Assembly: GCF_002443255.2 (NCBI RefSeq)
Contig: NW_019211458.1
Span: 24,932,757-24,996,756, forward strand
Source: Varroa destructor
Lineage: Eukaryota > Arthropoda > Arachnida > Mesostigmata > Varroidae
Direction: 5' to 3'
DNA: 64,000 nt
This document shows positions 1 through 64,000 of the stretch, piece after piece; the first letter of the stretch is position 1; each line of letters opens with the position of its first letter. The position numbers were made by a program, and so were the translations under genes. The notes under the pieces were generated by a model that saw only the letters and a program-made list of their open reading frames with translations, was not told the DNA's origin and did not search any database.

Positions 1-1710
1 TGCTCGCTGAAGGATCGTACGTTACCGAGGGCGTTGGCAGGAGACCTCCGGAAGAAAAGGATTATCGGATTCCAGAACCTGAATAGTAGGTTGCACACTC
101 TCACCTACTGTTACAGGAAGGTTGCACTCAGAGGCTTACCATTGCTTTTTTGAAGGACGACGACGCCTTTGGGGTATGCGGCCCAGCCAATGGCTTGATA
201 AACATCACAGCATGTGAGCTCTTACAGACTCTATTCAACGGTGTTTGATGATTCAAAACTGAGGGTAATCTGCTGTTATCTGTGTGCTTTCCACACCAGA
301 TATACGCTCTTGAATTTCTATGTGAAATTTTTAGACTATAATATGAACAAAGGTCACTTATTAGAGCGTCTCGTCAGTGTACCTTAAATAGCTGATTTTT
401 TAAAACCTATACATAAGGTCGTAAGCTTATGTTTCCATATACCTGTCCCGAATGCCTTAATAACTGGCGATCACATGTGGTGTGTATCTTTGGATACATT
501 CATACAAATGAAAAAAAAAGACTAAAGTCATCGTCCCTTCGCTTATCTTTGTTCTATCCTTGTAGCTCTAATGCATTCACTGGTGTTGACAAGTTGTGCC
601 TCTTAAGCGGATGATTTGACATGTGTCAATAAAAAAGAAGCTAAGACATCTGCCTAACTTTCCGATTAATTCCAACGGAACAGAACAACACGCATCCGCC
701 TTATGGTATATATATATGTATCTGTGTATACTGCTAATTGGCTGCTGATTTGCCCTTTACTTCTAAAAAGCCTTGCCCTCCTGCGGAGACTGTCTCAAAA
801 AACAGATATCTGACGAAGCTATCTAGACGCAGCTGAGATCGTTTACAGTGGCATTAGGGAAGATCTTTTTCATGCTGGGATGCAGCCGGTTAAATTCATT
901 ACTCTCGCTGACCCTGCGCGTAAGCGAAAGCCCTAACATGATTAGGTAGTGTTATCGTAATGGCTATTGTCGATATAGTACAATAACGGTGGTAAGTTTA
1001 TTTTTATGTATATATAAAGTTAATTGATGCGATATTATAAGCGGCATCGAATAACGACAGTGCACTGGCTTGAGATAATTACGGCTTACGTTTAATTCCC
1101 CCCCACGCGATACAGATCACTTGGCTCTAATTTCGAACTCTTCGAAGTGTTGTGTAATTTAGCTTCTCCGAAAAATCTCTACCGCATAGTAAAAACATCA
1201 CTTAATATTGTAGAGAGTTTGAAGAATTATAGTATCTATCCCAAAGATTTACGCTAAACTTAGTTGACTAATTGAAAGTCTCCTAGACACGAAGAAGAGA
1301 CGTGTCTTCCGCTCCCAGATTAGTTAATCTTGATATCTAACAATCTATAGGTAACAGAACCATATTATAAAACTGTCCAACTGTGAGTGGTCAACGTATA
1401 CGAAACGTTACTCTACGGTAAACTTTCTGGCCTTTGTTTATCTCTGAGAACTAGCTTATTTAATCGCAACATACAGATCGCGATTATACGTTACGCTAGT
1501 TTCTTCTAAGCGTTTGTATAAATACAATCTTGGCCTATAAGCTAAAGACAGCTGCAGTTAAGCCACCCACAAGGCCGAAGTCAAGAATCTGTAGCCTGTT
1601 CAATTTACCAAGAACTACAATAGTTAGTATGATCGCCTAAATAACGTGATGAACATTAAGATATTTCTGGGCCTATCGATATATCAAGCCACCCAAAACA
1701 GTCGACTTCT

Positions 1711-1735
1711 ATATATATATATATATATATATATA
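1711..1735. repeat. (TA)n microsatellite
   Basis: About 25 bases of perfect alternating A and T. Confidence 0.95.
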
Positions 1736-2630
1736 AGCAAACGATAAAGTGAGCTAGAACCTGTACCCACCCATCCAAGCACCTTCGTAACTTGTTCTAT
1801 CACCCCAGTAGTCAGTGACTTACTTACCGCATTGTGGATAGTGTTAAAGCTGAGTGTACAGCTTTCATTTGAGGCTCAGGCGTTCACGCTTACGCAAATT
1901 ACGTTCGATGATATAATTCTGAATGGACTGTGGATTCTATCCCAAAGGTTTACTTGATGACGTTTTACGAACGCATGACCACTATATATTGGATTGAATA
2001 CGAATTATAGGGACTGAACGAAATTTGAGCTTCCGATATCGATTTTCTATGAACATACTCAAGTATGATTTGCAAGTGTTCGAATGCAAAAATAAGACTT
2101 TATTTATAGACTAACATCTGGGTATTCAATGAATTTTAGAGGTACCGTGACAGTGCACAGGAGGGCTGAATGGACACTGGATAAATATGTTCCCCCATAG
2201 ATGTTTGTGTTATTAGAAGCAATTGAGGTTCAGAGTTTCGTTTAAATCACTTCCCAGTACCTTTCCGAGATATTGAGATTGTCTTCGTAAACTACTCGGA
2301 CCGGTGTCAAATATAAGCCTCATAAATCGTTTTAGACTCATGCTGCTGCCGACTGTGTAAATCTTTGGTAACTTATATTAAAATATCTCCCAGTAGCTCT
2401 AAAAAAAATACGTAATACATTACGTACGGCGCGTATGCACATCGTTTGTTACAGCCTTCGAATGATATTTTTAAAAGGTCGACATGCCCCCTGTGCAATA
2501 TCACCCCAATGGGCAGTGATATCCGCGGTGTTGTAGGAACCCAACTTGCGTATGTTGTGATTTGCCCTAGTTAAACAGCTGTATTTGAGAAAATGGCCGA
2601 CTCGGACTACAATACGATGCAAGCCAGGGT

Positions 2631-2695
2631 TGGCACTCGAATCTGAGACCTCGTCATTGTAAGCGTGTCACTCTGACCACATAACGCTAGGGACG
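2631..2695 (-). repeat. tRNA-derived SINE-like relic
   Basis: On the minus strand the sequence has an A-box-like GTGGTCAGAGTGACACGC followed about 25 bases later by a B-box-like CAGATTCGAGTGCC. Spacing and order resemble a tRNA gene, but no acceptor stem pairs well, so a decayed tRNA-derived SINE is more likely than a working tRNA. Confidence 0.35.
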
Positions 2696-3825
2696 CAACT
2701 AACAATACGGGCGGTAACTCTTACCCATTACGCTACTACCTAACAAAAGGTAAATTAACTCGTAGTTCTTGTTTTAATATACAAGCAAGTTCTCAGTTTT
2801 CATTGTTCGAGTCTATCTTCACTGTTTATAAAGTGTTTAGTCATCTTCGAAAAACTGCCATGTATCGGTAAGCACGATCGCTAATTATCCCAACTTTAAC
2901 ACAACGAAGCACTGCTGCCATACGTTTGCAACAGGCTGTCACACGTAAATGACGGTCATCTGACTACAGAAGGTAAATCTCTGCACAGTATGGGAGTGAC
3001 AAGTCTTCAGCTATTTAGTAGCAGAGGGTAATAAGGACAATTCTGAAACAATCGAATTGTATTGATACAAACAGAATAACATTATATTTTTCATTTTGCC
3101 AATTACTTTAATGTTACGATTACTGTCATTCCAGTGTTCCGGTATAAAACCTTATGTTCCTCCCTTGAATTTACACTCTAGATTTACGGTTGAAAACATT
3201 TAGTTCCGACCTTTGGTAAATCTCTTACGATGTTGACACACGGACAAAACAATAAGCTAACCGTTTATTATCAAGTTAGAACTGAGGTTTGCAATGGGGT
3301 ATTTTACGGACTAGTCGCATGACCAGGCAATGTTTCAGCCTTCAAGCTAGATATGTCTAGCGGTTCCAATTTGTTTGCATTCTGTAGGTGTGTTTAATTC
3401 GACTGTGGGTATACTAGCCTAACAGGTTTGTTCGGTAAATTTATATTAGAAAAGTTAGCATTTTAAGCCTGCAAAAAAACTGTTAACAGAGATATCTATA
3501 ACTCATATTTCAAGCTTAGCTGACATTGTATAGCATTCTGTTAATTAACGCATATCGACAGTATTAGACATTTGTACACAATCTAAAGTTGTCGAATTTC
3601 CGTGTGTATGTTATTCCGTCGGGGCCTCACAGATAGATTTTTTATAGGGAATTTGAAGCGTATCTCTGTAGCACTAATATCTTTGGCCTCGCCAATTTGG
3701 GTTCCTTTGAATAATCGAAATCTTTCCTCAGTGGAAAAATTCTGCAGTTGCTTTAATAAGAAACACCTGACACTTCCATAGCTTACATAGAAATGAGCAA
3801 TGTTTTTCTTTTACACCCTGTGCAG

Positions 3826-4045
3826 CGACTACTCTCCAGCAAGCTGGCTCGAGTGGAAAAAGCACGTCTTGGCTCAAAAGCACAGCGTTGAAGATCGACA
3901 ATCGACTAAGCGCAGACAGGAAGATCAGCTCCTAATCGAGCTGAAATACTCACTGGATCAAGACACAACAAGCACCGCTGGAAAACCTGTGGTAACCGTC
4001 ATCAAGAAGGACGAAACCATGACACGCAAGGCCGTACAACCTGTG
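3826..4045 (+). CDS. TNS: Tensin exon: charged linker
   Basis: The acceptor CCCTGTGCAG precedes 3826 and the donor GTAAAG follows 4045. The exon enters with one base completing a codon and leaves at a codon boundary. It reads DYSPASWLEWKKHVLAQKHS and then a Lys/Glu/Gln-rich stretch ending in KAVQPV. Tryptophan-containing linker pieces like this precede the SH2 in arthropod tensins; that comparison is from memory. The linker itself has no domain. Placement is supported by matching phase with the next exon 305 bases downstream. Confidence 0.8.
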
Positions 4046-7000
4046 GTAAAGACCACTATGTGGCACATGATTATAAGTCTAATTTAATTTTTTACGTTTA
4101 CGTTACGTACGTATAATGGTAACACCTCTTTTAAATACTGCTTTGTTCATAAATCTACTCTTGGAAATGGCTAATTATTTGATCGAAACTATCGTTATCT
4201 ATCTCATACAATCGATAGTTGACAACCTAATTCTAGGCGTTTTAGAACCCTATGCCTGAGTCACATGTTGTACAGTAAGTGACTGATCGCTATTACGGCT
4301 ATAACAAATGAGCCAAATTTAATTGTTGTCGTGGGCCACCCTGTGAACAGCGACACGTATCGGATACGATGCCGTTCCTCCAACGTGCAGCAATCTCCCC
4401 TTCATTGCCACACTCACCTCGTTCTCCAGGGTCCCCTTACGCACAGCACTCGCCAAAATCAGCGCTTCGACGACAGCCATCTCTTCCTACACGGGCCATG
4501 ATCTCCGGGTTCGAACACGAAGATTACTCCCACGAACGCGAACAAGAGTTCCAACGGCCAGCCACCCCCACAAGAATGGTAAGTCAGAAACACCGTAATA
4601 ATAGGCAAAAGTGGAGTTTGTACAAAAACTTGGACTGTTTCAATCGTCCAAGTTGTGAGGAACCAATTGCTCTGACATTTGTCGCTTTTTCGCAGGGATC
4701 ACTCTACGTCTTTTGAAATATCTGAGCTATCTGCTTTGAAATATATAGTGGGTACAAGATACACACCCGGATAAGGTTCCAGTGCGTTACTTGAGGCATT
4801 ATATGCTGGTCATCTTCCAAATAAAAAATAATGCTAACCAAACAATAGAATATATTTATTAAATGTTGTGTGATAATGAGTCAGAGCATTTCTTAGTAGG
4901 TGACGTTAGGTAGGCGTTGCGAGACGTTCGAGGAACTTCAGGCATTATTGGACGAAAGTTTTACTCTCAAACTAAGTGAGAACCTGCTAATTAGTTGAGA
5001 GTAACTCTACCGTTAGTAAACAGTTTCAACTCGCTGGCATGTGGTCGAAAGGATAGATATGACGCTGCATCTTGTACAACGAACTGAGACGGGTACAAAA
5101 GGGTCCTTTGTATTAAGCTGGTATTGGTAGTAACCAATTGACGTTCTATACCGATACGAAACACAAAACATCGTCATAAGTTGGTTCGAAATAGCTACGA
5201 ATTTTGCGGAAGCGAAAATATCTGCCGAACGAAGGTTTCCCTGTGTGTTTTCCATTTTGGAAAGGGAACGCTGCTCGTTTTGAAATTCTAAAGCTCTGTT
5301 AAAGCGTTAACTCGGATATATAATGCCCATAAGACTAAATAGTTCAATTGAAACTAAAAGGGCTTTATTGGTGATAGAAGAAAAAAGCCCGTTGCAGCAT
5401 AGCGCTCATCTCCGCACTTTCACCCTCCTTGCTTTTTGGCACTGTTGCTTATTTAGATCAATGCCATATCGGGCTGCTTAACTAGAAAACAGCTTTTTAA
5501 AGTCAAAAAATTCATCTCCGGCTATTTGAACTCAAAAAGCAAAAAACTCTACTGCAAGGAAATCCGTGACTTATTTAATAAGCGGCATAAGAACATAAAT
5601 GATAATGGCATTACTTCAGTCACCGGTATCTCGACACTGCTTTAGAAAATAACGTTGAATATCGGCTAGAAGAGTTAATGTCTACATTTTTGCATCTAGT
5701 CCATACGGCAGCTGATAATTTTTTACGGGCATTTTTTCGATAGATGATTTGCGCAACAATCGAATTAGTAAAAATCTAAATACACACACATACGCATATA
5801 TATAATACCCGTTTTGCTATTATTAAATAAAAGAAGTGGCAGTTTATATCAGGGCAAAAGTCATTACCGCGGTTCTTCGTTTAGAGACGTCGAAACCAAA
5901 AAGTCATATTAGCTCGCGGCACAATACATTCATCGGACAGTTCAGTAGAACAATAGTCTGTCCCCTATCTATATTTATGTCTCAGTTCTATTTAAATAAC
6001 TTTACAGTAAAGTTCACCTTAAAAAAAGCCATTCAGCCAACCGGAATCTGCACCATTTCATAACGGTGTTGAATGCCCTGAATTCAGTAAATAAATCATG
6101 TGTAAAGTATTCATTTTATTTAGGCACCGCCTTATATGAGACAGGTTACATGGTTTCAACGGATTCCAAGGCTTGACTAGCGCTCTATGCAGAGCGATTC
6201 AATCGAGCGTACGACAGAGTACCTTAATCATGCGTCAAATGCGATACAAAATTCTTATATGCAGGCTATATAACGAATATCATTACCGTCACCGGATCTA
6301 CCACGCACGAGGCCGGGTGACCACGCGCTCCGTAATAAATATGTATGCGGAGTCGAGTAAAATACTAGTTTCTGCCTTACGGTACTGCCTAGCTCGGCTT
6401 ACTACTCACTCATAGGCTCATTAGCAGCGCCAGACAACACCTACTAGCCGTTAGCTGAAAGCTCTGAAATGCTATTATAGGCAGCCGAACGACTGTAGTC
6501 CCTCCGATCAAACGTCATCCTCACGTTTATGGTACGATATGAATGCAGTATGGGCCATTCCGCAGTCTTTATGTACCAAATGATGGTGTTTCTTCGACGC
6601 GCCGTCGGCATCTGTCGACTATGTCAAACGCGAAAACCGAACGTCAGCCCTCGACAATGACAGAAACAGCGAAATCACGTACACCGTCTAGTTGCAGAAG
6701 CTAGAAGAGTGTATCAGGTTAGCTGACGGCGTCTCCTCGTTTTTTGCTTCATTATTTATCTCTGCCGACGAGGTATTAGGATCGTTTCTATAGCGATTCA
6801 GTCAACGTATTACGACTATGCAGTAATAATATTAGCGAGAGCCGACAGCAGGGCTAAGGACGTTCCGAAGTTCAATCTTCGACGTGGTGGTCGTTTAAAT
6901 AGATGACAATTCCAGTTGAGCAGCGCTCGGCTCAACGATCGAAGCCCTGGGAAGAACGTCGTTGAGGTTATGTTGTATTAATAATTCTCAGTCACGTTAA

Positions 7001-10000
7001 TTAATCGGCTATCGGCGTCCAGTATCGATTAAATGAAATACCACCTGTCCAGTCGTGTCGAAGATTGTTTATTATAAAAACTAATAAAATAAGTGTCGCT
7101 GCAGTTCTATAACGACCGTTGATTTCGCGATAGCGCCGGAGTCATTTCAGAATAATGTTCGATTCGGCACCGGCCTCTCGCTGACGGTTTCAAATATTTT
7201 TTAAGGAAAAATCAATTTTCTACAGAATATTAGGCCTAGAACATTATTTTTCGTTGATACGAATGTAGCAAACTTTGCGGGCTTTGTCGCTTCTAATAGA
7301 CGCCTCTTTTTTAGTGGCGTTTTACTAGAAAATTTTACATTAGACAAAAGCAAAATCCATCGTTTGCTTTGTCACGAAGTCATTGTTTACTTTATAATTA
7401 ATTAGAGTAGTAAGCCAGAGCTCACTGAGCACCTACGTATCCAACTCACGCCTAACGCTACTATCGTTCCTTATTTAGTAGATAAACAAGAAAAATCGTA
7501 ACCAATACACGCTTCTCCTCGTCCGATTTTCTTTTTTTTTTTTCGATCGTATACTCTTGTATAAATCTCTATGTTCTGTCAGTGTTCTGGACGGATCATT
7601 TAGCTAGCCAAACAATGGGTTAACCATCTGGTGTTGGTAAAGACCAGTTCTCCATTTAGGGTTCGTCCTCCTCACCTTGACAGTCCGTCATAGGACAACA
7701 GCATCGACTGAACACGCTGGCCAGGGCGCTTACCTTCCGCGCGCGCGCGGACCTTTACCTCTCGATAGAATCGACTACCATGAAAGGATTCAGATAGCTG
7801 GTGGTCGTTCTGCCACAAAGGGACTGCTTGTGGTTCTTCTAACACTCTGCTAAATTGTGACCACTTTTTCAATTTATATACGTATAATACAGTGTGTAAT
7901 AGATGATCAGCACGTGTGCGATGTTTACGGCTGGATATCTATAATCCAAGTGCTTAGGCTAATGGAAGATGAAGACGTGAAATTAGAAGTTGGCATTATA
8001 CGTCGTACTCCGTGGGAAATAAAACCGTTAGGACCTCTGACTGCACCAACAAGGCGTATAACCTCGTAGGATCAATGAAATACAGCCAGCGCAAAACAAG
8101 ACGGATACAATAACGTACACTAGAAAGAGGCCAATAAAGCGGTATATCAATCTGATAGATCCATGTAAACATGGTGCCAATGAAAAACATTCAATGAGTG
8201 GTGTGATGTTCGGTACGCTAACACGGTAGTGACATTGTAATGTGTGCGTGCTATGGTCCCGCAACGTGCTAGTCGACAAGATGTAATACAGACTTTGTGG
8301 ATTATGTGTAAATTTATTTGGACCCGGCTGTCCATTTGCAAACGCGTCGAAAAATGGCTTATCTTTACGGAAAGAGACACAATGAATAGCCTTCTAGAAA
8401 CGACTATGGTGCATGTATAGAGCGCAAGATAAACAGCATACTGAACGCCTTTCATAGTTAGCTAACCGTTCATGCTAAACGTACGTCTGTATTCGCTCAT
8501 TGACAAGAATGCATCGTTTGACTTAGGATAGTAGGTCGCTCATTGGGACGTTTTGGCATCGTGGGAAAAACAAGCTATTGGAGATAGGCAGGATGATAAA
8601 AAATAACTTTTTTTCCTCTTTACTTATATTTAATGCTATACGTGTGGCTAACAAACATGAATAAAATAAATATAAACATTACAAACATTACAAACATTGA
8701 CATGCATAATACTATACATTCGGCCTGGTACAGGAAGCAATAATTGATCAAGAAAATGTTTCCATATAAACTACCTTAAACTGTGGAAGCCAAAGCAGGC
8801 TATCGATGGGCCAATTTGGGCCTAGGTCTGATTTTCAAGGTTCATCAATAAGTGAATCAAACTCGAATGCTTTCTGAATTAAAACTTTGCGAGACGTGAG
8901 TAACGTTAAAGCAAGTTAGAGTTAAACTGTGATTTATAGCTAAGATACCGAACGAAAAACACGAATGTACTCTGTACGTTTAAGCTTTTCCTTGGAAAGG
9001 TATGCTGTTATAGCATAGCCGGGAATTGCATCAGTAACCGGCTCCGTTACGTGAAGTTATAGTACGGCCTCAGATGTTTGACTGAGTTATCCACAAACTG
9101 AATTACTATTTCTTTTCAATGAGTTTGTAATAAGAAAAAAAGAATTGAAAATTATCATTTATTTAGAAAGAAGATTTTGCGGACTTGTCGATGAAGACCA
9201 ATAAACGAATCACGTAATTTTCATCTGAGCCTAAGAGTTAAGCTTTTTCAAAGAAGATGTTTTACTGTCAACGAATAAGGGTTTAATAAAAGCCCAAATT
9301 CTCACTAGAGGATAAAGTGATTGATATTCCGAATATATTTCTAGCAGAGCTGATTCCGCTGAAAAACAGCAAAACAGACAGATTCGAATATACAACTTTT
9401 ATAATATAATCCGAAAGAACGCTTACTACGAGATGCCAGAATCTCTTGCTACTTGTACATGATTGATTAGCGTAAAGAGCTGGACTAACGAAACCAACAG
9501 AGAGCAGAGTGTCTCAAGTCAAACCATTATTCCAAGCTTGCCTAATTCATATGTTACGTGAACGTCACCTACATCTGCCTGTCAGAAATTCCCGGATCAA
9601 ACATAGCATAAACGAAAAAATCTTCTCTTTTAAAGCGTACAATTGCCTGTTGTGTTGACACACTCGAATGATAAATGGTAGGACCAGGTTTACAACAGGC
9701 TTTCAAACCTACCGTGTAGTAACGTTTGCCGCTTTCAAATATGTAGCTATCTCTAGCCGTGCGGACATACTCACACCTAGCGTAACGTGTTTGTTATTGT
9801 ATTTTTGTGTTTGTCAGAACGCGGTCTTGCTGTCGTCTACTATAGACGATCAGAAAGATTTATTATTATCTGCTAAGAACGAAACACTTGGCGTATACCG
9901 TAAATTTCTATGAGTCAACCATAAATCTGTCATCGTAATCTAAATAAACAGTTTTTATTGGCTAAAGCTTGTTGTTGTAGCCAATAAACAAATCAGCCTC

Positions 10001-13000
10001 ATGTGTTTGTGTTTCATTTTTCATCGCTTCGAACGTGATTATTTGAATGAAATTCAGTGTGTCTTCGTCTCGTTACCCCGTTTTTGCCTGGACAAGGGTA
10101 TTGTTTCGGCTGGTCATCCTGTGTCAGTAGCTGGCGGTTTTCATAGTTTGCGATTTTTACGCAAGTATGTTGTTTCTATATGCTGCGACAGTGTCACATG
10201 GCTACATATACGTGATAATAGTTCGATTGTACGGATGAGCAGCGTCATAATTGTGTGACAAATATTATTACCGTAATCAGCCCGAAGCGATAATGGTATG
10301 CCATTAATTTTACCTAAAGGATAGGATAGGATAGGATAGGACAGCGCTGAAAAGTCATAGACTTGAATCGACAGGGTCGCTGCGCTCCATTGTCTACTGT
10401 CTGATGAGATCTAGGGAAATCATTTTGTAAAAGATCGGCTGATTGATCTGAGCTGAACGCGATGTAAACAGTGTCGTAAATACACATCCCGCTTGTGAAT
10501 TTTTTTTTGTTAATCATATTTTAATTGGTCCACGTTGACGCTACTGTCAAAGAGTTGGCGTACCTTCATGCGTATATTTGCAGCGATTGACACCTCTAGT
10601 GTGCTCGAAGGTCGTTGCAGTTCCAGTTGCCAGAGATGTTCACGGGTCGAGTTGTCTGCATCTTTCGGGTGCCATTTTGTGGCGTAAAACGCTTACATCC
10701 TATAGCAGCGCCTCTTTAATATTACGGGCTCGTCCACTGCGCACCGTCGATCGGTGAATCCTGCACGCGCCATAGAAATCTCAGCTGATGATATTTGCGC
10801 GGGGCGATATGCTACAAGTCGATACACAGAAGCATGGCGAAACGTGAAACGCTACTAGTCTGTACGCTGTTTGACTTTCACCATGAACGTACAGATGCTC
10901 TGAAGCCACTACATCGACAGACAATGATGGAGATCTATGGCATTTACACGCTGCAGCACGTCTGCCTCAGTGAAAATTCGGCATCTGACTGAAACCGGAT
11001 TGGTAAATCGGTGAATCATTTACAGACGCGGCCGGCTCAAGACGGAGAGAGCGGCCGTTTACGACCACGTGCTAATGCGATCTGTGGCGTTGCCACCATC
11101 AGGACGATAGTGCGATTCGTACTTTTACCGCTAATGCCGGCCGATAGCAAAAAGGAGTTTTGACGATGAGCTTCTTTTCAACTTTCTACTCGTCCGTCCG
11201 CTGCTTTCAGTTAGAGTGCGCTGCCTAGAGGGACTCTCGCGACGTACAGCAGGAGTCAATAAGCTAGATAGAGGCGAGAATCATTCGGAAGTAGCCTGTG
11301 ACCCACTCCGCCTGCAAATCGCGTTGATGATGACGATGATATAGCGGTGGGGCAATATTACGGAGATGGTGCCGAGTAGCATTTTCGTACACGAAAATGC
11401 TGGAAGTGGTTGTGTGATTTTGATCTCGTGGTGATCATTCGCGTCGACTGCGCCGGATAGGTATTACGCTCGAGTGAATGACGTAGTGTTTTTTTTTTAG
11501 CGATCCCTGCTATTTTTACTATGCTAACGAGCCCTCGGGACGATATAGTATAGCTGAGATCAGGGCCGCTCGTAGAACGTTGAAATCTAGTAAGTTTAAT
11601 AAAACACAGAAAAGAGCGTACGTAACATGATCTTATTATAATATAATCTTTAGGGCTAATGCCGAAAAATAGCGCGGAGACTGGAAATGAATGCTTTGTA
11701 TGATTTTTTAGTAGGAAATGTGCTTTTGTACTAAGGATAACAGCGAGTCATAGTATCTATTAATTTGTTAGCAATAGAAGTACCGCGCAGGCAGCCTAGA
11801 AGCATACTGTAGCTGACTGATCTATTCTAAACAGGGAAAACACCCGCCTTTAAGCCGGCAAGTTCGGTTGTTAGAATGCCGTTGTACAGGCAGACCCCAT
11901 CTGTATGCTGCCCGTACAAAATCCTTTCTACAAGGTAAATGCATGTCTGTCCTATACTTAGATATCGGCCAAGCGCGTCTTGACTACTTGTACTTGTAAA
12001 GGCTATGGACGAATGCGTTTTTGCGTTATGTCGAATCCCTTCATCGTCGTAATTAATTTTTGGCTCAATAGTAAGAAAAGGGATTTCTACGAAACTGGCC
12101 GATGATAGCAGAAACAAGATCAGTCCTATGTTCGGAATATTAGGGACATAGTGAAAGCAAAAACCGCAGTCCAAAGGATGTAGGTTTAAGGCCTATTGTC
12201 CGGTAGACCTAATTCATAGGCGGTTATTTTTGTAAAGGAGCTCTCTGAGTCCATCGTTAGTCTACCTATGCTTGAGTTGACTGAAGACTGTATTATATCC
12301 ATTTTGGATAATCAATTAGTAAAAATATTGTAAATTTCCTAAATGTGGAAAGCCAATCTTTTTTTTTTTTACTTTTGTAGCGTCTTCATTTTCAAGAAGC
12401 GTAAAATATATAAATTATATAATTGTAATTTTTCATAATTAGTAATAACTACATCGAATTTGTTATTGTCAAGCCTAACAGTCGGACGCACATTGTGATT
12501 ATTAAGAAAAGTATTGCTCCGCATTAAAGAGGCGAACTTTTAATAGGTCGTTGGGCAATCTTAATCCACGTACAAACCTCAAGCCGTGTCGTAAGCGATG
12601 ATTTGAGTTGTGTCATCTACAAAACCATAACATGCAAGTTACCTGCATACTTTTTACTGTGAAGATCTGTATTCGAAATAGAGCTCAGTCAAAGAAAATG
12701 TTACAATGAAATTTACGTGCTCGTAGTCAATCACATCTTATGTCCTAAACACCATCCCTGTGAAGAAGTGACATGATGCCTATTTGATTGTGTAAAATCG
12801 TTTGCCTCAATCTAATAGAAGTGAAATAAAAAGTCAGCTTCTTTCTCTGCTACGTACGCGTAGTTTCGTGATTGATGTAGATGGGTCTTTACGATCACAC
12901 TTATTCTCAAACATGATTCTTCATAAGGAACTTTTAGGTACAACGGTATCTCGAGGCCGCATAGTTTGTGTTGATAAGTACGTTTCTTTTCCCCGTACCT

Positions 13001-16000
13001 TTGAAGTGATTGGCCTCGAACATGAAAAGTATCGGTGTGTTTATCGTCTCTGAAAAATAAATAGAAGCCAGATTCAAGTCGGTTCATTTTTTCATGCTCT
13101 ATTTTTAGATCGTTCCTGAGATTGTGCGTCAGATGAATGAGATCTCCGAGAAGCAGAAACGGGAATTAGAACGAACTGAGTCCCTGCGACAGCGAACCCG
13201 AGCTTATACGCCGCCGCCTTCTCGACGCTCGAAATCAAAGAGCCCAGTTCCGTGAGTGTTTGTGAGAACTTTCTATACTTTGTAAGATAACCCTTAACTT
13301 TACTAATATGCAGATGACAAAAATGCAATGCAGCGTTGTTAATGATCGGTATCTCCTGCCATTTTCAAAATTTTAAATAGGACAATTACGACATATTGAA
13401 TATTTTATTTGTCACATCATGAAGAGATGTTCTAAACAATTATAGTCGGAACTATTGGATCACAGTAATCGACGTTTGTTTATATAGTTTTATACTCAAC
13501 TTGAGCAGATGGCCACTCGACGAGTATCGCAGTTACCTAAGAACTTTGTTGTCCAAAACTTTAGTACGTATTTTTATTTAAGTGTCGACTATTGACAGGG
13601 TGTGGTCTCTAATTATTAATTTTTTTTTTTGCTAACAATGCTACGCAACCATCGTTTTAAATATTAGTTTACGAAGCCCAAAGCCCCCAACGGACTTGCT
13701 TGAGATCTTTCTGTGGACCTATGATCGTGATGAATTGTTCGCTTTTCGTTCTTGTAGAGTTCGATCTGTGTCACCGGTCCGCTACGTGCAGAGATCGTCG
13801 TCCCCCCATGCCATTGCTACACTGCAAGCTGTTAACGAATCGTTACGAAAAACAGCTAAACATCTATCAGTATCCAACGAAAAGCTTCATAGGTTTACTC
13901 CGGAAAGAGTATCTCCACCAAGGTAACACTACGAAAGCACACATGGTCTAAGCACAAAAACAAAATAACGGGCCAACTTGAACTCAAAACGTAGGTATCA
14001 GCATGGTAGTGTTTTGTGTTATTCTGTAGTTTACTAATGTTACGTGTCAGGAAAGAAATTATTGCCATATTACGAAAAAGGGAAAAAGGCACTCTTTAAA
14101 AGATCAAGAGGTCAATAGAATTACTATCTATTGGATACGTTTCCCTGTTATTTTTGCTCAATAGGACAATCACGCCCGTGGTGTCCGAGTCACTAACCAT
14201 GCCGTCCTCCGTCTCTTCGGCCCACTGGTACCAACCGGATATGACCCGTGACGCAGCCGTTGGCCACCTAAAGGACAAACAACCAGGTACATTTATCGTA
14301 CGGAATTCGACGAGCTACCCTGGAGCATACGGACTTGCCATGAAAGTTCCTGACAGAGGAGAACACACGAGCCCCGAGGAACTTGTAAGCTCATTCTGGT
14401 TGCTATTATTACTATCTTTTTTATGTGAAACAATACAGATCTCTACAATATGGCCTTCAGTTATTCTCGATCAATGTCAGCAATCACGAACAGACGGTCA
14501 TTGTCGCAATGTGTGGCTACTCATTTTCAGCTTGGTAACTGATTGAACTTTAGTCGAGCCGCTCGAACGTACATGGGGTACGAAATAAGAATCAATTGCC
14601 GACGGCAAAGGATTCCGGGACAAGTCAATCGCTGGTCAATTGAAGTGATGTCGCAGTTACATAGTCACGGATGTTTCTTGTTTCTTTTTTGGGATTTCGT
14701 CGTAGGTTCGACACTTTTTGATAGAGCCAGCCCCTGGCGGAGTAAGGGTGCGCGGTTCTGATATTGAGTCCGTGTTCAGTTCATTGAATGCCCTGGTATA
14801 CCAGCATAGCCTACAGGCACTGTCACTCCCACACCGCCTTTTATTAACCGAGCCTCCGATCGAGCCAAAGAGCGCAGATAAACTGTTACAATCGTTGGCT
14901 GGTCTGGTACCCGATTACAACCATGGTGTGGCATTCACGGTATTGTACCTCGGTAAATGAATTATCTATTTATTTGTTTTTTATTAACAGTATGTTCGAT
15001 GTAGTCTCGTAGGTGACCTAGTGAACGGCGAACTTGACAAGGCTGCCGATCACATTGAGGCTTCCGGACACTGTCATTTCGAGCATATATGAAATATAAT
15101 AGTTCCTCTTTTATTGATCACGAGGGAATACAACCATATTTCTTCTCAATGAGCTCTTAAGGTTGAGCAGCATGAGTCTACATACACAGCTTGTTGAGTC
15201 TATGGTAGGCGTTAGTCAGTTCATAAACGAAGATAGGTCGATGATCTAAGCATCATTTGATTATACATTTGGACCTATTTGACGTATTTTAGGTTGCCAC
15301 AAGATCGGCATGCTAACAGGCCCTCACGCAGTCAAAAACGCTTTTGACCACCTCTTTGCCCAGCGTTCGGAGAAGGCTATTACGATCGCAGCCGTCATCA
15401 TGAAAGTCAGCGGAGAGGGAATTACGCTGACGGATCACGAGAGACGGTGCATAACCCTCAGCCATATTCTTAACTTACATCTTTCAGATAATTATTCCTT
15501 TTTACTAATGATCAGAGATGTGACTGTGCATTATGGGAGCATTGGTACTGATTTCGTGGTTTGTTGTAACTCTAACAAGAGACGAAAAAAAAGAGCAACG
15601 TCCCAAAGGGTTGTCGAAAACAAGCTGACAACTCGTGCAGGTTCGAAGCCATCGTACCATTAATTCAAGCTTGTTGGCAATACATGTTCTCGGCACCATG
15701 CGAAAGGCAATATGACGTTAGTAATAGATACCGTTAAACGTCTAGAAAGGAAATAATTCGAGTACTGAATTGCTCACCCAGTAGCTTGAAGCTGCCAAAT
15801 ACTGCATTATAGCAGTTATGCTAAGGTTATTTAATGGGTTGTCATCTGTTTATCTGTGATGATTTTGTTTCACAGGCTGTTCTTCCGTATGCATTTCCCC
15901 ATGAAGAATTTTCGGTTTTGCGATATGGACCCGGCGCATCGCCATTGGGAGTATCAAGACGAGTTTACCGGAGACCTACGTGCTCCCAGGTACTTTACAA

Positions 16001-17584
16001 TACCTCGACGTTTTTACAATACCTCGACGTTTTCGGTTTTTGTTGACAGCATAAGTCCGCGTTATTTTTGGCTGACAAGAAATTTTCCGTTTAGAATATT
16101 AATTAGTGAGCCTAAGGATACTAGCAACGAATAGTTGCAATTAGCAGTGATACATACGATCTAGCTATACGCGAACCGTGTTGTATGCATTCAATTGCTA
16201 GATCTTGTGTTTTTAGTCTGTTTTCTTCAGGCAAACTCATGTAACTGAGCATAGAGATATCGCCATACACTTATTTGCATTATGAAGATCAATATTATTG
16301 ATACCTGCAGCACTGTGATAAGCTACACGGTGAAGTTTAAGTGAATGCGACGGACTCTAAGTACCGAACTATGACTATAAGACTATGGGAAAAACTTTTA
16401 TGTCATAACTAAATAAACATTAAGGGACAGTTAACAAGTTTAAGCCACGACCTCGTTTAGTATCGAAGCGTGACGAATCGCAGACATTCCCTTTACAGAT
16501 GTGTCTACGTAACACGGCTGATGCACGCGCGTGCAGTAAGGTCATAAAGTCATGCACTATGTGGTGACTGATGTCCGGCTGTTCCGTCTATTCAGTTCTT
16601 ACGTATAGCCTGGGTCAAGTAAAACAATTGTTAGCGACCAATTTCATTTGCGAGGCGTACACGCTGAATTGGTAACAAAGCACAATGTCTCACACAAGAA
16701 CGCTACGTCGTACTATGCAAGTATGTTTGTGCAATACGTGCACATGCCAATGCAGGGAAAGGTCTACTCTCCTGTAAGCCTTATATAGCTCTGGGAGAGA
16801 TTTATTCTTTAAACAAACTGGTTTCTTTGTTGAGACGTCTCTATTTTCTCCGCCTACATCTGAGATAATACGCAAACGCATGTTGCTAAACCTACTGTGA
16901 GATTCACATTTCTGAAGTCCTTAGAATAGGAGACTCACGAATCCAATTCCAGCGGAAAAGTAACATCGGACCACTGAAACCTTTGAGTTGAAACTATCGA
17001 CAAGCGTTTCAATTCGGTAGGGAAATATTATTTTTGCGGGTTGAAAACGTTTTAGCATTACCCTCACTTCATGTTCGTAGGAGAAGGAAACGACGCTGTG
17101 CGATTCTAGCACACCTTTACGGAGATTTCTAAGAGAGTGAATGCTACATATATAGTTATAGGCAAACCAGAAATTTGCCAAAGAAACACTATATATACAG
17201 TATCTTCCGTTTGCTCTATTACATGTGTATAAACATGCACTTAAGAGCCAGTAAAGTTCGACGAATCTAAATTTCTATGAACAAGCGATGAAACTGAGAT
17301 CGTTTTGTCTAATGAACAGATTTATAAATCAGATAGGCTTTTGGAAAGTATCTTGAAGTGTCGAAGCCACTTCAAGCCCCATACTAACCCTATGTAAAAG
17401 TATATGTTCGGTACGGGTCAACGCTTTCGAGCGATTCAGTTTTCACAACGTCACGTTCGCTTTTACTTGCAGTTGTTTCGGACTCATCTGCGCTTCAGCA
17501 ACCGATCCCCTCGAGAACGAGTGTCACATGTTTGCCGAATTTGAACAGCCCGCCAGTCTCTTAGTCGAAGAGATCAATAAGTAA
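3826..17584 (+). CDS. TNS: Tensin, C-terminal half (linker, SH2 and PTB domains), 5'-partial
   Basis: Nine exons join without phase conflict: 3826-4045, 4351-4578, 13109-13251, 13758-13922, 14165-14384, 14706-14952, 15293-15446, 15876-15989 and 17473-17584 (stop TAA 17582-17584). They encode one partial codon plus 533 residues. The product has a Ser/Pro- and Arg-rich linker, an SH2 domain and a C-terminal PTB domain, an order characteristic of tensins. Tensins link integrin tails to actin at focal adhesions: the SH2 binds phosphotyrosine and the PTB binds NPxY-type integrin tails. Recognition rests on FIVRNS (the SH2 arginine), VRHFLIEP, ALVYQHS, KVSGEGITLTD, LFFRMHFP and CDMDP, all close to the known family pattern. 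The first exon begins with one base completing a codon, so upstream exons (phosphatase-like and C2 region) are outside the window or were not recognised in 1-3825. Every donor is GT and every acceptor AG. Confidence 0.95.
4351..4578 (+). CDS. TNS: Tensin exon: Ser/Pro-rich linker
   Basis: This 76-codon phase 0/0 exon lies between acceptor TGTGAACAG and a perfect donor GTAAGT. It carries repeated SP dipeptides (SPSLPHSPRSPGSPYAQHSP) followed by KSALRRQPS, a typical basic/Ser phosphorylation-type stretch, and ends RPATPTRM. It is low-complexity, disordered tensin linker. The following intron is about 8.5 kb. Confidence 0.82.
8673..8699. repeat. 9-base tandem repeat
   Basis: AAACATTAC repeated about three times inside the long tensin intron. 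Confidence 0.85.
10318..10341. repeat. Pentanucleotide (AGGAT)n repeat
   Basis: Nearly five perfect copies in the tensin intron. The unit differs from the arthropod telomere repeat TTAGG. Confidence 0.95.
11378..11401. repeat. Perfect 10-bp stem hairpin
   Basis: AGCATTTTCG (11378-11387) and its exact inverse CGAAAATGCT (11392-11401) flank the loop TACA. It lies in a CpG-rich block of the tensin intron. Confidence 0.9.
11827..12174 (-). other. 115-codon antisense open frame, unknown
   Basis: The frame is open from 12174 to the TAG at 11827-11829, antisense within the long tensin intron. It starts at TTG, so it is not a complete gene as read. It has a hydrophobic start (GLILFLLSSASF), then a polar part with NAKTHSSIAFTSTSSQDAL and three Cys. 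In AT-rich DNA this length without a stop is notable but possible by chance. No family is recognised. Confidence 0.2.
13109..13251 (+). CDS. TNS: Tensin exon: helical linker before the SH2
   Basis: The acceptor CTATTTTTAG precedes the exon and the donor GTGAGT follows it; phase 0 in, phase 2 out. It starts IVPEIVRQMNEISEKQKREL, a charged helix, followed by a Pro/Arg/Ser tail (YTPPPSRRSKSKSP). It fits the exon before and after it in phase. The long preceding intron could hide further alternative exons. Confidence 0.88.
13758..13922 (+). CDS. TNS: Tensin exon: linker
   Basis: The acceptor TTCTTGTAG precedes the exon and donor GTAACA follows it; phase 2 in and 2 out. It encodes VRSVSPVRYVQRSSSPHA and a helical part (ATLQAVNESLRKTAKHLS), ending RVSPPR. 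This is Ser/Arg-rich linker sequence just N-terminal to the SH2. Confidence 0.87.
14165..14384 (+). CDS. TNS: Tensin exon: N-terminal part of the SH2 domain
   Basis: The exon is bounded by acceptor TGCTCAATAG and donor GTAAGC; phase 2 in, phase 0 out. After a short linker it encodes HWYQPDMTRDAAVGHLKD, then PGTFIVRNS, where CGG at 14301-14303 is the phosphotyrosine-binding arginine of SH2 domains, then GAYGLAMKV. It ends SPEEL, which joins VRHFLIEP of the exon at 14706 to rebuild the conserved ELVRHFLIEP run of tensins. Confidence 0.95.
14554..14577 (+). other. TNS: Candidate 24-base cassette microexon in tensin SH2
   Basis: Inside the 14385-14705 intron, ACTTTAG precedes and GTACGA follows a 24-base stretch that is phase 0 at both ends and reads SSRSNVHG. 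Skipping it rebuilds the canonical EELVRHFLIEP; including it inserts eight residues there without a frame change. The constitutive form most likely omits it. RNA evidence is lacking. Confidence 0.25.
14706..14952 (+). CDS. TNS: Tensin exon: C-terminal part of the SH2 and SH2-PTB linker
   Basis: The acceptor GTCGTAG is weak in pyrimidines but phase and homology are clear. The exon starts VRHFLIEPAPGGVRVRG and continues SSLNALVYQHSLQALSLPHR, the end of a tensin SH2. It then runs through a short linker into the first PTB strand (AFTVLYLG), ending in phase 1 before GTAAAT. Confidence 0.95.
15293..15446 (+). CDS. TNS: Tensin exon: PTB domain, first part
   Basis: The acceptor GTATTTTAG precedes the exon and donor GTGCAT follows it; phase 1 in, phase 2 out. 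It encodes CHKIGMLTGPHAVKNAF and then AAVIMKVSGEGITLTDHERR. LTGP followed by A..KA and KVS..GITLTD are the tensin PTB signature. Confidence 0.95.
15876..15989 (+). CDS. TNS: Tensin exon: PTB domain, middle part
   Basis: The acceptor TTTGTTTCACAG precedes the exon and donor GTACTT follows it; phase 2 in and 2 out. It encodes LFFRMHFPMKNFRFCDMDP, matching the tensin PTB strand LFFRRHYP...FCDLDP, then HRHWEYQDEFTGDLRAPR. A 19-base tandem duplication starts five bases into the following intron. Confidence 0.95.
15994..16031. repeat. 19-base tandem duplication beside a donor site
   Basis: TTTACAATACCTCGACGTT occurs twice in a row starting five bases inside the intron after the PTB exon ending 15989. 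Confidence 0.9.
17473..17584 (+). CDS. TNS: Tensin terminal exon: end of the PTB, stop TAA
   Basis: The acceptor TTTTACTTGCAG follows a good pyrimidine tract. The exon encodes CFGLICAS, NECHMFAEFEQPA and SLLVEEINK, then TAA. This equals the last strands and helix of the tensin PTB (human F-G-F-V-A and CHLFAELDP). I see no certain AATAAA within a few hundred bases of the stop, so the 3' end of the transcript is not placed. Confidence 0.94.
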
Positions 17585-18557
17585 AACGAATGATTTCGGT
17601 GAGAGCTTGGCGAATGCTGCAGTTACAGGACTCTATTTAGAGCTAATTAATGGCAGCGGCCACGTACGAACCCCGGTAGTAGAAGGCCCGTGTTTTTGTT
17701 GTTGCAATAACATGAACCACTACCACTAGCCGTTCTGTTCGCTGCTATCGAAATAGGCTAAAGTCTCTCTAAATGTTATGGCTAATGTAAATGGCTAAAT
17801 GTTTTCTACGTAGAACTGTTACAGCCATGCCCGCGTCCCAACGGGATGAGCTGACTATGTATTACACATGTAAACCTTCTCAGTCAGAAGGTATTTGAAA
17901 CTGCCAAACGGACTAATTGTCATAATAATACTATTGAATTTAACTATGTATAACATCGTAACATTTTATATAGCAGATCCTATAAATATTATGCAATACA
18001 AAAGAAAGCTCTCGGAAGGCTGTGGGTCGAACCTGTGTTTGGGCTTTGCGATTCGAGCGTATACGATCAGTGACCTAAAACGAGCAGCACAAGATTGCCT
18101 CTACCTATTTCGCAGATGTGGCATTATAGCCATACAGTAGGATATTGTAAGATATTTGACTTTCTCTCCCACGTATGTTTAAGTATGTTACGCCCGTACA
18201 CGCATTTAGTCAAGCTTATCGTGCAAACTCTAATAAGCCGCTATTGAACAGCTGTTAAGCTCGCCGCAGAGACATAGAGGGCTAGCACGGGATGCCGTCT
18301 TTATTTGTCATCTAATTTAAGGGTATCGAACTTAATAACAAAATTATTGTCGATGTTTTATAGGGAGCGATTCAACGCCAGTCAGATCTGCATGAGTGTC
18401 TTTGTTTAGATAGATCTAATCCTATGCACGCGTTTAATTCAAGAACCCTAACGTTCATCGTTCATTTAGTTTAAATACACAAATGAGATATTCCTGACAT
18501 TATTTATTACGCTGGCTAGTTATTTTTTACCGGTCAACCAAGCTGTTGTTGTTTGTT

Positions 18558-18609
18558 CCGACTGGGGCGGAACTCGAACGTTCGATTATGTTATACTTTT
18601 GAGCTAAGG
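18558..18609 (-). repeat. Second tRNA-like relic
   Basis: The minus strand reads CCTTAGCTCAAAAGTATAAC, then GTTCGAGTTCCGCCCC. TTAGCTCA and GTTCGAGTTCC recall tRNA A and B boxes, at a spacing shorter than in a real tRNA. It is probably a degenerate SINE head or tRNA pseudogene. Confidence 0.25.
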
Positions 18610-20030
18610 AAAGAGAAGAATACCCTTTTTACGGACGTTTCTACGATTCATCAACGACTACATGGCATACTTATCGATGTATCGGATAGCTCGCTCTGAT
18701 TACCTGGATTTCAGTCTTCCGGACCGAGCTGTCTGAAGCTTTTCAGATGACGGAATTGAACGACGAACCCTTTTGAACAGGGTAATCCGGGATGTAAGAG
18801 AGATGTGAAAAAGATACGAAATTTCGAATTACGAACATTACCATACGAGAAAAGACTACAAGGTAATGTTACTTTTATCAATACTTGGCTTTTGATTACG
18901 ACCACGGGTACATGCAAGCTCACTAAAGATTGAGATTTAACAAAAATCTCATGACACCAAAGCATTTACCAAAGAGGAAAGCAAATTAGCAATATAATAA
19001 ATGAACGATGTTAAAGAGAAACAGACTAATAAATTTTTGAAGACGTCAAAGATGATGGTTTGACTCTAGTCTGTACCTTTAGGTAGCTAAATTTGCTTTA
19101 ATTTCATCGATGAAATTGGCTCTTTGAATATTTCGGCCAAATGCATGGACCATGAAATAACTGCCGGTGACGGTATTTACGCAAGGCCTATAGTAGAGTG
19201 AATCTAGTTTTGCATTAATCCATCCACCCAGCGTACAACGATGCTCATTGCTGTTGCGGTCAGAAAACGACAATCAAGATAGGACAGACTGTGTGCAAAA
19301 AGTTTCGATAGTCGGATTATCAGCTGATTCATAAAAGCCAAGAAAAAAAGTTTTATTTTTAGTTTTCAACAAAAGTTTTTATTTTATGAATTAAAAAATG
19401 CCACAGCGAGGGGTTGAATGCACCCGGCTGCTTTGATATAGGTGTATATACATAGGGTGACATTGAAAACGCCGCTTGGGGCGATTACACGCACTAACGC
19501 GGTGGTTAGCGCCTTGTCTTCGTTCGAAAAATATCAATAGATAAGACCATTTTCTTGCTACCGGCTGAGGCAGCTGATTTTCGAGGTTTGCAGGATCGCA
19601 TATAGTATTTACATCCATAAACATGATTAACCAGCGAGGTTGTCGTCTATACATGTATAGTCTCTGGTTCTAAAGGGCCGAAGGTCCTTTGTATTATGTG
19701 ACATACATTATCAGATAGTGTCATTACCTTACTATATAACATATAAGCATTTATTTATACCTCTGTGAAAAGATATACACAAGTTGAATGGAGAACGTAA
19801 TATATAATGAGGTTGAAAATATTTTTTTTTATATACAAAGTTTTATATACATAAAATACTTGAAAGGATAACGTGTGGCAGAACCTTTTTAGAATACAGC
19901 ATGCTACCGAAACGATGAGTCTGACAATGCAACAAGTTAGGAAAAATGTATGTTAGTAAATACTCAGTTTATCTGGGCCACAGAGCTTTATACGTGTTTC
20001 AGCCATGATAGACAATTATCAGATTAAAAT

Positions 20031-20067
20031 AAATTTCGAAGTACTTCTTCGAAATTTCGAAGTGCTT
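20031..20067. repeat. Hairpin overlapping a 21-base tandem repeat
   Basis: AAATTTCGAAG (20031-20041) pairs with CTTCGAAATTT (20047-20057) across a five-base loop. The second arm also starts a near-copy of the first 16 bases (20052-20067, one mismatch). Confidence 0.8.
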
Positions 20068-23000
20068 GTTTATAACGTACCGCTAGAATAGCAAATTAAA
20101 TGAGCAAGCCAACAATGGCCGTGTGCCTTTAAAGGGACGTTTTCTCTTAATATTACAGATCGAATCCATATTTATGACGGTGTTTACGAAGATCTACCGC
20201 TGGCCCCCGCTTCCGGCTGTTTCGTCCTTTAAGGGCCTTGAACCCCTTCTCGGTTCCTCCAAGAGCAATATTAATGTAAATGATTATCACAAATTTCCGT
20301 TAACGTATACTAGTCTTCTTTAAGAACGCAAATTGCTTTTTCTTGCGATTGTCCCCAATCGTCTTGTCCCCTTAGCCGCGCTTCCATTAGTGATCAATTG
20401 TAAAAATGTTTGCCCTGCTACGCCTTTACGTTACGCATACCCAATCCCTTAGTCAGCCCTTTGTGATCTTTTCCTACACGATGATTCATCTAATCATGAA
20501 TTTCTATCATCTTTTTTTTCTAATTGAAGCTGGTTTTTTGTTTTTAGAATTCCAGCCTAATGCAATACTTCAAAGTATAATTCCAAACTGTATGTTTCTG
20601 CTGTATTTTAATCATTAACATTTTAAAAGATTTCTGCCTGCACATTATTGCGCATATTGTTTGATCTGATTGTTTAGTATTTCACAACGAATTCACCTAA
20701 GCTAGGTCCGTTCAAAATAACAAGAGATATTCCGGTTTGTAATTCTATTCCTAAACATGTCTATTATGTAGTGAAGGTGACACCGTTCGGGTCAAGTAGT
20801 GTCCTTTTACCTTCGTTTACATGAAACAAGACACAAGATGGCCGATTTCGGATATGTATTTATTATTTGTGCGTACGTTCAGCCGCCCATCTTTCAAACA
20901 CAAAAGTGAATCGGGTTTCTTGCAAAACCGCTTTGGTTTTTTCTTCAGTTTCCAAAGTAGTTTCTTTCAATGGTATGTCTGAAATAGATTTTATTGCTCC
21001 ACACATCAGTTGATCGTGTTTCTATTGAATCGTTGCCCCCTGAATGAGGAGACACAATGACAGAACGCAGCATTCAATGTCGAGACATTTCAAGAAGTCA
21101 TGTTTTCATGAAGTCCCAAGGCAAGTTTAGCAAAAGGACTTAAGTACATATTGTACCACAGAAACATGTATTTTACAAACGATTTTGATTATACTATTTT
21201 CACTAACTAGGACAATAAGCAAGAAGGACATGTATATTTTCTTAATACCCTTACATCATAAACAGAACTGCTACGCATCTAATGATGTTCCCTTGATCGA
21301 TTCAAGTTTACTTGCGACACTGAACAACTGAGCGGCTGCCGTCGGCTATCTTCAAATTCTCACACAAGTTACTTCTAAACATGGCCGAAAAAAATGTCGT
21401 GCGGTATTATATTAGAGGGTCGGGCGGCAGTCTAATTAGAGTATGAGCTGTTCTTCTACCTAAGCGAGACATTGGTTTTTCAAAATGTCCCGATCTGATA
21501 TGAAATGGCTAGCAGCAAAAGCTTCGAGGAACAGAGCATAGGCAACCAACTGTGTCTCATTACAGAGGCCAGATTTACAAGTGTATATAGATTTCGTCAT
21601 CATTTATCGTTAAGAAATGTTAGGACTCACTTAAAGCAACCGAGCCTTTAAGTCGATATTATCGACTACACTCTACAAGATGCTTGACAATCGCTAGGGT
21701 AGATCGCTAGAGAAACTGACGAGTACAGTTGAAGCACCGCACTGAATCACAATATGGCCAGATTGCAATAGTAATGAAGTAAATCTTTAGATGAACTATG
21801 CATATACGAAGGTCGGGCCACAAGCCAGCAACATAGATTTATACAGTTTTTCTGTTAGAGGCTGGAGGCTGTTGGGTACCTTTAACGAAGAGTCGACATC
21901 GTATCGTACGTTTCTGATGGCCCACTTAAAAACCGTCTCATTGCATGAATCTGCACGGAAAAGCCCGGTCAATGCTTTACGGCAGCATAAACAGTTTCCG
22001 TCAAGAGAAAACCTTTGACTTATGCGCTTGTATACAGAGCCTGTTTGAACGTATATATGCACATTTTAACTTTACGTTGCGTGCACCCTAAAAGTTATGC
22101 TGTACACATGTGTTTGCAGCACGAACCTGCTTGTGAACGATACAATCGGCAATTATGGGTGTATAAGTTCTCTTAAGTACTGTTATAACTAATGTGCCTT
22201 CTGTTCCGACACTCTAGTTTCTGATGCTTGCCAATTTGTCGCCTTGTTTATTTAACTGCCGCAAATTTAGACGTATAGACAAATACGTGTAGATTTGCGT
22301 ATGACAATCTGTACGGACCTAAGCAATATTGTCCTGTTTCTAATAAAAGTAGTAAAGAAACACAATTTAAATAAATCTCTGACAGCCAGATAGGTTCAAT
22401 TACCCTTCCAAATTAGGCATGCTACGTAGGAAAAGTTACGCATTGGAATTATTGCTCGAGAATTTATTCAATCAACTTTTCTTCTGGGTCAAGAAAGCGT
22501 AAATAAATAAAATGTAAAAATAAAATAACGCCACACGATGCTATTATCGTCGAATGCTGTGTTGCGTTGGCCGCAATTTACAGCGTAGTCTTAGCGATTT
22601 CGTAGTACTGCATAACATTTCAACATGTGTACATAGGTGCGATTATCCAACTGACTAACACAGAACGTCAAATATGAACGCAGGAAGATCCTCGAAACTC
22701 TTCGCGTCCTATCTCTAGGCGAACGGTAAGAAGTCCGCAGCCAACTATTAGACATATTTATCCGCTGGATTATTTCTTCCTAATGCGCTAACACATGTGT
22801 GTTTATACGTTCCGTGTCAAAGATGGATACATACTCCCGATGGATCTAGGTCGAAAACGGTAGCGTCTGTACACTCTAGTATCTTGCGATATTAATATTA
22901 AAATTAAGGACACCTTCTGTATATCTATTTTTTACCGATTATGATGGTGCTGGCTTTAGCGGTAACACTTAAATATGTGAATTTAGAAAAAAAATACCCT

Positions 23001-24375
23001 GAAAATGTTCAAATTGACTAATAGTGTTAGTTTCAGTGCTGACTTGATAATCGTTGCTCGAAGTTTGCAAATTTGCCTCGACGGATGTTTTGGCGGAAAG
23101 CAAAATTGCTTCCCCGTTCCCTCTCGTAATCTTCTTCTGAGTCTATGTGTGAGCCGGTCCCTTTCGTTGAGCCTGCACTCGATCAGAGGTTGCTTTGCGT
23201 CCTTTGCTCCCTGGATTCAAGTATGTGCTTCAAGAAAACTTCATTTCGCACTATTAACGCCTTCCTGAGTTTCAAGTCAATGGCCTCCTATCTGAGCGTA
23301 TTGTAGGCGGCGCATTATACCATTGGGTGCACCTCGTCATCAACCGACCTAACAGTCGGCTATCCGGGTTGAATAGCGAATATGGTCAGAAATTAGAAAT
23401 CCGTGGGAGTAATGCGTTGCTCACACATCGCGAACAGTAAAACAACAGTAGTTATCGAAGTTTATACATAAATCTTGCCCTACAGCTAACTCTAGCACCC
23501 AATGATAAAGTGAGCTTGTTCCCACTAATGTCTATCTTGAATGATATCTATACTTCGTCGCGTAAGCGCCAGCATACCGTCTTTCTCAGACGATATCTAT
23601 TACTGAGACGACAGGCATTTTGGCGTCGTTGCTCGAGTTCTTCAGTACCTTCAAGAACTGCTTGGTCTTCCCTATTGGCCCTATGAATGCGATGGCTTGC
23701 AAGTCGCATATCGTCCATCTTACGTACAGCCAGCCTGTGCAACCGTCGGTGTACAGCTGAGTATTTTTGCACGCCATGTATTATAATGTAAATATTTTTT
23801 TTTCGGTGAGTACCAAGTCATGCGCGTTCATTAAGCGAACAGTGCTCGCTCGCAGAGTTAATTATTGGTTTTTCCGATATGAACGAAGGTCTATCCGTAG
23901 TCGCTCTGACTGGGTGCCAGTATTTGAATCCTATGGGCACAGAAGAGTCTGGGTCAGTTGGAACCTATAATAGGACCCGGCTTTCGGCAGAAAAAAATAC
24001 GAAAAATTATCATCAAAAATATTACTAACTAGGCATACCGATATTTTGATGAGCAAAAAAATTTATAATAATAGCAAACCATAAAAGTTTATACCTAATC
24101 GAAAGAAATAAAACCAAGAAACACGGTATGTGTTGAATGGAGTATAGTATTACTTTTTAGTGTTCCTAGGTCGGGCGTTCAACCCAAAAGTATGGTTTCA
24201 ATCCATCAATCTCTACGTATTTTGTAAAGCATCTTAAATGGGCTCCTGTTTATTGAATAATGGCAACATAATTATGTTAAACTATGTTAACATTCAATTT
24301 TAGGCACTGATTCGTTTCAGGCTTTAGAGAGGGGTGGACTTATTGACGGAGTTTATTAATGTCCTAAAACAAAGT

Positions 24376-24394
24376 TATATATATATATATATAT
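24376..24394. repeat. (TA)n microsatellite
   Basis: About 19 bases of alternating T and A. Confidence 0.9.
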
Positions 24395-26132
24395 GTCGTA
24401 AATTTAGGTTGTCTCTAACCTAAAAACGGTTTATACAAAAATGCAATTTTTTTGCATTTGTTTTGCGTTTTGTTATGAAATACATTCTGAGATTATTCAT
24501 GTACAAACATTCCTTTTTCGTAGGAATATTAGGTTCTGAAACTTGTGCGAAAGCACTTTGGTATACCATTTCATAGATGGAGTGCCTGCAGGCTACACAA
24601 AATCAAAAAAAGAAATATCAAGCTCCACAAATTCCACTCACCGCTTTCACACGAAGCGTAACCGACCACATTCACAGTGGTTTTACGTCTCGCCTTTAGC
24701 TAAAGTTTGCATGACTCACTGCCCTGTCGTTCACCGACGGGGCATCTGAGACGGATTTCTACCAACTTATACGACCTATGGAAATCCAATAGTATTAAGT
24801 CATACTTCATTAGATGCTTTCTCAGCCAACCTCAAGATGGACGTTCGTTTTACATATCTAATGGATGAAAGTACTTTGTTAGTGTTGACGTTTACCGGAT
24901 ACATTGCGGTTTACTTTGGAGCTACAACTCAGCAACACGTAAGCTCTCGCAGTAAGTAGTAGTAAAAAACCTCCTTCTGACAAAAAAAATGCCGTCTATA
25001 TTTCGGAGATTCAGCAAAGGTGACATTTACCGTCTAGGTATGTCCGACATGGTCCTTAACGTTTATTTTGGCTAATCCGATATTAGCCGTACCTGAATCT
25101 GGCAAGAGGACTGAAAAATGCCTTCGAGCACCCATCAGTGCTTCTCGTAGCACAGTTGAGTAACGGATGGTCAAAAAAAGACAAACTATAAAAATGTCCG
25201 TTTTTTTATTGATCTGTTTCTGACGGCTCGTGCACAGATGCAACGATCTCAATGAGATTTTTGAATGTTTAGGACGCTATCTATGGGTGAGGACATAGCT
25301 ATTGTATTGTTACTTTTAACTATTTTTATAAACCGTCTGAAAAATGGTCCTTGAAGTACTAAGTCGATAATGCTAGTGGCTTAGTCAAATACAATTTTGC
25401 CTAAAATCCCTCACAAGCACAATGGTATCTAAGATCGACAATACCAAAATTGACCATGATTTGTTCTTGATCGTTTTGGGTTCGCACGGCCTGAGCCAAC
25501 AAATACGTGGACTTACAGACGTTCATAGAGCGGCACAGTTCTCGAAGGGACTAATTTTACCTTGGCTACTAAAAAGGCGCATTTGTTGAAGCCCAATTCG
25601 GAGACCGGTCAGCTGTCTAAAAAAGATTTAACTTGAATTAAAGTTCTACGTATACTTATAGCATTGTCGTCGGTGTTTAACACTGTGCCGACCTGGCTTG
25701 TTCGCTTCTCTGACTGTTCTTATTCGCTGTGAAGTTACTTTTTAGGCAAGAGCTTTTCCGCGGATGTTGTTTCTTCAATGTCCTTCCACCATAGGGCTGA
25801 TTGGACAATTGATATTAGGGAACAATTTCCAATATAGTCGACACTGACAGTGCTTCTGAGACAAATTTGCGCATTGAGAGCAAGTTCAGACATCGTTAAT
25901 TTTCATCGCTAACTTAAGGGATTTGTTTTGCAATCCTATTGTGTTTCGCCCTGTAGGTGGTTTTATTTCGAATTGTTCTAAATTATTATTGCACACGAAG
26001 ATTTGGAGAGAAAGTGAGGTAACTGTAAGCGTGCATATATGAAGAATCTGCATGTAATAAAGAGAAATGTGGTGGGTGATATTAATGAATTTTGATTGGT
26101 TAATCTACGTATAGAATTACGCTAAAGGCAAA

Positions 26133-26138
<6 letters not shown>

Positions 26139-26183
<45 letters not shown>
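26139..26183. repeat. (TG)n(TA)n microsatellite
   Basis: A few TG units lead into about 38 bases of TA. Confidence 0.95.
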
Positions 26184-26185
<2 letters not shown>

Positions 26186-27051
26186 AGCACTTGTTTTCAT
26201 AATATTAGCCTAAAAGATGCTGACAATTAGAGACTTCACGCCCCAGAAACTGTGCATCCGCGAAAACCCAAAGTTCATTTATCAGATCTAACGGTGTCTA
26301 AATATTAGCGTTAGATGAAGCATTTCAGCTTGCTTGCTTGCAACGAAAAATGGAAAAGCCCTATATCAATTAGTAGGAGTATTCATTGCATTTTCCTGAA
26401 TAGATCCAGCTAGTAGAACTTGTTAGTGCCTAGCTTATATAACAAAGTGCAACAGGGTACTGTTTTTAGAGTATCTGGACCCCAAAATGATCCTAATTGA
26501 GTTTGCCGTAGACAAGTAAAGCAATCGTGTACCAAAAACCCACTTTGCAGAACGGCTTTCGAGAAATAATGCAGTTCGGTGTAACCCATTCTCAAAGTAG
26601 AGATTATCATTGTCTATATACAGATTTTAACGTCTGTAACTAGCAGCAAGTGATATTTGTGTGTTGTTTTTACCGTATTATCACTGCAACCACCATCATT
26701 TTAAGATGACAGTTGAATTTCATAGATAAAACACACAGATACGTCGTTGGTGAATATGGGGTTCTTAGTTTATGCCCGCTATCAATTTTTTACGACATTT
26801 ACATTGAGGCTTTGATTGTCTTTTTTTATTATTATATATGTATACTAAGCTATTATTATTATATAAGAAGATTAATCTATAAAAGATTGAAGACAGTGCA
26901 TCATTTTGTAACCGTTTTATTATCCAGCATTTGTTTTAGTGGATAGGAGTTGAATGAGGAGACCAAAAAAATATGCATATGCACACTAAAGCAATAAATT
27001 TTTCGATCCGCTTTGTTCCACCAGGTATAAACTCGTGGTAATGATTAGCAG

Positions 27052-27178
27052 CTATTTGTCCTTCAGTCTGTTCAAGATACAGTCGGAAAGGTCATTAATC
27101 TGATTACCGACGCCAGAGGCGTTCATCATCTGAGTAACCTGTGTTTTGATATCATCCTGAAGTCTTGCGGGATCTTGA
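27052..27178 (-). CDS. Gene A terminal exon
   Basis: It starts after GATTGCAG with two bases completing an Asp codon: DQDPARLQDDIKTQVTQ, then NASGVGNQINDLSDC and ILNRLKDK, TAG. The second conserved Cys is residue 34 of this exon, as in gene B. Confidence 0.75.
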
Positions 27179-28175
27179 TCTGCAATCATATTCATGGACC
27201 GATAAACACACGCAAACGGAAGAGTTAATCTTCCCATATATATTACCAGTACATTATATAATTGCCGCATAGAACTTTTAATAAAGTGGCCTAAAGACCT
27301 CAATGTGGAGCATGGCTGCCTTACGTTCTACATTCAAGATTCAGCTATCTACGAAAGCAAGCCTCCATGACTGTTTATGTTCAGCCAGTAGCTTTACAAC
27401 CAAAGTAGTTATATCTGAGTGATTGAATCTAAACTATTTATCCTTCATTTTTAAACTAATTACCTACTTGGCTGACAACATGGCCCTGATGTTATCGTTT
27501 CTTTGCTGTATTATGTTGTTTCTACTCAGATTCGTTTTTACTTTTCTTCTTAAATTATTTTTTATTATAGAAATCACTTTTATTGAATACTTCTATTTTA
27601 GTTGAGCGTTAATTGTGCGAAATTTCATACTATAAAAATACTGTTATAAATATATAAATATTATATGTTTCACTTTCATAAATTTATTCAAGTGTTCATC
27701 TAAATGCATTGCTAAAATGTGTTTTATCTGTTATTTAGCCTAATTATATACCTGTGTTCGGTATTTTTCCTCGGATGGCTGATTCGAGCTTGTTGACGAC
27801 ATCTTCTTTGATGCCGAGATCCTTAGAGCAGGCCTGCAAAGAAATATTCGGCAGATATGCCTCTCAACGTATGTTCTCTGATCGGTTTCTTGGCAATATA
27901 TGTGATCTGCGCAATTCTTTATAAAAGCATCTTCAGCTATGGTTTCAAATTAAAGCATCTTACGCTAAAAAAAAAAAAAACTACTAAGTACCAACTAGAT
28001 TTCGGTGGGATTTGACAGGTTTCGCATTATCAAACGAGGTTCTGACGTGCGTGTGGTACGTAGGAAGTACGTGAAATAGCTTTATTACCTTCATTGCGTC
28101 CACAGCGGCATCGGCATTGGCTGCCAAGCAGCGCGCGAACGCTACACTAAATACAACCAGAAACGGGATGATCAT
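27052..28175 (-). CDS. Gene A: small secreted two-cysteine protein, 98 residues
   Basis: Three coding exons on the minus strand: 28175-28089 (29 codons, phase 0 out), 27833-27752 (acceptor TTTCTTTGCAG, phase 1 out, donor GTATAT) and 27178-27052 (acceptor GATTGCAG, stop TAG 27054-27052). The product is 98 aa: signal peptide MIIPFLVVFSVAFARCLA, then a polar, probably all-helical mature part with Cys31 (AMKACSKDLG) and Cys90 (LSDCILNRLKDK end). The start ATG lies one base after a good acceptor (GTTTTTCCAG), so a 5' UTR intron is likely, with the first exon near or in the assembly gap. Its layout matches gene B (46401-48290): same length, same Cys positions and the same last phase-1 intron. It is likely exported and disulphide-bonded; function is unknown. 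I do not recognise a named family. Confidence 0.75.
27752..27833 (-). CDS. Gene A coding exon 2
   Basis: 82 bases: ACSKDLGIKEDVVNKLES and AIRGKIPNT plus one base. Acceptor TTCTTTGCAG is strong. It carries the first conserved cysteine. Confidence 0.75.
28089..28175 (-). CDS. Gene A coding exon 1 (signal peptide)
   Basis: ATG at 28175-28173 is followed by a hydrophobic core ending near Ala18-Ala19 and then ANADAAVDAMK, with the exon ending AAG before donor GTAATA. An ORF continuing past the donor is read-through of the intron. Acceptor CCAG directly before the ATG argues for an upstream noncoding exon. Confidence 0.75.
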
Positions 28176-28420
28176 TCTGGAAAAACATTTGAACGTTAAC
28201 AGGAGTAATTATGAAGCTGAACAGTAATTTAATATATATTGAAAACGTTCGCCTTTAGAAGTCCTTTTTTCATATGTCGTGCCTGAGAATGAATAGCCTA
28301 GGTAAGACTACGGTTGGAACAATTAGCCTACTATCTCCAGGCGTTCTCGAAATGGCGTTTAAGAGTCAAATATAATTTTATACAAAGGCTAAAGTCATAA
28401 ATAAAGATAAAATTACATTA

Positions 28421-28520
28421 NNNNNNNNNNNNNNNNNNNNNNNNNNNNNNNNNNNNNNNNNNNNNNNNNNNNNNNNNNNNNNNNNNNNNNNNNNNNNNNN
28501 NNNNNNNNNNNNNNNNNNNN
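28421..28520. other. Assembly gap (100 N)
   Basis: Exactly 100 N, a customary placeholder for a gap of unknown size. It lies 245 bases upstream of the gene A start codon and may remove its promoter or 5' UTR exon. Confidence 0.99.
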
Positions 28521-31500
28521 TTTTCTTGTTTGTTTTTTTAAAGATACGTAGTGTCTCGTGACGTAACCACATCCTTAGGGCAAACTGATCTTCCCCACGA
28601 GATAAACGCTACTGGAATCTATTGCGCCTCCCAACACAGTTGTCGTAAATCTGCTGTCTGAAGAAGGAGACTATACGGCGTAAAGCATAATTTGGAAGCT
28701 AATTAAGGGGAACTGATAATATGAAAGTGGCAGGACAGATCGTTGAAGTTGGTCCGCTTTCAGTGTCAACAACGTCTGCTGATAAATAGAAGAAGAATTA
28801 CCTCATTTCGCTAATAGAAGACCTTCCAACAATATATAATTCTATCTACATTCATATTTGCTGAGAAGCAATGATTTATTCTTCATATCAATATTTTCAT
28901 TTTAACGTCGTACTGAGAAGTCATAGGAACGACCCAACTTGTTTGGGTTTTTGTTACCCTTATCTGTTCTCGCCCTATGTCTGGGGATTAGAAAAATGAC
29001 ATACAAAATGTTTTTTGGTTGTCCGATATTGCAACGGGAAAACTCTACAGCTTTTGTTCTAATCACTGAAATCTTATCGAAGACTTATATGTACGGACTA
29101 AGTCAGAATATGGGAAACTACACGTTTTGAAGATTGAAAATTAGCTTTTTACGTACAAAGGTTATGTTCAGAGTTCTCCTTTTTCTGCAGCTGAGGTACT
29201 TGAACGCAATTATGCGATATTTTAGGTGGCGAGATTTGAAAGTTCAAAACTTAGATATAAATTTGGTAGTGCAGAAACACTCTTACCTGAAGTTTGGCAG
29301 AACTGCGCATACGTCTTATTGACGTATTATCGTGAAGGGAAGGCTTTTATATTTGAAGTCTTATTTATGTGAATAGATTTTGGGGAAATGACTTTTAACG
29401 ATGTCCGGCACGCTATACTGGCGTGCGTCGCGTGTTTAATTGTTTATCGTAAAATTTCAAATTATCCATAGAAACGACACATGTAGTCTCGAGGAAGCTT
29501 CGTTGATTTTCTAGAACCTATTGGAAAGGAGGCATCTTCAATAAACATTATGATTTGCCGAGTAAACTTGGAAATAATACGTCACCTATGAGACATATAT
29601 TAGTTTTCAGGCAGGTTGATTGTTAACTTCCGGCACGCGAGAATGTTCATATGGATTTTGCTGATTTAGGGACCTGTCTTTGGACAGTGAAAATCCATCG
29701 CAATTTATTCCCTTGGCTGGTTCATTGAATCGTGATGCCTGCATCCGACAAGGATTTGCTGGTCGAAATCGCTGCTTACACGGATATTTTACCATCTAGA
29801 TGATAAATTTCTGTATAAGCATCCGCGTCTTGAACGCGACATTGTTCATAAAAAATAACTCAACGCAAGTTTGCACAAAAATAAGTCGTAAATGATCGAA
29901 AACCAGATTTATTACAGAAAAAAAACGTCTACCTGCATAGTAACTAGGCTCGCCTTATGATAATAACCGCAAAACAGCTATTAAAAGCTACGGCAAGGTG
30001 GCTGCCGCGAGGCAATCGGCATGGCGAGAGAACTGGAGTCGCAAGCAAAAGGCCCCGGCTTCAACTACCATAGTTATAAGACCTATAATCGACTACTTAT
30101 TAACTCCAATTGAAGAACGGTAAAATTTTGTAACACGGTATTAAAGGGCAGCTATTGTTTAGCTGGGCAGGTGACAAGTTAGTATAATGAGGATGTAATC
30201 ACGAGCAGAATACATGAACAGGCAACAAATATTTGAAGAGGTTTAATAAAATGATGGCTAGGGTCATTGAAGAAAAGTAAGATCGCAAGAATAAAGCAAC
30301 AAGAAAAACATTGTAATAGGAAATATGAAGGAAAAATGGTTTAGGTACGAAGCCAAAGTGGTTATGAAAGCTAATTGAAATCGATAACAATAGTGAGACC
30401 TAGGAAGTGACGTCTGTACACGGAAAGGATATGTATCTATAAATACATCTAGTCTATTGGGTGATATTAGTCGCTCGGCCTTTCGCAATCTAAAATGCGT
30501 CAAAAGTTAGATAAAATGTCTTGTGAGTGCTACTGTTTTGACATTTCAGCACAAGATTGCGTTTAATTTCCGCAAAAGAAAAAACGCGTCGAGGTCGATC
30601 GAGATCTTAATTTTAAACAAAAAACTGGCAAGAAACTGTTTTTTGAGGTTGGTATCCTTTGACTAATATGGAGTATGTTGACGTTTGCTCACAATTGTCT
30701 CGGAGTGTATTGGAATTTCATTCTGGCTGGATACGATATCTTTTCTCTCATGAATAATCAACGATCTGATCTCCTAAGAAATCTAAGAGTCTATCAATCT
30801 AAGAAATGTTCAACCATTGTATTTATTTTAATCTAACTTGGTAAAGTAACTCCATTTCAGCTATTATCTGAAGATACGATAATCAGGCTACAAACAAAAG
30901 GCTCATTTTTAGGGGAAATAGCAGAGATGTAAATCAGGATCACTACTTGATACTGCTTTAGATCAACAAAAGAAAGGCAATAACACAGGCAAGAACAACA
31001 GCCTTTACGTACGTTCCAAATAGTCATCCTGATTGATTTTGAACCAAATCATACGAGTTAGGAACGCTACGATCAGTGTTATGATGTACTTGGCCTCACT
31101 TTAGTATCGTTGCTCTCAAGCCGAAGGCAGTTTTCGATGAAAACAGCGCAGCGACATACCGCTTGATTTATAAAAAAAAATAGTCGCAATTTTTACAGAG
31201 TTATCTCATGTTGCAAAAATCTAAATAGTGCCTGCCGTCTAAACTGGTACCGTAGTACTAAGAAAAACACTTTGAACCTAATGCTGTGGAATGCCAGTAA
31301 GGTAAAATGGTGGTGATTTTAAGACAACAAGTTTCCGAGCTATGGTCTCCTTGGCTGTGGTACCTTGTAGTAATATCTGCTACGCGGCGATTGATTCTCT
31401 GAACAGAATGTACGGATAACATTATTCAATTTATATAGATTGCATTCAACGTATTTGAAGTAAACATGTTGATCTAGTACCAATGGGTAAGATGGTGATA

Positions 31501-32596
31501 CTTGTAAATTGAGTCTATTACTATATGCTAAATACTCATAATTTTAAGTTCGGAACTTGAGCCGTTAGGCATTATTTGAGATGAGCGGTTAGCTCCTTCA
31601 GAAACGAGGTGTCTGTTTCGAAACTGACCATCTCATGTGACCCTAAACTTAGTAAGCAAATACGTTACAACTCCGCTAAAATTCATGGGGGTCTAAATTC
31701 GATCTATGGAACCGATCCACACACATCAGATTTCGCCACAAGTAACGGATATGCACTGTATAAATCCTCCCCGTTGTGACTCTTTGAAAATAAGTTTTCA
31801 TGACAAATATAACTTTCCCAAAAAAAAGTCGATCTAGCATGACATTTTTCGAAAGTCAGTCGTAATCGACCTTCATCGAAATGTCACGAATCGGGTAGGT
31901 CGCTCGATTATTATACTTAAGGCATGCTTCAACATTTTGCAAGTCCAACAATATTGAAAATAGGTTTTTTTTTCAAATTAATTAATATCATTTAATCCAC
32001 AAAATCTGTACTGAGCAAATCTGTTTTGTCGAGAAAGTTCTAAAGATAATTAAGTCTGCTCAGGTTAATTTTGCCCTAAGTATTTTCCTGAGGGCTTATA
32101 ATTTTATTAGGGTTGCATTTTAAATACTTTCGAATTCATCGTTTAAGATTCACTGCCGATAGGTAATCAGCAGGTTAAATTAGACTATGCTTAATGCCTA
32201 GTTTAGTTTTCGCAAGCGACCATATCAGTTTCCAGTTGTATCTGTGAGTGCAGAATAGAATGACTAAATAGAGCTCATGTATGAATCGGAAAGGGGTAAG
32301 TGAGATAGTCCATTTTGGTTGGTCTCGATGGTATATTCATTTTAGAAATCGAACTGGCCTTCCATCAATAGTGGCAGAGTTCTTGCCTGAAATAGCTACC
32401 AGAAAGAGATATTAACGGGCAGTGGTTGGCTGTCGATGAAATGGAGAGCGTCCTTTTGCAGCGGACCCGCCTAAATATCGAAGTCTATGAGAAAGGATGT
32501 ATCTAAACAGACGTAATGTATAATCATTACGTAAAAGTTTGTAGATCCAACCTGACAGCTGGGTTGACATGAAGCTAACCATAGCATGACAGGAGT

Positions 32597-32821
32597 TAAG
32601 CCCATGAGTTGTTTGTGCTGGACCCTCACCTAATATTAAAAGAAAAGTATAAAGTGACAGGCAGTTGCTGCTGTTTGCGCACCAGTCAGGCTAAATCGGC
32701 CTTGTATTGTGACGATGATCGGTCATGTAGAAACTATAAAATGTGCGCAGACAGCGGCAGATTTAGAACTATTGAAGTATCGTGGATTGCAAAAGCCATT
32801 TTCTCAAAGGACCAACTTTGA
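32597..32821 (+). other. Cysteine-rich open frame, unknown
   Basis: 74 codons are open before TGA at 32819-32821 with no ATG at the start. The middle reads VTGSCCCLRTSQ, then ALYCDDDRSCRNYKMCADSG: six Cys in about 30 residues. This could be an exon of a Cys-knot-type secreted protein or chance; no clear acceptor or donor flanks it. Confidence 0.2.
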
Positions 32822-33072
32822 AAGATGACTTCTGGTGACAATAAAAGTGAAATAACAAACCAGAGCTAAATCGAGCGCTTTACAGATTTACGCATAGGTG
32901 CACGCTGTTTCCCTTCAACAACACGGACTGTTAGATGCGCAGGCACGTTATACTGATATAATAACCTTGTAAGTCGACAGAATGAATATCGTCGGGCCAG
33001 CAAAAGCTTGAGCGGTCGTTACCCATCGCCAAATCAAAGTTGACCCTTCTAGTGTGCTTTATTTACTTATAT

Positions 33073-33107
33073 GTCTATATCTATATATATATATTTATTT
33101 ATTTATA
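33073..33107. repeat. TA/TTTA simple repeat
   Basis: A TA run passes into ATTT/TTTA units. Confidence 0.85.
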
Positions 33108-33310
33108 CTGCCATATCTATTTATTTGTATAAACATGTTCTATATTGCTAATTAAAACTTGGGGTAAAGTTTACTTCTTCAGGACGTTCTTGGGTACATC
33201 CGGGACGTTTGTTTGTTCGGCACTCTAATCAACTCACTCAAAGTAATCAAATAACGCGGATATGAACGACCAAGTCACATATGTATAATTTTTTTAGTTA
33301 TTATTTATCA

Positions 33311-33326
33311 GTTGCCCCGGGGCAAC
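33311..33326. repeat. 16-bp perfect palindrome
   Basis: GTTGCCCCGGGGCAAC equals its own reverse complement. It is a GC-rich island in AT-rich DNA, nine bases before a second palindrome. Confidence 0.95.
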
Positions 33327-33334
33327 CACAGCAG

Positions 33335-33356
33335 CGTTAACATTTTAATGTTAACG
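33335..33356. repeat. 22-bp inverted repeat
   Basis: CGTTAACATT and AATGTTAACG pair perfectly around two T. Confidence 0.95.
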
Positions 33357-36300
33357 AAATCGATTTTAAACCTGAATTAAATACTTCTACAGGTATAGGA
33401 TTTAACTTGACGATGCATTTTGACATAAAGCAAATCAAAATCAGCTAAGAGAAATCAATATAATGCAAGATGGCGCTGGGCAGGCAAATCAAGCCGAAGC
33501 AAACGAATAAATAGGGAGACACATTCGTAAACCAAAATCTATAAATATCACCAATCTGTGCCTACAATAATTAGCTAAAAAAACTTTACGTTCTTAAGAT
33601 TGATTTATTGATACTGTGGCAGGAAGTTAACATCTCATACAAGATAAACTTAAAAATTATATGTGAGACCAATATGTGAGAACTCTGAACCGTCGATGCG
33701 AGGTTCACAAAGTTAAATAGCATATATCAGTGATACTGACCCCGTGGCTGCTTTGTAGCATCAGAACTCCACTCGGTGCTCACTAGTACTAAAAAAATTA
33801 TACATACATACATTTCGTTAAAACTTTTCAGTAGAATAAGACTTCTATAAAATAGTTTCCTCCATGAATCTTTCGGAATTAGTTAAAAAGAAAGTACGCA
33901 TTAGTTATATGTGATATATAGACACCGTTGCGTATCAAGAACCTCTTGTCTTCCATACAAATTTTTCGAAATTACAAGATCCACATCATTCCGTCACACG
34001 TACTAAGAACGTAAGCTGATATGATTTGAACCGTCTTATTTGTAAAAATCTGTAATTTTCTATAAAATGTAATACTAGAACAGCATAATCAAAGGGCAGT
34101 ATATCGTTACGAGTCTTAAGGCTAGAAGCGGGTCAACAATACTATATTCGTTCTGCTGGACTGACAATTGCCCTCTTTCTCCACCGCATCTCTCTGGGAA
34201 GTTCTCAATAGTGCCAAACAAAGACATCAAGAAGTTTTGAGTATTGGTAGTACCTGCATAAATTCTCAGGGCACGTGGTCTCATTAGCTATAGGAAATTC
34301 GAAGCACATTTGGATTACTATGTAAAGCGATTCTTTTCACCGCGTCATTAAGCATGCTAGAATTTTCTTATACTCATAAAGTAAATTTTATTTACTAACT
34401 TTTACATATAATTACGTTTCGATGTTCCATACTGTTCTCCTATAAGGTTGAAACGTATTCCGCATTTAGCTAGAACAAGTATAATAGGCCTTCCTGTAAA
34501 CTCATATGTTTCAATCAATCCAGCTCCTAGTTTTAGAGGCCACAAAAGGCAATGAAGATTTTAAACTTTCACACTTTTAAATACTGCAGCAAAATCTTCG
34601 TGTACTAACTTTAATAATAATTTCTCTGTCGAGCAACGCAGTGGGGGATCAGCTGTTTCGGGGCGCATAACCTGCGTTGTATACAATTATTGATAATTAT
34701 TACTCGTGTACTATAAATTACCTAATAAATAAAGAAAATAAAATCATAAATCCAAATACGTTATAGCATATCGAAACACATTATTATTGGCGAGTGTGTG
34801 GGAAAAATGTTCTTCTTCGTCTAGCTTGTGTTTAACCTTAACGAAATGATCGGCAGCAAAAAATACGCAAGAAAACGAGATAAAGCGTCGTATTTGGTAA
34901 CACTCTTCGTCAAAAAAGGTTTTTACTTAGAGTTAATGTATTTAATGAAGGATCTGTATCACGAACACGCGATCAATAAAAAATAATGGGCTCATCAAAT
35001 AAATTATCATTGCAATATAGCTATTGATTTACGATAGCGATAGGTAATGGCTTATAATTCATAATAGTTTTATCAGTAATTATACTTTGAGCATGTTAAC
35101 TCGTCTCAGTGCTGTGCGCTCAAATTTAATTCACTTTTCTGCTCTTCTAACGGCGTTGTCATGACTAGAAAAACCTTTGCCATTACTTTTAACATTTTAC
35201 ATTTTCCTCTACATTCAATTACCTTTGGAGCAATACAACGAGTGGACTTGTACGTCATAAAAGACAGTTTCCTTTGATAAGCGCGTCTTCGGAAGATTGT
35301 CTGAGTGCGAAAGCTGCCTTCTAACAAGACATTGTAGATACGAGCTAAAGGGTACGTTGAAAACATTCAACTCATTTATTCAAGTCGTGGATGAAAAACT
35401 TCAATTTTTTTGCACCTCTAATCAGGTCTATTCTGGAATTCAATTCGGAGTCCTAGTTGAAAGTAAAGTAGTAATACTTTAGTACTCATAGTAAAACTAA
35501 CAAAGGATTGAGATGAAGTTATGTAAAGGACAATTAGAAATTATGTTCTGCAACTATTATTCATTGGACTACCTGGACATCGTATATAATTAAAATACAT
35601 CGGCAATAACGTTACTCGATATTGAAAGGGAAGGGCAGAATGCTCAGGATTTTGAGGATCCTAAGAAAAGGTAAAGCAAATACCTAAATGGAACGCCGGC
35701 ATTTACTAGATCCTTCATGTAGTTGCAGCCAAACATTTCACACCGGAAGGTAAATTTTTTGAATACGTTGAATTTAATAACTCTTTAATATTAGCAGCTG
35801 CGTTTGTATAGCGTTACTGAACAAGTGTATCTCTCTGAATAGAGATCAAGAAACCGAGCAGTTCCAATTTGTAGCTTTAATCAAATCGCAAAACCTCACC
35901 ATTTACCCTTCAAATAGGTATGAAGTGTACTTAGGACTACGAAAGCACACACTGTGTCTTAGTTTAGTCCATTTCATTTGGGCAAAATAAATTCAGTCGA
36001 TTCACGATCCAATCCGCGCCCTTCAATCTACCTAACACATTGTCGTTCATCTCTAATCGTACACAAATGGCTTTCCATGGACGCTGCTGATAGCGTGGCA
36101 GTTAATACACCTTAGCTATACGTAAGTGCCAGTGTTGCCATTACGATTAGTGTCACCCTAAATTGGTAAATGAAGTTCCGACTGTGCGGAACTTAGTTAA
36201 CCGTACAGCTACCAATATGCTGCGTATCCATTTCGTTCAGGCAAGCGCACTTTTAGATGCACCAATATCCATAAAGTGCCGTATTTATGCTGCTGGAAAA

Positions 36301-37340
36301 AAAGCTTTGCGGGTTAGTTTCTCTGGAAGCTCCTGTCATGTCAAAATTAAGGGAAGTGTGCTCGCAACAAGGAAATATAGAGGCAATGCAAAATTATAAA
36401 CTCATTCTCTGCTTTCTGTACGATTTATGAAGTCTCTAGGGGATCATACTGCCCTGCAAAAAGGGTACCGACTGCGTAACGTACGTGAAAAAAAGAGAAC
36501 AAATGGACGAAATAATGTATCATTAGAAAGGAAACTGAACGAAATCTTGTCCTCATGATATTGGTAATTCTTGAACTCATTTGACATCTCTTTCGGTAGA
36601 TAATATTTTAAGCCATTTAGCGATACCTCACGTTACAGACATAGCACCTGCAGTATCCTCATTGTATTTTACAACATACAAATACAAGCTAAACTACACT
36701 GTGTAATGCAAAATCAATACATTTCTTCGACTTATGACCTGTTTGAACAAGGTAAATGTTCTGTTTGAGTCCTTTACAAAACTGCCGCGTCATCTACAAG
36801 AGTACGTTTTACCATCGTCGCTGAATTCTACTTCGTCGAAGTTATCTGCACAGTTCGTGCTTTATTCATTCGATGCCACTGTCATGAAGCGGCACCTTTC
36901 GTTAAAGCAAACAAGTTTAGGCCATATTCACTTCATTCTAGTTTTAGCTAAAGAGATCTGATCCGATTTTTTTACAAAGCAGGCTTGATCAGCCTTTTAC
37001 AAAGGCTTTGATGTTATCTGATTCACATAGCTCGACCTAGAAACGACACCTAGCTCCGACTTATATGCGATGATAGAGAAAGCTGGTGAACAAGGCAAAG
37101 TTTGTTTTCTAACGCGTGGATGTTTCGATCGTTTCCTAGAACACTAAAAATGCTTTGCAATTAACAGATTGTTGAACATGAAGTAAACTACTCCCTGAAA
37201 AGAAATTAGGAAAGTACGAACTAAGATTTGGTGAGGCGTGTTTGTAATTGACTCAGGCCGCTGTTCGGCTGTACTAGCACAACGATTGGCTAGCCACCAT
37301 TCTGCATTAACTTTGATTACTATTATATCTTAGTTGAATC

Positions 37341-37382
37341 ATTATAGGTTAGGATTATTAGGTATGAATTATAGGTTAGGAT
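37341..37382. repeat. 15-base direct repeat containing TTAGG
   Basis: ATTATAGGTTAGGAT occurs at 37341-37355 and again at 37368-37382. Confidence 0.85.
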
Positions 37383-38300
37383 AACAAGGTGGGGCAAATA
37401 TCTCACGATACCTGTCCAGTTTTCACTAAAAAAAAAACAATATTTATTGAACTCATTTACTTTTTTTTGTCATCCTCAGAACTCATTAAATTTTCAAAAA
37501 CGCTGTTCTTTTTTGATTCGTATCCTTGCAATCATACGTAAGTCCATGGCACAGAAGAACGCATGTAAGGTCAGAGCTTTTCGTTACAACAGTTTGAAGG
37601 AGTTTCACTGAAGTTTTTAATCATAGCTCTCAGTTCAGAAATAAACGAAGAACTCCGAACCATGAACACGAGTTAGAATCAAAGTGCTCGTATATTAGAC
37701 TTCAGCTGGTATTTGGCGACAATAATCGAGCAGTTATCGAATGCCATCTAACTGTGTTGACTACGAATTACCCAGGGAACTGCTATAAACATGGCTAACT
37801 ACGCTCCCCTTAGAAATTATAATAAAAACGGGAATAGATTAGACCGTCTGAAGAATTTTCTCAATCACCAATTCAGCTTCCCCATTCGAAAACGTAGCAA
37901 GTATTTACGTGACATGACGCACGTAATCAGCACCTCGTGATTGACACTCTATAATATCTCGACCGCACTGTTGACTCCGATTTTGTGTAACCTAGGTCAA
38001 CAACATCATGCACGACATCATCACGAACGAAACTCATTGTCGACGTAACCGTTGTGGAAAATACCTCCAAATCACTTCTCGTTATTTTTTTCCACATCGG
38101 CGTTGGCTATTGTTTGTTTGACTTCGTAGAATGAATGACTGGGCGATTAGGGCCTTACGTGCAGGTTTACTAGTCCTAGACAGCCTATACGGTTGGCTAA
38201 TTACGTGTCACAGAAGCATAAGCAAAAATGTCTTGTCATGATTTTATTCATCTAGCAAACAATGCAGTTAGTCATAATGTAAATAAGGCAATTTCATCAG

Positions 38301-39195
38301 TGCGCCGTTGTAATCGTGTCTGGCAACGACGCGAAGCAATGCAAGGAGCTTGAACGTACACTTATAGAATACGTTGAAGAGGAGACCGATGGGTTAAATT
38401 ATGGAAATTACTGTTATCGCTAAGGGCGAGAAGCCTAAGTACGGTGGGCTTAAAGCTAATTGGATTAATGAATCAACGTTTTCTGTTATCTCAGACTGTG
38501 GCGGCGTATAATCCTTTAGTGTCTTGAGACGCTAATAGCAGAGTAACGAAAACGTCAACTTTCATAGTTTCTACGTAGACGTTCAAAGTCGAAGGGAATT
38601 AATAGAATCCTGAACGAAATTTGACTATGACTTCTTCTGTAAGGTTGTTACATTTTTTTTTTTAACGTACGACGATCTTCTGTAGTGCGAATTCTGACCG
38701 GAAGGAAAGCCAAACCGCCATTTTCTAGAAAAGTTTTAACTGTATGTACGAAAGTTGAACAGTTTATTTGCGGCGATTCTAGCGCATATGATCAGTTGAC
38801 ATAGAGACGAAAAAGCAAATTTGTACACCTATCTATAACTGTACACAGTGTCAACTTGTTTTCAATTTGGCATGAATGGGTCATGGTAATTTATTTGCAG
38901 CTTTACTAAATACAATTTCTGTAGGTAAAATTGATAAATTGCAATGTGAACCTACTATACGTATACTTTAGGTTTCGAAAAGAGCGCCTCCAAAGTTCTT
39001 ACCAATTCTGCTAATTTGCTGACAGGCAAAATGGCCAAGGCAGCTGCGCAAGAAGCAAACGAAGAGTGTAAATCTCGGTCCTATTATATTATAAGCAATT
39101 ATAAGAAGCTGACACTTGTGTCCACGGGAAGTTCAGACCTTAATCATTGCTCACCTAAATTGCTAGTTCTGGCCTGCGATACTTGGCCCTTGTAA
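38301..39195 (+). pseudogene. Gene D: aberrant third member of the A/B family
   Basis: The first exon follows ATTTCATCAG and reads CAVVIVSG, then NDAKQCKELERTLIEYVEEE and TDGLNYGNY to a possible donor at 38412/38413 (phase 1, but GTTATC is poor). The last exon (38972-39195) starts phase 1 after ACTTTAG with FEKSASKVLTNSANLLTGK and has its Cys at residue 33, against 34 in A and B. After that Cys it does not stop at eight residues as A and B do, but reads on about 41 residues to TAA at 39193-39195. No start exon is seen: an in-frame ATG at 38262 is followed by TAA after six codons. It may be a decaying copy, or a gene with an unseen first exon and different splicing (an alternative donor GTGTAA at 39066 would join the 39973 exon in phase). 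Confidence 0.45.
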
Positions 39196-39972
39196 AATGA
39201 ATGTGTTCCTATCGCACGCGAATATTCCTCACTTATTGTGTTGAGTCATGATATTTTCTGAGGTAGACATTACTGGGTAAAGTGCCGTTGAAAACAAAGA
39301 TAGTTATAACTTGCTCGCGGCAGCCATTTTTTTAACATTAATACGAAAACGTCCGATTTATTCGAAACGACGCCTGATTCGAGGTCAAAATGTTATCTTC
39401 CATTAGTTTTTTTTTGGTAATTTGGGTTTTTGAACTTTCCCGCTCATCTAACTCATTTAGTGATGTGTACCTTTCATCTGCCAGCTCCAAGTTTATCGCA
39501 TTTTCTCGACAAACAAAGAATGCGTTTTTAACTTTCAGTCACTAGTCTTAAAAAGCTTACTTGAAAGTAGAATGGATGCTTTTATTCTCGATTATTTTAT
39601 ATTTCCTGTCGCGTCATCCTACCATTCCGTCAACAACATCCAAATCCTCTCTCCATCGGGCTGTTAAGTACTAAAAGTGTTCTTCCGTGTTCAATCAGAG
39701 AAAATGGGTATCGTAGGTATCCTCGTTCATTTATTTGTCTCCTTTGCAGATCGTTGAAACCAGTTGAAATTCTTAGAAACGTTAATTACGTCAGACATAA
39801 ATTGCTGTTATATTAAAGTGAAAGACCCGATGTTTGGTAGATATTTGGTATTTTTTTCGATTTATTGTGAATTTGTATTTTTTTTTTTATTGCTAGTGGT
39901 ACAATAATTACACAGTTAAGGGACCAGCTCAAAAGTATTCGAACTGTCGTCCGCTACATATAATGTTTTTAG

Positions 39973-41442
39973 ATTCAAAAATAGCATCGTTTCTACCGTG
40001 AAAGGCTTAAGGGAAATATTCAGATACCAGATGGCGTAAGTATATCTGATAATAATTCTGAGCGCCTCTTGATTGTTAACATCTTAACAATGTTCTATGA
40101 TAGACTTTATTTAAATGCCTCTCACTGTTACTACGTGCTTCATGAGATATAGATGCCAAAGAACAATTAAATTGCAGTGATGTTCTGCGCGAAACTTCGT
40201 TTATCATAAAAACAACCAGATCAAATGGTTAATGTCAGTTTCCTTTAAGTGAATCGTTTCGTTATGTATCTGAAATCTAACAACATATTCAGAACTAGAG
40301 ATAACTGTGTTCAATAGTACCTAGTTCATAACACTTATTCATATATCGCAAGGTGTGGCGAGGATCCTCGATGAATTTTGTCAGCTGCTTTAGATCTCTT
40401 CGTTTGTTAACGGTCGGTATTGATTTAAATTTCTCTTACTAACGGCTGTATTGAAAAATAGTTTCAGACTAGGATTAACAGGGCGCATCAAATCAGCCAC
40501 ACAAACACACAACATAACTTTCACGGACAAACACTACGGAAGCTTTCAATGCAAATTGAAGTTTTAGTGGCAACAATGGAACTGTCTCCATACTCTCGTC
40601 AGAGCTCTGAAGCATCTTCTACTTATGTATGGCAGTTTTTTTCCTACGCATTGCGCAGAGCAACTAACCGAGTACGAGGTGATTTTGTACATGCTGTCTG
40701 ATTACACATACGTTTTCGAAATTATGCTGTCGAATCTCATGGAGGTGTTTGACGTTGAACTATTGAATGTTTTTCTGATCTGAAAAACTGATCTTCAAAC
40801 GCTAGCTTTTTTAGAGAACGTTGTGCTCAAAATGTTAACACGTAGAATTCTGCACCTAAATAAACGTAAAATGCATTAATATTTTCACCTGCTTAAACAG
40901 ACGGCAACACCGCGCGTAGCGATATACGGACGACTGAATCTGTATCGACGTATTTCTACCATTACTGGCACGTGAGATCTATTATTCAAAGTCAGCATAG
41001 ACCGTTTCTATTTGACTAGCTAAAAAGCCGCTCCTCTTTGATGCCAGCGCATTAGGAGAAGCTCACCTGTCAGGAGTTCCATCATTGTGGCTCGTGTTCG
41101 TGATCTACGTGCGGTCCTATTAGAGACTCTGTCAATCCATAAAGTGGACCTAGCTAGTTGAGTATATGATCGCTGAGCTTCAAGGGATCAGACCTTCAAG
41201 GTCCTCACCGCTCAGAATAGAAGAGGCGGCAAAGTTGCTATTTGGGCGTGTCGATTACTTTTAGCTAACAGCGCGATCCTCTGCCAAATTTGAATCTAAT
41301 ATTCGAATACTTTTGTATTTAAATCGATATATCTAGAACAATCTCCGTTCTGGTATCAGTGTGCGTCATTGGATTCGTCGCCGTAGCAAAGCCGGATATC
41401 ACCGAAATAGAAGATGCTGGAAAACGCTACATTAACGGTGAA
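39973..41442 (+). CDS. Gene C: putative secreted protein; intron splits codon 2
   Basis: Exon 39973-40035 has a strong acceptor (TAATGTTTTTAG) and a consensus donor GTAAGT; it ends ATGGC with ATG at 40031-40033. The exon at 41337 follows ATATCTAG and begins A, completing Ala2, then TISVLVSVCVIGFVAVA, a clear signal-peptide core, and KPDITEIEDAGKRYIN. Its end is uncertain: a donor GTGAAG at 41438 (phase 1) could join a small exon at 41601, or the frame runs on to TAA at 41515-41517, giving 61 residues. As an alternative, the 39973 exon is itself coding (FKNSIVSTVKGLREIFRYQM) and belongs to gene D upstream. No family is recognised. Confidence 0.4.
40659..40783 (+). other. Unassigned terminal exon candidate
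   Basis: A strong acceptor (TTTTTTTCCTACGCATTGCGCAG region, AG at 40657-40658) is followed by a phase-1 frame: QLTEYEVILYMLSDYTYVFE, then an acidic/hydrophobic helix-like tail to TGA at 40781-40783. It is 41 codons long and phase 1, as in the last exons of A and B (42 codons), but has no cysteine. Its partner exon was not found. Confidence 0.35.
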
Positions 41443-41517
41443 GGCGACGAAGACGAAAAATTGGTCGGGGCTGTTTTAGACCTCACAAAAAATACTTTAA
41501 TAGAAGTATTTTTCTAA

Positions 41518-41545
41518 TTTAATAGAACTATTTAATAGAACTATT
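41518..41545. repeat. 13-base tandem duplication
   Basis: TTTAATAGAACTA occurs twice in a row, starting one base after the read-through stop codon of gene C. Confidence 0.85.
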
Positions 41546-41600
41546 CTACGGTAAATACTCTAACTTGTTATTTCGATGTGTATTTTCATTTTTGCTCTAG

Positions 41601-41710
41601 ATGGTCAGCTTTCAGGTGGCCTATTTGAACGGATTTTGCGGAAGCCTTTGGTACAGATCAGTGATCCATGTAATCATGATCACAGCGGAATTCTTCTTTC
41701 TATGTGAAAA
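41601..41710 (+). other. Possible last exon of gene C
   Basis: Acceptor TTTTTGCTCTAG is good. Entered in phase 1 it reads DGQLSGGLFERILRKPL and on through SDPCNHDHSG to TGA at 41707-41709. Donor GTACAG after FERILRKPL is also possible. Entered in phase 0 it reads MVSFQVAYLNGFCGSLWYRS instead. The choice cannot be made from sequence. Confidence 0.25.
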
Positions 41711-42216
41711 CCAGACTCCCTCCGAATATATTGCAGTCACTGATCAAGATACGTTTACTCTTCATTATATCTTTGTGTAATTGACAGTCATAATACTGTA
41801 GAATATGGGAAACGATAGTATTGACAGGCGTTCACTAAGCTACATTTGCCCTTTTATCTAATAATGGAAAGCTCCCGTTTTTCACAGAAGCAGCATTTAC
41901 AATCTGTCTATACCATTTAGGAACAAGATGTAAGGTGTATTATTCGTTGGGTGCACGAGTACTTCTTTATTTAGCTTAGTTACTTGCCATGTGAAGATTT
42001 GTTCCTTCATCAAAAGCGAATTTAAATTTAGAAATATATATCAAAACTGAATTAAAGGTTTTAAGGAATATTGAAGGCAGTATGAGTTTCAATATTTAGA
42101 GAGAATTTTCTCATAGGAATAATTGGCTGCTTTTTTGGCCTAGGTAGACTTAACCATTAAATTGTACCTGAGCACGTTTAATAATGTTCGTTTTAATGCT
42201 ATGGAGATTAAATCGC

Positions 42217-42243
42217 TATATATATATATATATATATATATAT
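42217..42243. repeat. (TA)n microsatellite
   Basis: About 27 bases of TA. Confidence 0.95.
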
Positions 42244-42652
42244 CGCAATTTCGAATAGCTCGTTTAAGTAAAGCGCTATCGGTACTGACAACTTATCAAT
42301 CAAATAAAACTTACCCAGATGAGAAGTACAATGCTAAGGGGATCTAAAAAATAAGTAATTGATTTAACGTTGGATTTTTACAGACGAAATGACATTGAAC
42401 GAGAAAAAACTATAGACATTTTGTTAGCGATGAAAGCAAACGTAGAGCTTATATGTACTGTATGAAGCCTTACATGCTTGTTTAAGCTGTATGAGTATTG
42501 GGTCGTCACAGGTAGAAATTATAAGCTTTGCTGACGGTCGAATACAGTGCCTTAATATACAGTGTGTCACTTGGCGTAATAAATACGTAAACCAATATGT
42601 TTAAATACACCACTTTATAACGTCTATCTAAGGTAACTGACTATGACAAATT

Positions 42653-42682
42653 GTGTATATATATGTATATATATATATATAT
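42653..42682. repeat. Interrupted (TA)n microsatellite
   Basis: TA runs with single G interruptions. Confidence 0.9.
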
Positions 42683-43258
42683 CTACGTTAAACAGAATGT
42701 GCGGTAGATACTTCGCAACTAAGCTGATCAAGGGATCGAGGGTTTAGTGGGTGAGAGTCCCACAGTACCGGACAAAGCACAGTCAATGATGTCCGATCTG
42801 CATTATGCATTTGCCCTTAACCTCCAAAAAAAAAGATCGCAACTATGAATCAATAAATAGCTACCAAGACGTATCCAATTTATCATGTTTTTAGGTCTCA
42901 TCTAATCACATTTATATTAGACTCCTTAAAGACCGTATACTTAGAGCGTTGGCTAGAATTCACGGAAGCTTGTCGTACGGTCACTAAGAAAATTAAGGTA
43001 TGAACTGCCTGGGTTAAGAAAACTCAAATGGGATGGGCCTTGGACCTATATAATGAAAAATCCAGGTAGTCCTGGGTCAAGTTCAGTTGTAAGTTTTTAA
43101 ATACGTATCTCGATATATAATGCAGAGTTTCGGAACTTCGCGCTTTCTAACCACCTCAAATGTTCTTTTATTCAATGGTTAAATTATGTGCATAGTACAT
43201 AGCAGGCAATTTTCCCTATCAACTAGAATCTTCGGTTTTAATTTTTATCTTTTTTTAG

Positions 43259-43577
43259 ATAGCGAAGTCAAGAATCTCAAACCTCGGGTTGGGTTTAGGC
43301 CGCTGGTGAGAACTTAGATTCGTGTGGGCTTATGCTCTACTATCGCTGGGTGGAGCCCAAACCCAAAGGCGAATCTAGTGATGAATCAACGTAAAAGGCA
43401 ACCACGGAGCAGACGAAAAAGAAAGCGACAGCTTGAGAAACCACCTGCACTAAATCGGTCTAAGCTTGCTCTTGCCGCCCCCTTTACGTCGGTAATGTTA
43501 CTAATACTTATTATTACTGTTATTAATTTTGGTATAAACATATTCCTTATTTTTATAAACATATTCACCCTAAAATA
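43259..43577 (+). other. Exon-like GC-richer block, frame uncertain
   Basis: ATTTTTATCTTTTTTTAG gives one of the best acceptors in the window, followed by a 47-base piece ending at donor GTGAGA (43306). Frames read SEVKNLKPRVGFRPL or IAKSRISNLGLGLGR. Just downstream, 43332-43388 reads MLYYRWVEPKPKGESSDEST before TAA and the +1 frame stays open to 43578 through a Lys/Arg-rich part. It could be a terminal exon, a pseudogene with frameshifts, or chance. Confidence 0.25.
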
Positions 43578-44322
43578 ATTTTCGAGAGTCAGAAGACACC
43601 TACTCTAGGCTATTGAGGCCGAACAATGGACATTTTACCATGCATATTTATCCCAGGGGTCACGTCTCCTCTTGTTTTGGAGGCTTTGAACACAACTAGC
43701 AGAATCGAACCAGTTTTCTTTAGGATTTATTCAGTCTAATAAAATAATCTGAATCCTTACGATGCTTTTATTAGTTCTTGTGCATGTTATCGCTTTTACA
43801 AAAGCACGGCTGAATAAACTGGGCCGAATCTGAAACTAAAAGATTTGGATGATTTATGCGCTGAAAAGAGACCCGATAGTAAGTCGAATTCTAGAAGAAG
43901 ATTATTGAAATGCGTTAAATGAGATTGGAGTCTCTAGGGAGGTAAATTCCTGTATCGTTGGATGATTCGCTGTTATAATAAATTCACATGAATTTATTTA
44001 ATCTCTTATGACTGACTATTTTAGGGTTTGTTTAAGGTATCAAATGGCACTATTTTAACTAAGTAAAAATAAAACAGCTTAGAACAGAGTGCACCGTATC
44101 ATGTTATATTTCTCACATATCGTATATACGGTCTATATAAGACATACATATATATAACACATGTCATTTAGGTAAATATTACCTCTGGCCTAAGAAGCAG
44201 TTTACCGAAGAGAAACGCAATTTAGTACCCACTCGTCTCCTACGTATAAGATTATATTGACTATTTAACCACTGCGTAAACCTCAGACCTTGAAGTCATG
44301 TCGTTTAAACTATTCATGAACT

Positions 44323-44598
44323 ATCGGCACGCTAAGACAGTATTTCGCCATCGAGCGGCCGCAATTGGCGCCCCCCAAAAACACAAACGCTGAACTAGAA
44401 GCCGCCAGCTGGTGCAAAAGAGACGAACCCGTTAACACGGAGCGTTGGCTTTACTGTGAGAATCTGACGCAACAATTCGCTTGTAGTACTCAGCCTTTCG
44501 AGGAAAGACGGCCCAAAAGAATTTCCGCGGAACTGGACAGATCGAAAAAAAAAGATAAAATAAAGTATACCAACATTTTGTTAATAAAAGCGGAGTAG
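44323..44598 (+). other. Unassigned coding-like block
   Basis: The frame is open from about 44323 to TAG at 44596-44598. It reads APPKNTNAELEAASWCKRDE, PVNTERWLYCENLTQQF and RRPKRISAELDRSKKK. GC is clearly above the surroundings. A donor GTGAGA at 44456 would leave phase 1 and could join a phase-1 piece at 44957 (GRHNLASRRFDSDDENLHSS), but the minus strand of 44957-45030 also reads well (APGRCYEDFHRRCQNGDWPD). No family is recognised. Confidence 0.25.
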
Positions 44599-45852
44599 AA
44601 CACAGAGGACAAGATTCATTATCTTCTAGAGTACCACGTAGCACAAGTAATACATAGAGTCTGTTTCAAACAGAACAGGTACAAGTATTAAATCACAATA
44701 GAAATAGGAAGTATCTTATTTTCCCAATTGATGTGTAAAAACAATTTTTTTTTTGCAATTTACATGTAGACGATGGAGTATGGCGGTCTATGTAAGTATA
44801 AATACGTATATTCGATCTATTTAAGCCAGATGTTTAATCTAGAACACGCAGCATCGCTTAGCAGCAACATTTGTCGTACCATGTTAGACGTGTAAACATA
44901 AAACCCAATTTAGTGAGTTTAAGGATAAAACTTGTGCTGTATCAAATGTATTTTAAGGTAGACATAATCTGGCCAGTCGCCGTTTTGACAGCGACGATGA
45001 AAATCTTCATAGCAGCGCCCCGGGGCTACCTGAGCTAAATATTAGCCGCACCTAATATATCACGGCACAAAAGTCATTTACGCCAAATTGCGAAAAGTTT
45101 ACAGAACAGCATTAGCAATAGAGCACTTGCATTCGAAGTATGACTATTTTCGTATGAAACAAACAGCTTGATAATCGACGCAAGACCGCTCAACGAAAAA
45201 CTCTAAATAAGGAACCAGATCGTCACATACAACATAAAAAGCATTGCAAAAAGGTCAAAGCTCTATTCAACAACGCACTGAAATCGCAATAGTAAAAAAA
45301 AAAATACAGTAACCTATATTCGGTAAGCACGGAAAAAGTTTGAATAGAAGAGAGAAGCTAGCTAAGACGATTAAGAACAGAATAGAGGCGAGGGATGTTC
45401 TGGATGCCCAGATATACGACGTTGTAAAATGGACGGACTGTGGCGTATTCCACTAGGTCGCGACAATTACAGAAGTAAATCGCTTAACGCGACTGAACGG
45501 CGTTTATGACCGTGTGTACTTATGGATGGGTCCGGAATTTAAGACGTAAACGACTTCGAATCAAAACCAATGCTGGACTATAAAAGATAAGTTTAATAGA
45601 CAACACCTCAGTGAACCCTACAGGTGTGGCTGGCACTGAAGATTTAGGGTTCACCTTACTTCAAAATGTACATTTGCGCTGTATTCGAGCTACGCTTATA
45701 CATGGTAGTGAACGACAAAATCCAATCAAATTAACTTTTAATAAATTAGGGTGACATGAGATCAGACAGATTATAGCCATTTGAAAGCGCTCTGGTCCTT
45801 GCCACGGAAATGAGATGTGTTCACTGAGGCTGGCTAGCGATTCAACGATTAC

Positions 45853-46005
45853 TGTAGCCGGTGAAGGGCTGCTCTGAGAATGCGGTAACCAGTTTGTTCT
45901 TATCAAATCGTCTATGTAACTTTCGTCATATCTCCTAATAGGTCTCTCGGCGTATTCCAACCGTCTTAAAGGGCGTACTTTTTCATCATATTTAATAGTT
46001 TTCAG
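45853..46005 (-). other. Unassigned exon, 51 codons, minus strand
   Basis: It lies between acceptor CATCCATATAG and donor GTAATC, exactly 51 codons, phase 0 at both ends. It reads LKTIKYDEKVRPLRRLEYAE, RPIRRYDESYIDDLIRTN and WLPHSQSSPSPAT. Repeated YDE and RR motifs and a Ser/Pro tail give strong coding character. The frame continues past the donor to 45661. Neighbouring exons were not found, and the acceptor lacks a good pyrimidine tract. Confidence 0.4.
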
Positions 46006-46327
46006 CTATATGGATGGCTCAAGAAGAATAGTTAAATTTAGTTCTTCGATTTCCTAGTTAAACCAAGTACTGGTCTGCCTTCCCGCTATCTCATAACTCA
46101 AGTTTAAGGGGTGACCATGGGTACGTTTTTCCTTCAAGCTAACGAGACCTCGATTCGTATCATCACTGTGATCCTATCGACAAAGCTGTCAAACAACATA
46201 TCTCGCCTTGAACAGACATAGTTGAAACACTAACATTTTAGACCTGCTACTGGTTAATCATAGGTGATCAGGAAATTTACTATCGAATGTAGGCGTGCAA
46301 AGTGTCATTAGCAGGTTTATGGATAGC

Positions 46328-46338
46328 TATTTAAAAAG
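46328..46338 (+). promoter_or_regulatory. TATA box of gene B
   Basis: TATTTAAAAAG lies 73 bases before the gene B start codon. A start site about 30 bases downstream (around 46358) would leave a 5' UTR of roughly 40 bases, common for small secreted arthropod genes. Confidence 0.5.
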
Positions 46339-46400
46339 CCACTCGTCAAAATTCTCGACAGACATAGATCGACGTCCATCTAACATTCGCTGCACTAATC

Positions 46401-46572
46401 ATGTTTAAAGTATTTCCTCTTTTGTTGGCCTTTACGGCCGTCATCATGACGGTTACGTCCGCGTCAGATTTTATGAAGTCGTTTGACGACTGTACACAGT
46501 CGGTCGATATTATGGATAAAAAGGTTAAGGATCAGATTTTAGAGGTCATTCAAAAATATCGCAGTGGTACAG
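46401..46572 (+). CDS. Gene B exon 1
   Basis: ATG 46401 starts the signal peptide; the exon ends YRSGT plus one base before GTAAGC. It carries Cys31 in SFDDCTQSVD. The frame reading on past the donor (to 46703) turns AT-rich and is intron. Confidence 0.82.
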
Positions 46573-48290
46573 GTAAGCGCAGAATATTCTTTCTTCCTTT
46601 CGTTGCTTCCTCGGTGCGAAATACCTTAGTTACTGAATTTTTTTACAGAAATTTATTTTTCACAATTAATGGAATTTCAATTCAAATTTTTGAAAATCCG
46701 TAACTAACACTATAAATATAAGATTTGATCACTGCATATAGACGCGTTTTAACCTAATTGAACCATTTACTGTTCATGTAAACTATTGACAAATGCTTTT
46801 TTTTTTTTGTTTTTGAGACTATATCTATATCTAAGGCTATATGTGGAGTCAATGAATTTTTTGCGCCTACTGAAAATGTAATATGTGACAGTCATGATCG
46901 TTCGATATATTCCGCTGTTGGGACCTAAACAATTCACTCGTCATTTTTTTTTTAAATTTTCTTTAATCTATAAATTACTTTTACAGTGTACCAAGCATCA
47001 CTCGAACAGGCTATATAAAAAATGTTCCAGCGAAGTTAACTTTAGGCTGAGTCAAAGCTGCTAGAAGGCGTAGAAAATCGCAAAATAACAAACCGCTTGA
47101 GCTAATCTGCATGACTCAATTGGCAATTGATACTCTCTCCTCCAAGACGACCGTTAGTTTTTGCAGATCAGTTCCGTATTTCAATATCCAGATGTACAAA
47201 AAATGTATTTTTGAGCCTCTTTGATGATTTTCTTTGAACTCTTCAAATCTTAACCCCATTACTTCTATCTCGGTTTGCCCTATAGAAATCTTTAGCATTT
47301 TTTAGAAGGCGCATAAAAACTCATATTAAAGTATACCGTCGACTCCGAGCGAAAAAATTTAAATATCATTGACACTTCGCCCAACGCAAAAAGATTCGAC
47401 AGCCAATCTTTGTCAAAATTTCGAGAGTGACGCACTTTTCTTTCTCTATCACGGGTTTGTTGCTTTGTTAAAAAAAAAACGAAGTTTTTGTCTGCACGAG
47501 CGGGAATAGCGGATGAACGCATGCCCGTTACGATAAGTAGCTTGCTCAAGCTTGCATTAGAGGCCGTACCCCATATCTACCGTCAAAGTACCTTAAGTAA
47601 TGTTTTTGCGGCTTACAAACTGATCGCTGTAACTTCCTTGTAAAATAAACGGAACTTAAGGCAAATCTTTATCGAGATCTAGTTGGCATGTGGTAGGACT
47701 AGAATGATCTTAAGCACTGTTTGAGAAGGACAAGGTGGTCAATAAAAAATGAACATTTCTGGTGATAAAGCGTAAATGAAATTGTTGAATGGATGAGAAA
47801 GTCGTGGAAAGTGACAGTGAATACACAACAGATGAATTAATTGTTGAAGTTCGAGTAAAACGGCGCACTATTTTTTTTAGGCGGAACAAACAGTATCGTT
47901 TATTTACTAGCATAATAACCACGAAACGCTTTAATGCCAGCCCAGAAATATTCTATTCAGATAGTTTCTGCTTGCGCTGTTATTTTTCTACTGAATATAC
48001 CGAATCAGGTCAGATTTACGCGTCAGAAACTCATTACCAGATCAAAATTAAGTCGTCTTATTTAATATTCAGTTAATAGTCAACTTTGAATAGAAAAACT
48101 ACATAAACAAAGGGCGATCTAGTCTAAACTTTCTATCCGTAACACTCCCGCTACCTTTACAGAAAAATTGACTTCCGGCATGGTGGCGTCCATCGAAAAG
48201 GATGTACAAGCGGAGTTCGTAAAATTTAATCTGGGAGACAAGTTTAATGGATTCAAGATGTGCATGAAATCGAAAATGGACCTGAAATAG
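46401..48290 (+). CDS. Gene B: small secreted two-cysteine protein, 99 residues
   Basis: Exon 1 is 46401-46572 (57 codons plus one base; donor GTAAGC) and exon 2 is 48163-48290 (acceptor CTACCTTTACAG; TAG 48288-48290), joining in phase 1. The signal peptide is MFKVFPLLLAFTAVIMTVTS; the mature part starts near ASDFMKSFDDC. Cys31 and Cys91 are the only cysteines, followed by eight residues (MKSKMDLK). The whole mature chain is charged and helix-like without Pro. It is the + strand relative of gene A, 18 kb away, lacking A's first coding intron. A TATA box precedes it. Predicted secreted with one disulphide, within or between chains. Function unknown; the two-Cys helical design does not match the four- or six-Cys odorant-binding patterns. 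Confidence 0.8.
47116..47298 (-). other. 60-codon antisense open frame in the gene B intron
   Basis: It has a true ATG and a charged product (MLKISIGQTEIEVMGLRFEE start, VVLEERVSIAN end). No family, no neighbouring exon and no promoter was recognised. Probably chance. Confidence 0.15.
47789..48076 (+). other. 95-codon open frame in the gene B intron
   Basis: It opens with a true ATG and reads MDEKVVESDSEYTTDELIVE, then VRVKRRTIFFRRN and a less convincing tail to TAA. A donor GTAAAA follows VEVR. It could be a nested or alternative exon; the acidic start looks coding, the rest looks like AT-rich chance sequence. Confidence 0.25.
48163..48290 (+). CDS. Gene B exon 2 (terminal)
   Basis: Two bases complete a Glu codon, then KLTSGMVASIEKDVQAEF, VKFNLGDKFNGFKMC and MKSKMDLK, TAG. 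The Cys is residue 34 of the exon, identical to gene A. Confidence 0.82.
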
Positions 48291-49531
48291 ACGCGTGAAA
48301 GGTTAACGCGAAGCGTAACAAACGGCACACATAGAAGTTCATAGCCTAATTAATGCCAACCTTAAATATTACACTGCGACCTGCGGAGGAAATAAGTCGC
48401 TAAGGAAATTGCTAAATATACTGAAATCATGTAAAACTACGCTTCTATCACTGAAATCATCACAGCGTACCACAATAACAATAGCGACAATAACTACTCT
48501 ATTAATTATGTATTTCAGATATCGATTGTCCATTTCTTGTGGCACTCATACGTGCAGTAGATAATCTAATTTAGAGATTTTTTGGCCCCACAAGAAGCAA
48601 TTTTAATATAGTTTATACCGAACAGTTTATACTGCAGTAACAGTTTTTGGTAATATATTCCGCTGCCTTTACGCGAACTCTAAGTATATCATACCAAGTA
48701 TTTTAGACCTTATTAGTAATACGGCCCAATTTTACTACAATGAGCTTTTTGCGTGAGCACAGAGTCATATTGGTCCAGCTTTAGGTAACTTCTTCAATTC
48801 AATCTCACATCTCCGTTCAAGTCTCCACTCCAATTCAATGTAAAAAAAACAAGTATATATTTCGCTGATATTATACATAATTCAGCTTTTTTACTAATGT
48901 CCACGCTCATTTTCTGCAAGAAATCTCAATGATGTGAATAACTGCCGTTATGTGCTGCGAAATCTTTTTACTCTTACTTGGCTAATTCTTCAGTTGAACT
49001 GCTTCTGACTGGGACTCGGTTTGTTGATATATCAACCGTTTGATCAGGACTCAAGAATATATAACGGAGCATTTTTTCTGTTTCGCCAGAATCTATTTCC
49101 ACATTTTATCGCCAGTACCTATTTGATTAAAAACTAGCCCCCTGTTGCTATACTAATTCAATGGAGCTGTATTTTTCCGGCGGTTCGAAATGACCAATTG
49201 AGCGAGCCACTTCCAACTGAAAAACAGGTTCCTATCGAGTTTTCTACGGCCATCGTAATTGGGCTTGACTGTCGTAATTCCTTCCTTCTAAAACATTTGA
49301 GAACTTTCGATCAGTAGAGCATCATTCAAGTGAAGATCCCTTTCCACAAGCTAGCAAAGCATCTTCAATAGATATAACAAACGATTGTTTAATTAGTGCA
49401 GTCATAAATTTCACTAATTAATAGGAATTTAAGACAGTGTTCTTGTCTAAGGATTTTACTTAAATGTCTTCTTTATTGCCACTAGACGTCAAGAGGAAAT
49501 CTTGTTCAAACTACGTAGAGAAATACGCATC

Positions 49532-49535
<4 letters not shown>

Positions 49536-49570
<35 letters not shown>

Positions 49571-49585
49571 ACATATATATACACA
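49536..49585. repeat. (TA)n microsatellite
   Basis: About 50 bases of TA with a few CA/GT interruptions at the 3' end. Confidence 0.95.
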
Positions 49586-50004
49586 TGTTACCTTGTACTC
49601 AAAAGCGAATGTCCTCTTCCCGAGACATGTTATAGTTGCAAATTAAGATGATTCGTATATTTCGAGAATTTCTCAGTACATTTAGGCAAGCCACACCTGT
49701 TGGTAAGGCTCCTTTACGTAGCACCTGGTTGGCCTCTTTAATCTTGTGAACATCGCTGCATACGATTTTTTTTTGTTTTGCCTATTATACTGGCAGAATA
49801 CGCGAAATCTGAAAACAATGCCCGTCTCGTAGAGAAAAGTTTAATGCCAGGTAAAAGAATCGTGGATGTAGGCTAACTTTAGACCGCTAAAATAGATAAG
49901 CTATAATCTAATCTATTGCTCTACACAAAGCATGCTAAGTTTATCATAGATGCCTTTTAATTTTGCGATTTCAACGTAAAAATTTTTAAAATAAATGATT
50001 ATTT

Positions 50005-50026
50005 GGAGGGGAGGGGGGGGAGGGGT
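50005..50026 (+). repeat. G-rich tract with G-quadruplex potential
   Basis: Runs of four, eight and four G separated by single A, preceded by GG, on the plus strand. Such a tract can fold into an intrastrand G-quadruplex. It is isolated in AT-rich DNA. Confidence 0.7.
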
Positions 50027-51124
50027 ACAAATGACTAAAAGCCGTATAAAAGCTGCATACTTAGTCGACCGCGTCTGTGGTCACCATAGACCAAATAAAC
50101 CCATATTAACAAGCAGGTAAAGCTAAAGATGATTTTGCTTTTTGCGTGTCCTCGGTAAGCCCTGCTCTTTGTAAGAGTATATAAACCTGTTAAATCGTAG
50201 TATATTCGGATTTATTATTTCTGTTCCATTGGGTAAATAATGAAGTGGTAGCTTGCTCGTATACAGCTAGAGAGTCTGTCGCCGTCGTGCGATATAGCAT
50301 TTTCCAGCTGCAGAAACAGTGAATACTCATTTGGATCGTTTCGGCGCCTTGGCTTAATCCACATAGTTGCCTCCCTATGCACAGGTGCTTTTCGCATTGT
50401 ATCTAGCCATATCAAAGATCCGCAATATTTTCATGGCTACGCGCTAGGATATCTGTAGGCTAGACGGTCTAGCCAGCTGTTGTAACTCCGATTCCTGCGG
50501 CCGAACCTCATATTGACTACGTTCTAGCAGGTAGGCACCATACAGATACTGTACGTACACTAATACGTCATGCCGATACTGAAGAACTGCTACAGTGCAA
50601 CCGTGTCCAACAAAAATAACATTATTCGAACGGATTGTCGCCATTTTAGACTTGGGAGAGACAGCTGATCTAAGCACTAATTCGCTACTAAACACGAGGT
50701 CGAACCCATTGCATAGCCTAATAAATATCGAACAATATCAAATATTCGGGTATATATTTCAAATAATATCGATTGGAAAAGATATGGCGTGAGTTCAAAT
50801 TTGAGTACTAAGAAGAAAAAGCAAAGGTATAGAATAGTGCTTGAATAGCTACTTAAAATTTACTCCGTTGTGCAAAATCGGCTCTGTCAAAAATTGGTTA
50901 TTGCCAACGGGAAATTTATACCGGAAATGATGTATCGAAATCGTAGGATTTTTGATTTCGATTAGAAGCTTGCTGATTTTCTGTTTGCCTCCAGGCTAAC
51001 ATGGCGATGCTGAAGCGTCCTAAACGCTTACGTTTAATACGTATAAAGATAACGCCATTATTTACTTCGTGGAGACATACAAATCATGCACGTTAGGTAC
51101 CGAGAGCCGCGTGAATGTCGTTTT

Positions 51125-51160
51125 GAAAACCGACGTTTGGTTGAAAACCGGCGTTTGGTT
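51125..51160 (+). repeat. 18-base tandem duplication
   Basis: GAAAACCGACGTTTGGTT is followed immediately by the same 18 bases with one A-to-G change. It lies just before the mariner remnant. Confidence 0.9.
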
Positions 51161-51230
51161 GAAGAGTAGTAAATATGTTACCATTGTTGAATTGCCTTTG
51201 TTCAGCCTGAGACAGAGCGCTTTGGAAATG

Positions 51231-51765
51231 GCTGATATGTTTGTAAAAGTTCACTATGCTTTACGATTTTATTACGATAGAGGCACGTCAGTAGCTACGA
51301 TATCGCCAAGAAACTATCCATTCACTGTCAAACCGTTTTAAACGATCTGAAGAAAGTGGGCTAGAAAACAAGTTTGGGGCCAGGGTGCTACATGAACGGA
51401 CGCAAGATCCACTCGATTGTATTCCCATCCGCGAAACTCTGCAGAAAACTATTGATTTTCAATGATGAAAAGTAGATGACGTATGATAGTAAACTGATTC
51501 AGCGATCTGTGATAAAGCTCAGACTGACTGATGACGCTGTGTCTGGTGGGTTTCGTACATTGTGGGTCGCTACTGCCTGGCAAAGTCGCCGGTTTGGACA
51601 GCAAGCCATTAAAAAAATCGACCAGAATTAGTGAACGGAAGGGCGTTGCCCCTTAGTGTAATAGTGTCAGACGACATTGTTTTCAATGGTAAATTTTACT
51701 AAATTCGCCCTATAGCTTCGATCTTGTGCCATCACTGTCATCTGTTGCGGGCTCTTCAGTAATAC
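51231..51765 (+). mobile_element. Decayed mariner-family transposase
   Basis: Fragments appear in order but in shifting frames with stops. An N-terminal piece at about 51234-51300 (VHYALRFYYDRG) recalls the mariner start. At about 51371-51450 FGARVLHERTQDPLD resembles the WVPHELT region. At 51464-51490 DEK, a stop where Trp is expected, then MTYDS matches DEKWxxYDN. CVWW is at 51538-51549, RPELVN at about 51619-51636, and at 51705-51734 SPYSFDLVPS matches PPYSPDLAPS, which holds the last catalytic Asp. The DNA-binding region is largely deleted. It is an old, inactive copy; terminal repeats were not found. A 36-base tandem repeat lies just upstream (51125-51160). Confidence 0.8.
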
Positions 51766-53766
51766 TTTCTATAGAGAAACTAATTTATTTCAATGTAAAA
51801 ATTACTGTGAAAATTGTTCGCCCCAAAAGCTACAGAGATTCAACTGTACAACTACAGAGATTATGGTGGTACTAGAAATGGCTCATTGATCGAAGCGGCA
51901 TAGCATTCATTTAATAGTATTGCCTTGAAATGAAATCGCCAATACTTTGCCTCAGCAGAATACCTATTTTCGTCAACAAAACTGGTTCAGCGAGGCAAAC
52001 GTAGGTATCCCATATAGCAGATTTTTTGAAAAAGCCAAGCTGACATTCGTGAAGAATGATTACGGCTAGAATGACGCTAGCATATACAATCTAGTAGTTT
52101 TTTTTCACAATTAACAAGTTAACTAACGGCTTGCTCCACAAGATTCGTAGCCGTACGAATTTTGCTAATATGTCGTTTGAAAGATCGATTTAATCCTCTA
52201 AACAAAGATATTTTTCATTTGCTATGCCAATTTTTGTGGGTTTTCTTAAGGTTTTCTTTCAAATTGTTTTTGTTCGCAAAGGCTAGAAGGAGACACATGA
52301 CGTTTATACATGAACATGTTCTTACTAAGGCTATGATCAGTCATAATCAATCATATGATCAGGTGACCAACGTCGCCATTACTTCTAATACTACCGCATG
52401 CACACGTGTGAGGCGACAGTAACTTCATCCACATTCAAGGGCGTTTAAACGTATAGCGTATGAACGGCGTTTGTAGAAACTAGTTTCAAGCATTTTAAGA
52501 ATTTTACAGATTTAGCCAAATTTAAATGAAACGCTGCTGTTCGGGCCGCCGGCGTAAGGCGGACAACAATAGCTCGTCTGTTGTCTCTACCGTCCCACGA
52601 GATCTGTACCGTTGAGAGTTAACGTTCACTAGGGTAGATATCAAATGCAAGAAAGTACCATTGCCGATCGTCCGACGATAGGCACGTTACTACTCGCACG
52701 GCAAAAAGTAGTTATAGACGGGTGTCGAGAGTGAAATAGTAATGTTTTATAGTAATTTTCTACGTCAGAAAGGGCGATTATGCCCTATTATTATTATTAA
52801 TCTCCTTTTGTTGGATTACCAGTTTTTAGCTCCATGCAGCGTAACGTGCAGGATTAGCTATTTAAAACAAAGAATGAAAGCACGAAAATGCGTTTATGAA
52901 TGAATCGCCTCCATGCGCCACTCGTTTGCCTAGGAGTCTTTCTGTTGTCCAGACAACGGTGTAAGGCCATGGAAAGCTAATGATCATTTTTGTAGGGAAA
53001 ATCAATTTTTTTCATCATTTCAAGTGAGCTTCAGAAATGAAACTGCTTTTCTGACAGAATAAATACAAAACACGCCTCTGCTCAGCGTATACTTAATCGC
53101 AAAAGATACACATACACGGGAAGTTTTCTGACCACAAGTTCTGACACATCATCAAAAACATTCCGTGTGACTAATACAAAATACCATATACAAATTCTCG
53201 GTTCTCTAGCCAGCCGATTCAATGCAAATATACTCTGAATTCTATTACTTGTAGAATTATAGATTATGCAGTTATTCAATTTATCCGTCTGTCTCGAGTT
53301 GAACAACTGGTCAGTCCGGTGTACTTTCTTTTGCACTATGTATTACAATGTCAGCCTGTTCGTGCATCTCAAAGACGGCGTAATAATTGGGCTCTGTGTG
53401 AACAAATGGCCCACCTTTTTAGTTTCGTTTCAGGTTTGCAGCCGATTATTAACAAGTATTCTTTATTTGGGCGTGATTTAAACAATCACATATCTATGGC
53501 ATTCGGATATTGATTAAAGCACAATTTACGGTAGCCTTAGATACTATAAGTATCCTATATGCACCTGTCTTAACGTCGTCGCATTTTTGTATCAATATCG
53601 GTCTCGTATTTTTTCCTCGGCTATTCTTTCCGTAAACAAAAAGAATCTTCGAAATCATCTACTCAGCATTGCATCAATGATTTGTCCCACAAGGGTTGAA
53701 GTGCGTCTTGGGCGATTTACCCAAAAATTTCTCCAGCGCACCTATAACAGTGGGTGGTAACAGTGG
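51766..53766. other. Interval without supported genes
   Basis: It contains a 112-codon stop-free plus frame (about 53178-53513, no ATG; ends NKYSLFGRDLNNHISMAFGY) that overlaps an 84-codon open frame on the other strand. Neither is flanked by convincing splice sites. Nothing else stands out. Confidence 0.4.
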
Positions 53767-54042
53767 ATGTGTTTCCTACCCATTGTTGCTGGGGTAGCCA
53801 ATTCGAAAGTCATTCACACGACGCCGCACCCATCTCATGACCGATCAAGGCGTCAAATGGCCTGGATGAGTAGTTCACAACATAAATTGGCCACAGCCCG
53901 GCAGCAATTGGCATCGCATCAGCAATATTCAACAGAAATCAATCATTGGCGGACTGGGCATAATGGTTTCGTCCTCTGTACCACAGTGGTACGTGCATCA
54001 TTTGACAATGCTGCCCCACTGTATTGTATCTCTTTGAGCTGA
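53767..54042 (+). other. Unassigned exon or small gene, Gln/Ser-rich
   Basis: The 91-codon frame from ATG 53767 has GC well above background. A pyrimidine-rich acceptor (CCTACCCATTGTTGCTGGGGTAG) before 53798 and a consensus donor GTACGT after 53988 make an exon of 53798-53988 likely. It reads THPHPSHD-like residues (TTPHPSHDRSRRQMAWMSSS), then a coiled-coil-like QHKLATARQQLASHQQYS and NHWRTGHNG. The gene is not recognised. Confidence 0.4.
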
Positions 54043-54974
54043 TACGTAAAGTGGCCTAAGCAAGCCTAGAAAGTTGAGATAGTCCAGTGGAATTTGTCAC
54101 AGAAAAATAATCACCAGATCAAACATATAGTTTGAGCATAAATCTGTGACAGATTTGATCAATATGCTTGGTTCTGTAGGATTAACGTATATCTTTTCAG
54201 CGAAATTCAATATTGGGTAAATTCGAACTATGAAAGATTCATCCGAACTATTCATGGATATTTTTCTGGCCCATTCGCTATGTACAGCGCTCTTTTAAAT
54301 TGCATTGCGTTGCTATTTTTAAAGTAAGTGTTTCTATAATTTATGTAAGTGATTTCCGAATACGAAGGAAGTGTCTAGAGCTATTAGAATCTAACGCAAC
54401 GAGTACATGGTTGCATTTTACCTGCTAATAGTGTCTTTATAACAATATATAATCCGCTCATCAAGCTAGCTTGGCAAACGTGTTAACAAAGACATGACTT
54501 AGCTAATTTTCTGTTTGCGTGACAATCCCTGCAGACAGAAAAATTTAATGAGAAATTTAGCGTTTATTGATCAAAGATCAAAGCCTAAAGCCGAAATCCA
54601 CCGCCACTTATTACATTGTAATGTTATTTACTTCGCGTGAACATATACGTCAAATGAATTACGTCTTATATAATCGACAATTACAAAATCTAAATCCAGG
54701 TAGGAATATATACATGTAGAGATGCGATTATTACCATTACTACAACTACGGACACCTTTGTACATCGACGGAAGTGTCCTATCACCGAACATGTCAAAGT
54801 CTATATAGCTTCATATATGACAACCTCCCAATATCTGTTACTGCTAAAGGATATTCACTGAATAGCTTGTAGCTGAAATAACAGGAATACTAAATGATTG
54901 TTTCCCTTCTGGACGTTTGCATTCGAACTGCTAAAGCTCAGCACTGAGTAATGAAATATAGTGCTTTTTTTCAG

Positions 54975-55148
54975 CACTCATTCGTGGTCTCGTCATGCGG
55001 TGGGTAATAATGACGCTAGTCGATATAGCGATGATGATGCTCGAAATACTGGAACTATTCTGGGGAAAACAAGAGGCTTTCCGTATCCTAATGTTCTGCA
55101 GTCCCCTGCGCCGCGATCCGTTGAATGCTGCGACGAAGGCGGCGCTAT
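54975..55148 (+). other. Unassigned exon candidate after a strong acceptor
   Basis: GTGCTTTTTTTCAG directly precedes it and GTAAAG follows 55148 (or TAA at 55150-55152 ends it). The favoured frame reads HSWSRHAVGNNDASRYSDDD, ARNTGTILGKTRGFPYP and PRSVECCDEGGAM. A second frame (LIRGLVMRWVIMTLVDIAMM) is also open to TGA 55168. It lies 1 kb after the 53.8-kb candidate on the same strand, but their phases do not join directly. Confidence 0.35.
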
Positions 55149-55781
55149 GTAAAGTCTGCGTGTGAGATTTTCTGCCGCATATACGCGGATACACGATAGT
55201 TTCACGAGTAAATAAGGAAAAATTTTGTGTACCGGGAGACGCACAAAATGGACTGACTTGAAGTTTCGAGAAAAATATCGACTTGACCCATTTTTTACGC
55301 TGGTTCTATCGTGACCGAACTAAAATTCAAATGGCATCATCGTCGATGAACTGCAGTACTCACGAGGCAAGAACTTTGAAAATTAACGATTGAATCCTTC
55401 GTGACGTTGACCTAATGACGCTTCTGCTTAAGACCATGCGCTTAGTGGCTTCAAGATCGAACTCATATAGAGAAGCGACCTAAATGATGGCCAATATCGG
55501 GCCATGATAAACAAACGCATGTTCCGTAATTTTTAAATACATACTATATCAGCTTAGTACCATTCTGATAAGGATGAATATCAACTATAAAAACCGTTAT
55601 GGAAATTAGGGAAACTGTAGAAACCGTTAGCGAAAATTCATCGTTGGAAATGTATGTGAAGTCCCTGTTGTGCGAAAATAGTAGATCGATATGAGTCGGG
55701 TCAAGTTCATACTGTATAGTAGCTATAACTTACTTAACACCTATCAGATTCACCGTCAAGGTGGCTTTAGGACTGCACAGA

Positions 55782-55802
55782 GTCGTCGTCGTCGTCGTCG
55801 TC
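55782..55802. repeat. (GTC)7 trinucleotide repeat
   Basis: Seven perfect GTC units. In the small frame starting at ATG 55691 they give a run of six Arg. Confidence 0.95.
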
Positions 55803-56438
55803 TAGGGCACGATGAACTGGTACCTCAGCGAAATGTGTGGGCCTGAAATATTAACTATTGGGTCGTGTAAAGATCATTGAGTTTACTAAACACTTGTCGT
55901 GTCTAGAAGAGAAGTTAGGAACTGGGATTTAAAAGGAAACACCGGAACTTATTACTACCATAGTGTATTGACTACAATACGCCGACATGTTTATTATGTC
56001 TCACGAGAATAAAGTAGGCCAGTAAACAAAGTACGCAGTGAAAGGAGTGCGATTGACGAATATTTTCACCTAATTTATATATAGTACATAACGAGATCAA
56101 TTTTTAATCCCATGCTTAGAGGCATCGGTCGGAGATCAACAGAAACAGGCAATAAGCGAAAATTACATTAGCGGAATGATGCGCAAGGCCTATAGTCCTT
56201 AACGTCGTAACGAAAAAGCTGCGAGAATTATTTGCACTGCGTAATTTGGTAACATGAAATAAGCATTCCCTAATCACATTGATTAAGGAAAATGTACCCG
56301 TATTAAATCAGCTTCTTCAATTCGATTCTTAGAGATGGGTTTACCACAAAATCCATGACGGTACACAAATGTCCCAACCGGGCGTTATATTTAGACTGAC
56401 AATTTGGCAATTTGTCATTAGGCAGTGTTTAAGAAACG

Positions 56439-56448
56439 ATATATATAC

Positions 56449-56483
<35 letters not shown>

Positions 56484-56492
56484 AAGAGAAAG
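56439..56492. repeat. Compound (TA)n(GA)n microsatellite
   Basis: A TA tract passes directly into a GA tract with AAAGAG units at the end. Confidence 0.95.
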
Positions 56493-59400
56493 TTGCGCTA
56501 GTTGCCTACCGAGTGTCTATCATCGCAGTCTTTGGATTTGCATTCTAGTGAGAATCTTCAACAGTAATGTTCTTTATAATAGGTCACTATTAATAGTACG
56601 CCTGGCTCCGCATGTTCTATATTAAAAATGTATATTTACTTTTCTAAGGGACTTGTTTTTAATTCTATAATATATTCTATAATATGCCGCCATCTCAAGC
56701 AAACACGCCGTGTGCTTGTGTTGTATCTATTATTACTAGATTGTTCTGTTATCGAATTTTACCGCATTCATCAATGCTGAGATTCGTTTTTATGTCTTGT
56801 CAAATAAACCGTGACATATTTAGAGTCGTGACCTCCTTAGACATTTCCTGGCTTAGAAATGGATTGGTTTAAGAAAGCCACACATGATAACTGTGTAAAG
56901 TTAAAAAAAACTTGGCGTCAAGTTTTCAGATCTAAACGTTGGCCTACCGGCCAAATAAAAGGAGGTAAACCCTTACGTATTACATGACAGTTGCTGTTTC
57001 TATGGAGCAAGGTGAAGCCATATAGAATGGAAGCATTGATTAAGAATTTTAACACTATTAAATTAAACATACCCACGGCATAGAAATGTAGTGCAATTCT
57101 TATTACTGATTTTCTTTTTGATGAAATTTCGAAAAAAAAACAGGAAGATATTGGGCCGAATTTTTTCACATTTCATGGATACCACGGATAAACTAGAAGC
57201 AGATTAAATCTTATAAACGTTCCTGCATTAAGTTATGATATCACATGATCATCCGAGGGCGGATATGTAAGCGGGGGCGAAATGAGGCTGTATCGTTCAC
57301 AGATGTTAATTTTATAGATCACTGAAAGCACTTGTGGCCTCGGAGTACAACTCATACACATTACGTATATGTGCATATATGTTAAGTAAAAAAATGTAAA
57401 AATTTACTATATGGTATGTCATTGTTGTTAACAACTTGTACATTTATTGGCATAACTCATTCTATGGACCAACCACTATTATCAATATATGCTCGACATT
57501 GCGAATAATCGTGACCATAGATCACGGTTAGCCATTGTTAATTATTTACTATAAGCACAATAGTTATACAAGTTCCACTGGAACTTAGTCAGCTTTGGAG
57601 AACATTGTAATTTCACAACCCGTAGATGTGCCTGTGCGTGTGCCCGTACCTGAAACCGGCTCAACACTGCGCAGCAGAATTCAATGAGGACCCAAGGTAG
57701 ACGAGTGATAATCTTCGATCTGCCTAACATAGCAGTAAATTAGAGCCATTATCGTTCCCACCTTGACGAGAAAAACATTCTCCTCTAAACTTCATGCAAT
57801 GACTAGCTTTGTTGTGCGCAATAATTAGTGATCTATATAGCCTCGCGTTGAACTAATATAAGCCCATTTTTAGGGCTATAATAGTAAATTGATGTACGCT
57901 ACAACACAGCATTTTGGGTAGATTTTTTTGAGAAGTATTCCCGCCATTTTTCAGACTAAATACAGGTATCAGCAGTTTGCTTAAGCTGTAATTCAAGCAA
58001 CATGAGAATTTGAATTTCGGAAACACACTTCAAGATCCCCACTAAATGTGACGGTGCCTCGTCTGGAAAATCTACTTTATTTAGATATAAAGCGCAGCAC
58101 GCTGCACGTAATTTCAGACTATAACGATATTGATAAAGATGGGCCCCAGATTTCGTTACTTGACATTAAATACACTGCCAAGTTTGTTGTCGTGTCAACA
58201 GGGCCATTTGAATAGCGGGCTGAGCAGGTTAAACATTTCCCAATTCTATAACCTGGCATAGTGTAGTACCGAATTATTTTCCTAGAACTTCCTGCTATTT
58301 CAATATAGAGAACTTTTTCAATTGGGGTGTTCCTGCCAAGGCGCAGTGGTTGGTATCCACTGAAGTTTGTACGGATTTTTTACGAATACGGTGTAATAGG
58401 AGCGGGTCCTGTTTCAGGTAAACGACGTATCATTGTTCAGTGTTGTAGGTATAAAATATAATTTCATTTACTTAAAAATTAGTAACACTGCTCGCAGCGT
58501 AATCTTAAGCAATGCAATATCACAAGTATATATCAATTATACACACATAGTGCAAAACAATATAACTATTCCAACTAGCTAACCAAATATAATACTAATC
58601 TATACTTGAAAAATCTCTGATCTTGTTGATAATCCTCTTCATAACCTAGCTTATCATTAATTTCCAATCTTCATTAGCGTATCTGAATACAAGATGATTA
58701 TATCACCGGAATGTCAATAATTGATTAGATAAATTATTATAAAGGCAGTTGCGTTTTTACTTTACCACGACATTATATATGTATTAACTAACAACATATC
58801 TATAACCTTTACACATCTTTAGTAGAAAAGGTCAACTCTGTACGCTTTCGGCGTAACTGGGTAATAAATTATTAAGAGTTCCTTACGATGACCCCATCCG
58901 TACCCATCTGATCCGATAGTCAGCTGGCACCCAACATTGCTTTTTGTAGGTATCTCAGTATGAACCCATGTGACAGAAGTATCTGTGTTTATTTATAGCT
59001 CCAAAGCAAGCTAAAATTAGCCACTTTGTCGCTATAGAGCGCGAAACATTGATAACTACTGCATGCGTCAGATGTTCTTCTCAGAATGACCCATCTTTGA
59101 TTCAGATCATCCACTCTTCCGCATCGCGACCGTAAACGTTTGGTATGTAGCTGTTTTATATTGGAAAGTGCCCCCGAATACCAATACTGCAATTATAGGT
59201 CCTTAATAAGGACGGTGCTTGTTTTCCCGCGTTATGTATTTCATGATTTGAAAACATCCGATTTTTATAATGATTGCCAAAATAATGCATTATGCGCAGC
59301 AATATACATCATTGTGGGAGCTGTTTACTATTGAGAATATCAACTAAGTTTCTATGTGAGAGAAACGATAAACTGAGGTTTTACCCATGGCTATTTAGTA

Positions 59401-62400
59401 TAATGGGGTAATGCGGTACATGGTGAGGATTGTTTTGCGTACGGTACATTTTTAAACTTATGTGAGGACTAACGAATAGTCAAACTATATTTTCAAACTG
59501 AAAAGTATTACGCTTACGGTGGGATACGAACGTCATGGTAGCCCCACACGCCTAAAAAGCGGTTATGGTTAAATGTCGGTAACGGCTCATGCAGGTCATG
59601 GTACCAAAAAGTTAGTTCTATTAACTAACCCGGTACAAGCAAAAAACGCTACTTCTTGCTAGCAAGATTTTAAAATAAAAATAACACTTGAAACATCTTT
59701 TTCACTTTCTTGTTTTCTCAACCTGTCAGAAAAAACTTTCTCTTCAATTGAAGTGTTGTACATAGATAGAGAGCGATAAGTTCAAGTTCCAGGTGTACCA
59801 GACAGCTACTGCATAGTTATCCGATGTTGCGTTCACTGCACTTCGTTTACGTGTCAGGTAGAATAGTTGTCGCAGTACATATTTAACCGAAAGAATGAAT
59901 TGATTTTTCATTCTGGGCTTGTAGCTATCATGATAGAACATCGTTGAGATAGCCTAGGTACATTTGTAGCTAGTATGATGTAGTTGTGCGCTATCTCTTC
60001 TACGCGTGTTGATGAAGGCCGAGCGATCTGCTTGTTTATTTACATATCCTAGTCCTCATACCTTATTGTCATGCTCTATAACTTTATCATGCTTGATATT
60101 AGCAAAAAGAAAAAGTTCAAATACTATGTCAGTTTCGAGATCGCCTAAACGTGGAATATTCGAGACATTGCATCGTTTAAAAGCCATAGTAATGACTATA
60201 AAGAGATTAGTCATCTTAGTGCTCGTTAGTATTTTCTGCAAACCACCTTTTACTTCGAAAGGGAGACTTTCGGTGTTCACTCCCATCGGAAAATAAGTGA
60301 GCACACAGTGTGAAATGCACCGCCTCTGATGTCCTTTTTAGAGTTCAAGTGTTACATATATAATAGCTAAGCAATTAAGGCTTGGATCGAAAATTGGCGG
60401 CTGGTAGGACGGTTCTACACATACATACTGGGTGTACATATATATGACGTATCTGAACGTACGTAAGCACTGTAACATTAAATTTACTTGCAAACACTTA
60501 TCGATTCTCAGTTTGCTTACAATCTGATCAGCTCACAACAACAGCCCAAGCAATAGGTTTTCCCTTCATTTAGTAATATCGATCGTTATCGTTGAACCCT
60601 GAACTCCATGATGTTGTCCCTGTAATATCAAAGTTGTCCACCGTTTTTGTGGCGTATAAGGCGCAAATAGGTCGAATGGGGTAAAGGCAAAACCAAAAAA
60701 AAAAAAGGGAACGCAAATCACGTCTATTATACAGTATAGTTTGCCCTATCTAGGTCTTCAGCGTAGATGCTGGACCCTGTTCAAAAAAATTGCTGTGTAG
60801 AGGATCGCACGCAGAGTAATCGTCTTAGGTCAGAGCGCTTCTTTTATTTACGTTTGCAGCAAACGAGTAATGTTCTCTGTGTGTATGTACGAACAAAAAA
60901 TCAGAAGTCAAAGAAACAGGGTCAAGAAATATATGTTACGCATTTTTTATTTTACTTTAATTTCGTAGGGCCTTTATCGTAGGTCACATGCCAGATGTTT
61001 TTGCAATACCATCGGGTTCCGTGTACGGGTGTAACTATGCTAGGGACCACAATAAAATAGAAACACGAAAAATTTGAATATATCCATATATATATTACTA
61101 TGATGTTCCATTCATACTAGTCGAATCAACTATTACGAGCTTTTTGTTGGAAATAAAAAAGAAAATGACAGACTCTACTTCAGGGTATCTGAATACTAAT
61201 TAAGTCAGTCTTCTTCCAAACGTAATCTGCTCTATATTTATAGAATAGTCGAACCCGTTCAGAGTCGTCTTTGCTCTCGTCGATTTTCTCGGTTGATCAG
61301 ACTATCTCAAGAAATCAAATGATCGTATTATAAATTTGAAGGCCGCTGAAATCTGTTGTGGCACTCAGATATGACTTCGCACATCATTGTGATGGATCTA
61401 GTGGCTGCGAGACGCTGCGACTGGACACTTGGGGAATTCCAATATTTTCTTTATTTCTATTAAGCGCTTCCGTTAACTAAACGAATTCAAAGCAAATACT
61501 GTTTTCTAGACAAACGGATGAAAAAATAATAGGTATTCCCTATTCCCTACTCTTCTCACTTTAGATAAGTGAATATCCACAAATCTCAAGATATACTGGG
61601 ACCATTTCTGGCTGAGTTTTATGTCATTACTTCTACCACCGACGCAACTCCATGGCTCATTTCTCTTCCAGAGCTGGTTGATCAACCGGCTGTATTAACT
61701 TACTCATGTTATAAACGTTCAGTTAGAAGAAGTCTCGTTGCATACATAAATCGTAATCAATGTTTATTTCTTCGTAATTTTAATATGGTCTTGAACCTCC
61801 ACGTTTTATTTGAACTACTACATCATAGGTAAAGAATTGGTGAGCTTGGCCCCTCTTGAGAGTGAGAAATAAGCACTGCCTATGTTCGTCTGTTTCCATA
61901 TCAGTTTAACCGTAGTGAAAAAAAGGCTACACTACCATACAGCCATATATTTAGCATAATCTCCTATAAACCTATCCGCAATATAACCACTGGGTCCAAC
62001 GCGCAAAAACATCGAACTATCATTGGCATTAATTTATTACATGTAAATCTCATCTAAGTACCGCACAGTATTTGTTTTGTCTACATGTGAATGACAAGCC
62101 TTAAGGCGATTCCATAATATATAGATTTCTCGTCGCTAATTCAACAGCGCGCAGAGCTCGTATAACGCAAGATCCTCCGTTTCGGGCGTCCGACATGTAT
62201 CACAAGTTGAGTCTCTAAATCATGTTAAGGACGTTTTGCACCTTCTAGGATATCCAATGATCTAGCACGGGTGCAAAATAGCAAAATAGAACGGCCGACG
62301 CTTTTCTTCATTATAGTTTCCTGACTTTCTTCATCAGAGCTGGTCTAAGTGCAGCTCTCCAATAGCGGAAAGCAAATGTTTCGTCCTGCCTCGAAGCATT

Positions 62401-64000
62401 GAACAAGACTTGATAAGTTGCTCTGCGATAGAAGATCAATATATTTGAGTAGAAAATGTATTGATTATTCGAGTGTCGATGCTGCTGGTTACTGCATCCA
62501 CATAGAAAATAACGGTGTAGTAAAATTTGCCGAGAAAAAACTTAGTTAGAATACCGCGGATAGCGGTAATAATATGGGTCTTTTACTACGACTATACTGC
62601 GTTTAGTTACACCGTAAGAATATGTATCCTATTATAGTTGCTCGGAACGAAAACACGGCTTAATGAACAGTTATTCTCCAAGTTCGTGTCAATACTCTAG
62701 CAGCGGTCACGATCGCCCTAAGCGATGTATCTTTATCAAACATGTGGGGCTGGGTAGCTCGAAATAGATATTATTAAATTATTCTGACAAGGCCTATACA
62801 ATTAGGCTATGAAAGCCTCGCCAGTATGCATATACATCACGTAACCAAAATGGTATAAGAATAAAGCCATTTTACAATACAAGCCTTTCGGTTGTCGTGA
62901 CTGATCGTACGAGCATGTCGAGATGTGCTTCATCTCTTTAATGGCATTTACTTGTATACACGATACGGTGTATTCCTTTAGCCATTATTAAGCTATAAAT
63001 CTGTGAACAGTTCAGGGACGTACCTAAACACGTGAACACTCCAAGGAACATGCTTGTTCCTGTGGTCGGCACATAAACACGCTTGACTTACCATCTTACA
63101 GAACACTTTTTCCTGACATTACAAGCACGCCGAAAGATTTCAGTTGTACAAGGAGATTGCAATCCCTTTTGCCTTTCATTTTTTTGCCCATTTGCCTTTG
63201 AAATGATCGTATACCTTCCGATCAATAGAATTCCCATCCACCGGTTCTGTTAATATCTTCTCGGTAGCCATGCGACCGATCGATTGGCTCTCCCATCGCA
63301 AAAAGAATAGAATAAAAATATATCGTCGTCATGAACGGATAACGATAATGTATTCAGCTTGTTCGAAGTGTGCTTTTCACGTTGTGTAAGGTTTTTTTCT
63401 ACGCTTTCGTCTGAAAGCTTTCTCATTATATATTGATTATCGTAGTAATTTCAATAGTAATAATAATATCTCTACCTGTACAAGCTAAGTAACCTGTAAA
63501 AAGCCTAAATTGTTGGTAAAATCTGGAGCGACCTGTAAGTAGGAAGTGAGATCAAGTTTATAGCAGCTTGAACTTCTTTGATGGTCATTCAGTAGTCGCT
63601 GTCAGTGACCAGAGTAAAATTGTGTGACTTAAAGGCAAGGTCAATATGGCTTATTAACGCAGTCCGGCATTCCAGCTGCCTTAAAATGTTGAAAAACAAT
63701 ACAACTCTTCGAATAAAGTCTTACTACATTGATGCATAGGGATAACGAGTTCACCGGACAGGTGAGAGGATTTGTCTCTGACGAAGAATCGTGCGCAGGG
63801 CAGACTATTTACTTAATAGTATAGCATTTCAAGCCCACTTTTGAAAATTAAATTAGAATCAGATACTATCATCCCTGGTATCTTGAAGAGCTTCATATGA
63901 CGATGACACTACAGATGCGGACCTTTGTCTCTTAGTCCTATTTAAAAACTATTCATATTGTTCACAGTACTCTCCCCCAATTTGCAAAGTGTGGCAGTTA

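Follow-up and report, generated by a model that had tools for sequence, protein, structure and literature searches.

Two short genes in this stretch of Varroa destructor DNA, here called A and B, raise the question whether a common exon layout can reveal descent from one gene where the encoded proteins hardly resemble each other. We addressed this question for the window, i.e. the whole stretch of 64,000 nucleotides that was analysed, for the 314 kb around it (39.9% G+C) and for the complete genome assembly. The genes are arranged head to head, with A on the minus and B on the plus strand and the two start codons 18,225 bases apart. Their exons, together with a further coding segment between them, are located as follows:

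28089..28175, minus strand: exon 1 of gene A; start codon and signal-peptide-like leader, 29 codons, phase-0 donor after codon 29
27752..27833, minus strand: exon 2 of gene A; 27 codons and one base, with Cys31 and a phase-1 donor
27052..27179, minus strand: exon 3 of gene A; 128 bases, 42 codons and the stop, with Cys90 and a predicted helical hairpin
46401..46572, plus strand: exon 1 of gene B; start codon, signal-peptide-like leader and Cys31, 57 codons and one base, phase-1 donor
48163..48290, plus strand: exon 2 of gene B; 128 bases, 42 codons and the stop, with Cys91 and a predicted helical hairpin
41338..41514, plus strand: a further coding segment with secreted-like features, located between the two genes; its start is hydrophobic and its body acidic

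Direct re-reading of the sequence, with the exon boundaries determined by script, confirmed what an earlier note on this DNA had given as the basic dimensions of the products: 98 residues for A and 99 for B, Cys31 in both, and a second cysteine at position 90 (A) or 91 (B). Protein A contains an additional cysteine, Cys16, which lies inside the hydrophobic leader. The exons of gene A are separated by introns of 255 and 572 bases with GT-AG splice sites. The acceptor of the last exon obtained a poor score of -1.5, on a scale whose weights were approximate values. All three exons are identical to the protein database entry P0001, the 98 residues of which correspond to the full spliced model. This entry originates from a 1,396-base contig labelled ‘lgn’, which we take to stand for the Logan assemblies of public reads. 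When the genome was searched with protein A (E <= 1e-3), only the three separate exons of A were returned. Since an unspliced genomic contig cannot yield P0001 and the genome holds only the separate exons, the contig is most likely an mRNA or cDNA. The splicing model of gene A is thus right with good support. With an assumed cleavage site the mature protein is acidic (pI 4.88).

For gene B the spliced protein has no match in the protein database; the sole protein found there is an open reading frame (ORF) that reads on into the intron. The gene model was judged from the ranking of its parts, that of the acceptor being made without reference to A. Exon 1 is one of two ORFs of the window in which a hydrophobic leader is followed, within the range searched, by a phase-1 donor. 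At a slightly looser leader cut-off it is third by composition among 12 candidates in the 314 kb. The intron of 1,590 bases has GT-AG splice sites. Among the 329 AG sites in the roughly 6 kb that follow the donor, its acceptor ranked third by acceptor score alone. Once coding-like composition was added it ranked first, being one of two sites with a score above 4 and at least 15 codons, and it was also first in a looser ranking over 8 kb (acceptor score above 0, at least 12 codons). Mature B is near-neutral to slightly basic, with a pI of 7.68 for an assumed cleavage site.

The two genes agree most closely in their last exon. If the split codon is counted as the first, this exon has 42 codons and the stop in both cases, and the cysteine is codon 34, followed by eight residues. 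The spacing of 34 codons and eight residues, which the earlier note had put forward, is thus exact in A and B. The phase-1 intron in front of this exon had been placed at the same position in both genes. Its phase and the exon that follows are indeed shared, while its distance from Cys31 differs slightly, with 26 residues in A and 27 in B. Gene A carries in addition the phase-0 intron after codon 29, which has no counterpart in B. Not counting the leaders, each protein has two cysteines at a spacing of 59-60. Both leaders, previously described as signal peptides, are signal-peptide-like as judged by hydropathy alone.

How often such a last exon arises by chance was estimated from the surrounding DNA. 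Within the window, a terminal ORF of 30-55 codons begins at 912 phase-1 AG sites. Of these sites, 36 have a cysteine nine residues before the stop, and in four, which include A and B, the 34/8 pattern is exact. In the 314 kb the pattern was found at 11 of 5,134 such sites, such that a random second exon would fit the pattern of A about two times in a thousand. Ranking these 11 sites by acceptor and composition placed B first and A second, the rank of A being due to composition. Only A and B scored positively for composition and had just one cysteine, whereas the other nine had composition scores of -1.8 or lower and two or more cysteines. The agreement between the last exons is more than chance, in line with the earlier expectation that it would be hard to obtain by accident.

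At the level of residues the two proteins hardly match, also as previously stated. BLASTP provided nothing useful (E 21), and when the last exons were anchored at their cysteine only 6 of 42 residues were identical. The substitution score of these anchored exons exceeded that of shuffled sequences with P 0.003 (cysteine left out), while identities alone gave P 0.11. Of the window's 42-mers without a stop, 313 have a cysteine at position 34; among these, the A-B score was reached by A and B themselves only. For the stretch from Cys31 to the intron the shuffle test resulted in P 0.056, and a free local alignment of mature A and B in P 0.032. Starting at residue 22, the hydropathy of the two proteins was correlated (r 0.40; P 0.0002 by shuffling). 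This correlation is not to be trusted, since within the last exon a slip by four residues scored practically the same (0.363 vs 0.356), a result that two amphipathic helices of any kind could give. MAFFT paired both cysteines of A and B unprompted, with gaps elsewhere, whereas on the last exons alone it favoured compensating gaps of four residues. Taken over these sequence comparisons, the residue-level evidence for kinship is weak.

Relatives of A and B were sought in protein, domain and structure collections. Neither protein had a family match in Pfam, NCBIfam or PDB; the Pfam search extended up to E 10, and its filters remove the majority of weak matches. No relative of either was found among 5.8 billion proteins by a search that depends on exact word matches and would miss very diverged relatives. 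The word overlap with this database was sufficient for three candidates in the case of A and for one in that of B; of these, only P0001 and ORFs of the window's exons reached E <= 1. This is consistent with the claim that the proteins fit neither the odorant-binding nor other described secreted families, none of which matched in the libraries searched. Proteins like A or B were also not described in the best-ranked open-access titles and abstract openings on secreted, salivary, chemosensory and secretoglobin proteins of mites and ticks.

A search for further members gave no third gene. In the 366,193,577 bases (112 contigs) of the genome, A matched only itself at E <= 1e-3, and B at E <= 10 matched itself and one chance-like locus. 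The latter, on contig C2 (E 0.36, one stop), was judged to be a chance match after viewing the three forward frames of the locus. Local profile scans and pattern scans for first and last exons, carried out in the window and the 314 kb, provided no third member either. Left of the window, at a distance of 23 kb, a sequence resembling a first exon joins a 257-residue ORF that is unlike A or B; by eye this ORF resembled a TGF-beta ligand, but Pfam returned no match for it. At the reach of the searches used, A and B thus appear to be orphans.

The remaining content of the window was inspected as well. The segment between the two genes has the top coding-like composition score in the window, and its sole cysteine is inside the hydrophobic stretch. 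It has no similarity to A or B, and a genome search with it (E <= 10) returned itself only. Scans of the window for tRNA genes and Rfam families found none. Repeats of at least 25 bases between 26.5 and 48.9 kb are mostly AT-rich, and none joins A and B.

The structure prediction that had been suggested for both proteins supports a helical hairpin encoded by each last exon; the model of A is of middling confidence and that of B covers the last exon only. AlphaFold2 applied to P0001 as a single sequence (mean pLDDT 68.1, pTM 0.54) predicted helices at residues 21-35, 39-52, 60-78 and 81-97 in addition to a leader helix at 11-19. Of the four predicted helices that follow the leader, the first contains Cys31 and the last contains Cys90. 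For the last exon of B, with the exon of A as the sole other alignment row, helices were predicted at exon positions 4-20 and 24-40 (mean pLDDT 89.9). In the same count the hairpin of A extends over 3-21 and 24-40, i.e. over nearly the same places. Helix-moment tests gave P < 0.05 for three of the four segments of A and for one of the four of B. Neither Foldseek nor VIA-align provided a trustworthy fold match.

The best explanation, which we consider moderately probable, is that A and B arose long ago as paralogues, have diverged strongly and encode secreted four-helix binding proteins with a disulfide between helix 1 and helix 4. Both genes would descend from one duplicated gene. Removal of the leader would release a chain of about 80 residues that may fold as a four-helix bundle, with helices 1 and 2 formed by the first part and helices 3 and 4 by the hairpin of the last exon. 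A disulfide between the cysteines of helix 1 and helix 4 could then hold the first and the last helix together. Each protein would most likely act outside the cell as a binding protein, with another protein or a small hydrophobic molecule as its ligand, and the difference in pI between acidic A and slightly basic B would suit different partners. Kinship is favoured by the same length, phase and cysteine position of the last exon, by the same positions of the hairpins and by the neighbourhood on the chromosome. It is weakened by the BLASTP result, the P value of 0.11 for identities, the extra intron of A and the lack of a third member. These latter points would all be expected if A and B were unrelated orphan secreted proteins whose layouts are alike by coincidence, as short helical proteins with one disulfide may evolve easily. 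Such a coincidence is rather unlikely given that the pattern occurs at only 11 of 5,134 sites, nine of them not coding-like, and that the acceptor of B was picked independently of A, next to the agreement in hairpin positions and chromosomal location. A and B thus probably constitute one family, where ‘family’ denotes two members. Of the fast-evolving secreted family that the earlier note had proposed, a secreted-looking, helical two-cysteine pair with a common last-exon anatomy stands, whereas the sequence evidence for kinship is weak and the membership limited to these two. Both probably evolve fast; a role in saliva, haemolymph or chemosensation is a guess.

Other explanations concern the kind of protein that A and B represent. 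Secretoglobins of the uteroglobin type, known from vertebrates, have about 70-80 mature residues, four helices and a cysteine near each end. A likeness of A and B to these antiparallel dimers, in which cysteines at the N- and C-terminus link the subunits and a hydrophobic cavity is enclosed, would account for the four predicted helices, the cysteines in the first and last of them and the length of about 80 residues (modelled for A, and for B in the last exon only). We consider it improbable, as Pfam gave no match to the family and neither of the two Foldseek rows was a secretoglobin, although both are weak tests for single diverged sequences. More speculative still, and very improbable in our estimate, is that a lineage-restricted arthropod family has reinvented the secretoglobin plan, in which case acidic A (pI 4.9) and B (pI 7.7) would assemble into antiparallel four-helix (hetero)dimers, linked through the cysteines of the first and last helices, around a lipid cavity, and their sequences would change so quickly that descent is visible in the gene architecture only. 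Equally improbable appear reduced odorant-binding-like carriers of chelicerates that have kept only the first-to-last (C1-C6) disulfide. Chelicerate odorant-binding proteins (OBPs) are helical and their C1-C6 pair joins the chain ends, according to the excerpts of PMC8222343 and PMC8269058. In VdesOBP1 this pair is formed by residues 21 and 141 (PMC8222343), compared to a spacing of 59-60 in A and B. The OBPs of Pfam and PDB gave no match to A or B, though such families can lie beyond these searches. Unlikely, though less so than these carriers, is that A and B are saliva proteins that diverge in the parasite under pressure from its host. Both are secreted-looking, diverged orphans, and the Varroa saliva protein VTP is described in the excerpt of PMC5821841 as likewise secreted, helical and free of known domains; with 135 residues VTP is longer than A and B, a comparison made by description only.

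If A and B are the paralogues that we favour, exon phase and cysteine spacing recovered a kinship that was unseen by BLASTP and by a protein search of the whole genome, and the same kind of search by gene structure could bring further orphans together. In arthropods, secreted orphans are numerous and, as nothing links them, mostly handled singly. The pair may be a case where gene architecture outlasts sequence, and both proteins would be specific candidates for studies of saliva, haemolymph or chemosensation.

Among known systems, secretoglobins would resemble A and B in the four-helix, two-cysteine plan, which is predicted for A and, as far as the last exon goes, for B; a dimer of A or B is putative. 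Chelicerate OBPs, by the excerpts of PMC8222343 and PMC8269058, possess six conserved cysteines that are paired C1-C6, C2-C3 and C4-C5. They share with A and B a mainly helical structure and a disulfide that joins the chain ends (PMC8222343, in excerpt); in A and B the helices are predicted and the disulfide is presumed. VdesOBP1 (PDB 7NYJ/7NZA) has 147 residues and six cysteines in three bridges according to the same excerpt of PMC8222343, as opposed to about 80 mature residues (98/99 with leader) and two cysteines in A and B. Being short and having two cysteines, A and B are not chelicerate OBPs by the definition that these excerpts provide. Candidate carrier proteins (CCP) are another chelicerate family, named as such in an excerpt of PMC8693713. 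The Varroa toxic protein VTP has four to six predicted helices as described in the excerpt of PMC5821841. Set beside A and B by this description, it shares the secreted, helical and domainless character predicted for them and is longer; VTP itself stems from saliva.

A 5' UTR exon may lie upstream of A, the minus-strand gene for a 98-residue secreted-like two-cysteine protein, since a polypyrimidine tract with CAG at its end stops 1 base short of the start codon. Such an exon would be in keeping with the length of a 1,396-base database contig, probably derived from mRNA, whose protein is identical to that of spliced A. The features around A and its putative diverged paralogue B (plus strand) are:

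14100-15660, plus strand: exons with an SH2 domain match
28177-28185, minus strand: polypyrimidine tract with CAG at its end, 1 base before the start codon of A
28421-28520: assembly gap of exactly 100 N, 245 bases upstream of the start codon of A
38972-39078, plus strand: short, alanine-rich, helix-like stop-free stretch, preceded by a plausible acceptor
41338-41514, plus strand: segment between A and B of strongly coding-like composition
outside the window, some 23 kb beyond its left end (from about 6656 in the numbering of that outside stretch, L019): 257-residue ORF of two joined exons

Codon 33 of the alanine-rich stretch is Cys, and no similarity was found between this stretch and the rest of the window. 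The segment between A and B encodes an acidic body after a hydrophobic leader, and its open frame lacks an in-frame ATG. A genome search with this segment gave no match beyond itself; its sole protein database match was this same ORF from genomic DNA.

The 257-residue ORF outside the window also carries a leader. It gave no match in a Pfam search; judged by eye, its C-terminal part resembles a TGF-beta ligand. The SH2-containing exons belong to a conserved gene left of A and gave a PTB match as well, but below the cut-off, a combination of domains known from tensin genes.
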